43,263 nucleotides of DNA from Nitrospirota bacterium. Lineage in GTDB: Bacteria > Nitrospirota > Nitrospiria > Nitrospirales > UBA8639. Under the pieces are notes generated by a model, which saw only the letters and a list, made by a program, of their open reading frames with translations, made no database searches and was not told the DNA's origin. Location: NCBI GenBank assembly GCA_027623995.1, contig JAQBUF010000025.1, positions 1-43,263 on the forward strand, in the 5' to 3' direction. Numbering within the stretch: position 1 is the first letter of the stretch; every line of letters starts with the position of its first letter. Below, one piece after another: positions 1 to 43,263 of the stretch. A program made the position numbers and the translations under genes.

Positions 1-163
1 GTTCCATGACGGTGAACACGTTTTGGGTGTCGGCGACGGAGACTTGCAAGGCGAAGGCCTGGCTGGCGGGCAAGCACAAGGCACCCATGCCAAAAATTAA
101 CGACGTGACGCTTGCGCGAAAAAACTGACTGGCCCGGCTAGATTGAGTTGTTGGTTGTTGCAT
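1..163 (-). CDS. Secreted protein, N-terminal part only (runs off the window)
   Basis: A minus-strand reading frame starts at the ATG at 163-161 and stays open for 54 codons to the window edge. It is preceded at good spacing by AAGGAGGG (about 167-174), a strong ribosome binding site. The product begins with a polar stretch containing arginines, then a hydrophobic segment (SLIFGMGALCLPASQAFA), which looks like a Sec signal peptide cleaved after Ala-Phe-Ala near residue 38. The mature part starts LQVSVADTQNVFTVME. Too little is visible to name a family. A longer minus-strand frame overlapping this region (97-504) is out of phase with it and has no comparable start signal. Confidence 0.75.
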   Translation of the reverse strand, partial: MQQPTTQSSRASQFFRASVTSLIFGMGALCLPASQAFALQVSVADTQNVFTVME

Positions 164-773
164 TGCACCCTCCTTAATGTTGGAAAAGCTGCCAATGGGC
201 TATTGCTTTTCCTGTGGTTATTTTTGTTGAGTCCTGGGAGCTGTTCTTGTGGCTGATTCCTCAAGTTCTCTCCGCTGTTTCCATTGCTGAGACCTATCGC
301 AAATGCAGTGCCAGAATTATGATTTTGGATTGGTAGTGTGCGTTGAAGTTTGATGTCAGTGATTGTTGGAAACTCTTGGATAATTCTGACTGGAAAATTA
401 TCCAGCCACTTGAAGTTGTAGATTGAGGAAGGTGAAAAGTTGTAAAGATTTGCTGACAGTCTTTGGAGTTGCAAGAACGGCGGGAAGTAAATTTTCTTGT
501 ACAATCAATGCCTTGTGACCGAATGTGTGGTGTTAAAAAAATTGACCATGTGATTGAAGCAGTTGGTAGGAAAAGAGAATGAGAAAGACTAATTCATAAA
601 TCCAGAGAGCAGATTGTAAAAACTGAGCATGTAAAAAAATCCGACAGGGATGGGGAGGTCAGTAGAGACAAGATGAAAAGTCAGACGAACTTGCATGAAC
701 GTGTAGGTCTACTTAGGATTTGGCCATCTTTAGTAATAGTCAATTCCGGTTTTCGTGATAGCGAAAGGTCTTT
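164..773. other. Intergenic region without a recognisable gene
   Basis: No convincing coding frame is visible. The left end is the 5' leader of the minus-strand secreted protein and contains an inverted repeat with 8-bp arms GGAAAAGC (182-189) and GCTTTTCC (205-212), which could fold in the leader. The rest is A/T-rich, with no clear promoter of consensus quality. Confidence 0.5.
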
Positions 774-1688
774 ATGCCTCGCGTGGTGTCTTTAATTCCA
801 AGTGCGACGGAACTTGTCTGTGCCTTAGGTGCGAAGGATGATTTGGTGGGTCGTTCCCATGAATGCGACCACCCGCAGAGTATTACCCACCTTCCAGTTT
901 GTACCGGACCCAGGTTTGACCCTCAGGGTAGTAGCCGAGAGATTGATGATCGTGTGAAAGATCTTCTGCGTGATGCCGTTTCCCTCTATCGCGTGGATGC
1001 CCAACAACTCCAAGCTCTCAAACCTGATTGCATTTTGACGCAAGCGCAGTGTGAGGTATGCGCCGTAAGTCTTGCTGAGGTGGCGCAGGTGGTTGGGGAT
1101 TGGATTGGTCTCAAGCCTTCAATTGTCTCGCTCTCGCCCAATGGGTTAGAAGATGTGTGGGAGGATATTCGACGGGTTGCCTATGCCTTGGATCGAAAAG
1201 AGGAGGGGGAATCCCTTGTTTCTCAGCTTCAAAGTCGAGTCGAGGCCATCAAGACTCGAACCCGTGAGATTGTTGACCGTCTCACCGTGGGGTGTATTGA
1301 ATGGCTGGATCCATTGATGGCATCGGCGAACTGGATGCCCGAGCTGATCGATCATGCCGGTGGGCGGAATGTGTTAGGCAAGGCTGGTGAGCATGCCCCG
1401 TGGATTACGTGGGAGGCGGTTCAACAGCAGGATCCCGATATTCTCCTCTTACTCCCGTGTGGATTCTCAATACCCCGAACTCGTGAAGAACTCCATCTAT
1501 TGACCAATCAACCTGGCTGGAGTGATCTTAAAGCGGTGAAAGAGAAGAAGGTGTTCCTGATGGATGGCAATCAGTATTTTAATCGCCCCGGGCCTCGGCT
1601 CGTAGACTCCGTGGAAATCCTGGCCGAGATCATTCATCCAACGATTTTTCACTTTGGGTATGAGGGGCAGGGTTGGGAGCGGTTATAG
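774..1688 (+). CDS. Cobalamin/iron-complex binding protein (BtuF-like), no signal peptide
   Basis: The 304-residue product resembles the class III periplasmic-binding fold of ABC transporters for cobalamin and iron complexes (BtuF/FepB type). Diagnostic text is the N-terminal RVVSLIPSATELVCALG, which normally follows a signal peptide, then LKPDCILTQAQCEVCAVS and, near the end, a conserved ...FLMDGNQYFNRPGPRLVDSVEILAEIIHP. Here the domain begins at residue 3, so there is no export signal; cytosolic relatives of this kind are known in many bacteria. No transporter permease or ATPase is adjacent, so a role in corrinoid binding or salvage inside the cell is possible but unproven. The next gene is on the opposite strand. 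Family assignment is firm, substrate is not. Confidence 0.8.
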   Translation: MPRVVSLIPSATELVCALGAKDDLVGRSHECDHPQSITHLPVCTGPRFDPQGSSREIDDRVKDLLRDAVSLYRVDAQQLQALKPDCILTQAQCEVCAVSLAEVAQVVGDWIGLKPSIVSLSPNGLEDVWEDIRRVAYALDRKEEGESLVSQLQSRVEAIKTRTREIVDRLTVGCIEWLDPLMASANWMPELIDHAGGRNVLGKAGEHAPWITWEAVQQQDPDILLLLPCGFSIPRTREELHLLTNQPGWSDLKAVKEKKVFLMDGNQYFNRPGPRLVDSVEILAEIIHPTIFHFGYEGQGWERL

Positions 1689-1706
1689 GGGTTGTCGAAG
1701 GCCATG

Positions 1707-1976
1707 TCATGCTCTGAAGTCGTGAGGCGACTCGGGGTCTTCTCCCATGGGGTTTGGTTTATAGGCATTTTCCTGAGCTAAATGGCGCGCTCGGTCAATG
1801 AGGAGACCAAGTTCATCCATCGCTCCATAGGCTCGAGTGAGCATGTCTTGGAAACGGTCGTGATGATCCAATTCCGCAAGGTCCCTGACCAACCGGGCGT
1901 ATCCATGGCGAGTGCGAGTATTCATGGGATGGGGCAACGCTTCTTTTGTTAGTGGATGAATTGTGATATCTGACAC
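1707..1976 (-). CDS. Small hypothetical protein (89 aa)
   Basis: A minus-strand frame starting at GTG (1976-1974), or possibly at an internal ATG 17 codons later (1925). It converges on the binding-protein gene with an 18-bp gap. The product is hydrophilic and predicted helical (ARLVRDLAELDHHDRFQDML, then YGAMDELGLLIDRARHLAQENAY) and ends in a charged, proline-containing tail. The ribosome binding site in front of the GTG is weak (AGAAG). I do not recognise a family. Coding status rests on the plausible amino acid composition and on the lack of any competing gene. Confidence 0.55.
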   Translation of the reverse strand: MSDITIHPLTKEALPHPMNTRTRHGYARLVRDLAELDHHDRFQDMLTRAYGAMDELGLLIDRARHLAQENAYKPNPMGEDPESPHDFRA

Positions 1977-2126
1977 TGGATGCTTCTATGTATTTTCGTC
2001 ACTTTGGAAAATTTTCTTGCAAGTCCGAAGTTGATTGCTGTTTTTGACATCTGTAAGATGCGGCTCAAATTCTTTGGTCAAGTCTTAAATGGATGCAGGA
2101 TGCAGCCACCGCTCATGAGGGGACAA

Positions 2127-2747
2127 ATGACTCACACTTTGAAAAAATGGATCGCCGCCCTGTTGTTTGTCGGAGGGATCGTGGCCATGGCAATACCATC
2201 GCATGCGGGCATTGAGGCTCAAAAGGTTATCAATGCCGGAACCATCGAACTCGGCATCCAAACCGGTTATTGGCAGGCTTTTACTGGAGTCGGTAATGCC
2301 GCCTCCTCAAACCGAAGTGCGGTGTTTGTTCTTCCCCAAATTGGACTAGTGGTGACAGATAAAATAGACGCTGGATATTTTAGTGGGGCCATTGAAGTAT
2401 TGGCTGAGCCAGTCGGTGCTCATTTTTATGAACCCTTCAGTGCTTCCCTGGCAGGTTTCTCTATTGTCGGGCGATATAACTTCCTTGCCTTTGGCCGTTG
2501 GATGCCCTATTGGGATTTTGGCATGGGTGTCTCCTGGACTGACTTGGCTCCCCGAATTCCTGAACAAAGCACGCCATTTGAATTTTTGTTGGAAACTGGG
2601 CCTGGCTTGCAATATTTTATCACGCAAGAATTTGCGATCACTGGTGCGCTCCGCTTGCATCATATCTCGAATTCCGGCATTGGGACCAGGAACACGGGCA
2701 TCAATGCCGTGCTCGGCTTGATTGGATTTTCATACTATATTGATTGA
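2127..2747 (+). CDS. PagL-like lipid A 3-O-deacylase family outer membrane protein
   Basis: A 206-residue exported protein. The start chosen is the ATG at 2127, preceded by GAGGGG, which puts a typical signal peptide (KKWIAALLFVGGIVAMAIPSHA) at the N-terminus; the open frame extends further upstream but without a signal. The mature part has alternating aromatic/hydrophobic segments, as in an outer-membrane beta-barrel. Close to the end is R-L-H-H-I-S-N-S-G-I-G followed by N-T-G-I-N, which matches the H-x-S-N...N-x-G signature of PagL enzymes; H179 and S181 would be the catalytic His and Ser. PagL removes the 3-O-linked acyl chain of lipid A in the outer membrane. Members of the wider family can be inactive, so the activity is an inference. 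Confidence 0.75.
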   Translation: MTHTLKKWIAALLFVGGIVAMAIPSHAGIEAQKVINAGTIELGIQTGYWQAFTGVGNAASSNRSAVFVLPQIGLVVTDKIDAGYFSGAIEVLAEPVGAHFYEPFSASLAGFSIVGRYNFLAFGRWMPYWDFGMGVSWTDLAPRIPEQSTPFEFLLETGPGLQYFITQEFAITGALRLHHISNSGIGTRNTGINAVLGLIGFSYYID

Positions 2748-2888
2748 CCTCTCGTGACTAAAAATTATTTTCTTTGAAATTCCTCTTCATCTTTTCATTT
2801 CACCGTCTCCGCAGCTGTTATAGTACCCTGTCCGGCCAGAATAGACTTTGATTGGCATGCTGCTGTTCAATTTATTGTATCCAACCTC

Positions 2889-3467
2889 ATGAATCCATTT
2901 TTGCCAGAGAGTAAAGGCTTTGAGTCGTATCAAACGCTTGCACTATCACCGAAGACATTTCCTCTTGTTCAGCAATTCTCCCGACATTCTCGTTCATTTA
3001 TCCAAGATTTGTTCACCGTGTCTTGCGAGGATCTTCTGGGAGTCTCGGATCCTTGTTCTTTTATGGCAGAGGCGGTAAGGGCAGGGCTGTTACTTGCGGC
3101 GGATGCGTGGGAGGAAGCTCATCTCGTCGCTCAGGACCTGGATACGGTGGAGGGAAGTTATTGGCATGCGATTGTGCATCGACGAGAACCGGATGCGGGC
3201 AATGCCAAATATTGGTTTCGGCGTGTCGGGCAACATCCCATTTTTGAACAACTCAGGAGTGACGAAACAAGGCAGAGTCTCCCGGCAACCACAGCATTCG
3301 ATCACATCGTCAGTTCTGGCTTGTGGGAGCCATATGCCTTCATAGATCTCTGCCTGGAATGTGAGACTGGCCAAAGCCCTGAACTGAGACCAGAATTGCG
3401 TGTTCTGCAAATGACAGAAATTCAACTGTTGCTGACCTATTGCGTCCAGAACGCGACCGGTAAGTAA
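2889..3467 (+). CDS. Conserved hypothetical protein (192 aa)
   Basis: A soluble 192-residue protein without signal peptide or membrane segment. Its centre reads AEAVRAGLLLAADAWEEAHLVAQD, then WHAIVHRREPDAGNAKYWFRR and VGQHPIF. I have an impression that this histidine/arginine-rich stretch recurs in uncharacterised proteins of Acidobacteria, Planctomycetes and Nitrospirota, but I know no established function. The clustered H, R, D, N and W residues suggest a binding or catalytic site. The GNAT gene follows after 44 bp on the same strand and may be co-transcribed. Confidence 0.75.
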   Translation: MNPFLPESKGFESYQTLALSPKTFPLVQQFSRHSRSFIQDLFTVSCEDLLGVSDPCSFMAEAVRAGLLLAADAWEEAHLVAQDLDTVEGSYWHAIVHRREPDAGNAKYWFRRVGQHPIFEQLRSDETRQSLPATTAFDHIVSSGLWEPYAFIDLCLECETGQSPELRPELRVLQMTEIQLLLTYCVQNATGK

Positions 3468-3511
3468 ATACCAAGCCTCCCTTTTTATGAAAAGTAGGTG
3501 AGAAGAGCCTC

Positions 3512-4510
3512 ATGAATTCTCCGACTCTGCACCAACATATGATTCAGAAGTTCTGCGAAGAATATCTCGCCTCTATTTCCCCGCTGATTACTCGCGCCTC
3601 CAAGGTTTCGCTGGTCCAACGTTGGGAGGTGTTCTTTCAATGTTCGATCGCGCCTTCTCCGGGGATGATTGATCCTGAGCTTCTGGACTCCATGTTGAAT
3701 CTCTATCAAGTTGCGTCTCTTGATGGTCTCCTTCCGAAATATCTTGGGGTGGAAGAACAGTGGGGCGCAATTGTGTCCCCACGAGTTGCGACTGACACCG
3801 GAGCACCCATTGCCTGTATCGAGCACTGGTTCGTGACTGATCCCAAGGACCTCACCCTTGTGGTCGAGTCGGTGAAACAACATTGGCCTTTTCCTTTTGA
3901 AGCGATATGGATACCCCTCTGTCCTGAACATCGATGTGCTTCGTTTCTCGCTGGTTGGGAGAACGCTCGTTTAGAAGAATGTGTCTATGTGGCCGATTGG
4001 GGCTGTTCCCGACCAGAGGTGTTGTCCCTTACGAAGTTCAGCCAGTTTACTTGTTCAATGAATCAAGAGCTCAATGCCTGGTGGCCAGACCTTTTCCGGG
4101 AATTGGATCGAGATGGTTCACCGCTGAAATCCGAGCATGAAGTCCTTTCACTAAAGAGGATGATGGAATCCTGCCTACAAACCGGAGGAATTTTAAACCT
4201 GTACGATTATCGGGGATTGGCGGCTCATGTGTCTTGGTTGAAGGGTAGCGAAGCCGAACTGCTCATCCCGCAATGCTGGATCGTCCCATATATTTTTGTT
4301 CGTGATGATCTTCGCGGACAGGGGTTCGCCAAACATCTGTATGCCTTAGCCTCACAACATATGGCCCTTGACGAGATTCCCTTGGTTTGTGCTCGAGTTC
4401 AAGCCGAGAACCTGCCGAGCCAGAAAGTCTTAGAAGCTGTTGGGGTCGAAAAGGTGTTGGACTACTACACGGTAGGGCGGGAAGAAAATCAAAACACTCC
4501 AATGGCATGA
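3512..4510 (+). CDS. GNAT-family N-acetyltransferase, C-terminal GNAT domain
   Basis: A 332-residue protein whose last third looks like a GNAT acetyltransferase: WIVPYIFVRDDLRGQGFAKH contains the acetyl-CoA pyrophosphate-binding R-G-Q-G-F-A (R268 to G271), followed by VCARVQAENLPSQKVLEAVG, the usual beta5/alpha4 region. The first two thirds (about 1-190) are not recognisable. The acceptor substrate is unknown. The gene has an odd 3' end: its last codons (4489-4510) lie inside a duplicated fragment of the neighbouring symporter gene read on the other strand, so the C-terminal residues after E-E-N are encoded by foreign or rearranged DNA. Confidence 0.75.
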   Translation: MNSPTLHQHMIQKFCEEYLASISPLITRASKVSLVQRWEVFFQCSIAPSPGMIDPELLDSMLNLYQVASLDGLLPKYLGVEEQWGAIVSPRVATDTGAPIACIEHWFVTDPKDLTLVVESVKQHWPFPFEAIWIPLCPEHRCASFLAGWENARLEECVYVADWGCSRPEVLSLTKFSQFTCSMNQELNAWWPDLFRELDRDGSPLKSEHEVLSLKRMMESCLQTGGILNLYDYRGLAAHVSWLKGSEAELLIPQCWIVPYIFVRDDLRGQGFAKHLYALASQHMALDEIPLVCARVQAENLPSQKVLEAVGVEKVLDYYTVGREENQNTPMA

Positions 4511-4773
4511 AGCAGCACGATGGAGACGGCGATGGGGGCGATGTAGCGAATGAGTACCTGCCAGATGGAATAGCCCACCTCACTGTTCATGTCGAGTTCC
4601 GCTTTGCTGGTTTCCTTCGTCATCAACCAGCCTGCAAAAATTGCGATAGAGATTCCGCCTAACGGCAGCATCAAATTTGATGTGAGGAAGTCGAGGTGAT
4701 CGAAGAAGGTCATATCGAAGACTTTGACCTCTGCCCAAATGTTGAACGAAAACGCGGTCACAAATCCTAACAA
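4489..4773 (-). pseudogene. Truncated 3' fragment of the sodium:solute symporter gene
   Basis: This minus-strand stretch encodes the last roughly 95 residues of an NSS-family transporter, including the stop codon (TGA at 4491-4489). It matches the 3' end of the intact gene at 6386-6670 with a constant offset of 1897 bp, no gaps and about a dozen mismatches (about 96% identity by eye). Upstream of 4773 the similarity ends abruptly in A/T-rich DNA; there is no start codon or ribosome binding site, so it cannot make a working transporter. It overlaps the 3' end of the convergent GNAT gene by 22 bp. It is one of two direct repeats flanking the vapBC island. Confidence 0.9.
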
Positions 4774-4851
4774 CTATAGTAATTTAACTTTTCGTTCATA
4801 CACTCCATTTTTATACATGCACGAGCCCAGGGCTTTGGACGAGACAATAAA

Positions 4852-4979
4852 TTTGTAGCTGCGGCATCTCATGCCGCCTCTTCTTTTGCGTTCCCGACCC
4901 CTGGCAATGGCCGAAGAGGGCACGACCTGCCTGCGCGAAGCCGCTACGGCGGAGGCAGGTGAGATCGTGCAGCTACAAA
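4852..4979. repeat. 128-bp palindromic element (MITE-like) with 11-bp terminal inverted repeats
   Basis: The ends are TTTGTAGCTGC (4852-4862) and its exact reverse complement GCAGCTACAAA (4969-4979). Inside the left end is a perfect hairpin GCGGCAT-CTC-ATGCCGC (4861-4877), and the right half holds a GC-rich imperfect palindrome built on CCTGCCT...AGGCAGG (about 4926-4959). No coding frame is supported. The structure is that of a non-autonomous mobile repeat; its copy number elsewhere cannot be judged from this window. Confidence 0.65.
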
Positions 4980-5154
4980 AGAAATGCACCTGAGGAATTC
5001 CACCTTGTGAAAAAATCACAACCTTACAGTGTCTTATTTGAAAGTTAAAACATTAAGTCCACGAGGCCGGTCAGTATAGCGGTCTTTGGGCGGGCTTGAT
5101 GTTCATATTTCTAGGGGTCGTGCGGCCGTTGCCCATAATTCTGCGCCTGAATTA

Positions 5155-5183
5155 TTGACATCAGATGTTCAAAAACTTATCAT
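5155..5183 (+). promoter_or_regulatory. Sigma-70 type promoter of vapBC
   Basis: TTGACA (5155-5160) is followed after exactly 17 bp by TATCAT (5178-5183). Transcription would start near 5190, only about ten bases before the ATG at 5201. The upstream in-frame ATG at 5165 lies inside the promoter spacer and therefore cannot be the start. Confidence 0.65.
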
Positions 5184-5204
5184 CATGGCATCATGGCATC
5201 ATGG
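5181..5204 (+). repeat. Three perfect 8-bp tandem repeats (CATCATGG) over the vapB start
   Basis: CATCATGG is repeated three times without a break. The first copy overlaps the promoter -10 box and the third contains the start codon of vapB. Each copy carries an ATG; because 8 is not a multiple of 3 the three ATGs are in different frames, and only the last leads into the antitoxin frame at its accepted start. Confidence 0.85.
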
Positions 5205-5440
5205 CGAGGACCACTGTTGATATTGATGCTCCAATTTTAAAGGAACTCAAGTCTCTCCAGAAAAAGGAGAAGCGCTCGTTGGGACAAATCATGTCCCAAT
5301 TGTTGGCTGAAGCGTTATCTCGAAGGACTAAATCACCCAAACCGACCAAACTTCAATGGGTCACTCGCCCCATGAATGCGACCATTGATTTTACTGACAA
5401 AGAGACATTGTGTGGAATCCTGGACGAGAATGAAAAGTGA
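5201..5440 (+). CDS. vapB: VapB-type antitoxin (ribbon-helix-helix)
   Basis: A 79-residue protein beginning MARTTVDIDAPILKELKSLQ, the usual N-terminal beta strand plus helix of ribbon-helix-helix antitoxins, then KKEKRSLGQIMSQLLAEAL (second helix). The C-terminal part (from about residue 45) is the probable toxin-binding tail. The start at 5201 is chosen because the promoter (5155-5183) rules out the upstream ATG; no clear ribosome binding site precedes it, so the mRNA may be nearly leaderless. The stop overlaps the toxin start by 4 bp (GTGA), indicating translational coupling. The protein should neutralise the toxin and repress its own promoter, as is known for this family. Confidence 0.8.
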   Translation: MARTTVDIDAPILKELKSLQKKEKRSLGQIMSQLLAEALSRRTKSPKPTKLQWVTRPMNATIDFTDKETLCGILDENEK

Positions 5441-5871
5441 GTTATGCCGTTGATGCCAATGTCCTTCTCTATGCCTCTGATCAAACGAGCGCTTTCCATA
5501 AGCGTGCCTTAGAATTTCTGCACTCCTGTTCGGTACATCCAGAGCTTTGGTATGTGGCCTGGCCAACGTTTATGGCCTATCTTCGAATTTCCACCCATCC
5601 CAGAATTTTTGCGCAGCCCTTATCGGCACAGGAAGACTTGGGCAATATTCGTGCTCTCCTCCAAGTCCCTCATGTTCGACCCTTGGCCGAGGTAGACGGA
5701 TTCCTAGAAGTCTACGAAGAAATCACCGGCAATTTTCCTGTCCGGGGAAATTTGGTGCCCGATGCGCATCTAGTCGCCCTCTTGCGGCAGCATGATGTTA
5801 GGAAGCTTTATACGGCTGATAGGGACTTCAGAAAATTTGACTTCTTGGATGTCCAGAATCCTTTTGCATAA
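5437..5871 (+). CDS. vapC: VapC-type PIN-domain toxin ribonuclease
   Basis: A 144-residue PIN-domain protein starting with GTG at 5437 inside the antitoxin stop region. The N-terminal V-D-A-N-V-L-L-Y carries the first metal-binding aspartate (D6); VPDAHLVALLRQHD and LYTADRDFRKF carry the later ones. The segment WPTFMAYLRISTHPRIF is typical of one VapC subgroup; the second conserved acidic residue of the PIN domain, often a glutamate in this region, is not evident here (A-Y-L-R). VapC toxins cleave tRNA or rRNA and are held inactive by VapB. It lies in the island between the two symporter fragments, flanked by palindromic elements. Confidence 0.88.
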   Translation: MSYAVDANVLLYASDQTSAFHKRALEFLHSCSVHPELWYVAWPTFMAYLRISTHPRIFAQPLSAQEDLGNIRALLQVPHVRPLAEVDGFLEVYEEITGNFPVRGNLVPDAHLVALLRQHDVRKLYTADRDFRKFDFLDVQNPFA

Positions 5872-5933
5872 TTTTCTCAAACCCATCCTCATTTTTTGTG
5901 TAGTCGTGGTGCCAAGTTTGTCCTTCCTGGTTT

Positions 5934-6070
5934 CTTAAGGGCACCTCTAAAACCGTCCTCTGTGATGGCGGCAGTCGCCGCGTGCTCACAGCCTTTGGCG
6001 CGCACGCCGCTGGCGGCTTTTTTCAACATTCCCCTCACATAAAATCCTGGTTTTTAGAGGTGCTCTTAAG
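5934..6070. repeat. 137-bp MITE-like element with about 18-bp terminal inverted repeats
   Basis: The left end CTTAAGGGCACCTCTAAAA (from 5934) matches the reverse complement of the right end (CTTAAGAGCACCTCTAAAA, ending at 6070) with one mismatch. The interior is GC-rich with several small palindromes (GGCGGC, GCGCGC, GCCGCC-like). A short frame running out of it is not coding. It starts 62 bp after vapC. Confidence 0.65.
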
Positions 6071-6282
6071 TGTGAGAATTAGCAGCGTTGTTTACAATTC
6101 TGACCAGACCAAACTTTCTTCAATGGCCTGGAGTGAACATGGCCGAAAAATTCAATACTCCAAGAGTGGCTTGATGATTCGTTCGTCCTTTGCGTTGGTT
6201 TGAGTACGACAAACCTCTGTAAGTTCCTGTTACGGTTCCCAGAAAGATGTAAACAACGCTAAGGAAAGTCACATCTTAAGTG
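6064..6282. repeat. Possible third non-autonomous element: inverted repeats inside a 9-bp direct repeat
   Basis: A 9-bp direct repeat TCTTAAGTG stands at 6064-6072 and 6274-6282. Inside it is a 13-bp perfect inverted repeat, AGCGTTGTTTACA at 6084-6096 and TGTAAACAACGCT at 6248-6260, which extends outwards imperfectly (TTAGC). This is the layout of a transposable element with target duplication, or of an insertion sequence remnant. No transposase frame is visible. Its left direct repeat overlaps the right end of the preceding element. Confidence 0.5.
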
Positions 6283-6385
6283 ACCGCTGCACGACCTCAA
6301 AAAGTTATTGCCTGCGGAAAAAATCCCTGGATAGGCCTGAATCACAAGTCGAGGACAAGGTTTAGACGGAGGGAGAAGTTTGATC

Positions 6386-6670
6386 CTAAAATATTCCAAT
6401 GGCATGAAGCAGCACGATGGAGACGGCGATGGGGGCGATGTAGCGAATGAGTACCTGCCAGATGGAATAGCCCACCTCACTGTTCATGTCGAGTTCGGCT
6501 TTGCTGGTTTCCTTCGTCATCAACCAGCCTGCAAAAATTGCGATAGAGATTCCGCCTAACGGCAGCATCAAATTTGACGTGAGGAAGTCGAGGTGATCGA
6601 AGAAGGTCATATCGAAGACTTTGACCTCTGACCAGATGTTGAACGAAAACGCGGTGCCAAATCCTAGCAG
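6386..6670 (-). repeat. Second copy of the 285-bp direct repeat (3' end of the intact symporter gene)
   Basis: This is the intact counterpart of 4489-4773, in the same orientation, ending with the stop codon TAG (6388-6386). The 1.6-kb stretch between the two copies holds vapBC and three palindromic elements. Confidence 0.9.
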
Positions 6671-7750
6671 CCAAGTGGCGAGGCCGGTCCATACGGCAGC
6701 TTGTTTACGCGTCATGTTGAAGTTTTCAATCATCAAGGTGACGGCGGGTTCGATTAAAGAGATTGACGATGTCCAAGCGGCAACGAGTAGTAAGACGAAA
6801 AAGAGGGTGCCGAATAACATCCCCCCGGACATATTGCCGAAGGCCACGGGTATGGTCTCAAAGATGAGGCTGGGCCCCGCTCCAGGTTCAAGGGCATTGG
6901 CAAAGACAATGGGGAAGATGGCCATGCCTGCAATCAGGGCAACCCCGGTATCGGCAACAGCAATCATGATGGAGGTGCTGGCGATCGAGGTCCCTTTGGG
7001 AACATACGAGCCATAAATCATTATCGTGCCCATGCCTAAACTCAGGCTAAAAAATGCTTGCCCCATGGCGGTGAGCATGCTTGTGCCAGAAAAATGGCTG
7101 AAGTCGGGCGTGAATAAAAAGGTCAGCCCTTTCATGAAGTAGCCTGTGGTCATGGCGTAGCCCACCAAAATGAGCAACAAGACAAAGAGTGCAGGCATGA
7201 GAAACACGACGGCTTTCTCCAAGCCGCTTTGGACACCTCGGGCGACGATATACATGGTAATGATCATGAATAGGGTGTGCCAGGTCACTTGAATCCAGGG
7301 ATTTCCGACAAACTCTCCAAAGAGAGTGGACGCCCCATCCCCACTGAGGCCAGAGAAACTGCCGGTGGCTGAATGGACAATATAGCCAATGGTCCACCCA
7401 CCGATGACACTATAGTAGGAAAGGATCAACATCCCGGCTAGAGTGCCTGCCCATCCGATAAGTTGCCAGCCTTGGCTTGCATTGTTTTCCGCAGCGAGGG
7501 TGCGCATGGAATTGATGGGGGTCTGTCGGCCTCGTCTGCCGAGCATCACTTCTGCCATCATCATAGGAATGCCCAAGGCCGCGACACAGAGGATATAGAC
7601 CAATACAAACGCACTGCCGCCATGGATTCCCGTGAGATAGGGAAATTTCCAAATGTTTCCCAGGCCCACGGCGGCTCCAGTGGCTGCCATAATAAAGGTC
7701 CATCGTGAGGACCATTGGCCGTGAATGGATGGTTGGTCGTTTTTCAGCAT
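6386..7750 (-). CDS. Sodium-dependent transporter, NSS/SNF family
   Basis: A 454-residue integral membrane protein of the neurotransmitter:sodium symporter family (LeuT/MhsT fold), which moves amino acids or similar solutes into the cell with sodium. Transmembrane segment 1 carries AVGLGNIWKFPY (residues 27-38), the signature for sodium and substrate binding. Further family features are GRRGRQ after TM2 and MGQAFFSLSLGMGTIMIYGSY in TM6-7. The length suits bacterial members with 11-12 segments. The ATG at 7750 lacks an obvious ribosome binding site. It is divergent from thyX over a 226-bp gap. Its last 285 bp also occur as a separate fragment at 4489-4773. The substrate cannot be told from sequence. 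Confidence 0.93.
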   Translation of the reverse strand: MLKNDQPSIHGQWSSRWTFIMAATGAAVGLGNIWKFPYLTGIHGGSAFVLVYILCVAALGIPMMMAEVMLGRRGRQTPINSMRTLAAENNASQGWQLIGWAGTLAGMLILSYYSVIGGWTIGYIVHSATGSFSGLSGDGASTLFGEFVGNPWIQVTWHTLFMIITMYIVARGVQSGLEKAVVFLMPALFVLLLILVGYAMTTGYFMKGLTFLFTPDFSHFSGTSMLTAMGQAFFSLSLGMGTIMIYGSYVPKGTSIASTSIMIAVADTGVALIAGMAIFPIVFANALEPGAGPSLIFETIPVAFGNMSGGMLFGTLFFVLLLVAAWTSSISLIEPAVTLMIENFNMTRKQAAVWTGLATWLLGFGTAFSFNIWSEVKVFDMTFFDHLDFLTSNLMLPLGGISIAIFAGWLMTKETSKAELDMNSEVGYSIWQVLIRYIAPIAVSIVLLHAIGIF

Positions 7751-7891
7751 GTCATAAGGGTCTGAAGGTTTGGCGGAGTGAGGAGAATTGATTCTTTCTC
7801 TCTTCTTCGGTGCTGGCGGCGGAGTGTATCCGTCAGCGTATGCGGTTTCAAGGGTTTTTTCTTATATGAATCGGGGTAAGGTTGGATCGAC

Positions 7892-7920
7892 TTGAGATCG
7901 AGTCCTCGGCTCATTATAGT
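7892..7920 (+). promoter_or_regulatory. Probable sigma-70 promoter for the ThyX gene
   Basis: TTGAGA (7892-7897), a 17-bp spacer, then TATAGT (7915-7920). It lies 56 bp upstream of the start codon at 7977, in the 226-bp divergent gap between the symporter and the ThyX gene. Confidence 0.55.
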
Positions 7921-7976
7921 GAATCGCTTTGAAGAGCTCTGAGAAAGCTTGGTCTATAGAAGGAGAGAATTGATAG

Positions 7977-9470
7977 ATGTCAGATGAGGAAAGACATGCT
8001 CGCCGAATAGTCGTTCTTGCCCCAATGCCTCCAGAAAAGTCGGCGTATGCCTTGGCGCGCTATAGCCGTTCCCCAGATTCTATTGAAGAGAGTTTGAAAT
8101 GGGTGCATGGGCATTCATCCGAAAAATTCTGGGAACAATTTTATTTTGCCTATGGGCATGGGTCGATTGCCGATCTTGGGCATGTCACGATTTCCCTGGA
8201 AAATATTTCTGAACTCGCGGCAATTCGTGTCGAGGACGAGCCCTTATGGGACGGGCAAGCCAAGTCCAGCCGATATCAAAATTTTGCCGTCACCGGGTGT
8301 TACATGCCCTCGAATATTGGAGGGACGGAAACCGAAGCGTTGTATCGAGGGATACTAGGAAGTTTGTTTAATCTGTATCGCACGTTCCATGACCCGCTGC
8401 AGCAGTTTCTGCGCGAGCAAGCTCCCAAGCCCGATGCCATGAAGCAGGGTGACTATGATCGAACCATTGCGGCCCGAACCTTTGATGTGACGCGATATCT
8501 TCTTCCCCTAGCCGCCAAAACGAATGTTGGCCAGGTGGTGAGCATTCGTACCCTGGAAAAGCAAATCACACGCCTTCTCTCCGCGCAGCTGCCTGAGTTG
8601 CAGATGATTGGCGATGATTTAAAGACGGCATGCGCGAAACGGCCATCTGATGTGTGGGCAGAGCTCTGTGGTAGTGATACGAGTGGGATAGAGCCTTTGG
8701 CGCCAACGCTGGCTCGGCATGCGGATGCCAATACGTATCAAGCCGAGGTGTATCGAGATCTTCAGCGTCATGCGAAGAAGGCACTAAGAAAGGCTGGCCT
8801 CGACAAACCTGAAGCCTGGGCTCATCGGAAGCAACCAGTGGATCTCCTTGAACCACATAATTTACAAGATGAGATCGTGACGACCTTACTGTATCGAGTG
8901 AGCCAAGCGCCGTATCGTAGTATTTTAGAAGTGGTGCGTGGATGGTCGGAGCAAGAGAAAGAAGATACGATCCAGGTGGCCTATCGGAATCGTGGCCCCT
9001 ACGATGAGCTCATCAAAGAGTTTCGCTGTGGCTATCCTTTAATCTTCGATGTGCTTATGGACATCGGAGGGTGGCGAGATATGCATCGCCACCGTCGGTG
9101 CCAGCAAGTGCAGCAAAATTTTACCACGGTGCATGGCTATGATATTCCTCAGCCACTGGTTGATGCCGGGTTGGATCGAGACTATCAATTGGCCATGGAT
9201 GCCGTAAAACAAGACATTGAAAAATTGCGCGGGGTGGATCAGGAAGCGTCCATCTATGCTTTGCCGTTTGGGTTCAAGGTGCGATGTCTGTTTAAAATGG
9301 ACTTTGCCGAGGCCGAGTATATTTCGCAGCTACGGTCCGGAGTGAAAGGCCATTGGTCGTATCGAACAATTGCATGGTTGATGAAACAACAGGTGACGGA
9401 GCAATATCCCTACTTAGGGGAGCTAATTCAAGCGACGCCTCCGGATGTAGAAGATACTTTGAAACGGTAA
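7977..9470 (+). CDS. thyX: FAD-dependent thymidylate synthase, tandem-domain (double ThyX) form
   Basis: A 497-residue protein, about twice the length of classical ThyX, with AAGGAGAG upstream. ThyX makes dTMP from dUMP using FAD, NADPH and methylene-tetrahydrofolate. The N-terminal half has FAYGHGSIADLGHVTISLEN (about 57-76), matching the ThyX 'HxS...H' region, and ends its core with S-S-R-Y (97-100), but the RHR triad expected just before it is replaced by I-R-V-E-D-E. The C-terminal half has the reverse: M-H-R-H-R-R (R371-H372-R373) is kept, but the following S-x-R-Y is missing. Long ThyX-annotated proteins of this kind are known, but whether they make dTMP is not shown by sequence. The half-motif pattern suggests the two domains share an active site. 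Confidence 0.75.
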   Translation: MSDEERHARRIVVLAPMPPEKSAYALARYSRSPDSIEESLKWVHGHSSEKFWEQFYFAYGHGSIADLGHVTISLENISELAAIRVEDEPLWDGQAKSSRYQNFAVTGCYMPSNIGGTETEALYRGILGSLFNLYRTFHDPLQQFLREQAPKPDAMKQGDYDRTIAARTFDVTRYLLPLAAKTNVGQVVSIRTLEKQITRLLSAQLPELQMIGDDLKTACAKRPSDVWAELCGSDTSGIEPLAPTLARHADANTYQAEVYRDLQRHAKKALRKAGLDKPEAWAHRKQPVDLLEPHNLQDEIVTTLLYRVSQAPYRSILEVVRGWSEQEKEDTIQVAYRNRGPYDELIKEFRCGYPLIFDVLMDIGGWRDMHRHRRCQQVQQNFTTVHGYDIPQPLVDAGLDRDYQLAMDAVKQDIEKLRGVDQEASIYALPFGFKVRCLFKMDFAEAEYISQLRSGVKGHWSYRTIAWLMKQQVTEQYPYLGELIQATPPDVEDTLKR

Positions 9471-9518
9471 TGTGCCTGGTGGTCCCACAAACATTCGTAC
9501 ACGAAACAAGAGCACAAC

Positions 9519-10544
9519 ATGTCTGACATAAATACAGTCGAACGCGCGATTATTCAGGGTGATTGGGATACCGCTTGGGACTCTGCCACGGAATGGTCAC
9601 AGTCAGAGTCTGTTGGCCCCTGCGCATTTTTTGCGCTCAATGTGGTGCATCTCCTGAAGGCGGAATTTGCGCTTGCCTGGAAAATGCATGCCAAGTCCCT
9701 GCACGAAGAAGAGGATATCAAGCAGGTGCGGGTCTGGGTCGATCGTCTTTCGGAAGAACATCCCAACGAAGGCTATGTCCATTTATTTCGTGGCTTGTTT
9801 CTCGCCCAATCCGGGCAATCCGAACAGTCGCTGGAAAGTTACAAGGAAGCCACGCGTCTCTTGCCGGAATCACCATTTCCCTACTTTTTCTCGGCTCAGA
9901 TCTATCAATGGATGCGGAAGACCGATCTTGTGATCAAAGCCTATCGGCAGGCGGTGAAGTTGGATCCAAACTATATTGCCGCGCGATTAAACTTAGGCGT
10001 GGCCTATCAAGAGCATGGTCAGTTAGAAGCGGCCATCCCGCAATATCGTGAAATCATTAAATTACGACCTGAAGAGACGTTGGGCCATAGTAATTTGGCC
10101 TGTGCTCTAGCCGAACAAGGGAAAATTGATGCGGCCATCAAGGAATACAAAACAGCTTTGGAGCTGAATCCTCACGATGCCGAATTGCATTTTGCCCTCG
10201 CAGGGGTGTTTGAGCAAAAAGGACGAGGGGATATGGCTTTTCGTGAATACAAGGAATCCCTACGCTTGAAACCGGACCTGGCATCTGCCGCCACGGCAGT
10301 TGGTTGGATATTAATCGAGAAAGGCAAGGTGGACGAGGCGCTCGATTATTTCAGCCAAGCCATTAAATTCAATCCCGAAGATGCTCAAGCAACCTTTGGC
10401 GTGGGACGGGTCTATGACTTGAAGCGGATGCCTGATATGGCAGGAACGCATTATCAAGATGCGTTGCGGTTAGAAAAAGACCCAACGAAGAAAACGGCAA
10501 TTTTGAATTTTATCGATAAGATTCTCGGAGGCTATCACGATTAG
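9519..10544 (+). CDS. Tetratricopeptide repeat protein
   Basis: A 341-residue soluble protein made mostly of TPR units from about residue 85 to the end, for example LDPNYIAARLNLGVAYQEHG, then LRPEETLGHSNLACALAEQG and LNPHDAELHFALAGVFEQKG, at the usual 34-residue spacing. The N-terminal 80 residues are helical and TPR-like but degenerate. No signal peptide or membrane segment is present, so it should work in the cytoplasm as a protein-protein scaffold; the partner is unknown. It follows thyX after 48 bp on the same strand. The ribosome binding site is weak. The stop codon TAG sits in the loop of a perfect 8-bp hairpin (ATCACGAT-TAG-ATCGTGAT, 10534-10552). Confidence 0.88.
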   Translation: MSDINTVERAIIQGDWDTAWDSATEWSQSESVGPCAFFALNVVHLLKAEFALAWKMHAKSLHEEEDIKQVRVWVDRLSEEHPNEGYVHLFRGLFLAQSGQSEQSLESYKEATRLLPESPFPYFFSAQIYQWMRKTDLVIKAYRQAVKLDPNYIAARLNLGVAYQEHGQLEAAIPQYREIIKLRPEETLGHSNLACALAEQGKIDAAIKEYKTALELNPHDAELHFALAGVFEQKGRGDMAFREYKESLRLKPDLASAATAVGWILIEKGKVDEALDYFSQAIKFNPEDAQATFGVGRVYDLKRMPDMAGTHYQDALRLEKDPTKKTAILNFIDKILGGYHD

Positions 10545-10553
10545 ATCGTGATG

Positions 10554-10666
10554 CGTAAAGCGTTAGGCGTGATGCGAAAGGAAACGAAAGTTCATGAGGA
10601 ATGTGTCCTGGAAGGGGACAACTTTTTTTACGCTTCACGCATGACGGATCACGCGTTACGTTTTTT
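10554..10666 (+). terminator. Long imperfect inverted repeat ending in T6, possible terminator
   Basis: The arm 10554-10576 (CGTAAAGCGTTAGGCGTGATG...) pairs with 10638-10660 at 18 of 23 positions, and the right arm is followed at once by TTTTTT (10661-10666). It comes directly after the TPR gene and reaches the stop codon of the convergent small gene. The CGTGATGCG-type words resemble dispersed intergenic repeats, so it may be a repeat element that also terminates. Confidence 0.45.
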
Positions 10667-10934
10667 AGACTTCTAAGATCCACTGTCGAAGCAGCGTAAT
10701 TTGTTTAGGAGGGTCGCCGATCTTCCCGAGCTCGGCTTTCACTTGCTCTCTCAGATAAGACGAGTAGCCCACGCGATCCAGAAAAAATTCGAGTAACTTG
10801 TCGCCCAAGATTGCGCTTTGCTTTTTGAGCTCCTCAACATCCTCATCGCTAATCGGCACGTACGTGCTGCCAATGTGCAATAGGACCTTATAATAGTCGC
10901 CCTCTCCCCGCCGTTCGAATCGTATTCCGTCCAT
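10665..10934 (-). CDS. Small hypothetical protein (89 aa)
   Basis: A minus-strand gene with a strong ribosome binding site (AGAGGAGAA just before the ATG at 10934-10932). The acidic, soluble product starts MDGIRFERRGEGDYYKVLLH, has a strand-like region (IGSTYVPISDEDVEELKK) and then helices ending LLRQWILEV. There is no signal peptide or recognised domain. It converges on the TPR gene, from which it is separated by the inverted-repeat terminator. Coding status is supported by the ribosome binding site and composition; the function is unknown. Confidence 0.7.
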   Translation of the reverse strand: MDGIRFERRGEGDYYKVLLHIGSTYVPISDEDVEELKKQSAILGDKLLEFFLDRVGYSSYLREQVKAELGKIGDPPKQITLLRQWILEV

Positions 10935-11370
10935 AATTCTCCTCTACGAACCTGACCAATTTGGCTAGCGGTTTGAATTGTATGCAAAGCGGTTGGGGGA
11001 AGACAAGGGAGACTGTGGGAAGACACTGCCAATACAGGCAGTGCCTTCCTTTAAAAACTTAACCTACCGTTATCCCAACAGGCCTTCTTAATTATTGAAT
11101 TGCTCGCATTTCGTGTGGTGAATATTTATAGGTGGGGTTTCGCCCCCACACGACGAGTCACTTTTGTTTCGGCAAAAAGGACCAAAACCATTTCTGCCCG
11201 TGCGCGGCCCCTCCGACCCTGCTCAAGGCAGCAGAATCTCCGGGGGGCCTCCGCCTCCGTCCCGAATCAAGATGGCTCAGAAACTTGCTGCGCTCAGACA
11301 GTCTTCTCCAGAAAAGTCGATTCGGGATGGAGGCTCCGCCGTGCCCAACGCAGGGAACTGCGATTCCCCC
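10935..11370. repeat. Intergenic region with a dispersed-repeat-like block (about 11108-11340)
   Basis: No real gene is supported, although three overlapping + frames are open (a sign of low stop-codon density, not coding). The block has nested inverted repeats: TCGTGTGG (11111-11118) with CCACACGA (11146-11153), GTGGGG with CCCCAC inside it, CTTTT/AAAAAG around 11161-11181, and CCTCCGTCCCGAATC (11254-11268) with GATTCGGGATGGAGG (11319-11333, one mismatch). Sequences of this style (a CACTTTTGTTTCGGCAAAA-like core, then a CTTGCTGCGCTCAGACAG-like stretch) recur between genes in many bacterial genomes. Confidence 0.5.
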
Positions 11371-11410
11371 AAAAAAAACGAGCCCCGCACCAATTGGTGT
11401 GGAGCTTGTT
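11371..11410 (-). terminator. Rho-independent terminator of the DUF4160-DUF2442 pair
   Basis: Read on the minus strand, AACAAGCTCCACACC-AATT-GGTGCGGGGCTCGTT forms a 15-17-bp stem with three non-Watson-Crick positions and is followed by a run of T residues (the A8 run at 11371-11378 on the + strand). It lies 17 bp beyond the stop codon of the DUF2442 gene. Confidence 0.85.
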
Positions 11411-11426
11411 GGTAGGGATTTACGTG

Positions 11427-11687
11427 TTAACCCACTGAGGTGGGTTGGGTGGTGGGAACACCAATGTCATACAAGAAGTCGGGAGAGATATCAGCTCCGT
11501 TGTCCCACACAATCGTATCTAATTCTGGGTGCACACGAACGGTCTGAAAATAGGTGAGGTCTTTCAAGGGCTCAAAGATTTCCCCATCAAGATAATTGGC
11601 TAAATTGACGAGTCTCGTGCTGCTATCTTCAAAAGATAACAATAATTTGAAGTCTGAGATATATTGAACAGTTTTCACGAAGTGCAT
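11427..11687 (-). CDS. DUF2442 domain protein
   Basis: An 86-residue protein with a good ribosome binding site (AGGAGAA before the ATG at 11687). The text VKTVQYISDFKLLLSFEDSSTRLVNLANYL followed by FEPLKDLTYFQTVRVHPELDTIVWDNGADISPDFLYDIG is typical of DUF2442: a small beta-rich domain with the F-x-x-V-x-V-x-x-x-x-x-x-I-x-W-x-x-G-x-D-I core. Function is not established. DUF2442 proteins are often encoded next to a DUF4160 protein, as here (10-bp gap), and such pairs have been suspected to be toxin-antitoxin-like modules. Both genes end at a shared strong terminator. Confidence 0.85.
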   Translation of the reverse strand: MHFVKTVQYISDFKLLLSFEDSSTRLVNLANYLDGEIFEPLKDLTYFQTVRVHPELDTIVWDNGADISPDFLYDIGVPTTQPTSVG

Positions 11688-11697
11688 GGGGGTTCTC

Positions 11698-11958
11698 CTA
11701 GTCTAAGGGCGCGATGGCGTGTAGCGGTTTTTTTGCCACGGCCAGATTCCAGTTTGCCACTAACTCCTCCCGATGTTCAAATGCCCATTCTAACACCATG
11801 GCAATTACTCGTTTAGGCAAATGCCCCTCAATAAGCTTCAGATCCGTAATAGAAAACACGCCGGTTTGGCCACTATACTTTGCATGGAAATGCGGCTCTC
11901 CATGTTCCCGAAAATAGATAGCAATCACAATTCCAAAAAACCTGGAAATTTCAGGCAT
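11698..11958 (-). CDS. DUF4160 domain protein
   Basis: An 86-residue protein with the DUF4160 hallmark MPEISRFFGIVIAIYFREHGEPHFHAKY: a strand-turn-strand with the conserved E-H-x-x-P-H-F-H-A segment, then the LIEGHLPKRVIAMVLEWAFEHREELVANW helix region. The H-x-x-P-H-F-H cluster looks like a metal or catalytic site, though no activity is proven for the family. It is the first gene of the pair with DUF2442. No strong ribosome binding site is seen before the ATG at 11958. Confidence 0.87.
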   Translation of the reverse strand: MPEISRFFGIVIAIYFREHGEPHFHAKYSGQTGVFSITDLKLIEGHLPKRVIAMVLEWAFEHREELVANWNLAVAKKPLHAIAPLD

Positions 11959-12361
11959 GTTGATTCCAGCGTTTCAGTGAAAACAATTGAAGAATGGGAA
12001 ACGGTCCTAAAGTCACATCTAAGCTAGAATTTAATAAAAAAACAAGTCTTGCACGGTGGGCTCTGCCCACTCTACCAAATCTTAACATTTGCCCAACGCA
12101 AGTTACGTAATTTCACTGTATTCCTTGACCCTCAATAGGACGTAGTGGTAGCGTAGGATCCTTCCAAACTTCATCGTGAACACGACACCCTGATCTCCCA
12201 GTTCCACAGGCCGAATACGGGGAAGAATATTTTGATCAAAGGGCGTTTTTTGTGCTTGAGGCCGCCAGTCGGCATTCCTGACGATGGGGATGAGATTTGG
12301 GTGTAAAACAAGAGTCCCTTGGAATAAACAGATTTTTTTAAGATAACGGGAGAGTGAGTTA
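11959..12361. other. Intergenic region upstream of serC
   Basis: Contains a perfect small palindrome GTGGGC-TCT-GCCCAC (12056-12070), a type of sequence often scattered in intergenic DNA, and a stretch (12103-12340) that is open on the minus strand without a usable start. The serC promoter must lie here, but no box of convincing quality stands out. GGGAG at 12348-12352 is a plausible ribosome binding site for serC. Confidence 0.45.
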
Positions 12362-13444
12362 ATGGCCAGAAAATATAATTTTAGTGCTGGCCCGGCCATG
12401 TTGCCGGAAGCCGTGTTAAAGCAGGCGCAGGAAGAATTGCCGGATTGGCATGGCGCTGGTGCCTCGATTATGGAAATGAGCCACCGGGGCAAAGAGTTTG
12501 TGTCGGTTCATGCCGAGGCGGAAAAAGATGTCCGGGAATTGTTAGGCGTCCCAGACAATTATAAGGTGCTCTTTTTGCAGGGTGGGGCCACTGCCCAATT
12601 CGCTACGATTCCAATGAATTTGCTGCGCGGGAAGACCAAAGCCGATTATATTTTGACGGGTTCTTGGGGCAAAAAGGCCATTAGCGAAGCCAAAAAATAT
12701 TGCACGGTGAATGTGGCGGCCTCGTCTGAAGGTGAGAAGTTTTCCGCGATCCCGCCAATGGCAAGTTGGTCTTTGAGTGAAGATGCGGCGTATGTTCACT
12801 ACACGCCCAATGAAACGATTGAAGGCGTAGAATTTCATTGGGTCCCGGATACCGGGACGGTGCCCCTCGTGGCAGATTTTTCCTCGACCATTTTGTCCCG
12901 CCCGATTGATGTGAGTAAGTTTGGTCTGATTTACGCTGGTGCGCAAAAGAATATCGGTCCAGCCGGTCTGACGTTAGTGATTGTGCGGGATGATCTGATT
13001 GGCCATGCGTTGCCCATTACGCCAAGTGCGTTCGATTATGCGAAGCAAGCCGAAGCGGATTCAATGTTAAATACGCCACCGACTTATGGGATCTATCTTG
13101 CGGGATTGGTATTTAAATGGCTAAAAGCCCAAGGTGGCCTTTCTGCTATGGGCAAGGTCAATGAGCGGAAGGCTCAAAAGTTATACTCGGCTATTGATAC
13201 TTCTAGCTTTTATAGCAATCCTGTGGAAGAATCCTCACGGTCTTGGATGAATGTGACGTTTATCCTAGCCAATGCGGAATTAGATAAAGAGTTTTTGGCA
13301 GGTGCGGAGGCAGCTGGGCTGACCACGCTGCAAGGACATCGTTCGGTGGGCGGGATGCGGGCGAGTATTTATAACGCGATGCCCGAAGCTGGTGTGGATG
13401 CGCTCATTGCGTATATGACAGATTTTGAAAAACGGAAAGCGTAG
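12362..13444 (+). CDS. serC: Phosphoserine aminotransferase
   Basis: A 360-residue PLP enzyme that converts 3-phosphohydroxypyruvate and glutamate to phosphoserine, the second step of serine synthesis; it also acts on the homologous B6-pathway intermediate in some bacteria. The N-terminus [20 protein letters not shown] and the segment [11 protein letters not shown] are signatures of SerC. The PLP-binding lysine is K196 in [20 protein letters not shown]. The C-terminus [20 protein letters not shown] is the family substrate-binding end. The length is standard. serA follows after 10 bp, making a serC-serA operon. Confidence 0.97.
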
Positions 13445-13454
13445 GGAATTTCTC

Positions 13455-15047
13455 ATGAAGATTCTGATTAGTGATAATTTATCGACGCGTGGCGTAGAAG
13501 TCCTGCAACAAGCCGGCTATACGGCTGATGTGAAAACCAAGTTGAGCAAGGAAGAATTGCTCGAAGAAATCAAAAACTATGATGGCATCATTGTGCGGTC
13601 TGCGACCAAAGTCACGGCGGAGGTGATTGAGGCTGGGACTCAGTTGAAGATCATCGGCCGGGCAGGATCGGGATTGGACAATGTCGATAAAGAGGCCGCG
13701 ACGCGTCGAGGCATTGTCGTCATGAATACCCCCGGCGGCAATACGATCACGACAGCTGAACATACCATTGCGATGCTGGTCGCGATGAGTCGAAAAATTC
13801 CACAAGCCACGGCTTCAACCAAAGCCGGCAAGTGGGAAAAGAGTAAATTCATGGGCACAGAGTTATATAACAAGACTCTCGGCCTTGTGGGGTTGGGACA
13901 AATTGGAACCGTGGTCACGAAATTGGCGCAAGGGTTGTCCATGAACGTGATTGGTTATGATCCGTTCCTTGCCCCTGAGCGGGCGAAAGAAATGGGTATA
14001 GAACTGGTAGAGCTTCCTGAACTCTTTCGGCGGGCAGATTTTATTTCCGTGCATACTCCGCTGACGAATGAAACCCGATCGATCATTAACACCGCTGCGA
14101 TTCAACAAATGAAAGATGGTGTGATGATCATCAATTGTGCACGTGGTGGGATCGTCAATGAGCAAGACTTGTTTGAGGCCTTGACAAGCAATAAAGTGGC
14201 CTCCGCTGCCTTTGACGTGTTTGAGGAAGAGCCGGTGAAGGCTGACCATCCGTTACTGACGTTGGATAATTTTATTTGCACTCCCCATATCGGTGCCTCG
14301 ACTGAAGAAGCTCAAGAAAATGTGGCCGTGGCCATTGCTGAGCAGTTCGTCGATTATTTTAAAAAAGGTGTGGCTCGTGGGGCGGTGAATATTCCTTCAG
14401 TTCCCCCAGAAGCCCTTCCTCAGTTGCAACCCTATTTGGGTTTAGCTGAACGGATGGGATTGTTTCAGACCCAGCTGATCGATGGTGGCATGGAATCGGT
14501 GACGGTCGAGTATTGTGGTGAGGTGGCTAATTTATCCGTGGCTCCCTTGACTGTGGCGGTGCTCAAGGGCTTGTTCGCTCCAATTTTGGAAAGCGTGGTC
14601 AATACCGTCAATGCTCCATTTATTGCTAAAAAGCGTGGCATCGAAGTGAAAGAGATTAAGGGTAGTGATGCGGGGGAATATACCAGCCTCATTCGCCTCC
14701 ATGTGCAGGCCGGCAAGCAAACTCATACGTTGTCCGGTACGTTGTACCATAAAAAAGATCCTCGTATTGTCGAGAGTAATGCCTATCCTGTTGAGGTCAT
14801 TCCCGAAGGCTATATGTTGCTGATCTACAATATCGATCGGCCAGGAGTCATTGGAATCGTGGGGCGGATACTTGGGGAGCAAGATGTGAATATTGCCCGC
14901 ATGCAATGTGCTCGTGCGAACAAAGGGGAAAATGCCTTGCTCATCATTGGGCTGGATGGCCCGCCATCCCCTCAAGTGCTTGAAGCCTTGAAGCAAGAAA
15001 AAGATATTTTATCCGTCCGCCTGGTTGATCTGAACCGGGGACAGTAA
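13455..15047 (+). CDS. serA: D-3-phosphoglycerate dehydrogenase, long ACT-domain form
   Basis: A 530-residue enzyme that oxidises 3-phosphoglycerate with NAD, the first step of serine synthesis. The start is the ATG at 13455 (MKILISDNLSTRGVEVLQQ) with AGGGA upstream; the open frame begins further left but inside serC. The NAD-binding motif G-L-V-G-L-G-Q-I-G is at 143-151, followed by CARGGIVNE and HIGASTEEAQENVA with catalytic Arg and His. After about residue 315 come the allosteric-substrate-binding domain and a C-terminal ACT domain (LLIYNIDRPGVIGIVGRILG), typical of the type regulated by serine. It is next to serC, so both steps are made together. Confidence 0.97.
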   Translation: MKILISDNLSTRGVEVLQQAGYTADVKTKLSKEELLEEIKNYDGIIVRSATKVTAEVIEAGTQLKIIGRAGSGLDNVDKEAATRRGIVVMNTPGGNTITTAEHTIAMLVAMSRKIPQATASTKAGKWEKSKFMGTELYNKTLGLVGLGQIGTVVTKLAQGLSMNVIGYDPFLAPERAKEMGIELVELPELFRRADFISVHTPLTNETRSIINTAAIQQMKDGVMIINCARGGIVNEQDLFEALTSNKVASAAFDVFEEEPVKADHPLLTLDNFICTPHIGASTEEAQENVAVAIAEQFVDYFKKGVARGAVNIPSVPPEALPQLQPYLGLAERMGLFQTQLIDGGMESVTVEYCGEVANLSVAPLTVAVLKGLFAPILESVVNTVNAPFIAKKRGIEVKEIKGSDAGEYTSLIRLHVQAGKQTHTLSGTLYHKKDPRIVESNAYPVEVIPEGYMLLIYNIDRPGVIGIVGRILGEQDVNIARMQCARANKGENALLIIGLDGPPSPQVLEALKQEKDILSVRLVDLNRGQ

Positions 15048-15063
15048 CCGACTGATACGTTCC

Positions 15064-16425
15064 ATGGCCCGACGTCAACAACAATCCGTGGAACGCCAAT
15101 CCTTCCAGATGAACACGCCTGCTCGTGCGCTCATTCCCATGGGCATGGCCACGATGTTGCCGGATGACGCGCAACGTGTGCGCCATCTTGAAGCCACGAT
15201 CTTCGAAGGTTTTTCTCGGTGGGGATATCGAGAAATTATTCCTCCGACGTTTGAATATCTTGATGTGTTATCGGCTGGGCTTCCCCCAGAAATTCTCGAA
15301 AAATGCTACAAGTTTGCCGACTGGGCCACGGGACGTATTCTTGTACTCCGCCCGGATGTCACAGCCCAAATTGCTCGGATTGTGGCCATGGGTATGGCGG
15401 GCCAAGGCCTTCCCCTTCGCTTGTGTTACCGCACGACCGTGTTTCGTTATGAACCCGAACATGCTGGGCGTGAGCGCGAAGTGTTTCAGTTGGGAGTTGA
15501 ACTCATTGGGGCCGATGAAGCTTCGATGGATGCTGAAATCCTGACCCTCCTTGTTGAATCGTTAAAAGTCTTAGGATTGCAAGACTTCAAAGTGTCTCTA
15601 GGGCATGTTGGGTTTTATCAGGCACTGCTGGCCAAGTCTGGGATGTCAGCCCAAGGGCAAAAGCAGGCGGAATTTGCTGCTGCCAAAAAAGACCTTCCCA
15701 ACTTAGAACACATTCTGAAAAGTGAACGTGTCCCTGCGACCCAGGCCAGAGCCATTCTTGAGGCTCCAGGTCGGTATGGAGGGGAAGAAGTGTTGCAATG
15801 GGGACGAAAGGTCGCAGGTCGGGACCAGCGGCTTGTGAAACCTATTGAGCGCCTTACTCAGGTGTATCGTTTACTTGAGGCCACGGGGATTCAAGAACAT
15901 CTCTTGTTAGATTTGGGAGAATATCGAGGGTTTGATTACTACGATGGCCTTGTCTTTGATGTGTTTTCTGGAAAAGTTGGCTGTGAACTTGGCGGTGGCG
16001 GGCGGTATAATCACTTGATTGGACGTTTTGGTCGAGAACTTCCTTCCACTGGCTTTGCACTAGATATTGATCGACTCTTTCATGCCTTGGATCATGAAAA
16101 AAATGACCAGATTCATTCCTCCTCGTCGGTGCTGCTTATGTCGCCCATGAGTCAATATGGGGCGGCTTTTGAAGCTGCCAAGTATTTGCGATCCCAGGGG
16201 ATTACCGTGCTTCATGAGACTATCACGAAATCAGGCGCGACCCAGAATCGTCTGGCGCGAAAACGCGCGAAAGACGCCTCTGTCGGATGGCTGGTCCTGC
16301 TGGGGCAGTCCCGCAAAAAAACGTCTGAAGTCGTAGTCAGTCGCATGGGTGCGGCAAGTCATTCATCCCAAACCATTTCACTTGAAGATCTGCCGGGTGT
16401 GCTCAAGAAGGATCATCATGGCTGA
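15064..16425 (+). CDS. hisZ: ATP phosphoribosyltransferase regulatory subunit (HisZ)
   Basis: A 453-residue protein of the histidyl-tRNA-synthetase-like family. The catalytic-core homology is clear (ATIFEGFSRWGYREIIPPTFEYLDVL, LRPDVTAQIARIVA, LCYRTTVFRYE, FQLGVELIG, then GRYNHLIGRFG), but the first motif lacks the synthetase pattern, and there is no QxxG-type tRNA recognition text I can find. HisZ activates a short-form HisG at the first step of histidine synthesis. About 100 C-terminal residues (VLLMSPMSQYGAAFEAAKYLRSQG...) look like a vestige of the anticodon-binding fold. The start may be the ATG at 15064 or 15109; neither has a clear ribosome binding site. A divergent HisS is the alternative reading. 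Confidence 0.82.
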   Translation: MARRQQQSVERQSFQMNTPARALIPMGMATMLPDDAQRVRHLEATIFEGFSRWGYREIIPPTFEYLDVLSAGLPPEILEKCYKFADWATGRILVLRPDVTAQIARIVAMGMAGQGLPLRLCYRTTVFRYEPEHAGREREVFQLGVELIGADEASMDAEILTLLVESLKVLGLQDFKVSLGHVGFYQALLAKSGMSAQGQKQAEFAAAKKDLPNLEHILKSERVPATQARAILEAPGRYGGEEVLQWGRKVAGRDQRLVKPIERLTQVYRLLEATGIQEHLLLDLGEYRGFDYYDGLVFDVFSGKVGCELGGGGRYNHLIGRFGRELPSTGFALDIDRLFHALDHEKNDQIHSSSSVLLMSPMSQYGAAFEAAKYLRSQGITVLHETITKSGATQNRLARKRAKDASVGWLVLLGQSRKKTSEVVVSRMGAASHSSQTISLEDLPGVLKKDHHG

Positions 16426-17764
16426 GTCTGAGGGATCCCACCTTCGCTTACCTCCGCAAAACCTTGAAGCCGAACAGTCAGTCTTGGGTGCCATCATGCT
16501 CGACAATGCCTCGTTGAGTAAAGCATTTGAGCTGATTACGGAAGAGGATTTCTATCGAGGGTCTCACCGTATGATCTATCAGGCTATGGTGGATTTGTCT
16601 GATGGGAACGAGGTGGTCGATCAAATCACGTTGACTGAGCATCTGAAGACCAAAGGGCAGCTTGAGCAGGTCGGCGGTGGGGCGTATGTGGCGGAGTTGG
16701 TTCAGGCTGTTCCAAGCGCCTCAAATATTCGGTATCACTGCAAAATTATCAGGGAAAAAGCCCTGTTACGGGGTTTGATCCGGACGGCCACGGATGTGGT
16801 GACCAGGGGGTATGAAGATTCTGGACAATCCGATGATTTGTTGGAATATGCTGAGCGGGAAATTTTTCAGCTGGCTCAGGGTCGGTTGGGTCGTTCTTTC
16901 GTCCCGGTCAATCAAATCATTAAGGAAAGCATCGAGATTGTCGATCGGTTATATAACAGGAAGGAAAAAATCACAGGTGTGCCGACCGGCTTCCGTGAAC
17001 TGGACGATATCACGGCTGGGCTTCAGCCTTCTGACCTGATTATTATTGCGGGGCGGCCGAGTATGGGGAAAACCAGCTTGGCGTTGAGCATGGCGGAACA
17101 TGCGGCCATTCGGGCAGATCTGTCGATTGGCATCTTTAGCCTGGAAATGTCTAAAGCTCAGTTGGTTCTGCGAATGTTGAGTTCTCAGGCCTGCTTGGAT
17201 TCCCATGCATTGCGCACTGGCCAATTGACCGAAAAAGACTGGCGTCAGCTTTGTGATGCCGCTGATCGGTTAGAGCGCGCGAAGATTTTCATCGATGACT
17301 CTGGCGCCTTAACGGTCCAACAAATGCGAGGGAAAGCCAGGCGTCTGATAGCTGAGCATGGACTTGATTTGTTGATCATCGATTATTTGCAATTGATGCA
17401 GGGGCGGAGTGATTCAGAATCTCGTCAGCAAGAAATTTCCGATATCAGTCGAGCGTTAAAAGCCTTGGCCAAGGAACTGAATATCCCTGTCGTGGCTCTT
17501 TCCCAGCTGAGCCGGGCTGTCGAGAATCGAACAGATAAAAGGCCTGTCCTTTCTGACTTGCGAGAATCCGGGGCCATTGAACAGGATGCCGATGTGGTCA
17601 TGTTTATTTATCGTGATGAGGTATATAATCCTGATACGGAAGAAAAAGGCATTGCGGACATCCTAGTTCGAAAACATCGGAATGGCCCAACAGGTGATCG
17701 TCAGTTAAAGTTTGTCGATCGCTATGCCAAATTTACCGATCTTGAGAGAAGGGAAGTGACTTAA
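16418..17764 (+). CDS. dnaB: Replicative DNA helicase DnaB
   Basis: A 448-residue hexameric helicase that unwinds DNA at the replication fork. The start is the ATG at 16418, with AAGAAGGA upstream, overlapping the end of hisZ by 8 bp; the open frame extends further into hisZ but the family's N-terminus begins at LPPQNLEAEQSVLGAIMLD. Domains: the N-terminal primase-interacting collar (about 10-110), a linker, and a RecA-type ATPase with Walker A G-R-P-S-M-G-K-T (K218), Walker B LDLLIIDYLQLM, and the arginine-finger region near LSDLRESGAIEQDADVVMF. No intein is present. The overlap suggests it is translated from the same mRNA as hisZ. Confidence 0.97.
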   Translation: MAESEGSHLRLPPQNLEAEQSVLGAIMLDNASLSKAFELITEEDFYRGSHRMIYQAMVDLSDGNEVVDQITLTEHLKTKGQLEQVGGGAYVAELVQAVPSASNIRYHCKIIREKALLRGLIRTATDVVTRGYEDSGQSDDLLEYAEREIFQLAQGRLGRSFVPVNQIIKESIEIVDRLYNRKEKITGVPTGFRELDDITAGLQPSDLIIIAGRPSMGKTSLALSMAEHAAIRADLSIGIFSLEMSKAQLVLRMLSSQACLDSHALRTGQLTEKDWRQLCDAADRLERAKIFIDDSGALTVQQMRGKARRLIAEHGLDLLIIDYLQLMQGRSDSESRQQEISDISRALKALAKELNIPVVALSQLSRAVENRTDKRPVLSDLRESGAIEQDADVVMFIYRDEVYNPDTEEKGIADILVRKHRNGPTGDRQLKFVDRYAKFTDLERREVT

Positions 17765-17797
17765 CGAACTCTGGAATTCTTATGGAGAAGATCTGAA

Positions 17798-19621
17798 ATG
17801 TTCAATTGGGCAGGTACCCAGATCCAGTCGAATCGAATAGCCAGGGGATGGCAAGAGCGCTTGTTGTGCATGTTTCTTGTGGTGCCCTTGGCCGTGGTTT
17901 CTTGTGCTGCGGTTCCCGAAACTCAACCCAACACCCAACCCACTTCTCAGGCTGTCCCTTCTGAACCCGCGCTTCCTCCTCTAGCCTACTATCACTTTCT
18001 TCAAGGGTACATGGCTGAGCTCGCCGAAAACTTTCCTGAAGCCCTCGAGCAATATCGTGCCAGTCTACAGTTTGATGTGAAATCCGATTATTTGAAGTTT
18101 CGAATGGCCAGCCTGCATTTCACGTCAGGAAACATCCAGAAAACGGTCAATTTATTAGAACAAATCGATGTTGGAAGGCTGAGTGATCCTACTGTTTTTA
18201 CTCAGATGGCCAAAATGTTTGCTGGTGCAGGAAAACATGATCGTGCACTTGAACTGTTTGATCAGGCTATTGAGAGACAACCGGACCGACCTCAAACCTA
18301 TGTTGAGAAAGGCATTTTCTTACTGAATGGAAAACAGTTGGTGGATGCGGGAAACATGTTTTCCAAAAGCATTGCATTGGTCCCCCATGTGCCGATTGGC
18401 TACTTTTATTTAGGGAAGGTGTATCGGGCGCAAGGGAAAGACGAAGAAGCCAAAGATGCCTTTCGAAAGACCATTGAGCGTGCCCCACAATTTGAGCGTG
18501 GGTACCAGGAGTTATTTCAACTGCTGGAATCGGGTGGGCAGGTGCCTGAGGCTGTCAACGTGTTGGAGGGATATCTTTCGGATGTCAATCCTCATCAGAC
18601 AAAGTTCCGCCAAGAACTCGTGCGACTGCTGCTGAGCCAAAAACAGTTTGAGCAGGCCTTGCACGAGCTAGAGTTTATGATCGATGAGGATCCTGACGAT
18701 TTAAATGCACAAGTCCGTCGGGCGTTGGTCTTTGCGGAAATGAAAGATACTTCTCGAGCGATCAAGGAGATGACCAATATCGTCACCGTTCATCCCTCGA
18801 AATTACAAGTGCGTGATTATTTGGGGTTGCTCCATGAACAGGTTGAGCAATTTGAACAGGCCATTGGTGTGTATCAGACCAATATAGAATTAGATCCAAC
18901 TTTTTTTGATAGTCGCATTCATCTTGGATATCTTTTTCATCGACTCAAGCGTTATGAGGAGGCTGTTCCCCATCTTCGCCATGCCGTTGAGCTGAATCCG
19001 GGGAATGCCGAACCTCATCTGTTGTTAGGGCTGACGTTTACCCAATCCGAGCAACATCAGCTTGCCGTGGAAACATTTGAGCAGGGCCTCGAACGGCATC
19101 CAAAGAATGTGGATTTGCGATTTAACCTTGGTGCGGCTTATGACAAGGTTGGACGATTTCCAGATGTGGTGCGGGAAATGGAAGCGGTCCTAGAAATTAA
19201 ATCCGACCACGCAGATGCGCTCAATTATTTAGGCTATAGTTACGCGGATCGTGGCATGAATGTTGACGAGGCGGTGGCCTTAACCAAACGAGCCGTCGCC
19301 CTGAAGCCAGAGAATGGGTACTATGTCGATAGCTTGGGCTGGGCGTTGTTTAAAATGGGTCGAATCCAAGAGGCGCTTCAGGAGATACAGCGGGCTGCGG
19401 AGTTGGTCAAAGATGACCCTGTAATTTTTGAGCATATGGGCGAAATCTATCTTAGGCAAAATAATCGTGAAAAAGCCAGGCAGGCGTGGATTCAATCAAT
19501 GGAATTGGATCCGAAAAATAGTAAACTGAGAGATCGTTTCAAGGAAGCCGGTTTTGGTGATTTGCCTGGTTTGGTGAAACAGTCATCCTTAAGGCCACAG
19601 GTCAGCCAAAATACTGAGTAA
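17798..19621 (+). CDS. TPR-repeat lipoprotein
   Basis: A 607-residue protein, 33 bp after dnaB. The N-terminal hydrophobic stretch LLCMFLVVPLAVVSC ends in a probable lipobox with the lipidated cysteine C36, followed by a P/T/Q-rich linker (about 40-62). From about residue 65 on, TPR motifs fill the rest (for example YYHFLQGYMAELAENFPEAL, LGYLFHRLKRYEEAVPHLRH, LGAAYDKVGRFPDVVREMEA and the D-S-L-G-W-A motif near the end). The arrangement resembles periplasmic or outer-membrane-attached TPR scaffolds found with secretion, pilus or polysaccharide systems. A pilin gene lies just downstream, but no specific role can be assigned. Confidence 0.85.
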   Translation: MFNWAGTQIQSNRIARGWQERLLCMFLVVPLAVVSCAAVPETQPNTQPTSQAVPSEPALPPLAYYHFLQGYMAELAENFPEALEQYRASLQFDVKSDYLKFRMASLHFTSGNIQKTVNLLEQIDVGRLSDPTVFTQMAKMFAGAGKHDRALELFDQAIERQPDRPQTYVEKGIFLLNGKQLVDAGNMFSKSIALVPHVPIGYFYLGKVYRAQGKDEEAKDAFRKTIERAPQFERGYQELFQLLESGGQVPEAVNVLEGYLSDVNPHQTKFRQELVRLLLSQKQFEQALHELEFMIDEDPDDLNAQVRRALVFAEMKDTSRAIKEMTNIVTVHPSKLQVRDYLGLLHEQVEQFEQAIGVYQTNIELDPTFFDSRIHLGYLFHRLKRYEEAVPHLRHAVELNPGNAEPHLLLGLTFTQSEQHQLAVETFEQGLERHPKNVDLRFNLGAAYDKVGRFPDVVREMEAVLEIKSDHADALNYLGYSYADRGMNVDEAVALTKRAVALKPENGYYVDSLGWALFKMGRIQEALQEIQRAAELVKDDPVIFEHMGEIYLRQNNREKARQAWIQSMELDPKNSKLRDRFKEAGFGDLPGLVKQSSLRPQVSQNTE

Positions 19622-19779
19622 TGTCATGAGGATTTTTTCTGATTCTTTATGGGGCTCCCGTTCAGGATGAATGGTGAAGTTTTACGGGAGATTGCTGATC
19701 ATGGTTATCGACGAGTTACGAGGATAGGTGGTTTGGTGATCACCACAAGTCATCGATCACTATCGAAAAGGAGCTTGGT

Positions 19780-20226
19780 ATGATCAGTGCATCTCACCGA
19801 CAACGCGGTTTCAGTTTGACTGAGCTGATGATCGTGGTGGCCATTATTGGGGTGTTGGCGGCAATTGCCATCCCCAACTTTATGAAATATCAGGCGAGGG
19901 CCAAGCAGTCCGAGGCAAAAAGTAATTTGGTGGCCCTTCATACCGGAGAAATTGCCTATTTCGCTGAAAATAATAATTATATCGATGATTTTAATGCGAT
20001 TGGGTTCGGGGTCACCGGATCTTCTCAGCGTTACTACTATGAATTAGGAAACTCTAGTTTAGGAACGCTTCCACCAGGATGTACGGCTTCTACGCTTGAT
20101 GCGGTATCAGGTTCTGGCTTTACGGCTGTGGCAATTGGGAATGTTGATGGAGATCCGACCTGTGACGTATGGACCATCGATGAAAACAAAACCTTGGTGA
20201 ACGTGGTAAATGACGTCTCTTCTTGA
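19780..20226 (+). CDS. pilA: Type IV major pilin-like protein (PilA)
   Basis: A 148-residue prepilin with AAAAGGAG in front of the start. The short leader [10 protein letters not shown] is cleaved by prepilin peptidase before F11; the mature N-terminus [20 protein letters not shown] carries the conserved glutamate at mature position 5. The hydrophobic helix is followed by [21 protein letters not shown] and a small globular domain with two cysteines (PPGCTAS and DPTCDVW) that probably form the D-loop disulfide. No assembly genes are adjacent. The 158-bp leader contains the palindrome GGTGATCACC near 19735-19744. Confidence 0.93.
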
Positions 20227-20261
20227 ATCTCTTTCCGCCAATTTCCTGGACTCCATTTTTC

Positions 20262-20291
20262 TTGACACTTCTTTCGACCCTTTGCTATAAG
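20262..20291 (+). promoter_or_regulatory. Probable sigma-70 promoter for shc
   Basis: TTGACA (20262-20267), an 18-bp spacer, then TATAAG (20286-20291), placed about 110 bp before the preferred shc start and downstream of the pilin stop. Confidence 0.6.
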
Positions 20292-20408
20292 CCACCAGGC
20301 GTGGGACCATGTTACATGGTTGTTGTGTGAAACGATCCTATGTAGTTGATTTCATGGTTGTTCTGTACGGCCATCCTTTCTCATTTTAAATTACCACTCG
20401 TTTTTCTT

Positions 20409-22577
20409 ATGGATCTATTTAAGAATCTTCTGGGACGGTTGTCCGATAGCTTTTTCTCCACTGTTCCTGTGGGGTTGAATCCGCGTCCTCGAAAGAGAAA
20501 AAGTCCTTCTCTCAAACTGGTCTCTGATAATCCTCATCCAGAATCTACTATTGAGAATGCGCAGGGTCGGTATGGCCATTCTACTGTTGGCCATGCCGAG
20601 GCTCTCGAAGAGGCCCTGAAACGAAGTCAATCATGGTTGCTGGATCAACAAGATCCTGATGAAGGTTTTTGGGTTGAAGAATTAGAGGCCGACGCGACCT
20701 TGACCTCTGAATACCTGATGCTTCGTCGGTATCTTGGTCTCGTTGATTCAGATCGCGAAGCCAAGGCTGTTCGGTACCTGCGTCATTCGCAATTAGACGA
20801 TGGCGGGTGGCCCATTTTTAACGGTGGCCCCATAGATATTAGCGCTTCGGTTAAAGCGTATTTCGCATTGAAATTAGTCGGTGTATCTCAAGATGACCCA
20901 TGCATGCGAAAAGCCCGTGAAGCTATTCTGGCAAAAGGTGGAGTGGTCTCGGCCAATGTCTTTACCAAAATCACCTTGGCCATTTTTGGGCAGTATGATT
21001 GGCAAGGAATTCCGAGCATGCCGCCGGAAATTATCTTGGCGCCCAAAGGGTTCTATTTTAATATTTATGCCGTGTCTTATTGGTCTCGTGCTGTCATTAT
21101 CCCCTTGCTGATTATTTTCGCCTTTCGACAGGAATGCGACATTGCTTCGGAGGAAGGTATTGACGAATTATTTCTCCTTCCACGTGATCAGGTCCAGTAC
21201 CGGACTGAACCGCCGTTCAAAAAAGATCCGGCGTGGATCAGTTGGAGAAACTTCTTTGTCTGGGTTGATGGAATTTTGAAGGTGTATGAACGATATCCTA
21301 TTGCCTCGTTGCGGAAGAGAGCGGTTAAGAAGGCCGAGGCGTGGATGCTTGATCATATGAAGGGTGATGGGGGAATTGGCGCGATCTATCCAGCAATGGC
21401 CAATTCGGTCTTTGCTCTCCGAGCGCTAGGGTATCCCACGACTCATCCCCTGATTGCCAAAGCCTTACGCGAAATTGAGGCTCTAGAAATTGAAACACCG
21501 GTGACGGAGGATGGGCAACGCTGTGATCGGCTTCATCTGCAGCCCTGTCATTCTCCCATTTGGGATACGGCGTTGACATTGAATACATTAATTGAAGCCG
21601 GACTTCCTTTAGATCACCCTGCCTTCATCCGCGGTGCTGCTTGGTTGAAGTCGTACCAAACATCATCAGTGGGAGATTGGATTGTGTCCTCACCCACCGC
21701 TAAGCCTGGAGGATGGTATTTTCAATTTGAAAATGAATGGTACCCCGATGTTGATGATACCGCGGCTGTGGCCACAGCGTTAGCAAAGCTTGTTGATCAT
21801 CATCCAGCTGATGACGACGACTCCATTCAACGTGGGAGTCAATGGGCTCTGGCCATGCAAAGTTCCAATGGGGGATGGGGCGCCTACGATAAAGATAACG
21901 ATCGATTGATTTTCAATAAAATTCCCTTTGCTGATCATCAGGCCTTATTGGATCCACCAACAGCTGATTTAACCGGACGCTGCCTTGAGATGCTTGGGAC
22001 CCTAGGCTACGACCAATCTCACCCTGCGGTCGCTCCGGCCTTGGAATTCTTGAGAAACGAACAGGAAGCTGATGGGAGTTGGTATGGCCGCTGGGGTGTG
22101 AACTATTTATATGGCACCTGGTGTGTTTTGGCTGGGCTTGAAGCCATAGGGGAGGATATGTCTTCCCCTTGGATTCAACGAGCGGTTGAATGGTTGGAGT
22201 CAAAGCAAAATGTCGATGGTGGCTGGGGGGAATCTTGCTTATCCTATGCCGAACCGTCCTGGTCTGGTGAAGGTGAAAGTGCCGCTTCTCAGACGGCCTG
22301 GGCTCTTTTGGCCTTATTGGCCGCGGGGGTGTCGGATTCTCTCAGTGTTGTCCGTGGAGTCAACTATCTGCTGCGCCATCAACAGAGTAATGGAACCTGG
22401 GATGAACCGTTCCATACAGGTACGGGATTCCCTCGGGTGTTCTATCTTCGCTATCATGGGTATAGCAAATATTTTCCGATGTGGGCCCTTGCCATGTACC
22501 GGAATGTCAGAAGTCATGGTTGTACTAGGGCTGAAGAATTGCGTCGCGAAGCACAGCTATCCAGACATCAGTCGTAA
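20409..22577 (+). CDS. shc: Squalene-hopene cyclase
   Basis: A 722-residue membrane-associated enzyme that cyclises squalene to hopene/hopanol, the entry to hopanoids. The aspartate-rich catalytic motif D-V-D-D (D447, D449, D450) is present in EWYPDVDDTAAVATAL. Many QW motifs are seen, such as QLDDGGWPIFNG, QSSNGGWGAYD, QEADGSWYGRWG, QNVDGGWGES and QQSNGTWDE, and the family segment PLWAL-like FPMWALAMYRN ends the protein. The N-terminal 70 residues are a poorly conserved basic extension. The start is uncertain: ATG 20409 is preferred; the frame opens at a TTG at 20346. It heads the hopanoid block, with hpnG next. Confidence 0.96.
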   Translation: MDLFKNLLGRLSDSFFSTVPVGLNPRPRKRKSPSLKLVSDNPHPESTIENAQGRYGHSTVGHAEALEEALKRSQSWLLDQQDPDEGFWVEELEADATLTSEYLMLRRYLGLVDSDREAKAVRYLRHSQLDDGGWPIFNGGPIDISASVKAYFALKLVGVSQDDPCMRKAREAILAKGGVVSANVFTKITLAIFGQYDWQGIPSMPPEIILAPKGFYFNIYAVSYWSRAVIIPLLIIFAFRQECDIASEEGIDELFLLPRDQVQYRTEPPFKKDPAWISWRNFFVWVDGILKVYERYPIASLRKRAVKKAEAWMLDHMKGDGGIGAIYPAMANSVFALRALGYPTTHPLIAKALREIEALEIETPVTEDGQRCDRLHLQPCHSPIWDTALTLNTLIEAGLPLDHPAFIRGAAWLKSYQTSSVGDWIVSSPTAKPGGWYFQFENEWYPDVDDTAAVATALAKLVDHHPADDDDSIQRGSQWALAMQSSNGGWGAYDKDNDRLIFNKIPFADHQALLDPPTADLTGRCLEMLGTLGYDQSHPAVAPALEFLRNEQEADGSWYGRWGVNYLYGTWCVLAGLEAIGEDMSSPWIQRAVEWLESKQNVDGGWGESCLSYAEPSWSGEGESAASQTAWALLALLAAGVSDSLSVVRGVNYLLRHQQSNGTWDEPFHTGTGFPRVFYLRYHGYSKYFPMWALAMYRNVRSHGCTRAEELRREAQLSRHQS

Positions 22578-22637
22578 CGTCTCGCGATTTTCATAATCGC
22601 TCTTCTCTCAATCTTTGAATCAGCTCTGGAGTTCCTC

Positions 22638-23396
22638 CTGCAAAAAATTGTTATTTTTGCTGCCACTCGTTGGGAATGTCGTGCTATACAACTCGCCTTG
22701 CCTGGAGGTCGAGCCTTTAAAGCCGATGGTCTGCGCCAATATGTGGCAGAACAGTCCAATGTCTCCATTACTGTTGTTCAAACTGGGATGGGGGTTCAAA
22801 TGGCGAAGTCCGCTTGCCAAAACATCTTTACAAGCAGTTCTTACCATTTGGCCATTTCTTCTGGATTTGCCGGTGCCCTTATCCCGGCATCAATTGGGTC
22901 TCTTGTTATTCCGGAGGTTGTGGCCACAGGAGTTCACCATTTCAGTGAACAAATAGAGTTGTCCTCTTTTCCCTGTAGTGTAGAATACCTTCAAATTGTC
23001 CGGGGTATCGTCAAGGATCGTCATTTCCCCTGGATGTCTGGATTGTTGGTGACTGTCACTTGGATTGTATGCTCGGCAGCAGAAAAGAATGTGTTAGCCC
23101 AGCAGGCTCAGGCGAGTGCCGTTGATATGGAAAGTGCAGGGATTGCAGAGGTCGCAAAAGCATATAACATTCCTTTCCTTGTGGTGAGAACGGTTTCAGA
23201 CCTCGCTCATGAGAATTTGCCTAAGGCCTTTAATCTTTTTATGTCTCCATTAACGTGGATGCACGGGATATGGCAGATGGTAAGTGAGCCAACAGCTTGG
23301 GCTCAGGTGTATCGACTTCGAGGGCAGACGAGGGTCGCTGCCAAAGAATTAAGGAATTTCTTTGATACGTTTTTTATTCAACTGAGACAGCAGTAG
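22638..23396 (+). CDS. hpnG: Hopanoid-associated phosphorylase/nucleosidase HpnG
   Basis: A protein of the purine-nucleoside-phosphorylase fold. HpnG removes adenine from adenosylhopane to give (phospho)ribosylhopane on the way to bacteriohopanetetrol. Signatures are V-V-Q-T-G-M-G-V-Q-M-A-K-S-A, ISSGFAGALIP, and the catalytic-region MESAGIAEVAKAYNIPFLVVRTVSD. No ATG or GTG fits: homologous-looking text (KIVIFAATRWECRAIQLALPGG) extends upstream of the first TTG (22698), and the best start is a CTG at 22638 preceded by GGAG at 22628-22631, giving 252 residues. A small hairpin (GCGATT...AATCGC, 22584-22600) lies in the 60-bp gap after shc. Confidence 0.85.
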   Translation: MQKIVIFAATRWECRAIQLALPGGRAFKADGLRQYVAEQSNVSITVVQTGMGVQMAKSACQNIFTSSSYHLAISSGFAGALIPASIGSLVIPEVVATGVHHFSEQIELSSFPCSVEYLQIVRGIVKDRHFPWMSGLLVTVTWIVCSAAEKNVLAQQAQASAVDMESAGIAEVAKAYNIPFLVVRTVSDLAHENLPKAFNLFMSPLTWMHGIWQMVSEPTAWAQVYRLRGQTRVAAKELRNFFDTFFIQLRQQ

Positions 23397-23438
23397 AAGT
23401 TGAATGAGCCTAGATTCTTGTTTAGTTCGGTGAATAGT

Positions 23439-24206
23439 ATGGAATGGATTATTGGTGTTGGAGAGAGAACATTGGTCCGTGTCCAAGGTATGGGCCACAT
23501 GTTTCTATTTCTCCTGCGTGCCATCGCCTGGGTTTTTCGTCCCCCATTTCGGTTCGATCAGATTCTGAAGCAACTCCATTTCATTGGTTTTAAATCCACA
23601 TTTGTTGTCGTGCTGACAGCCATATTTACTGGTATGGTGTTAGCTCTTCAAGGGTATTATTCGTTGCAAAAGTTCGGATCGGAAGGGCTGCTCGGTTCCG
23701 CAGTGGCATTGAGCATGATTCGTGAACTGGGGCCTGTGTTGGCTGCCCTCATGGTGACCGCTCGGGCAGGTTCTGCCATGACTGCAGAAATTGGGATTAT
23801 GCGAATCACGGAACAGATTGATGCGCTGGAGACCATGGCCATTAATTCCTTGCAATATCTGATTTCTCCGAAAATAATCGGAGCCTTGGTGGCTGTTCCC
23901 CTGTTGGTGGCGATTTTTGATGTCGTGGGGATTTACGGTGGATATCTTGTCGGCGTGAAGCTGTTGGGTGTGAGTGGAGGATCCTATTGGAGTTCCATCG
24001 AATCAGCCGTGGAATGGCGTGATGTGTATGGCGGCATTTTAAAATCTGTGAGCTTTGGCCTTATCATAAGTTGGGTCTGTTGCTATAAAGGGTATTATAC
24101 GAAGATGAGTTCGGAGGGGCTGGGGAAAGCGACCACGGAGGCGGTGGTATTGTCATCAGTCTTAATTCTTGTCTGGGATTATTTTCTCACGTCGGTGTTA
24201 TTATGA
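23439..24206 (+). CDS. mlaE: Lipid-transport ABC permease (MlaE family)
   Basis: A 255-residue inner-membrane permease of the MlaE/YrbE family, the channel subunit of ABC systems that move phospholipid or other lipids between membranes. The family core is plain: FIGFKSTFVVVLTAIFTGMVLALQGYY, SMIRELGPVLAALMVTARAGSAMTAEIG-type text split over residues about 85-120, and R-I-T-E-Q-I-D-A-L. The start is put at ATG 23439; a TTG at 23400 in the same frame is possible, but neither has a strong ribosome binding site. It follows hpnG directly and begins an mlaE-F-D-C set. Confidence 0.93.
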   Translation: MEWIIGVGERTLVRVQGMGHMFLFLLRAIAWVFRPPFRFDQILKQLHFIGFKSTFVVVLTAIFTGMVLALQGYYSLQKFGSEGLLGSAVALSMIRELGPVLAALMVTARAGSAMTAEIGIMRITEQIDALETMAINSLQYLISPKIIGALVAVPLLVAIFDVVGIYGGYLVGVKLLGVSGGSYWSSIESAVEWRDVYGGILKSVSFGLIISWVCCYKGYYTKMSSEGLGKATTEAVVLSSVLILVWDYFLTSVLL

Positions 24207-24291
24207 TGGCCACCGTTTGCCATCCTCATTTTGTCCAATACCTTAATGGCGTGTGTTTTCTCTCCCTGATTGAAACGGTTGGGATTTGTTC

Positions 24292-25035
24292 ATGATTACG
24301 CTGAAAGGTGTCGAAAAGAGTTTTGGTAAACAACAAGTTCTTCAAGGAGTAGATCTCAAAATTCCCACGGGGAAACTCACAACAATTATTGGCCCTAGTG
24401 GGGAAGGCAAAAGTGTCCTTTTGAAGCACATGATTGGTTTGCTCAAGCCAGACCGTGGGGAAGTGTGGGTCGATGATATCGACATCTCCCAGTTGAAGGA
24501 TCGGGCGTTGAATGATGTCCGAAAGCGTTTTGCCATGCTGTTCCAATCTGCCGCCTTATTTGATTCGATGAATGTGTTTGACAATGTGGCCTTTCCTCTC
24601 CGCGAAAAAGGTTTAGCTCTGGAATCGGACATTCCTCGAGTTGTGGAGGGAATGTTAGAGCGCGTGGGGTTGGTGGGGGCTGGACACAAAAATCCATCGG
24701 AGTTGAGTGGGGGAATGAAGAAGCGGGTGGGTTTGGCTCGTGCATTGGTGATGGGCCCGGAGATTATTTTATTTGATGAGCCCACGACAGGGTTGGATCC
24801 CTTGATGGCCAAGACCATTCATGATTTAATCCGGTCCATGCATCGGGTATTTGGGTTTACGGCCGTGATGGTCAGCCATCAAATCCCTGAAATCTTTGGC
24901 ATTTCGGATTGGGTCGCGATGCTGAAGCATGGGAAAATTATTGCCATGGCCCCTTCTAAGGAATTTCAAAAAATTGAAGATCCTGCAGTGCGGGAATTCA
25001 TTTCAGTGAATGAGGAAAATATTGTTCAAGTCTAA
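24292..25035 (+). CDS. mlaF: Lipid-transport ABC ATPase (MlaF family)
   Basis: A 247-residue ATP-binding subunit that powers the MlaE-type permease. Walker A G-P-S-G-E-G-K-S ends at S41, the signature is L-S-G-G-M-K-K-R-V (138-146) and Walker B is I-I-L-F-D-E-P (158-164), followed by TTGLDP and the H-loop in VMVSHQIPE. The L-S-G-G-M variant of the signature is characteristic of MlaF-type ATPases. The start is the ATG at 24292; the open frame begins two codons earlier at a TTG. The gap to mlaE is 85 bp, with no clear promoter. Confidence 0.95.
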   Translation: MITLKGVEKSFGKQQVLQGVDLKIPTGKLTTIIGPSGEGKSVLLKHMIGLLKPDRGEVWVDDIDISQLKDRALNDVRKRFAMLFQSAALFDSMNVFDNVAFPLREKGLALESDIPRVVEGMLERVGLVGAGHKNPSELSGGMKKRVGLARALVMGPEIILFDEPTTGLDPLMAKTIHDLIRSMHRVFGFTAVMVSHQIPEIFGISDWVAMLKHGKIIAMAPSKEFQKIEDPAVREFISVNEENIVQV

Positions 25036-25116
25036 ATTGTTCATTGGCGAGTTGGGCCACACTCATGTTGAATTTCGTCTTCTTGGGGCGAAAGGGAAGC
25101 AGGTAATATCTGTACT

Positions 25117-25557
25117 ATGGAACGACGTCTTGAATTAGCCGTAGGACTGTTTGTGATCGTCGGTATCGCGTGCCTCGGTTATCTGGCGATCAAACTGGGG
25201 AAGCTTGAATTAGTTGGAGGCGACTACTACGAAGTTCAAGCCGAATTCTCTTCCACTTCTGGACTCAAATCAGGAGCGCCTGTGGAAATCGCGGGTGTGC
25301 AAGTGGGACGAATCAAGGGAATTCGTTTACATGATTATCAGGCCTCAGTCACGGTGGGGATTCAGCATGGAGTGCAGGTGTATAGTGATGCCATTGCGTC
25401 TATCAAAACTCGTGGGATAATTGGCGAGAAATTTATGGAATTATCTCCTGGTGGGTCAGGAGAGGCTTTGCGGCCCGGCGATACCATTCAGGATACAGAA
25501 TCTGGCATTGACCTTGAGCAAGTCATTAGCCAATTCATTCATGGAAATGTGGAGTAA
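25117..25557 (+). CDS. mlaD: MCE-domain lipid carrier (MlaD family)
   Basis: A 146-residue protein with one N-terminal membrane anchor (LAVGLFVIVGIACLGYLAIKLG) and one MCE domain (YYEVQAEFSSTSGLKSGAPVEIAGVQVGRIKGI...IKTRGIIGEKFMELSPGG). MlaD subunits form a hexameric ring on the MlaE permease and pass lipids to the periplasm. The length matches single-MCE MlaD. It is placed between the ATPase and the periplasmic carrier, as in canonical mla operons. Confidence 0.94.
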   Translation: MERRLELAVGLFVIVGIACLGYLAIKLGKLELVGGDYYEVQAEFSSTSGLKSGAPVEIAGVQVGRIKGIRLHDYQASVTVGIQHGVQVYSDAIASIKTRGIIGEKFMELSPGGSGEALRPGDTIQDTESGIDLEQVISQFIHGNVE

Positions 25558-25621
25558 GGACGAGGAAGTCCCTGATAGGGCCTCGGTCGTTTATTGACTG
25601 TTCAATGGAAGGAAACGTGCA

Positions 25622-26281
25622 ATGAGCCACATGCAGGGTGCGAAGGTTACTTCTCTTTATCGAGGGAAGCATGTTTCTGTGCTGTCCCTCGTTGCGGGCC
25701 TATTGGTTTTGCTCGTGTCCCAAGGCTCTTGGGCGGCTGTTGAACCTGGCTCTGCGACCGAAGCGGTGAAAGGCACGATCGATCAAGTGTTGGTGGTGTT
25801 GGGTGACGACCAGTTAAAAAAACCCGAACGATCCGATGATCGTGTCGCTGCGATAGAAAAGGTCATTGGGCAACGTTTTGATTATGAGGAAATGGGAAAG
25901 CGGACGCTTGGCCTTGAGTGGAAGGATTTAGATGCTGGCCAACAAAAAGAGTTTGTCGGTTTATTTCAGAAATTTTTGTCCAAGACCTATGCGGGCAATG
26001 TCGATGGGTATTCAGGTGAGCAGGTAGAATATCTGAAGGAGCGTCGAAAGGGTGATTTTGCGGAGGTTCAAACCAAGGTGATTACGAAAAAACTTGAGGT
26101 GCCTCTGGATTATCGGCTCCTGAAGAATTCTAGTACCTGGCGAGTCTATGACGTGGTGATTGACGGGGTCAGCTTGGTGAAGAATTTTCGAGGTCAGTTT
26201 GGTCGGATTATGAAAGCCAAGGGATTCTCAGGACTTTTGGATAAACTTCGTTCAAAAACTGAAAAAAAATCTATTGAATAA
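25622..26281 (+). CDS. mlaC: Periplasmic lipid-binding protein (MlaC family)
   Basis: A 219-residue exported protein with GGAAGGA upstream of the ATG. The signal peptide is SVLSLVAGLLVLLVSQGSWA, cleaved near residue 39. The mature part has the MlaC/Ttg2D features VIGQRFDYEEMGKRTLG, WKDLDAGQQKEFVGLFQKFL and W-R-V-Y-D-V-V-I-D-G-V-S-L-V. MlaC carries a lipid across the periplasm between the MCE complex and the outer membrane. The partners MlaA and MlaB (STAS) are not in the window. In this place the cargo could be phospholipid or hopanoid; the sequence does not decide. Confidence 0.94.
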   Translation: MSHMQGAKVTSLYRGKHVSVLSLVAGLLVLLVSQGSWAAVEPGSATEAVKGTIDQVLVVLGDDQLKKPERSDDRVAAIEKVIGQRFDYEEMGKRTLGLEWKDLDAGQQKEFVGLFQKFLSKTYAGNVDGYSGEQVEYLKERRKGDFAEVQTKVITKKLEVPLDYRLLKNSSTWRVYDVVIDGVSLVKNFRGQFGRIMKAKGFSGLLDKLRSKTEKKSIE

Positions 26282-26307
26282 TTTTTTTTGTTGCATCGGC
26301 ATGGGCT

Positions 26308-27057
26308 ATGAGGGTTCAAGGGATTTGGTTGAGTGTGTGGGTTGGGGTGATTGCTCTATCCCTGGCCGTGCCTGGTCATTCCAATTCTCAGGATTTCAAG
26401 GAGATTGATTACCTCACATCCCTTCAGGTCCGTCTCCAAGAATTACTCAAGGCCAAAGACACCTTACCTGAGACCCCTGAGCGATACATTCAATTAGCCA
26501 GTGCCTACCTTGATATTGCCGATGATGTGTATGTTGATACAGCCTCGCGAATAGAGGCTTACCAAGCGGGATCAGAGTTTGCAAAAAAAGCCTTAGCGCT
26601 TGATGCCACACAAGCCCAAGCCCATTTTCTCTATGCAGCCAATCTTGGACATATTGCCCAGCTGAAAGGCGTGCTGGTTTCCGCCTTGCTTCTCCGAGAA
26701 ATTAAGGGGCATGTGGAACAAGCTATCCAATTAGTTCCCAATCATGCTCCGGCATTACACATGATGGGTATGATTCTGGATGGACTGCCCTGGTTCCTGG
26801 GTGGCGACGAAGTCGAGGCTGTGCTGTTTTTGGAACGAGCCGTCTCGGCAGATTCTCATTATACCCATGCTCGCCTGAACCTAGGGAAAGTCTATTTGAG
26901 GCACGGGCGAGTTGATGATGCGAGAGAACAATTTTCATCGGTCAGTAACACGCAATCACCTCGAGGGGTGTATGCTTGGGCTCATCGCCATAAACCTGAA
27001 GCCTTAACTTTGCTCAGGCAGCTAGGGAGCCCGGTTGAAAGGAAGGTGGAATTTTGA
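26308..27057 (+). CDS. Exported TPR-repeat protein
   Basis: A 249-residue protein with a signal peptide (GIWLSVWVGVIALSLAVPGHS) and TPR-like helices: YIQLASAYLDIADDVYV, EFAKKALALDATQAQAHFLYAANLG and HARLNLGKVYLRHGRVDDAREQF. It follows mlaC after 26 bp and so is probably in the same transcript; a periplasmic accessory role for the lipid transporter is an inference. The segment LVPNHAPALHMMGMILDGLPWFLGGD recalls exported TPR proteins found with lipid or TRAP-type transport genes. No catalytic motif is seen. Confidence 0.8.
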   Translation: MRVQGIWLSVWVGVIALSLAVPGHSNSQDFKEIDYLTSLQVRLQELLKAKDTLPETPERYIQLASAYLDIADDVYVDTASRIEAYQAGSEFAKKALALDATQAQAHFLYAANLGHIAQLKGVLVSALLLREIKGHVEQAIQLVPNHAPALHMMGMILDGLPWFLGGDEVEAVLFLERAVSADSHYTHARLNLGKVYLRHGRVDDAREQFSSVSNTQSPRGVYAWAHRHKPEALTLLRQLGSPVERKVEF

Positions 27058-27204
27058 AGTCGGGAAATGATGAAGGTTCCGAACATCTTTGTTCTTTAGA
27101 ATGGGTTGCGATCTAGAGTTGAGAATAGGTACTTTAACAAAAAAATGATGTTCATAAAAAGTCGATGTTAGGTTTGGAATACTTCGATGACCAAAGCTAC
27201 TTTC

Positions 27205-27233
27205 TTGACACCCAAATTTAAGTATGTAACTAT
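27205..27233 (+). promoter_or_regulatory. Possible promoter upstream of dxs
   Basis: TTGACA (27205-27210) followed after 17 bp by AACTAT (27228-27233), a weak -10 box. It lies in the 254-bp gap between the TPR gene and dxs, which otherwise holds no gene. Confidence 0.35.
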
Positions 27234-27311
27234 TTGAAAGTTTAGTGCGTTTTGCCCCATATTAGCGTGATAATCCCAACCTAAATAAAAATACTTAAAG
27301 AGGTAACTGGT

Positions 27312-29207
27312 ATGTCCTTCCTAAATAGGATCGAAAGCCCTGATGATCTAAAAAAACTTTCTCCAGAGGAGCTTCCTCAGCTCTGCGAAGAAATTCGACA
27401 ACAAATTATACCAGTCATTGCCAATATCGGTGGGCATTTGGCATCGAATCTCGGTGTGGTTGAGCTCACCGTGGCCATGCATTATTTGCTCAATACCCCT
27501 GAAGATCTCATAGTTTGGGATACGAGTAATCAGGCCTACACTCATAAGCTGCTTACTGGGCGCCGCGAACAGTTTCATACCATCCGACAGTTTGGTGGGA
27601 TGAGTGGATTTTGTAAGCGTGAAGAAAGCCCCTATGACACCTTCAATGCCGGACATGCTGGAACTGGGGTGTCCGCCGCCGTGGGTTTTGTTGAGGCGAG
27701 AGAGCAAAAAGGGCAATCGCATAAGGTTGTGTGTGTTGTCGGAGATGGTGCCTTGACCTCTGGGTTGACTCTTGAGGGTTTACAGCAGGCCGGTGATAGA
27801 CAAAAAGATCTGGTGGTCATTTTAAATGACAACCAGATGTCGATCTCAAAAAATGTCGGAGCGATTTCTGCGTATCTCAATCGGACGATTACTGGAGAGT
27901 TTTATTCAAAACTCAAAGAAGAGACTTCACAAATTTTGGGATCCATTCCACAAATTGGTGAGCCGGTCAAAAAGATGGCCAGTCGCGCCCAAGAACTTGC
28001 CAAGGGCCTTGTCTTGCCAGGGCTGCTTTTTGAAGAGTTGGGATTTCGCTATGTTGGGCCAATGGAAGGTCACAATTTTGAGCACATTCTCCCGACCCTC
28101 CAGAATGTCCTCAAACTAAAAGGGCCGACGCTCTTGCATGTGGTCACCAAGAAGGGGTTAGGCTATGAGCCTGCCATGAAGAATCCTGTGTGGTTCCATG
28201 CTTGCTCGCCATTTGATATTCAAACCGGGAAGCCAACGAAAAAAGCTGTAAGACCTTCCTATAGTGCCATTGCGATGGAAGCCTTAGTGAAACTCGCATC
28301 GGTTGACAAACGCATTGTGGCTATCACTGCAGCGATGTGTGAGGGAACTGGTTTGAGTGTATTTGAAAAAGCATTTCCTGATCGATTGTACGATGTGGGT
28401 ATTGCCGAACAGCATGCGGTGACGTTTGCTGCTGGACTGGCGGCACAAGGTATGCGCCCAGTTATCCCGATTTATTCGACCTTTCTGCAGCGGGCGTATG
28501 ATCAAGTGGTTCATGACGTGGCCACACAAAATCTTCCCGTTACGTTTTGCATTGACCGGGGTGGGTTGGTGGCAGAAGATGGTACGACGCACCATGGGGC
28601 TTTTGATTTTGCCTTTCTTCGCCATATTCCCAATATGACCATTATGGCACCAAAGGATGAAAATGAATTACAGCATATGATGAAAACTTGCCTAACGGCA
28701 CCGGGCCCAACTGCAGTGCGATATCCAAGAGGTTCTGTGTTGGGAGTGCCGATGGATGCTGAACCCAAAGCCTTGCCCATGGGCAAGGGAGAATTATTGA
28801 AATCTGGCCAGGATATTGCGTTGGTGGCGGTTGGTGTCACCGTTCATAAAGCTCTTGAGGCCGCCGAGCGTTTAGAGCAAGAGGGTATTTCTGCAGCCGT
28901 CATTAATGCTCGATTTGTGAAACCATTGGATGGCGAGTTAATTCGAGAGGTGTCGCAACAGGTGAAATGTCTGTTGACGATTGAAGAGTCCTCGAGAATG
29001 GGCGGCTTCGGTTCTGCGGTCCTAGAATTTTTATCCGATGAGGGCGTGACAAATCTGCCGACGAAATGTCTGGGTCTGCCTGATTGGTATATTGAGCAGG
29101 GGCCACAGGAATTACTACGTGAAAAATATGGATTGACCGCCGATGGTATTTACGAGCAGGCCAAGCAATTGCTCGCCAAGGCTTCGATCCAAACTGTTCT
29201 CGCCTAA
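27312..29207 (+). CDS. dxs: 1-deoxy-D-xylulose-5-phosphate synthase
   Basis: A 631-residue thiamine-diphosphate enzyme that condenses pyruvate and glyceraldehyde 3-phosphate, the first step of the MEP isoprenoid pathway. The ThDP/metal motif runs from G-D-G (144-146) to L-N-D-N (171-174). Transketolase-like segments follow: the catalytic glutamate region in LYDVGIAEQHAVTFAAGLA and the DRGGLVAEDGTTHHGAFD region. The C-terminal domain ends with the usual LGLPDWYIEQG. AGAGGTAA precedes the ATG. Its place among hopanoid and lipid-transport genes ties precursor supply to hopanoid synthesis. ispG follows after 18 bp. Confidence 0.97.
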   Translation: MSFLNRIESPDDLKKLSPEELPQLCEEIRQQIIPVIANIGGHLASNLGVVELTVAMHYLLNTPEDLIVWDTSNQAYTHKLLTGRREQFHTIRQFGGMSGFCKREESPYDTFNAGHAGTGVSAAVGFVEAREQKGQSHKVVCVVGDGALTSGLTLEGLQQAGDRQKDLVVILNDNQMSISKNVGAISAYLNRTITGEFYSKLKEETSQILGSIPQIGEPVKKMASRAQELAKGLVLPGLLFEELGFRYVGPMEGHNFEHILPTLQNVLKLKGPTLLHVVTKKGLGYEPAMKNPVWFHACSPFDIQTGKPTKKAVRPSYSAIAMEALVKLASVDKRIVAITAAMCEGTGLSVFEKAFPDRLYDVGIAEQHAVTFAAGLAAQGMRPVIPIYSTFLQRAYDQVVHDVATQNLPVTFCIDRGGLVAEDGTTHHGAFDFAFLRHIPNMTIMAPKDENELQHMMKTCLTAPGPTAVRYPRGSVLGVPMDAEPKALPMGKGELLKSGQDIALVAVGVTVHKALEAAERLEQEGISAAVINARFVKPLDGELIREVSQQVKCLLTIEESSRMGGFGSAVLEFLSDEGVTNLPTKCLGLPDWYIEQGPQELLREKYGLTADGIYEQAKQLLAKASIQTVLA

Positions 29208-29225
29208 TAACAGCAGTTCATCCAA

Positions 29226-30389
29226 ATGCATATCACACGACGTTCGACCAAGTCTATTCAAGTGGGTTCCGTCAAAATTGGTGGTGGTGCCCCCATTTCT
29301 GTTCAATCCATGACGATTCCGCATCCCCGTGATGTGAAGGGGACCGTTGAGCAAATCCATCAACTCGAACAAGCCGGCTGTGAATTGATTCGAGTGGCCG
29401 TTCCAGATGATGACGCGGCAAATGCTCTCCCGTTAATAAAAGCTCAAATTTCCATTCCACTTATTGCAGATATTCACTTTGACCATCGATTGGCCTTAAA
29501 AGCAGCCAAGGTCGTAGATTGTGTGCGAATCAATCCTGGAAATATTGGACCCTGGTGGAAGATGGCTGAAGTGCTGAAGGCCTTGACTGATAATGGCATT
29601 CCACTTCGTGTGGGCGTGAACGGGGGATCCCTGGAGCGCCCCCTTCTTGAAAAGTATGGATACCCGACGGCGCAAGCATTAGCCGAGTCTGCGCTTAATG
29701 CCGTTCATGCCATTGAAGATGCTGGGTTCACAAATATGAAGGTGTCGTTAAAGGCCTCTGATGTGCATATGGCTGTTGATGCCTATTGGCTATTTTCTCA
29801 CCAATCTGATTATCCGTTGCACATTGGGATCACCGAGGCCGGTACCGCTATGACAGGTGCTGTGAAATCTTCGGTTGGTCTTGGATGGCTGCTCTCTCAG
29901 GGGATTGGAGATACGCTGAGGGTGTCGCTGGCCGCAGATCCTGTGGAAGAGGTGAGGGTTGGCTTTGAAATTCTCAAGTCCCTGGAATTACGGCATCGTG
30001 GTGTGAATGTGATTGCCTGTCCAACTTGTGGTCGAGTGGAAATTGATGTGGTTCGCATGGCGAATGAATTAGAAAAACGCTTGGGGCATATCACTAAGCC
30101 TCTCAATGTGTCCGTGCTCGGGTGTGTTGTGAATGGTATTGGAGAAGGCAAGGAAGCTGATATTGGAATTGCTGGGGGCCAGGGAATGGGCATTCTGTTC
30201 AAAAAAGGAAAGCTCGTCAAAAAGGTGCCAGCTGAAGAGCTTATCGATCGGTTAATAGAAGAAGTGGAAATCATGGCCAACGAAACAGAGGAGGAAACTT
30301 CAGCCTCTGTCGCTTCCTTACCTGATTGTGAAGAGATGCTATCTTTTTCTAATGCTCATCGAGAGATTCCTGTGTTGCCTAACCGATAG
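29226..30389 (+). CDS. ispG: 4-hydroxy-3-methylbut-2-enyl diphosphate synthase (IspG/GcpE)
   Basis: A 387-residue iron-sulfur enzyme of the penultimate MEP step. The N-terminal TIM-barrel part reads RSTKSIQVGSVKIGGGAPISVQSM, typical of IspG. The 4Fe-4S ligands are C265 and C268 (A-C-P-T-C-G-R) and C300 (V-L-G-C-V-V-N-G), with the conserved E307 as fourth ligand. The short two-domain bacterial form is about 350-380 residues; here the last roughly 30 residues form a polar tail rich in E, T and S after LIDRLIEEVE. It is co-oriented with dxs and probably in the same operon. Confidence 0.97.
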   Translation: MHITRRSTKSIQVGSVKIGGGAPISVQSMTIPHPRDVKGTVEQIHQLEQAGCELIRVAVPDDDAANALPLIKAQISIPLIADIHFDHRLALKAAKVVDCVRINPGNIGPWWKMAEVLKALTDNGIPLRVGVNGGSLERPLLEKYGYPTAQALAESALNAVHAIEDAGFTNMKVSLKASDVHMAVDAYWLFSHQSDYPLHIGITEAGTAMTGAVKSSVGLGWLLSQGIGDTLRVSLAADPVEEVRVGFEILKSLELRHRGVNVIACPTCGRVEIDVVRMANELEKRLGHITKPLNVSVLGCVVNGIGEGKEADIGIAGGQGMGILFKKGKLVKKVPAEELIDRLIEEVEIMANETEEETSASVASLPDCEEMLSFSNAHREIPVLPNR

Positions 30390-30453
30390 TCGCAAGTATT
30401 TTTCGTGCTCAAATATCTTCAAAGCCGAGTTTCTTAACCTTGTAGGGCATTCC

Positions 30454-30482
30454 TTGTCAGGGAGCAGGCCCCTCGTTATAAT
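30454..30482 (+). promoter_or_regulatory. Promoter of the tRNA-Cys gene
   Basis: TTGTCA (30454-30459), a 17-bp spacer and a perfect TATAAT (30477-30482). Transcription would start within a few bases of the tRNA 5' end at 30492. Confidence 0.8.
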
Positions 30483-30491
30483 GCCGACGGT

Positions 30492-30567
30492 GGCGCCGTA
30501 CCCAAGTGGTTAAGGGAGCAGTCTGCAAAACTGCGATTCAGCGGTTCGATCCCGCTCGGCGCCTCCA
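30492..30567 (+). tRNA. tRNA-Cys (GCA anticodon)
   Basis: A 76-nt cloverleaf can be folded by eye. The acceptor stem GGCGCCG pairs with CGGCGCC, the anticodon stem-loop is GCAGT-CTGCAAA-ACTGC with anticodon GCA, and the T arm is AGCGG-TTCGATC-CCGCT. The discriminator base is T, as expected for cysteine tRNA, and CCA is encoded (30565-30567). A short T run follows at 30568. It sits between ispG and hpnH with its own promoter. Confidence 0.96.
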
Positions 30568-30649
30568 TTTTTTTCGGATTACGCTTGATGTCCGGTTTAT
30601 TCTTAAAAATAGCCGACTCTCGTTCATTGTTTCTTAAGAGGTGAATTCA

Positions 30650-31666
30650 ATGGCTGTCCCTATATCACAGATGTTTACAGTTTCGAGTTATGTAATCGCC
30701 CAAAAACTCAAGAGGGTGAAGCGGTACCCGTTGGTGTTGATGTTGGAGCCGATCTTTCGTTGCAACTTGGCATGTGCAGGATGTGGGAAAATCCAATATC
30801 CAGATCATGTTTTAGATAAACGGCTCACGCCTGAGCAATGTTGGGCAGCTTCAGATGAATGTGGGGCACCCATTGTGAGTATCCCCGGAGGGGAGCCTCT
30901 CATTCATCCTGAAATGGCGGAGATCGTCCGAGGATTGGTCGAACGAAAAAAATATGTTTATCTGTGCACTAACGCGGTTTTGCTGGAACGAAAAATCGAA
31001 GAATACCAGCCATCAAAATACCTGACCTTTAGCATCCACATGGATGGACTTCGCGATGAGCATGATCTCGCGGTGTGTCGAGATGGAGTCTATGATGTGG
31101 CCGTGAAGGCCATTAAAACAGCCCTTAAAAAAGGGTTCCGCGTGACCACAAATACGACGCTCTTTGACGATGCCAATACTGACCGAGTCCGGTCCTTTTT
31201 TGATGAGATGATGGGGCTTGGAGTGGAAGGTATGATGATTTCGCCTGGGTATAGTTACGATAAGGCTCCAGATCAAAATAGTTTTCTGAAACGTCATCGA
31301 ACTCAGGAATTATTTTCTAAGCTTCTTTCTAATCGGAAACGGAACTGGCAGTTTAATCAGTCGCCGCTGTTCTTGGAATTTTTGATGGGAAAGCGAGATT
31401 ATGAGTGTACCCCCTGGGGCAATCCAACCTACAATGTGTTTGGCTGGCAGAAGCCTTGTTATTTATTACAAGATGGCTATGTTTCTGATTTTGCTACCTT
31501 GCTGAATGAGACCGAATGGGATAGCTACGGCACTGGACGCAATGAAAAATGTAAGGATTGTATGGTCCATTGTGGATACGAGGCCACTGCTGTTGAAGAT
31601 ACATTTAGTTCGTGGTCTGGTTTCGCGGGGACAGTAAAAGCGACACTTTTCCCTAATGCGACGTAA
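30650..31666 (+). CDS. hpnH: Hopanoid biosynthesis radical SAM protein HpnH
   Basis: A 338-residue radical SAM enzyme that joins the 5'-deoxyadenosyl group to diploptene, giving adenosylhopane, the step before HpnG. The cluster motif C38-N-L-A-C42-A-G-C45 follows LVLMLEPIFR. The rest is highly typical: IPGGEPLIHPEM, FSIHMDGLRDEHD, MMISPGYSYDKAPDQ, NPTYNVFGWQKPCYLLQDGY (split) and the C-terminal cysteine set C-K-D-C-M-V-H-C-G-Y-E. The start is ATG 30650; a GTG three codons earlier lies inside the ribosome binding site AAGAGGTG. Confidence 0.97.
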   Translation: MAVPISQMFTVSSYVIAQKLKRVKRYPLVLMLEPIFRCNLACAGCGKIQYPDHVLDKRLTPEQCWAASDECGAPIVSIPGGEPLIHPEMAEIVRGLVERKKYVYLCTNAVLLERKIEEYQPSKYLTFSIHMDGLRDEHDLAVCRDGVYDVAVKAIKTALKKGFRVTTNTTLFDDANTDRVRSFFDEMMGLGVEGMMISPGYSYDKAPDQNSFLKRHRTQELFSKLLSNRKRNWQFNQSPLFLEFLMGKRDYECTPWGNPTYNVFGWQKPCYLLQDGYVSDFATLLNETEWDSYGTGRNEKCKDCMVHCGYEATAVEDTFSSWSGFAGTVKATLFPNAT

Positions 31667-31706
31667 TCCGCAAATCTCTTTACTTTTTATTTAGCGAGTT
31701 TTTTTC

Positions 31707-32051
31707 ATGTCTCAGGATCCACCTCTCTCAAGTCAGGAAAAAAATCTCCAAGGGTCTGTCTTTCGGCCTACTTCGCAGAAAGAGCTCTTTGATGTTGTAG
31801 ATCAAGCCTTTGATTACCGAGGTGATGTGACTATTGAACTCATATCAGGAGAATCTTTGCTTGGGTACGTCTTTGGTCGAACGATCGATGGGACTCGAGC
31901 TGACCTAGAGCTTTTTCCAACGGACAAGCCCGGCCAAATAACCATTCAGCTAGGTGATATTGCGGCCATTATATTTTCAGGAAAAGATACGGCCCTTGGG
32001 CAGTCCTGGGAATCTTGGATTCAGAAAAAAAAGGAAGAGGGAAGGAAGTAG
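31707..32051 (+). CDS. Small conserved protein downstream of hpnH (114 aa)
   Basis: A 114-residue soluble protein. After a polar N-terminus comes FRPTSQKELFDVVDQAFDYRGD, then an apparent small beta-barrel: VTIELISGESLLGYVFGRTI, LELFPTDKPGQITIQLGDIAAIIFSG, and the end GKDTALGQSWESWIQKKKEE. I recall similar short proteins with Y-R-G-D-V-T and G-K-D-T-A...S-W-E motifs beside hopanoid genes in other phyla, but know no proven function. The strand pattern is reminiscent of an Sm-like or PRC-like barrel. It lies 40 bp after hpnH on the same strand, so co-transcription is likely. Confidence 0.75.
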   Translation: MSQDPPLSSQEKNLQGSVFRPTSQKELFDVVDQAFDYRGDVTIELISGESLLGYVFGRTIDGTRADLELFPTDKPGQITIQLGDIAAIIFSGKDTALGQSWESWIQKKKEEGRK

Positions 32052-32740
32052 TTGCGTCATATTTTTCGCCATAAAGTTTGTAGGTAGTTTGCCTTTCGAA
32101 TCTTTCACCATCTCCTTCGCGCCGAATAAAATTTCTTATTGCCTCTAAAGCAAGACTCTCCTCAAATCAAAAAATACTTCTCATAAGATCTATTCACTGT
32201 CCATCGCGCATGAAAGTCTTTTGTCAATTCCTAGCTTGTATTAGTTGCTTGGCATCATGAAGCTATATCGGTGTATAGTCTTGTTTTTGCCTATTTTTAT
32301 GACCACTTTCATTGACAGAGGAAGCTTCATATGCTAGAGATCACGCACCTTTTTTTTGCAGATTTTATTCCCCTAAACGAGGTCGAGTGAGGATGGTAAT
32401 GGCAGGAATGAAGGGGACTTGTATTTCGGTTATTATTTAGAGTATTGATTGTCTGCTAAAACGTGTGGAAAGCCAGACGTTTAAACTTTTAATAATGAAA
32501 TAATGGGACATTCATTCAATGCCTATGAATCCATACCTTGTGATCATCAAGGCGAGTAGCAATTCTAGGTAAGTCAGGCCCCTACTCATCGAATTGATAA
32601 GAGGTCAGTTCGAGAGGCGCTTTCCTCTCAATGCTCTGTTGGGAAAAAGCGTTTTTTTTGTGAGGGGATATAGTCATAGGAAAAGAGCGATCCTCTTTAC
32701 GCTCATCACGATTAAACTGACGAAGTTGGGGGGTTCTCTA
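32052..32740. other. Long A/T-rich intergenic region before the respiratory operon
   Basis: No convincing gene. The frame of the following cytochrome is open from 32594, but its signal sequence and ribosome binding site fix the start at 32741. Possible elements are TTGACA with a poor -10 near 32313-32341 and an AAACGT...ACGTTT inverted repeat near 32459-32482. The promoter of the respiratory genes must be here or close by, but I cannot point to it. Confidence 0.5.
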
Positions 32741-33304
32741 ATGAGCAAAGGCGCAAACCAAAAAATGATCCGATTGATAACTGTCGCAGCTATAGGGTTG
32801 GGGCTTTCAGCTTGTGGTGAAGAGAAGCCTCTTATGCCACCACCACCACCACCACCAGAATATGCCGACAAGCACATGCCTGATGGGTATTGGGGTAATC
32901 CAGATGTCCTTGAAGAAGGAAAAGCGATTTTTACTGGAGCGCAAAATATTGATGTGAATTGTGCCAGTTGCCATGGAAAAGATGGAAAGCCGGTTAAGGC
33001 GGGAGCGCGTGATTTCCGTCAGGGTGAGCACATGGCAAAGTTTTCAGACGCCCAATGGTTCTGGCGCATATCCGAAGGCATCAAGGGAACAAAAATGAAA
33101 GCCTGGAAGAGCAAGCTTTCAGAAGAGGCAATCTGGAAAGTGATTGTCTTTGAGGCGTCGTTTGGGTTGCCGGGGCAGGAATATAGTGTCGCCGAAAAGA
33201 AATGGGTCCCTGCTGGCACGGCCAAGTCTGCCGAGGAGGTTGCCAGTGAGCCTGTAAAAGGTGAAGCAACGGAAGAAGCTCCAACTGAAGAAGCTCCGAA
33301 GTAG
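32741..33304 (+). CDS. Mono-heme cytochrome c lipoprotein
   Basis: A 187-residue exported protein. The signal segment IRLITVAAIGLGLSAC ends in a lipobox with C25 as the lipidated residue. Then come a run of seven prolines (encoded by seven CCA triplets, 32837-32857) and one class I heme site, C74-A-S-C77-H78, in VNCASCHGKDGKPVKAG. A methionine in GTKMKAWKSKLSEEAIW could be the sixth ligand. The C-terminal 40 residues are Glu/Ala/Pro-rich. It probably shuttles electrons at the outer face of the inner membrane for the complex encoded downstream. The start is the ATG at 32741, with a G-rich ribosome binding site. Confidence 0.88.
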   Translation: MSKGANQKMIRLITVAAIGLGLSACGEEKPLMPPPPPPPEYADKHMPDGYWGNPDVLEEGKAIFTGAQNIDVNCASCHGKDGKPVKAGARDFRQGEHMAKFSDAQWFWRISEGIKGTKMKAWKSKLSEEAIWKVIVFEASFGLPGQEYSVAEKKWVPAGTAKSAEEVASEPVKGEATEEAPTEEAPK

Positions 33305-33340
33305 CACGCGGCAATTAAATATATTTTTGTCTCATTAAAA

Positions 33341-33348
33341 AAGGAGGG
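33341..33348 (+). promoter_or_regulatory. Ribosome binding site fixing a TTG start
   Basis: AAGGAGGG lies 9 bp before TTG at 33358. No ATG is found at suitable distance, and the TTG opens directly into a signal-like sequence (MKTLTRSLFIF). Confidence 0.85.
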
Positions 33349-33357
33349 CCACGACCC

Positions 33358-35073
33358 TTGAAAACCTTAACCCGCAGTCTTTTTATATTTCTAGGACTTG
33401 TGATTGGTGGTGGGGCTATTGCCTATGCGCAGGTTCCACCTGCTCCCCTTGTGGAGTTTCCTTATACAGGAAATAGGACAGCGGTGTGGATCGTGGCGCA
33501 GCTTCACATTTTGTTTGCGGCCTTTATCCTTGGGGCTCCTATCTTTGCGGTGGTGTCTGAATGGCTAGGATATAAAAACCAGGATCCGAAGTATGACCGC
33601 CTGGCGAAAGAGGTCACGAAGGTCACGGTTATTCTTTATAGTATGACCGCGTTGACCGGTGGTCTCTTTATTTTTGTGTTGTTGGCAGCCTATCCTGATT
33701 TCACCACGTGGCTTATTTCACATTTCTTCGTGATTTTCGCTATCGTCTATCCTCTCCTGTTTATTCTTGAAACCTTCATTCTGTACACATACTTTTACTC
33801 CTGGGACTCCATGAAGGGACCGCAGAAAGCTCGACATATTGCTCTTGGGGTTCTTTTAAATATCGTGGGGACCGTGACCTTATTTGCCATCGACGGACCA
33901 ACTTCATTTATGAATACCCCGGCAAAAGCCGTTGAGGGGCTTTCATTAGTCGAATATATCCAGACGGCCGGACTCTGGGACAAAATGGCTAACTTTAGTT
34001 GGATGCCTTTAAATCTCCACCGAATGGTTGGCAATGTCACATTTGGAGGATTTATCGCAGGCCTCATTGCGGCATATATGTATATGGGAGCCAAGACGGA
34101 TGAAGATCGCTCCTATTATGATTGGATGGGGTTTGTGGGAAATATGATCGGTGTGGGAGCACTTTTGTTTCTTCCTTTCATGGGGTATCTCTTGGCTTAC
34201 GAACTCTGTGATTATGACGCCTCCATCTGCCCATATATGATGGCTGATCAGCTCTCCATGTTCTTCGAAATGCAAGGAGCCATGGTTGGGTTAATATTTT
34301 TAGCCAGTAACTATTATATCTGGCTCAGTATGAAACGGATTCAGGGCGTAGAAAAGGTCCGTATGTCTGGAATGGTCATGATTGCCGTTCTGCTGATCCC
34401 TGCTGTGATGGGAGTGGCATGGAAAATGTTCCCACCGCCGGAGTGGCAATCATTATTATTCTTAGCGGCATTAGTGTTTTTACCTCCCATATTAAGTCGG
34501 CTTCCTGGCCTTCGGTTTACCGTGTCGGCGTTCACAATGATTAAGGTTGGGTTTTTGATGATTGTTGTGGCCGATGCCATATGGATGACACCCCATGGAT
34601 TTGTGGCTACTCAAGCGATGGCTACAGAGCATAACGAATTGCCGTCATGGGCCAGTGAGTTGGCCCTCATGCCGGCCAAAAACGCCGCCGCGTTTACCTT
34701 GGTATTTCTCACGATTGTGAATTACATCTTATATAACCGAGCCATCCGGCAAGGAACCATTATCTGGGGGAAAATAGATTTTGCTTCCCAGTTTGTGTTG
34801 ATCTTTTTGGCCTTTAGCGCCATTTGGACCATGGGCCTCATGGGTACCGTGCGGTCGCTCACACGAAAATATTTCCATGTCTATAATTTGGTGCCTGATT
34901 TTACGCCAGAGGCGTTTACGCCGACCCTCTCGTATTCTGCATGGTGGATTACTGGGGTGACGATTGTATTTTTTGCCGTCGTCAGTTTTTCCATCATGGT
35001 GACGTTGAGGCCTGGTAGTGGGCAAAAGGCTGATGCTCCTCAAGGGATTCCGGTTCCTGCCGGAGGCAAATAG
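33358..35073 (+). CDS. Cytochrome bd subunit I-like protein (CydA-like 1)
   Basis: A 571-residue polytopic protein starting at TTG. An N-terminal segment (LTRSLFIFLGLVIGGGAIAYA) looks like a cleavable signal or an extra helix. The core resembles CydA: H50 in W-I-V-A-Q-L-H-I-L-F-A-A (heme b595 ligand position), E138 in F-I-L-E-T-F-I-L...S-W-D, H221 in L-N-L-H-R-M-V-G-N (heme b558 ligand position), and a methionine in MQGAMVGLIFLASNYYIW. The quinol-loop motif GRQPW of true CydA is not found; the place reads W-M-T-P-H-G-F. No CydB is nearby. CydA-like proteins of this sort are discussed as possible terminal oxidase components in Nitrospira. Paralogue of the gene at 38947. Confidence 0.85.
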   Translation: MKTLTRSLFIFLGLVIGGGAIAYAQVPPAPLVEFPYTGNRTAVWIVAQLHILFAAFILGAPIFAVVSEWLGYKNQDPKYDRLAKEVTKVTVILYSMTALTGGLFIFVLLAAYPDFTTWLISHFFVIFAIVYPLLFILETFILYTYFYSWDSMKGPQKARHIALGVLLNIVGTVTLFAIDGPTSFMNTPAKAVEGLSLVEYIQTAGLWDKMANFSWMPLNLHRMVGNVTFGGFIAGLIAAYMYMGAKTDEDRSYYDWMGFVGNMIGVGALLFLPFMGYLLAYELCDYDASICPYMMADQLSMFFEMQGAMVGLIFLASNYYIWLSMKRIQGVEKVRMSGMVMIAVLLIPAVMGVAWKMFPPPEWQSLLFLAALVFLPPILSRLPGLRFTVSAFTMIKVGFLMIVVADAIWMTPHGFVATQAMATEHNELPSWASELALMPAKNAAAFTLVFLTIVNYILYNRAIRQGTIIWGKIDFASQFVLIFLAFSAIWTMGLMGTVRSLTRKYFHVYNLVPDFTPEAFTPTLSYSAWWITGVTIVFFAVVSFSIMVTLRPGSGQKADAPQGIPVPAGGK

Positions 35074-35094
35074 TAATTCTGGAGAAAGAAAACA

Positions 35095-35901
35095 ATGGCT
35101 GAGCAAAGTTTGACTCGGAACATTATGAAAAAAGGCGTGATTGGTGTTGTCGTAGGGATCATTTTGGTGGTCGCGGCGCGGGCTACTCATTTCCCTGAAG
35201 TTTTCCAGTTCATGTTCTTTCTGTATGCAATGTTGGGAGCGCTGGTCTTTATTTTATTAGATGCTCCAACCATGCCACGCCTTGAAGGTGCAAAGGCGGT
35301 CATCGGGTTGATCATATTTTATGCGGTCCTGTCAGGGGCCTACATTGGTGGAGCGAGTATCTTGCCCCAGTATGACCCTGAGGATGAAAAAGGGAAAATT
35401 GACAAAGTTCTGAAAATGCGAAAAGCCATGAGCGAGCAGGGTAAAGCCGAAGAGTTGATAGCTCGAGCTAAAGAGTTGAACGACCGAGCGGCTTCGATTG
35501 AAAAGCAATTGCAATCGCTTGGTGGTGGTGCGGTGGTGGTGGATGATGCGGCTGGTTCGTCTTCTGGCGCAGCCTCAGGTGATTTGGTCGCTCTTGGAAA
35601 AGAGCAGTGGGAGTTGCAGGAATGTTACAACTGTCACAAACTCTTTGGCCAAGGTGGCAAAAAACGCGGCCCAATATTAGACAATATTGGAAACCTTATG
35701 AAACCCGAAGAGCTTCGTGAAAAGATTTTAGATCCGAAGAGCTGGAAGGCGGAGGGTTTTGACAAGCAATACGAAAAAGGCAAAATGCCTGACAAGTACA
35801 AAGATTTGATGTTCAAGGCAGAAGTTGATGCCCTCGTGGCTTTTCTTGCGACGTTGAAAGATGCCTCGGTCAATACGCCGAAGCCAATCAAGATGAAATA
35901 A
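35095..35901 (+). CDS. Membrane-anchored cytochrome c
   Basis: A 268-residue protein with membrane segments at about 13-28, 36-56 and 66-88, a charged coiled-coil-like stretch (about 95-142), a Gly/Ser/Ala linker, and a C-terminal cytochrome c domain with one heme site C177-Y-N-C180-H181 (LQECYNCHKLFGQGGKKRGPILDNIG). A methionine in KGKMPDKYKDLMF is a likely axial ligand. The layout suggests the cytochrome c subunit of a bc-type complex, between CydA-like 1 and the Rieske gene; gaps are 21 and 24 bp. It may play the part of cytochrome c1. Confidence 0.88.
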   Translation: MAEQSLTRNIMKKGVIGVVVGIILVVAARATHFPEVFQFMFFLYAMLGALVFILLDAPTMPRLEGAKAVIGLIIFYAVLSGAYIGGASILPQYDPEDEKGKIDKVLKMRKAMSEQGKAEELIARAKELNDRAASIEKQLQSLGGGAVVVDDAAGSSSGAASGDLVALGKEQWELQECYNCHKLFGQGGKKRGPILDNIGNLMKPEELREKILDPKSWKAEGFDKQYEKGKMPDKYKDLMFKAEVDALVAFLATLKDASVNTPKPIKMK

Positions 35902-35925
35902 AATTCATAAGGTTTTTATCATCGT

Positions 35926-36870
35926 ATGCAACCAAAACTAGCAGCCAAAGCACGGTGTTCTGACGGAGAAGTTGGGAAGATTTCTAAGGTTATTGTTGAC
36001 CCCATTTCTCACGAAATCAGTCATGTGGTCGTGAGCGAGTACGGCGGTCAGCGAATGGATCGGCAAGTTCCGATTGGTCAGGTCCAAGAAGTTCCTAATG
36101 AAGAAGAAATTGTCCTGCGGTGCTCATCGTCGGAGTTTGGGCAATTTCCCGTATTGGACCGTGATTGCTACGTCACGATACACGATTGTGAAATAGCTCA
36201 CCTCGAAGACAATTTGCATGTGGAGCCTGGGGAAGTTCTCGTTCCCTACCCAAGGCTTGAGCACGGCGTTCCCCGACGAAACTTTTTCGCCAATATGACC
36301 CATGCGATCGGTGCTTTAATTGCTTTGCCATTCGCATTTCCCGTGCTGAAATATATCATGAAGCCAATGTACCAGCCCTATGATAATTCATGGTTCGGCG
36401 TGGGCAATGTTCAGAAAATTCAAAAAGAAAATATTGGCTACCAGTTTAAGTTTACTCGGGGATTCAAGGAAGCGTTTATGCCCGAGCAGCAAGTAGAAAA
36501 AAATATTTGGATAGTAAAGGCGACGGAGGGAGTCCGGAAAGCCGTCTATGATGGAAAAGACAAAAAGTTCTACGACAATAAAGGGGATGTCGTATGGGTG
36601 AATAAAGCCAATAACCCGTTTATTGGTTTTTCTGGGAAATGTCCACATTTAGGGTGTGGATATAAATGGCGAAAAACAAAGAACTTCCCGGATGGTGTGT
36701 TTCTGTGTCCCTGTCATCTGAGTATTTATGATGAAGCCGGGAGAGTGGTGGATGGTCCAGCGCCCAGGGCCTTGGATGTCTTGCCGATGGAAGTGAATGC
36801 GGCTGGAGAAGTCAGAATCATTGATATTGAATATAAAGCCGGTGTCAAAAACCAAATTCGACTCACTTAA
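35926..36870 (+). CDS. Rieske iron-sulfur protein with N-terminal PRC-barrel-like domain
   Basis: A 314-residue protein. Residues about 1-80 (ARCSDGEVGKISKVIVDPIS, then HVVVSEYGGQRMDRQVPIGQV) look like a PRC-barrel, normally a cytoplasmic or chaperone-like domain. A membrane helix (ALIALPFAFPVLKYIMKP, about 130-147) follows. The Rieske domain is C-terminal, with C239-P-H241-L-G-C244 and C261-P-C263-H264, giving two Cys and two His ligands of the 2Fe-2S cluster plus the usual disulfide pair. It should accept electrons from quinol at the Qo site of the cytochrome b next door. Ordinary Rieske proteins of about 180 residues lack the front domain. Confidence 0.9.
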   Translation: MQPKLAAKARCSDGEVGKISKVIVDPISHEISHVVVSEYGGQRMDRQVPIGQVQEVPNEEEIVLRCSSSEFGQFPVLDRDCYVTIHDCEIAHLEDNLHVEPGEVLVPYPRLEHGVPRRNFFANMTHAIGALIALPFAFPVLKYIMKPMYQPYDNSWFGVGNVQKIQKENIGYQFKFTRGFKEAFMPEQQVEKNIWIVKATEGVRKAVYDGKDKKFYDNKGDVVWVNKANNPFIGFSGKCPHLGCGYKWRKTKNFPDGVFLCPCHLSIYDEAGRVVDGPAPRALDVLPMEVNAAGEVRIIDIEYKAGVKNQIRLT

Positions 36871-36894
36871 CTTGTATACTTCATTAAGGGTTTC

Positions 36895-38007
36895 ATGAAC
36901 GGCCAAGATAATTCAGGCAACGAATCAAATGTGTTTGAAAAAGTCGTGGACTTTGTCGACGAGCGAGTTGGTTTAAAAACCATTCAAGCTAAAATGCTCA
37001 ATGAGCCTGTCCCTGGTGGCTCTCGTTGGGCTTATGCATTTGGCTCGGTTCTGCTTTTCATTTTTATCTTGCAGGTCGTCACGGGCATCTTGTTGATGTT
37101 TTATTATGTGCCCAGTACGGACCATGCGTACGCCAGTACTCAATACATTATCCATGAAGTGGATTACGGATGGTTCCTACTGAGCTATCATTTCTGGGGA
37201 TCATCAGCCATGGTGGTGATGGTCTTTGCCCATATGTCTCAGGTATTTCTTTGGGGAGCCTATAAGAAGCCGCGTGAATTGGTGTGGTTGGTGGGGCTCG
37301 CCCTCTTTGGGATAGTCATGGCGTTTGGGTTTACTGGATATCTTCTCCCTTGGGACCAAAGAGCCTTCTGGGCCACGGTGGTGGGCGTCGAAATTATGGA
37401 CAAATCCCCTCTCATTGGGGATTTTATGGCTCGATTTTTAAAGGGTGGACCCACCCCAGGCCAAATGACTATCAGTAGATTTTTTGTGATCCACGTGATG
37501 GTACTTCCAGCCGCGTTGATGGGTTTAGCTGGTCTCCATATCTTTTTATTCCGTAAGGCAGGACCTGCAGGACCATTCAGGGGCACCCCTGAAGAACTCA
37601 AAGCCAAAACGGACTATTTTTTCCCAAGGCAGATCTGGAAAGATATCGTGGCAATGGCCACAGTATTCTTGATTATTTGCAGTTTGGCCTTTTTTGAACC
37701 TGTGGTGTTGCTTGAAGAGGCCACTCCAGACCCTGGTGATTACCATCCAGAGCCAGAATGGTACTTTTTGTTCCTCTTCCAGCTACTGCGTCTTAAAATG
37801 TTTGGGGGGGAACTGGGGCAACTGATGGGAGCCATCGTTCTCCCTGGTGCATTTATGGCATTATTGGCAGCGCTACCATTTATTGATACAAGTCCAGAGC
37901 GAAATATTTTTAAACGTCCGGTGTCTTTGATTGCCTGGATTCTTGTGATGCTCATGATTTTGGTCTTTACTGTTTCGGCAATTATCAATAGAGATTTCCT
38001 GCACTAA
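36895..38007 (+). CDS. Cytochrome b, b6/subunit IV fused type
   Basis: A 370-residue polytopic cytochrome b. The heme histidine pairs are H99/H113 and H200/H215; the second pair has 14 residues between, as in cytochrome b6, while mitochondrial cytochrome b has 13. The b6-like half (GFTGYLLPWDQRAFWATVVG) is joined to a subunit IV-like half with the Qo motif P-E-W-Y (287-290) in DYHPEPEWYFLFLFQLLR. It catalyses quinol oxidation together with the Rieske protein. The hydrophilic N-terminus (1-40) resembles that of bacterial bc proteins (VGLKTIQAKMLNEPVPGG). It starts 24 bp after the Rieske gene. Confidence 0.95.
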   Translation: MNGQDNSGNESNVFEKVVDFVDERVGLKTIQAKMLNEPVPGGSRWAYAFGSVLLFIFILQVVTGILLMFYYVPSTDHAYASTQYIIHEVDYGWFLLSYHFWGSSAMVVMVFAHMSQVFLWGAYKKPRELVWLVGLALFGIVMAFGFTGYLLPWDQRAFWATVVGVEIMDKSPLIGDFMARFLKGGPTPGQMTISRFFVIHVMVLPAALMGLAGLHIFLFRKAGPAGPFRGTPEELKAKTDYFFPRQIWKDIVAMATVFLIICSLAFFEPVVLLEEATPDPGDYHPEPEWYFLFLFQLLRLKMFGGELGQLMGAIVLPGAFMALLAALPFIDTSPERNIFKRPVSLIAWILVMLMILVFTVSAIINRDFLH

Positions 38008-38013
38008 ACCGTT

Positions 38014-38874
38014 ATGTCAAATGTCAAACTAGGGCTACTTGTTTTTTGGCCTACTTTTTGGACTGGCTTTCCCATAAAAATGGTGATTGTCCTTCTCCTT
38101 TTGGCTGCCCATATTCATCCATGGGAAGGAATTGGTCTTGAGGCATTGTTGTTTCTTTCCATTCCTATCGACATTTGGGCGCTTGGTCTATGCGCACGGA
38201 CCGTTTTTCTTGAAAGACTGAGTATTGATTCACCAAAAGGCATGGGCCTTCGTTTATGGGCGCAATGGGCGCTTTTTTCCGCTATCTATCTTCCTCTTTT
38301 ATATTTTGTCGTAGGCGGCGCGAAAGCCCTTGCCAAATCGGCGACCCACGCGACAGTCCAATTTGTGGAAGAAAGTTTCATGGTCATTCCCGTTGCGGAA
38401 AAAATTACCATTGAGTTGCTCATGTGGGCGACGCCGACAACGCTCGTCCTGATTGCCATGCTGTATGGATGGATGTTTGGTCTAGGCACCTTGGCTCAAC
38501 GACAGGTTCGTGCCTCAACGGCAGTTAATGGTTCTTTCCAGGACATTGTGTATCAATGGGATGCCATCCGAATTCCCAAAGACCAACCGCTGCTATTAAC
38601 TGCCTTTATGGGAGCCGGAGTGGTGGTGGTTTTCCTGTTTTGGAATTTGATCCCAGTGAGCACTCATCATCCACATGAAGAATACCAATTCATTGATATT
38701 AAAAAAGTTGAAAAGAAAATTGTTCCTAAAGAGGCCATCAAAACTGCGGAGAATGTTTTGGCTCGTGCGGAAGCCACAATAAAGGAGTTAGAAAAAGAGA
38801 ACTCTGGAGTTGAGAAACCTAAGAACGATAAAGCCCAGGCGGGCAAGGAAGAATCAAAACCTTCACCCAAATAA
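38014..38874 (+). CDS. Unknown membrane protein of the respiratory operon
   Basis: A 286-residue protein that I do not recognise, 6 bp after the cytochrome b stop. About five membrane segments are visible (roughly 5-33, 41-62, 80-104, 132-158 and 193-212), then a hydrophilic tail with helix-forming charged text (KKVEKKIVPKEAIKTAENVL, ATIKELEKENSG) and a Lys/Glu/Pro-rich end. No heme c site is present. Several histidines lie near membrane borders (AAHIHPWEG at 31-39, STHHPHEEY at 217-224), which could bind metal or heme. Its fixed place between cytochrome b and CydA-like 2 suggests a subunit or assembly factor of the same complex. Confidence 0.8.
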   Translation: MSNVKLGLLVFWPTFWTGFPIKMVIVLLLLAAHIHPWEGIGLEALLFLSIPIDIWALGLCARTVFLERLSIDSPKGMGLRLWAQWALFSAIYLPLLYFVVGGAKALAKSATHATVQFVEESFMVIPVAEKITIELLMWATPTTLVLIAMLYGWMFGLGTLAQRQVRASTAVNGSFQDIVYQWDAIRIPKDQPLLLTAFMGAGVVVVFLFWNLIPVSTHHPHEEYQFIDIKKVEKKIVPKEAIKTAENVLARAEATIKELEKENSGVEKPKNDKAQAGKEESKPSPK

Positions 38875-38946
38875 GTTCAGCTATAATGACCATCGAGAAC
38901 TTGATCTTTACCAGCTAATAGGTGACACATCGATGAGGGACCACAC

Positions 38947-40824
38947 ATGAAAAGCCGAGGCACAGTAGAAAACCTTCAGTCATGGTTGCCAAAGGTGAAA
39001 CATTCATCCCTCTCCGGATGGAGTGTCTTTTGGGTTTTGCTCCTTCTCCCAGCGTTCGTCTGGGCTCAAGATGCTGCAACGCAAGCGATGTCTGTCGAGT
39101 ACCGCGATATTCCATGGATTGGAAGCCGGAACCTTGTGTGGATCGTGGCCCAACAACATTTACTGTTAGCGGGCTTTGTGCTTGGAGTGCCAATCTTTGC
39201 TTGGATTTGTGAAATTGTTGGATGGAGATCAAAAGAACCTCGCTATGACAAACTGGCAAAAGAATTTACAAAACTCCTGACATCGGCCTATGCGACCACT
39301 GCCTTGTTTGGAGGGATTCTTCTCTTTCTCTTGATTGGCCTCTACCCAAAATTGATGGCCTATTTGTCAGATGTCTTTTTCCCTTCGTTTATTGCCTACT
39401 GCATTTTGTTCCTTCTTGAGACCGCCACACTCTACATTTATTGGTACGGGTGGGATGCTTTGCAGGGAAACAAGAAGGGCCTACATATATTTTTGGGGTT
39501 TCTCCTGAATTTATTTGCTCTCGGGATCATGATTGTTCCCAATAGTTGGGCCACGTTCCAAGCTAGTCCTGTGGTGCTTGGGGACGGAACGGCCATCGAA
39601 AGAGCTTGGACAGCCATGCAAAATCCAACATGGTGGCCGGTAAATATCCATCGTCTCATCGCTAATGTGGTGTTGGGGGGATTCATTTGTGGTGCGTATG
39701 CTGGTGTCCGATACCTTCTTGCTCAAACGAAGGAGGAAAAAGACCATTATGATTGGATGGGTTATGTCGGAAACTTCATCGGCGTGTTTGGCATGCTTCC
39801 ACTTCCCTTTGCTGGATACTGGCTCATGCGGGAGGTGTATCAATATAACCAACAGATGGGTATTACCCTCATGGGAGGGTTCTTGGCTTGGCTCTTTATC
39901 TTGCAGGCCATGCTCATAGGTGTCCTCTTCCTTGGGGCCAATTATTATTTCTGGATGGGAATTGCCTATCGAATCCCCGGCTCAGCGCAAAGCTATAAAC
40001 GCCCCATTCTCGCGATGTTGGTCGTGCTCATGGTGTGTCTTGGTGTGTGGATGACCCCGCATTCGTTGGTAGCGAGCTTGGCTGAGGCTCAACTCATGGG
40101 GGGAACTCATCACCCACTTCTTGGGGTGTTTGGCGTGATGTCTGCCAAGATGACCGTCTCGAACCTTATGATATTGGTCACCTTCATGAGTTTCATTATG
40201 TATTGGCGGGCCGGTAAACAGGAGACGGCAGCCTGGGCCAAAGTCGCCAAAGCCGTCATGGGTGCATTACTGGCTATTGGTGGCATAGCGGTTGTTGTGC
40301 TTGGTGTGTGGGGGTACTTCGTTCCAGCCATTATTCGGATTAATTATTTCTCCGTCGCCCAGGTGCTCATCGTCTTGTTTATCATGGTCACGTTTACACC
40401 GTTGACGGCATTGCTCATGAAGAGTGCCAAAACGACCACTGAAATGGTCTGGGGCCAAATGCCAATTCGTGCTGGCTATGCCTTGGTATTAAACGCGGTC
40501 ATGGTGATCCTGTTGATGTCCCTCATGGGATATGCCCGATCATCCTCTCGTGTGCATTGGCATATATATGGCGTGATGAGAGATACATCTGAATATGCAT
40601 ACTCTCCTGCATTAGGGTATGCCGCGGCATTTATGTCACTGAATACCTTTCTCTTCTGTTTACTCGTGTCGTTCATCTTCTGGGTAGCGACAATGGGGGA
40701 TAAGGTCAAAAAAGGACCTGAACAGGGTCAAGCCGCAGAGGACCCAACAAAGATTTCTGGTGGAGTCACTCCTGCAATGGCAGGTGGCGCACCACGAGTG
40801 GGTGAAGAGACTTTAAAAATATAG
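38947..40824 (+). CDS. Cytochrome bd subunit I-like protein (CydA-like 2)
   Basis: A 625-residue polytopic protein with GAGGGA before the ATG. It is a paralogue of CydA-like 1: NLVWIVAQQHLLLAGFVLGV matches TAVWIVAQLHILFAAFILGA, and K-x-P-R-Y-D-K-L-A-K-E-F-T-K is shared. It also has a hydrophobic signal-like N-terminus (VFWVLLLLPAFVWA). Putative ligands are H71, E158 (L-L-E-T-A-T-L-Y), H235 (V-N-I-H-R-L-I-A-N) and a methionine in LQAMLIGVLFLGANYYFW. The GRQPW quinol loop is again absent (G-V-W-M-T-P-H-S). The protein has additional membrane segments towards the C-terminus (about 12-14 in total) and a polar tail. A terminal oxidase or electron-transfer role is inferred. Confidence 0.85.
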   Translation: MKSRGTVENLQSWLPKVKHSSLSGWSVFWVLLLLPAFVWAQDAATQAMSVEYRDIPWIGSRNLVWIVAQQHLLLAGFVLGVPIFAWICEIVGWRSKEPRYDKLAKEFTKLLTSAYATTALFGGILLFLLIGLYPKLMAYLSDVFFPSFIAYCILFLLETATLYIYWYGWDALQGNKKGLHIFLGFLLNLFALGIMIVPNSWATFQASPVVLGDGTAIERAWTAMQNPTWWPVNIHRLIANVVLGGFICGAYAGVRYLLAQTKEEKDHYDWMGYVGNFIGVFGMLPLPFAGYWLMREVYQYNQQMGITLMGGFLAWLFILQAMLIGVLFLGANYYFWMGIAYRIPGSAQSYKRPILAMLVVLMVCLGVWMTPHSLVASLAEAQLMGGTHHPLLGVFGVMSAKMTVSNLMILVTFMSFIMYWRAGKQETAAWAKVAKAVMGALLAIGGIAVVVLGVWGYFVPAIIRINYFSVAQVLIVLFIMVTFTPLTALLMKSAKTTTEMVWGQMPIRAGYALVLNAVMVILLMSLMGYARSSSRVHWHIYGVMRDTSEYAYSPALGYAAAFMSLNTFLFCLLVSFIFWVATMGDKVKKGPEQGQAAEDPTKISGGVTPAMAGGAPRVGEETLKI

Positions 40825-40891
40825 GGCACGAATTCGCCCCGTAACTCGGTAAAATGGTGTTTTTGAATTTACCTAACCTGAGCGAGGACAT

Positions 40892-41512
40892 ATGAGCGAA
40901 GTTGCGTTACTCCAATTAATTGGTCTCATCGTCGTAGGACTTGGGGTCTTCATACTGCTCTTCATCAAAGGAAAATTCCTCAGGGTTGTTGGGTTTGTCA
41001 TCATTGTCCTTGGGGGCTTTAGTTTAATTGCCTTGAGTGTCCCTCAAATGGCGTCATTGCCACCTGCTATCGAAACCTTCGATATCACCAAAGTCAAAAC
41101 GGCTGATGATTTGGCATCCATTGGGCAAAAGATTTTCTTTAGTAAAGGCCAATGTGCCTTATGTCACTCCATTGGTCCAAGTGAATCATCGAGGTGTCCT
41201 GATTTAAATGGAATTGGAGCGAAACTTGCTCCAGAGTTTATCTATGAAAGTCTGACGCAGCCTCAAGCGTATATCTATTTGGACTTCCGGCATGGTGGTG
41301 TACCTGAGGAATATCCAGCCCGGATGCCATATATTAATAAGAACCCGATTGCCTTGTCTGAGCAAGAGATTTATTCAGTCATTGCGTTCCTCCAAAAAAT
41401 GAGCGGCGAACCCATCAGTATCAAAGTCGAGGATGTTCTTCGTGAGAGTGGAGGGGGAGAGATGAAGGTCGCGTCCGTAGCAGTTCATGGAACATCCTCA
41501 ACGAATGACTAA
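40892..41512 (+). CDS. Membrane-anchored mono-heme cytochrome c
   Basis: A 206-residue protein with two N-terminal membrane helices (about 4-26 and 31-50) and one heme site, C88-A-L-C91-H92, in FSKGQCALCHSIGPSESSRCPDLNG. A methionine in YPARMPYINKNPIALSEQE is the likely axial ligand; the spacing is normal for a class I cytochrome c. The C-terminal 35 residues are variable. It lies between CydA-like 2 (67-bp gap) and another cytochrome c (55-bp gap). GAGCGAGGA precedes the start. Confidence 0.9.
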   Translation: MSEVALLQLIGLIVVGLGVFILLFIKGKFLRVVGFVIIVLGGFSLIALSVPQMASLPPAIETFDITKVKTADDLASIGQKIFFSKGQCALCHSIGPSESSRCPDLNGIGAKLAPEFIYESLTQPQAYIYLDFRHGGVPEEYPARMPYINKNPIALSEQEIYSVIAFLQKMSGEPISIKVEDVLRESGGGEMKVASVAVHGTSSTND

Positions 41513-41567
41513 TGGTTTCTGGTCATCGATATTGCTGTTATTGAATTTTCACCCTGGAGCCTGACAT

Positions 41568-42299
41568 ATGAAAAACCCTCTTGCTAAAGCTGGAATTTTG
41601 TTGGTGGGAATGTATGTGTTTCTCAAGTTCATTCTCCCCCAATTTACAGCACCTCTTCCAGCAAGTTTAATTTTCTTATATTTGGCTCTGACATTTGCTG
41701 CTTCGACGATTTTCTTTACCATGAGTGGAGCGGGTCTTGAGGATTTCATGGGACCTGTTGGACGGTTTCTTACGGGAGAAGGCCAATCCGGCATTGCCGG
41801 AACCGCGCGGATTTTGGTCTTTTTGGTATTTCCCTTACTGGTCGGTTGGCAAACCTATACGAAATTGGCCCCAAGTGACGCGCCCCCAGCAGAAAACCGA
41901 ACTATTCATCCAGCACCTCCTGGAGAATTTGTTGGACTGGCTAACCCTTTTCCTAAAACACAGGATAATATTATGATGGGGAAAGGGCTCTATGCCGCAT
42001 TTTGTTCTCCGTGCCATGGGGCAAATTTTGATGGGAAGGGTCCGGCAGCACCGGGATTTAATCCGCCTCCGGCAAATTTTAGTGATCCGGGGACCATTGC
42101 TCAGTTGCAAGAGGCCTATTTATTTTGGCGAATAAAAAAAGGTGGTGTGGGTCTTCCTATCGAAGGCATGCCATGGAAGTCAGCCATGCCGAGATGGGAA
42201 TTCGAATTGCCAGACGATTGGATTTGGAAAATTATCATGGGTGAATATGATGGTGCCCACCAATCCCCGCGAACGTGGGAAGAAGAGGAAGAGGAATAG
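41568..42299 (+). CDS. Membrane-anchored mono-heme cytochrome c with poly-glutamate tail
   Basis: A 243-residue protein with membrane segments at about 8-24, 32-52 and 80-97, then a periplasmic cytochrome c domain: C146-S-P-C149-H150 in LYAAFCSPCHGANFDGKG, followed by W-R-I-K-K-G and a methionine-containing GMPWKSAMPRWEFELPDDWIWKII typical of the cytochrome c family used in respiratory complexes. It ends in T-W and six glutamates. The last gene of the cytochrome group before the NxrC-like gene, 50 bp away. Confidence 0.9.
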   Translation: MKNPLAKAGILLVGMYVFLKFILPQFTAPLPASLIFLYLALTFAASTIFFTMSGAGLEDFMGPVGRFLTGEGQSGIAGTARILVFLVFPLLVGWQTYTKLAPSDAPPAENRTIHPAPPGEFVGLANPFPKTQDNIMMGKGLYAAFCSPCHGANFDGKGPAAPGFNPPPANFSDPGTIAQLQEAYLFWRIKKGGVGLPIEGMPWKSAMPRWEFELPDDWIWKIIMGEYDGAHQSPRTWEEEEEE

Positions 42300-42336
42300 G
42301 AGTGCTGAACAAAAATAGACAGGTTGTACAGCATCC

Positions 42337-42342
42337 AAGGAG
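42337..42342 (+). promoter_or_regulatory. Ribosome binding site deciding the start of the NxrC-like gene
   Basis: AAGGAG (42337-42342) lies 7 bp before ATG 42350 and only 1 bp before ATG 42344, so the second ATG is preferred. The open frame also extends back into the preceding gene. Confidence 0.7.
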
Positions 42343-42349
42343 CATGAAC

Positions 42350-43186
42350 ATGAGACGTGAAAGATTTCTTGGTGTCGCATTAGGAACTTTCCTCATCGCG
42401 ATAGGGCTTGGTGCTTCTTGGAGTGTTGCAAGTGACCAGCCGCCTGAAGGCAAAATTGCCAGTGTGGCGGTTCGTTTATATTTGACGGAAGGTTCTTTGC
42501 CTACCGATGATCCTAATGCTGCTTCGTGGAATGCCATCCAACCATCAGAATTTAACCTAGCTCCCCAAGTGCATTGGCCAGATCGGATTCAAGAGGTCAC
42601 TGTCAAAACGGTTAAAGTTCGTGGCATGCACAATGGCCAGGATCTCGCTGTTATGGTGGAATATGAAGATCCGACTGAAAGTCCAGCCGATGCTGCTGCG
42701 CTAGAATTTATGGTGGGGGACCAAAAAGCCCATTTTGCCCATGGGCAAGAGATGATTCAAGTCGAAGGTGGCCCAGTTAATATTTGGTATTGGAAAAAAG
42801 CAGATGGTAAAGGCACGGATATGAGTGCGAAAGGTTTTAAAACGATTCGAGCTCAAGATCAGCAAGATGTCTCGGCCACTGGCGTCTGGCAGGGAGGGAC
42901 GTGGCGTGTTGTGTTTTCTCGACCATTAGCTACTGGGGATGAACACGATGTCCAAATCACTCCTGGTGAATGGCGGAGCATCGCGTTTGCATTTTGGGAT
43001 GGTGAATTAGTGGATGGCGAGGCGAGGGAAAAAGGGTCTCAAAAAGCTGTCTCATCCTGGTGGTCTGTTCGAGCTGAACCCACGCCAGACAATTCTATGT
43101 ACGGATATGTGGTGCTGGGTATTGCGATTGCTGCCGGCTTTGAATTTTTCTTGGTCAGAAAAATACGGAGAGGGAACCACGCATGA
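42350..43186 (+). CDS. NxrC-like heme-binding gamma-type subunit, membrane-anchored
   Basis: A 278-residue exported protein. It has a signal peptide (RFLGVALGTFLIAIGLGASWSVAS), then a domain resembling the heme b-binding gamma subunits of ethylbenzene dehydrogenase and related DMSO reductase family enzymes, including candidate NxrC of Nitrospira: VAVRLYLTEGSLPTDDPNAA-like start, W-P-D-R-I-Q-E-V-T-V-K-T-V-K-V-R, EYEDPTESPADAAALEFM, WRVVFSRPLATGDE and IAFAFWDGELVDG. A C-terminal helix (YGYVVLGIAIAAGFEFFLV) anchors it, unlike soluble gamma subunits. It probably carries one heme b with Met/Lys ligands, but I cannot fix the residues. No nxrA or nxrB is in the window. Confidence 0.75.
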   Translation: MRRERFLGVALGTFLIAIGLGASWSVASDQPPEGKIASVAVRLYLTEGSLPTDDPNAASWNAIQPSEFNLAPQVHWPDRIQEVTVKTVKVRGMHNGQDLAVMVEYEDPTESPADAAALEFMVGDQKAHFAHGQEMIQVEGGPVNIWYWKKADGKGTDMSAKGFKTIRAQDQQDVSATGVWQGGTWRVVFSRPLATGDEHDVQITPGEWRSIAFAFWDGELVDGEAREKGSQKAVSSWWSVRAEPTPDNSMYGYVVLGIAIAAGFEFFLVRKIRRGNHA

Positions 43187-43200
43187 AGGGGGAACGAGGC

Positions 43201-43263
43201 ATGCATCGGGTATTGATCAAGGTTGCAATTGGTGTGGTGGCGATATTTGCCGTCACAAGCGGT
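43201..43263 (+). CDS. Start of a further exported or membrane protein (partial)
   Basis: The frame opens at ATG 43183, which overlaps the stop of the NxrC-like gene (ATGA), and again at ATG 43201, which has AAGGGGGA at better spacing and is preferred. The visible product MHRVLIKVAIGVVAIFAVTSG is a basic start plus hydrophobic stretch, as in a signal peptide or membrane anchor. It is cut by the window end, so no family can be named. Tight spacing makes it part of the respiratory operon. Confidence 0.65.
   Translation, partial: MHRVLIKVAIGVVAIFAVTSG

Follow-up and report, generated by a model that had tools for sequence, protein, structure and literature searches.

The operon analyzed here is already known: a 2019 paper described it and put it forward as a supercomplex. 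In that work, Mundinger et al. 2019 (PMC6606698), the N. moscoviensis cluster comprises CIII_1, bd-like_1, bd-like_2 and alt_nxrC_1, lies in a region that is strongly transcribed on nitrite, and was proposed to encode a III+IV supercomplex, with a possible interaction with NXR. The two CydA-like proteins are named OR-N1 and OR-N2 and have been suggested to form a cytochrome c-fed CydAA' oxidase, with the NIDE0901-type protein as OR-N2, partnered with OR-N1 in Nitrospirales (PMC12342949, PMC10839748). Within the cytochrome bd superfamily, the CydAA' group of OR-N1 and OR-N2 goes back to Murali et al. 2021, as cited in the same two papers. Related bd-like paralogues are also conserved in anammox bacteria (PMC3578206, PMC6606698), which are called strictly anaerobic, and an ACIII-like role has been suggested for these proteins if they are able to bind quinone (PMC3578206).

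Nitrospira are major nitrite oxidizers and include complete ammonia oxidizers. In the literature searched, their terminal oxidase has no biochemical proof in the form of a purified or complexome-profiled enzyme or of an enzyme activity. A first-pass annotation of this DNA considered the function of the combined cluster open, which still holds for biochemical proof in that literature and is outdated for description and hypothesis (PMC6606698, PMC12342949, PMC10839748). The new details are a conserved orphan subunit, an eleventh gene, and the occurrence of the two operon halves as separate units in other Nitrospirota.

Gene content and organization

The window, the whole 43,263-nucleotide stretch that was analyzed, contains ten co-directional genes at 32741-43186 on the plus strand (Table 1). 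The two CydA-like paralogues, the Rieske protein, the b6/IV-type single-chain cytochrome b, the four cytochromes c and the NxrC-like protein of the first-pass annotation are all present in place and strand. Its gene list was incomplete in lacking the orphan membrane protein X286, and the NxrC-like gene, taken there as the operon end, is overlapped at its stop by an eleventh gene. A search of the source assembly for the remainder of this gene found nothing. Promoter and terminator scans of the operon give signals weakly above chance.

Table 1. Genes of the operon (window positions)
Gene product	Position	Strand	Features
c1, monoheme cytochrome c, 187 aa	32741..33304	+	lipoprotein-like N-terminus (LSAC), CxxCH at residue 74; first in order in 48 loci
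bdA, CydA-like protein A, 571 aa, without CxxCH	33358..35073	+	PF01654 3.4e-13; matches bd-like_1 / OR-N1
c2, monoheme cytochrome c, 268 aa, N-terminal membrane helices	35095..35901	+	PF00034 1.3e-09; CxxCH at 177
Rieske [2Fe-2S] protein, 314 aa, long N-terminal extension	35926..36870	+	PF00355 2.8e-08
Cytochrome b, single chain, 370 aa	36895..38007	+	PF00033 5.5e-49, PF00032 2.6e-09
X286, orphan membrane protein, 286 aa	38014..38874	+	between cytochrome b and bdB; ~5 transmembrane helices, conserved PHPHE motif
bdB, CydA-like protein B, 625 aa	38947..40824	+	PF01654 2.7e-20; matches bd-like_2 / NIDE0901-type OR-N2, proposed oxidase subunit
c3, membrane-anchored monoheme cytochrome c, 206 aa	40892..41512	+	PF00034 4.7e-07; CxxCH at 88
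c4, membrane-anchored monoheme cytochrome c, 243 aa	41568..42299	+	PF13442 4.6e-07; CxxCH at 146
NxrC-like (EbdC-type gamma), 278 aa, C-terminal membrane helix	42350..43186	+	PF09459 1.7e-20; matches alt_nxrC_1
Eleventh gene, 5' part only, ends at contig end	43183..43263	+	ATGA overlap with nxrC stop, MKGERGMHRVLIKVAIGVVAIFAVTSG; diheme cytochrome c in relatives

Conservation of gene order

A comparison of gene order had been suggested as a check, and it finds all ten genes together, in identical order and strand, in 48 other related loci, indicating that the arrangement is more than chance. Median intergenic gaps in these loci are 7-65 bp, in keeping with the single operon with short gaps that had been described. 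Within Nitrospirales, the seeming exceptions coincide with contig or scaffold edges; an apparent split of the cluster in CP070743.1 (L026) was rejected because both halves stop at runs of N in the scaffolded chromosome. Two families outside the order retain nine or ten of the ten genes in the same order. After nxrC, a heme-c open reading frame follows in 53/53 loci tested and is diheme in 52 of them. Ca. N. defluvii (L052) has an orthologue of bdB. In lineages outside the order, bdA-c2-c1 and bdB-c3-c4 also occur as units away from the bc genes. In other Nitrospirota the two halves of the operon are separate and sometimes adjoin molybdoenzymes, an arrangement that keeps a non-oxidase role alive.

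The CydA-like proteins

Both CydA-like proteins retain the core heme and proton residues of E. coli CydA. His19, Glu107, His126 and His186 correspond to His50, Glu138, His160 and His221 in bdA, where the histidines are conserved in 54/54 sequences and the glutamate in 52/54, and to His71, Glu158, His180 and His235 in bdB, each at least 98% conserved. In E. coli bd-I, Glu107 has been proposed to act as the primary proton donor (PMC13189123). The quinol loop is altered: Lys252 is replaced by Gly and Glu257 by Ala or Gly in all four bd-like paralogues, and PMC3578206 likewise reports loss of Q-loop and quinol residues in bd-like proteins. The position of Glu99 is occupied by Tyr (Tyr131 in bdA). 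Met393 and Glu445 have no aligned equivalent in the bd-like proteins, in a C-terminal region where the alignment is uncertain and the corresponding bdB model loops have pLDDT <50. With these three positions changed or unaligned, the heme content cannot be predicted.

The predicted structure of bdB has the CydA fold, with a Z score of 23.2 to 5doq_A across 338 residues and scores of 20-23 against ten solved CydA chains. In a small CydA-family tree, calculated without L098_bdB (wrong frame) and L030_bdA (a duplicate of bdB), bdA (98/98) and bdB (100/99) form distinct groups, separate from the canonical CydA of the same genome and from that of E. coli, although these canonical branches are long. 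The genome's bd-like_3 and bd-like_4 occupy a separate branch (100/100).

The bc unit, X286 and the NxrC-like protein

The Rieske cluster ligands are conserved (Cys239/His241/Cys244 and Cys261/Cys263/His264). Cytochrome b joins a b6-like N-terminus and a subunit IV-like C-terminus in one chain, retains the heme ligands His99/His113 and His200/His215 with b6-like spacing as well as the PEWY motif, and matches cytochrome b/b6 structures with E values down to 1.9e-52. X286 has no Pfam match at E ≤ 10 and no NCBIfam match. Its residues Asp53, Trp55, Glu129, Asp183, Arg186 and His221 are invariant in 36 sequences. A fold search of the PDB with its AlphaFold model (pLDDT 79.7) gives no match at E ≤ 0.001, an absence that shows nothing firm. 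X286 is thereby marked as a conserved candidate subunit. The NxrC-like protein matches NXR subunit C (7b04_C, 9.1e-15) and TIGR03477 (4.2e-29, below that model's cut-off).

Other oxidases and NXR

The earlier claim that the operon has no CydB and no copper oxidase is supported. PF00115 (COX1) matches nothing in the source genome, which is 99.7% complete, bdB included, and the only CydB adjoins canonical CydA on another contig, giving one canonical CydAB. The genome also contains full-length NxrA (1145 aa, 7b04_B E = 0). Among 78 Nitrospirales genomes that are at least 95% complete, 33 have neither CydB nor a strong COX1 match (E < 1e-30), these being the two oxidase families tested. One single-contig genome (G055) encodes bdA and bdB ~6 kb apart and neither CydB nor COX1.

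Proposed function

We give a probability of roughly 0.6 to the operon encoding the part of the Nitrospirales respiratory chain that links quinone, cytochrome c and oxygen, with a cytochrome c-fed, CydB-less bd-family oxidase. This explanation matches the proposals in PMC6606698, PMC12342949 and PMC10839748. Electrons from nitrite would leave periplasmic NXR, probably through the NxrC-like protein, for the membrane-anchored cytochromes c. These would feed an oxidase built on bdB (OR-N2), probably as a heterodimer with bdA (OR-N1); O2 would be reduced there, probably at hemes of b type. The unit of Rieske protein and cytochrome b would connect this pool of cytochrome c with quinone, in the reverse direction while nitrite is oxidized and in the forward direction when H2, formate or similar donors are used. 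The retained core residues, the CydA fold of bdB, the lost quinol-loop residues and the 33 genomes without another oxidase favor the oxidase. The NxrA, lack of a heme-copper oxidase and single canonical CydAB of the source genome also count for it, as do the intact ligands and PEWY motif of the bc unit, the ten-gene order in 48 loci, and the transcription reported for N. moscoviensis in PMC6606698. The operon is the leading candidate for the Nitrospira terminal oxidase; many genomes have no other candidate among the families tested.

That the products assemble into one complex or supercomplex, as the first-pass annotation suggested, is plausible from the gene arrangement. Alternatively, bc unit and bd-like oxidase could form separate complexes that share an operon only for co-regulation, which is somewhat less probable than a coin toss and compatible with the oxidase, so that the two estimates are not exclusive. 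The occurrence of bdA-c2-c1 and bdB-c3-c4 apart from bc outside the order speaks for separation; the interleaving of the genes, with bdA before bc and bdB after it, in exact order in 48 loci and nearly or fully so in two outside families, speaks against it.

A rival explanation is that the CydA-like proteins are heme-b electron-transfer modules linking periplasmic molybdoenzymes and cytochromes c to the membrane, ACIII-like or for reverse electron transport, and that something else reduces oxygen. We put this at about one chance in four. Relatives of bdA with a diheme cytochrome c adjoin genes for the alpha and beta subunits of a type II DMSO reductase in one Nitrospirota genome (G167) and PhsA/TtrB-like genes in another (G012). 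In a third (G075), NXR-like alpha, beta and gamma genes lie next to a bdB-like gene that is accompanied by c3 and c4; all three genomes have COX1-family matches. These neighborhoods count against the oxidase, as do the related proteins of anaerobic anammox bacteria and the canonical CydA residues that are replaced (Glu99) or lack an aligned equivalent (Met393, Glu445). The suggestion of an ACIII-like role points the same way. Against the module explanation stand the 33 near-complete Nitrospirales genomes in which the two oxidase families tested provide no other candidate, and the retention of the core residues, including the Glu107 equivalent.

A division of labor is a slightly more doubtful idea: bdB would be the oxygen reductase, bdA a bc-fixed heme-b relay that serves reverse transport by moving electrons between cytochrome c and quinone, and X286 the connector. 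If true, one interleaved assembly would divide the electrons of nitrite, some going to oxygen and some to quinone. Direct quinol-to-oxygen chemistry by bdA and bdB, which the first-pass annotation may have meant and which their sequence and fold similarity to CydA suggests, is highly improbable and unsupported given the replacement of Lys252 and Glu257; the operon also has a bc unit whose PEWY quinol site is intact. Equally improbable is the heme-copper-type copper site suggested for bd-like_2 by Lücker et al. 2010 (as quoted in PMC6606698): bdB has invariant extra histidines (His372, His388, His389, His537 and His539, in two loops with model pLDDT <50), but its whole-length fold is that of CydA, PF00115 does not match it, and His372 and His539 recur in bdA and His389 in other bd-like paralogues.

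Comparison with known systems

The NXR-associated bd-like_3/bd-like_4 cluster of Nitrospira, Nitrospina and Kuenenia, also present in the source genome (C59, locus L006), shares a CydA-like protein, two cytochromes c and an alternative NxrC with the operon; unlike the operon, it lacks bc genes, and its CydA-like proteins branch separately. Cytochromes bc1 and b6f share the Rieske protein and a cytochrome b in which every ligand and the PEWY motif are present, whereas the operon has monoheme cytochromes c instead of a recognizable c1 or f, flanking CydA-like genes, and X286. The split b6 and subunit IV and the heme ci cysteine of b6f are absent from its single 370-aa chain, which has no conserved cysteine. 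Canonical cytochrome bd (CydAB, qOR) has the CydA fold predicted for bdB and the same N-terminal core residues, but bdA and bdB lack a CydB partner and the Q-loop quinol site, carry Tyr for Glu99, are longer, and have cytochromes c adjacent.

The OR-N1/OR-N2 CydAA' group is alike in its pair of CydA paralogues without CydB and without a quinol site; bdA and bdB both match PF01654, keep the core residues and have neither the quinol-loop residues nor a CydB partner. Their probable assignment to the group is made from orthology, context and the small tree, with the group's definitions taken from the papers that cite Murali et al. 2021. The closest system is the N. moscoviensis cluster. The available parts of PMC6606698 do not single out an X286-type orphan or the conserved terminal diheme cytochrome c, and the full list of conserved subunits, with both included, tells what a purification should contain. 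The N. moscoviensis cluster consists of the same components, and there too bd-like_2 and alt_nxrC_1 have two c-type cytochromes between them; nothing essential differs, and the window represents another Nitrospirales genome.

Operon organization and conservation

The operon consists of ten co-directional genes, and they stay together in relatives, as the first-pass annotation had expected of a single complex or supercomplex. A genome scan with bdB as query returned 80 loci, 48 of which carry all ten genes in the same order and on the same strand; median intergenic gaps are 7-65 bp. Within the Nitrospirales, incomplete loci reflect a contig end, a frameshift-like break or a scaffold gap in CP070743.1. 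The seemingly split cluster of CP070743.1 is a scaffolding artefact, both halves stopping at runs of N. Gene order is retained in two families outside the order (L097 and L098). At greater distance, Troglogloeales have bdB, c3 and c4 with no bc genes adjoining.

Because the window is the entire 43,263-base contig, the operon is truncated at the contig end. The eleventh gene reads MKGERGMHRVLIKVAIGVVAIFAVTSG to that point, and its remainder was looked for in the same assembly and not found. All 53 relatives' loci with enough sequence have a cytochrome c gene at this place, diheme in 52 and about 340-360 aa long.

Coordinates of the operon, its neighbours and related loci
Locus	Positions	Feature
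Window	29226-30389	putative IspG-like protein, upstream, outside operon
Window	30641-31666	putative HpnH-like radical SAM protein, upstream, outside operon
Window	32741-43186	c1 (monoheme cytochrome c), bdA (CydA-like), c2 (membrane-anchored cytochrome c), Rieske, cytochrome b, X286 (orphan membrane protein), bdB (CydA-like), c3, c4, NxrC-like gene
Window	35926-36300	Rieske N-terminal extension
Window	38014-38874	X286
Window	43183-43263	eleventh gene, start only; ATGA overlap with nxrC stop; contig ends within gene
L099 (G167:C43)	5687-13291	OR-N1-like CydA-diheme c fusion directly next to type II DMSO-reductase alpha and beta genes
L101 (G075:C8)	18-9123	one co-directional run: bdB-like CydA, two cytochromes c, TorD/NarJ-like protein, NXR-like alpha/beta/gamma
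L006 (host genome, C59)	1250-12999	second CydA-like gene pair (bd-like_3/bd-like_4 type), two cytochromes c, larger alternative NxrC bearing two CxxCH motifs

Judged by its motifs, the bc unit seems intact: cytochrome b conserves the heme-b histidines H99/H113 and H200/H215 and PEWY, and the Rieske protein both Rieske motifs. The latter also carries an unusual extension of about 125 aa ahead of its membrane helix, with a weak, below-cut-off likeness to a PRC barrel (E 0.14). X286 has no match in Pfam or NCBIfam and no significant fold match in the PDB. It has residues invariant across 36 sequences and is longer in some Nitrospira; outside the order, a short C-terminal part or nothing is detected (a short match in one of L097 and L098, none in the other).

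Candidate terminal oxidase

The predicted bdB structure (mean pLDDT 69.7) has the CydA fold, with Z of 20-23 against ten solved CydA chains over about 340 aligned residues. Both bdA and bdB keep equivalents of E. coli CydA H19, E107, H126 and H186, but have Tyr for E99, Gly for K252 and Ala or Gly for E257. In E. coli bd, H19, E99, H186, M393 and E445 are heme ligands. Across 54 bdA sequences H50, H160 and H221 are invariant, and E138 occurs in 52. In E. coli, E107 is the proposed primary proton donor, and earlier work had linked K252 and E257 to the quinol site (PMC13189123). A missing quinol site was likewise concluded for related bd-like proteins (PMC3578206).

The host genome encodes full-length NxrA and one canonical CydAB, and a search of it for COX1 found no homologue. 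CydB and strong COX1 matches are both absent from 33 of 78 near-complete Nitrospirales genomes, including the single-contig genomes G055 (bdA and bdB about 6 kb apart) and G141. On this gene content, the operon is probably the oxidase of its host. Nitrospira generally lack canonical heme-copper oxidases or have other oxidases as extras, according to PMC6606698 and PMC12342949. In such an oxidase, bdA would pair with bdB, cytochrome c would donate electrons, the CydA-like proteins would reduce O2, and the products would form a physical supercomplex.

A role other than O2 reduction is unlikely, though a real minority prospect. It draws on the lack of clear counterparts for several canonical CydA residues and on bd-like relatives in strictly anaerobic anammox bacteria (PMC6606698 and PMC3578206). 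Beyond the L097 and L098 families, operon parts occur separately. Relatives of bdA with a fused diheme c adjoin type II DMSO-reductase-like genes in G167, which has a single PF01654 protein and neither bc genes nor an OR-N2 partner near L099, and PhsA/TtrB-like genes in G012. In G075, NXR-like alpha, beta and gamma genes adjoin a bdB-like gene accompanied by c3 and c4, and the bdB-like protein has Met at the H19 equivalent. Genomes with these molybdoenzyme-adjoining relatives also carry COX1-family proteins, so the bd-like module there need not be an oxidase.

Comparison with described systems

The first-pass annotation regarded the function of the combined cluster as open, a view that is outdated as to description and hypothesis. 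For N. moscoviensis, PMC6606698 describes the cluster and its transcription during growth on nitrite, and proposes both a supercomplex and a link to NXR. The OR-N1/OR-N2 assignment and the CydB-less CydAA' idea appear in PMC12342949 and PMC10839748, both citing Murali 2021. What may be added to that picture is the conservation of X286 and of the terminal diheme cytochrome c, the residue tallies, the elimination argument from closed genomes, and the separate modules beside molybdoenzymes.
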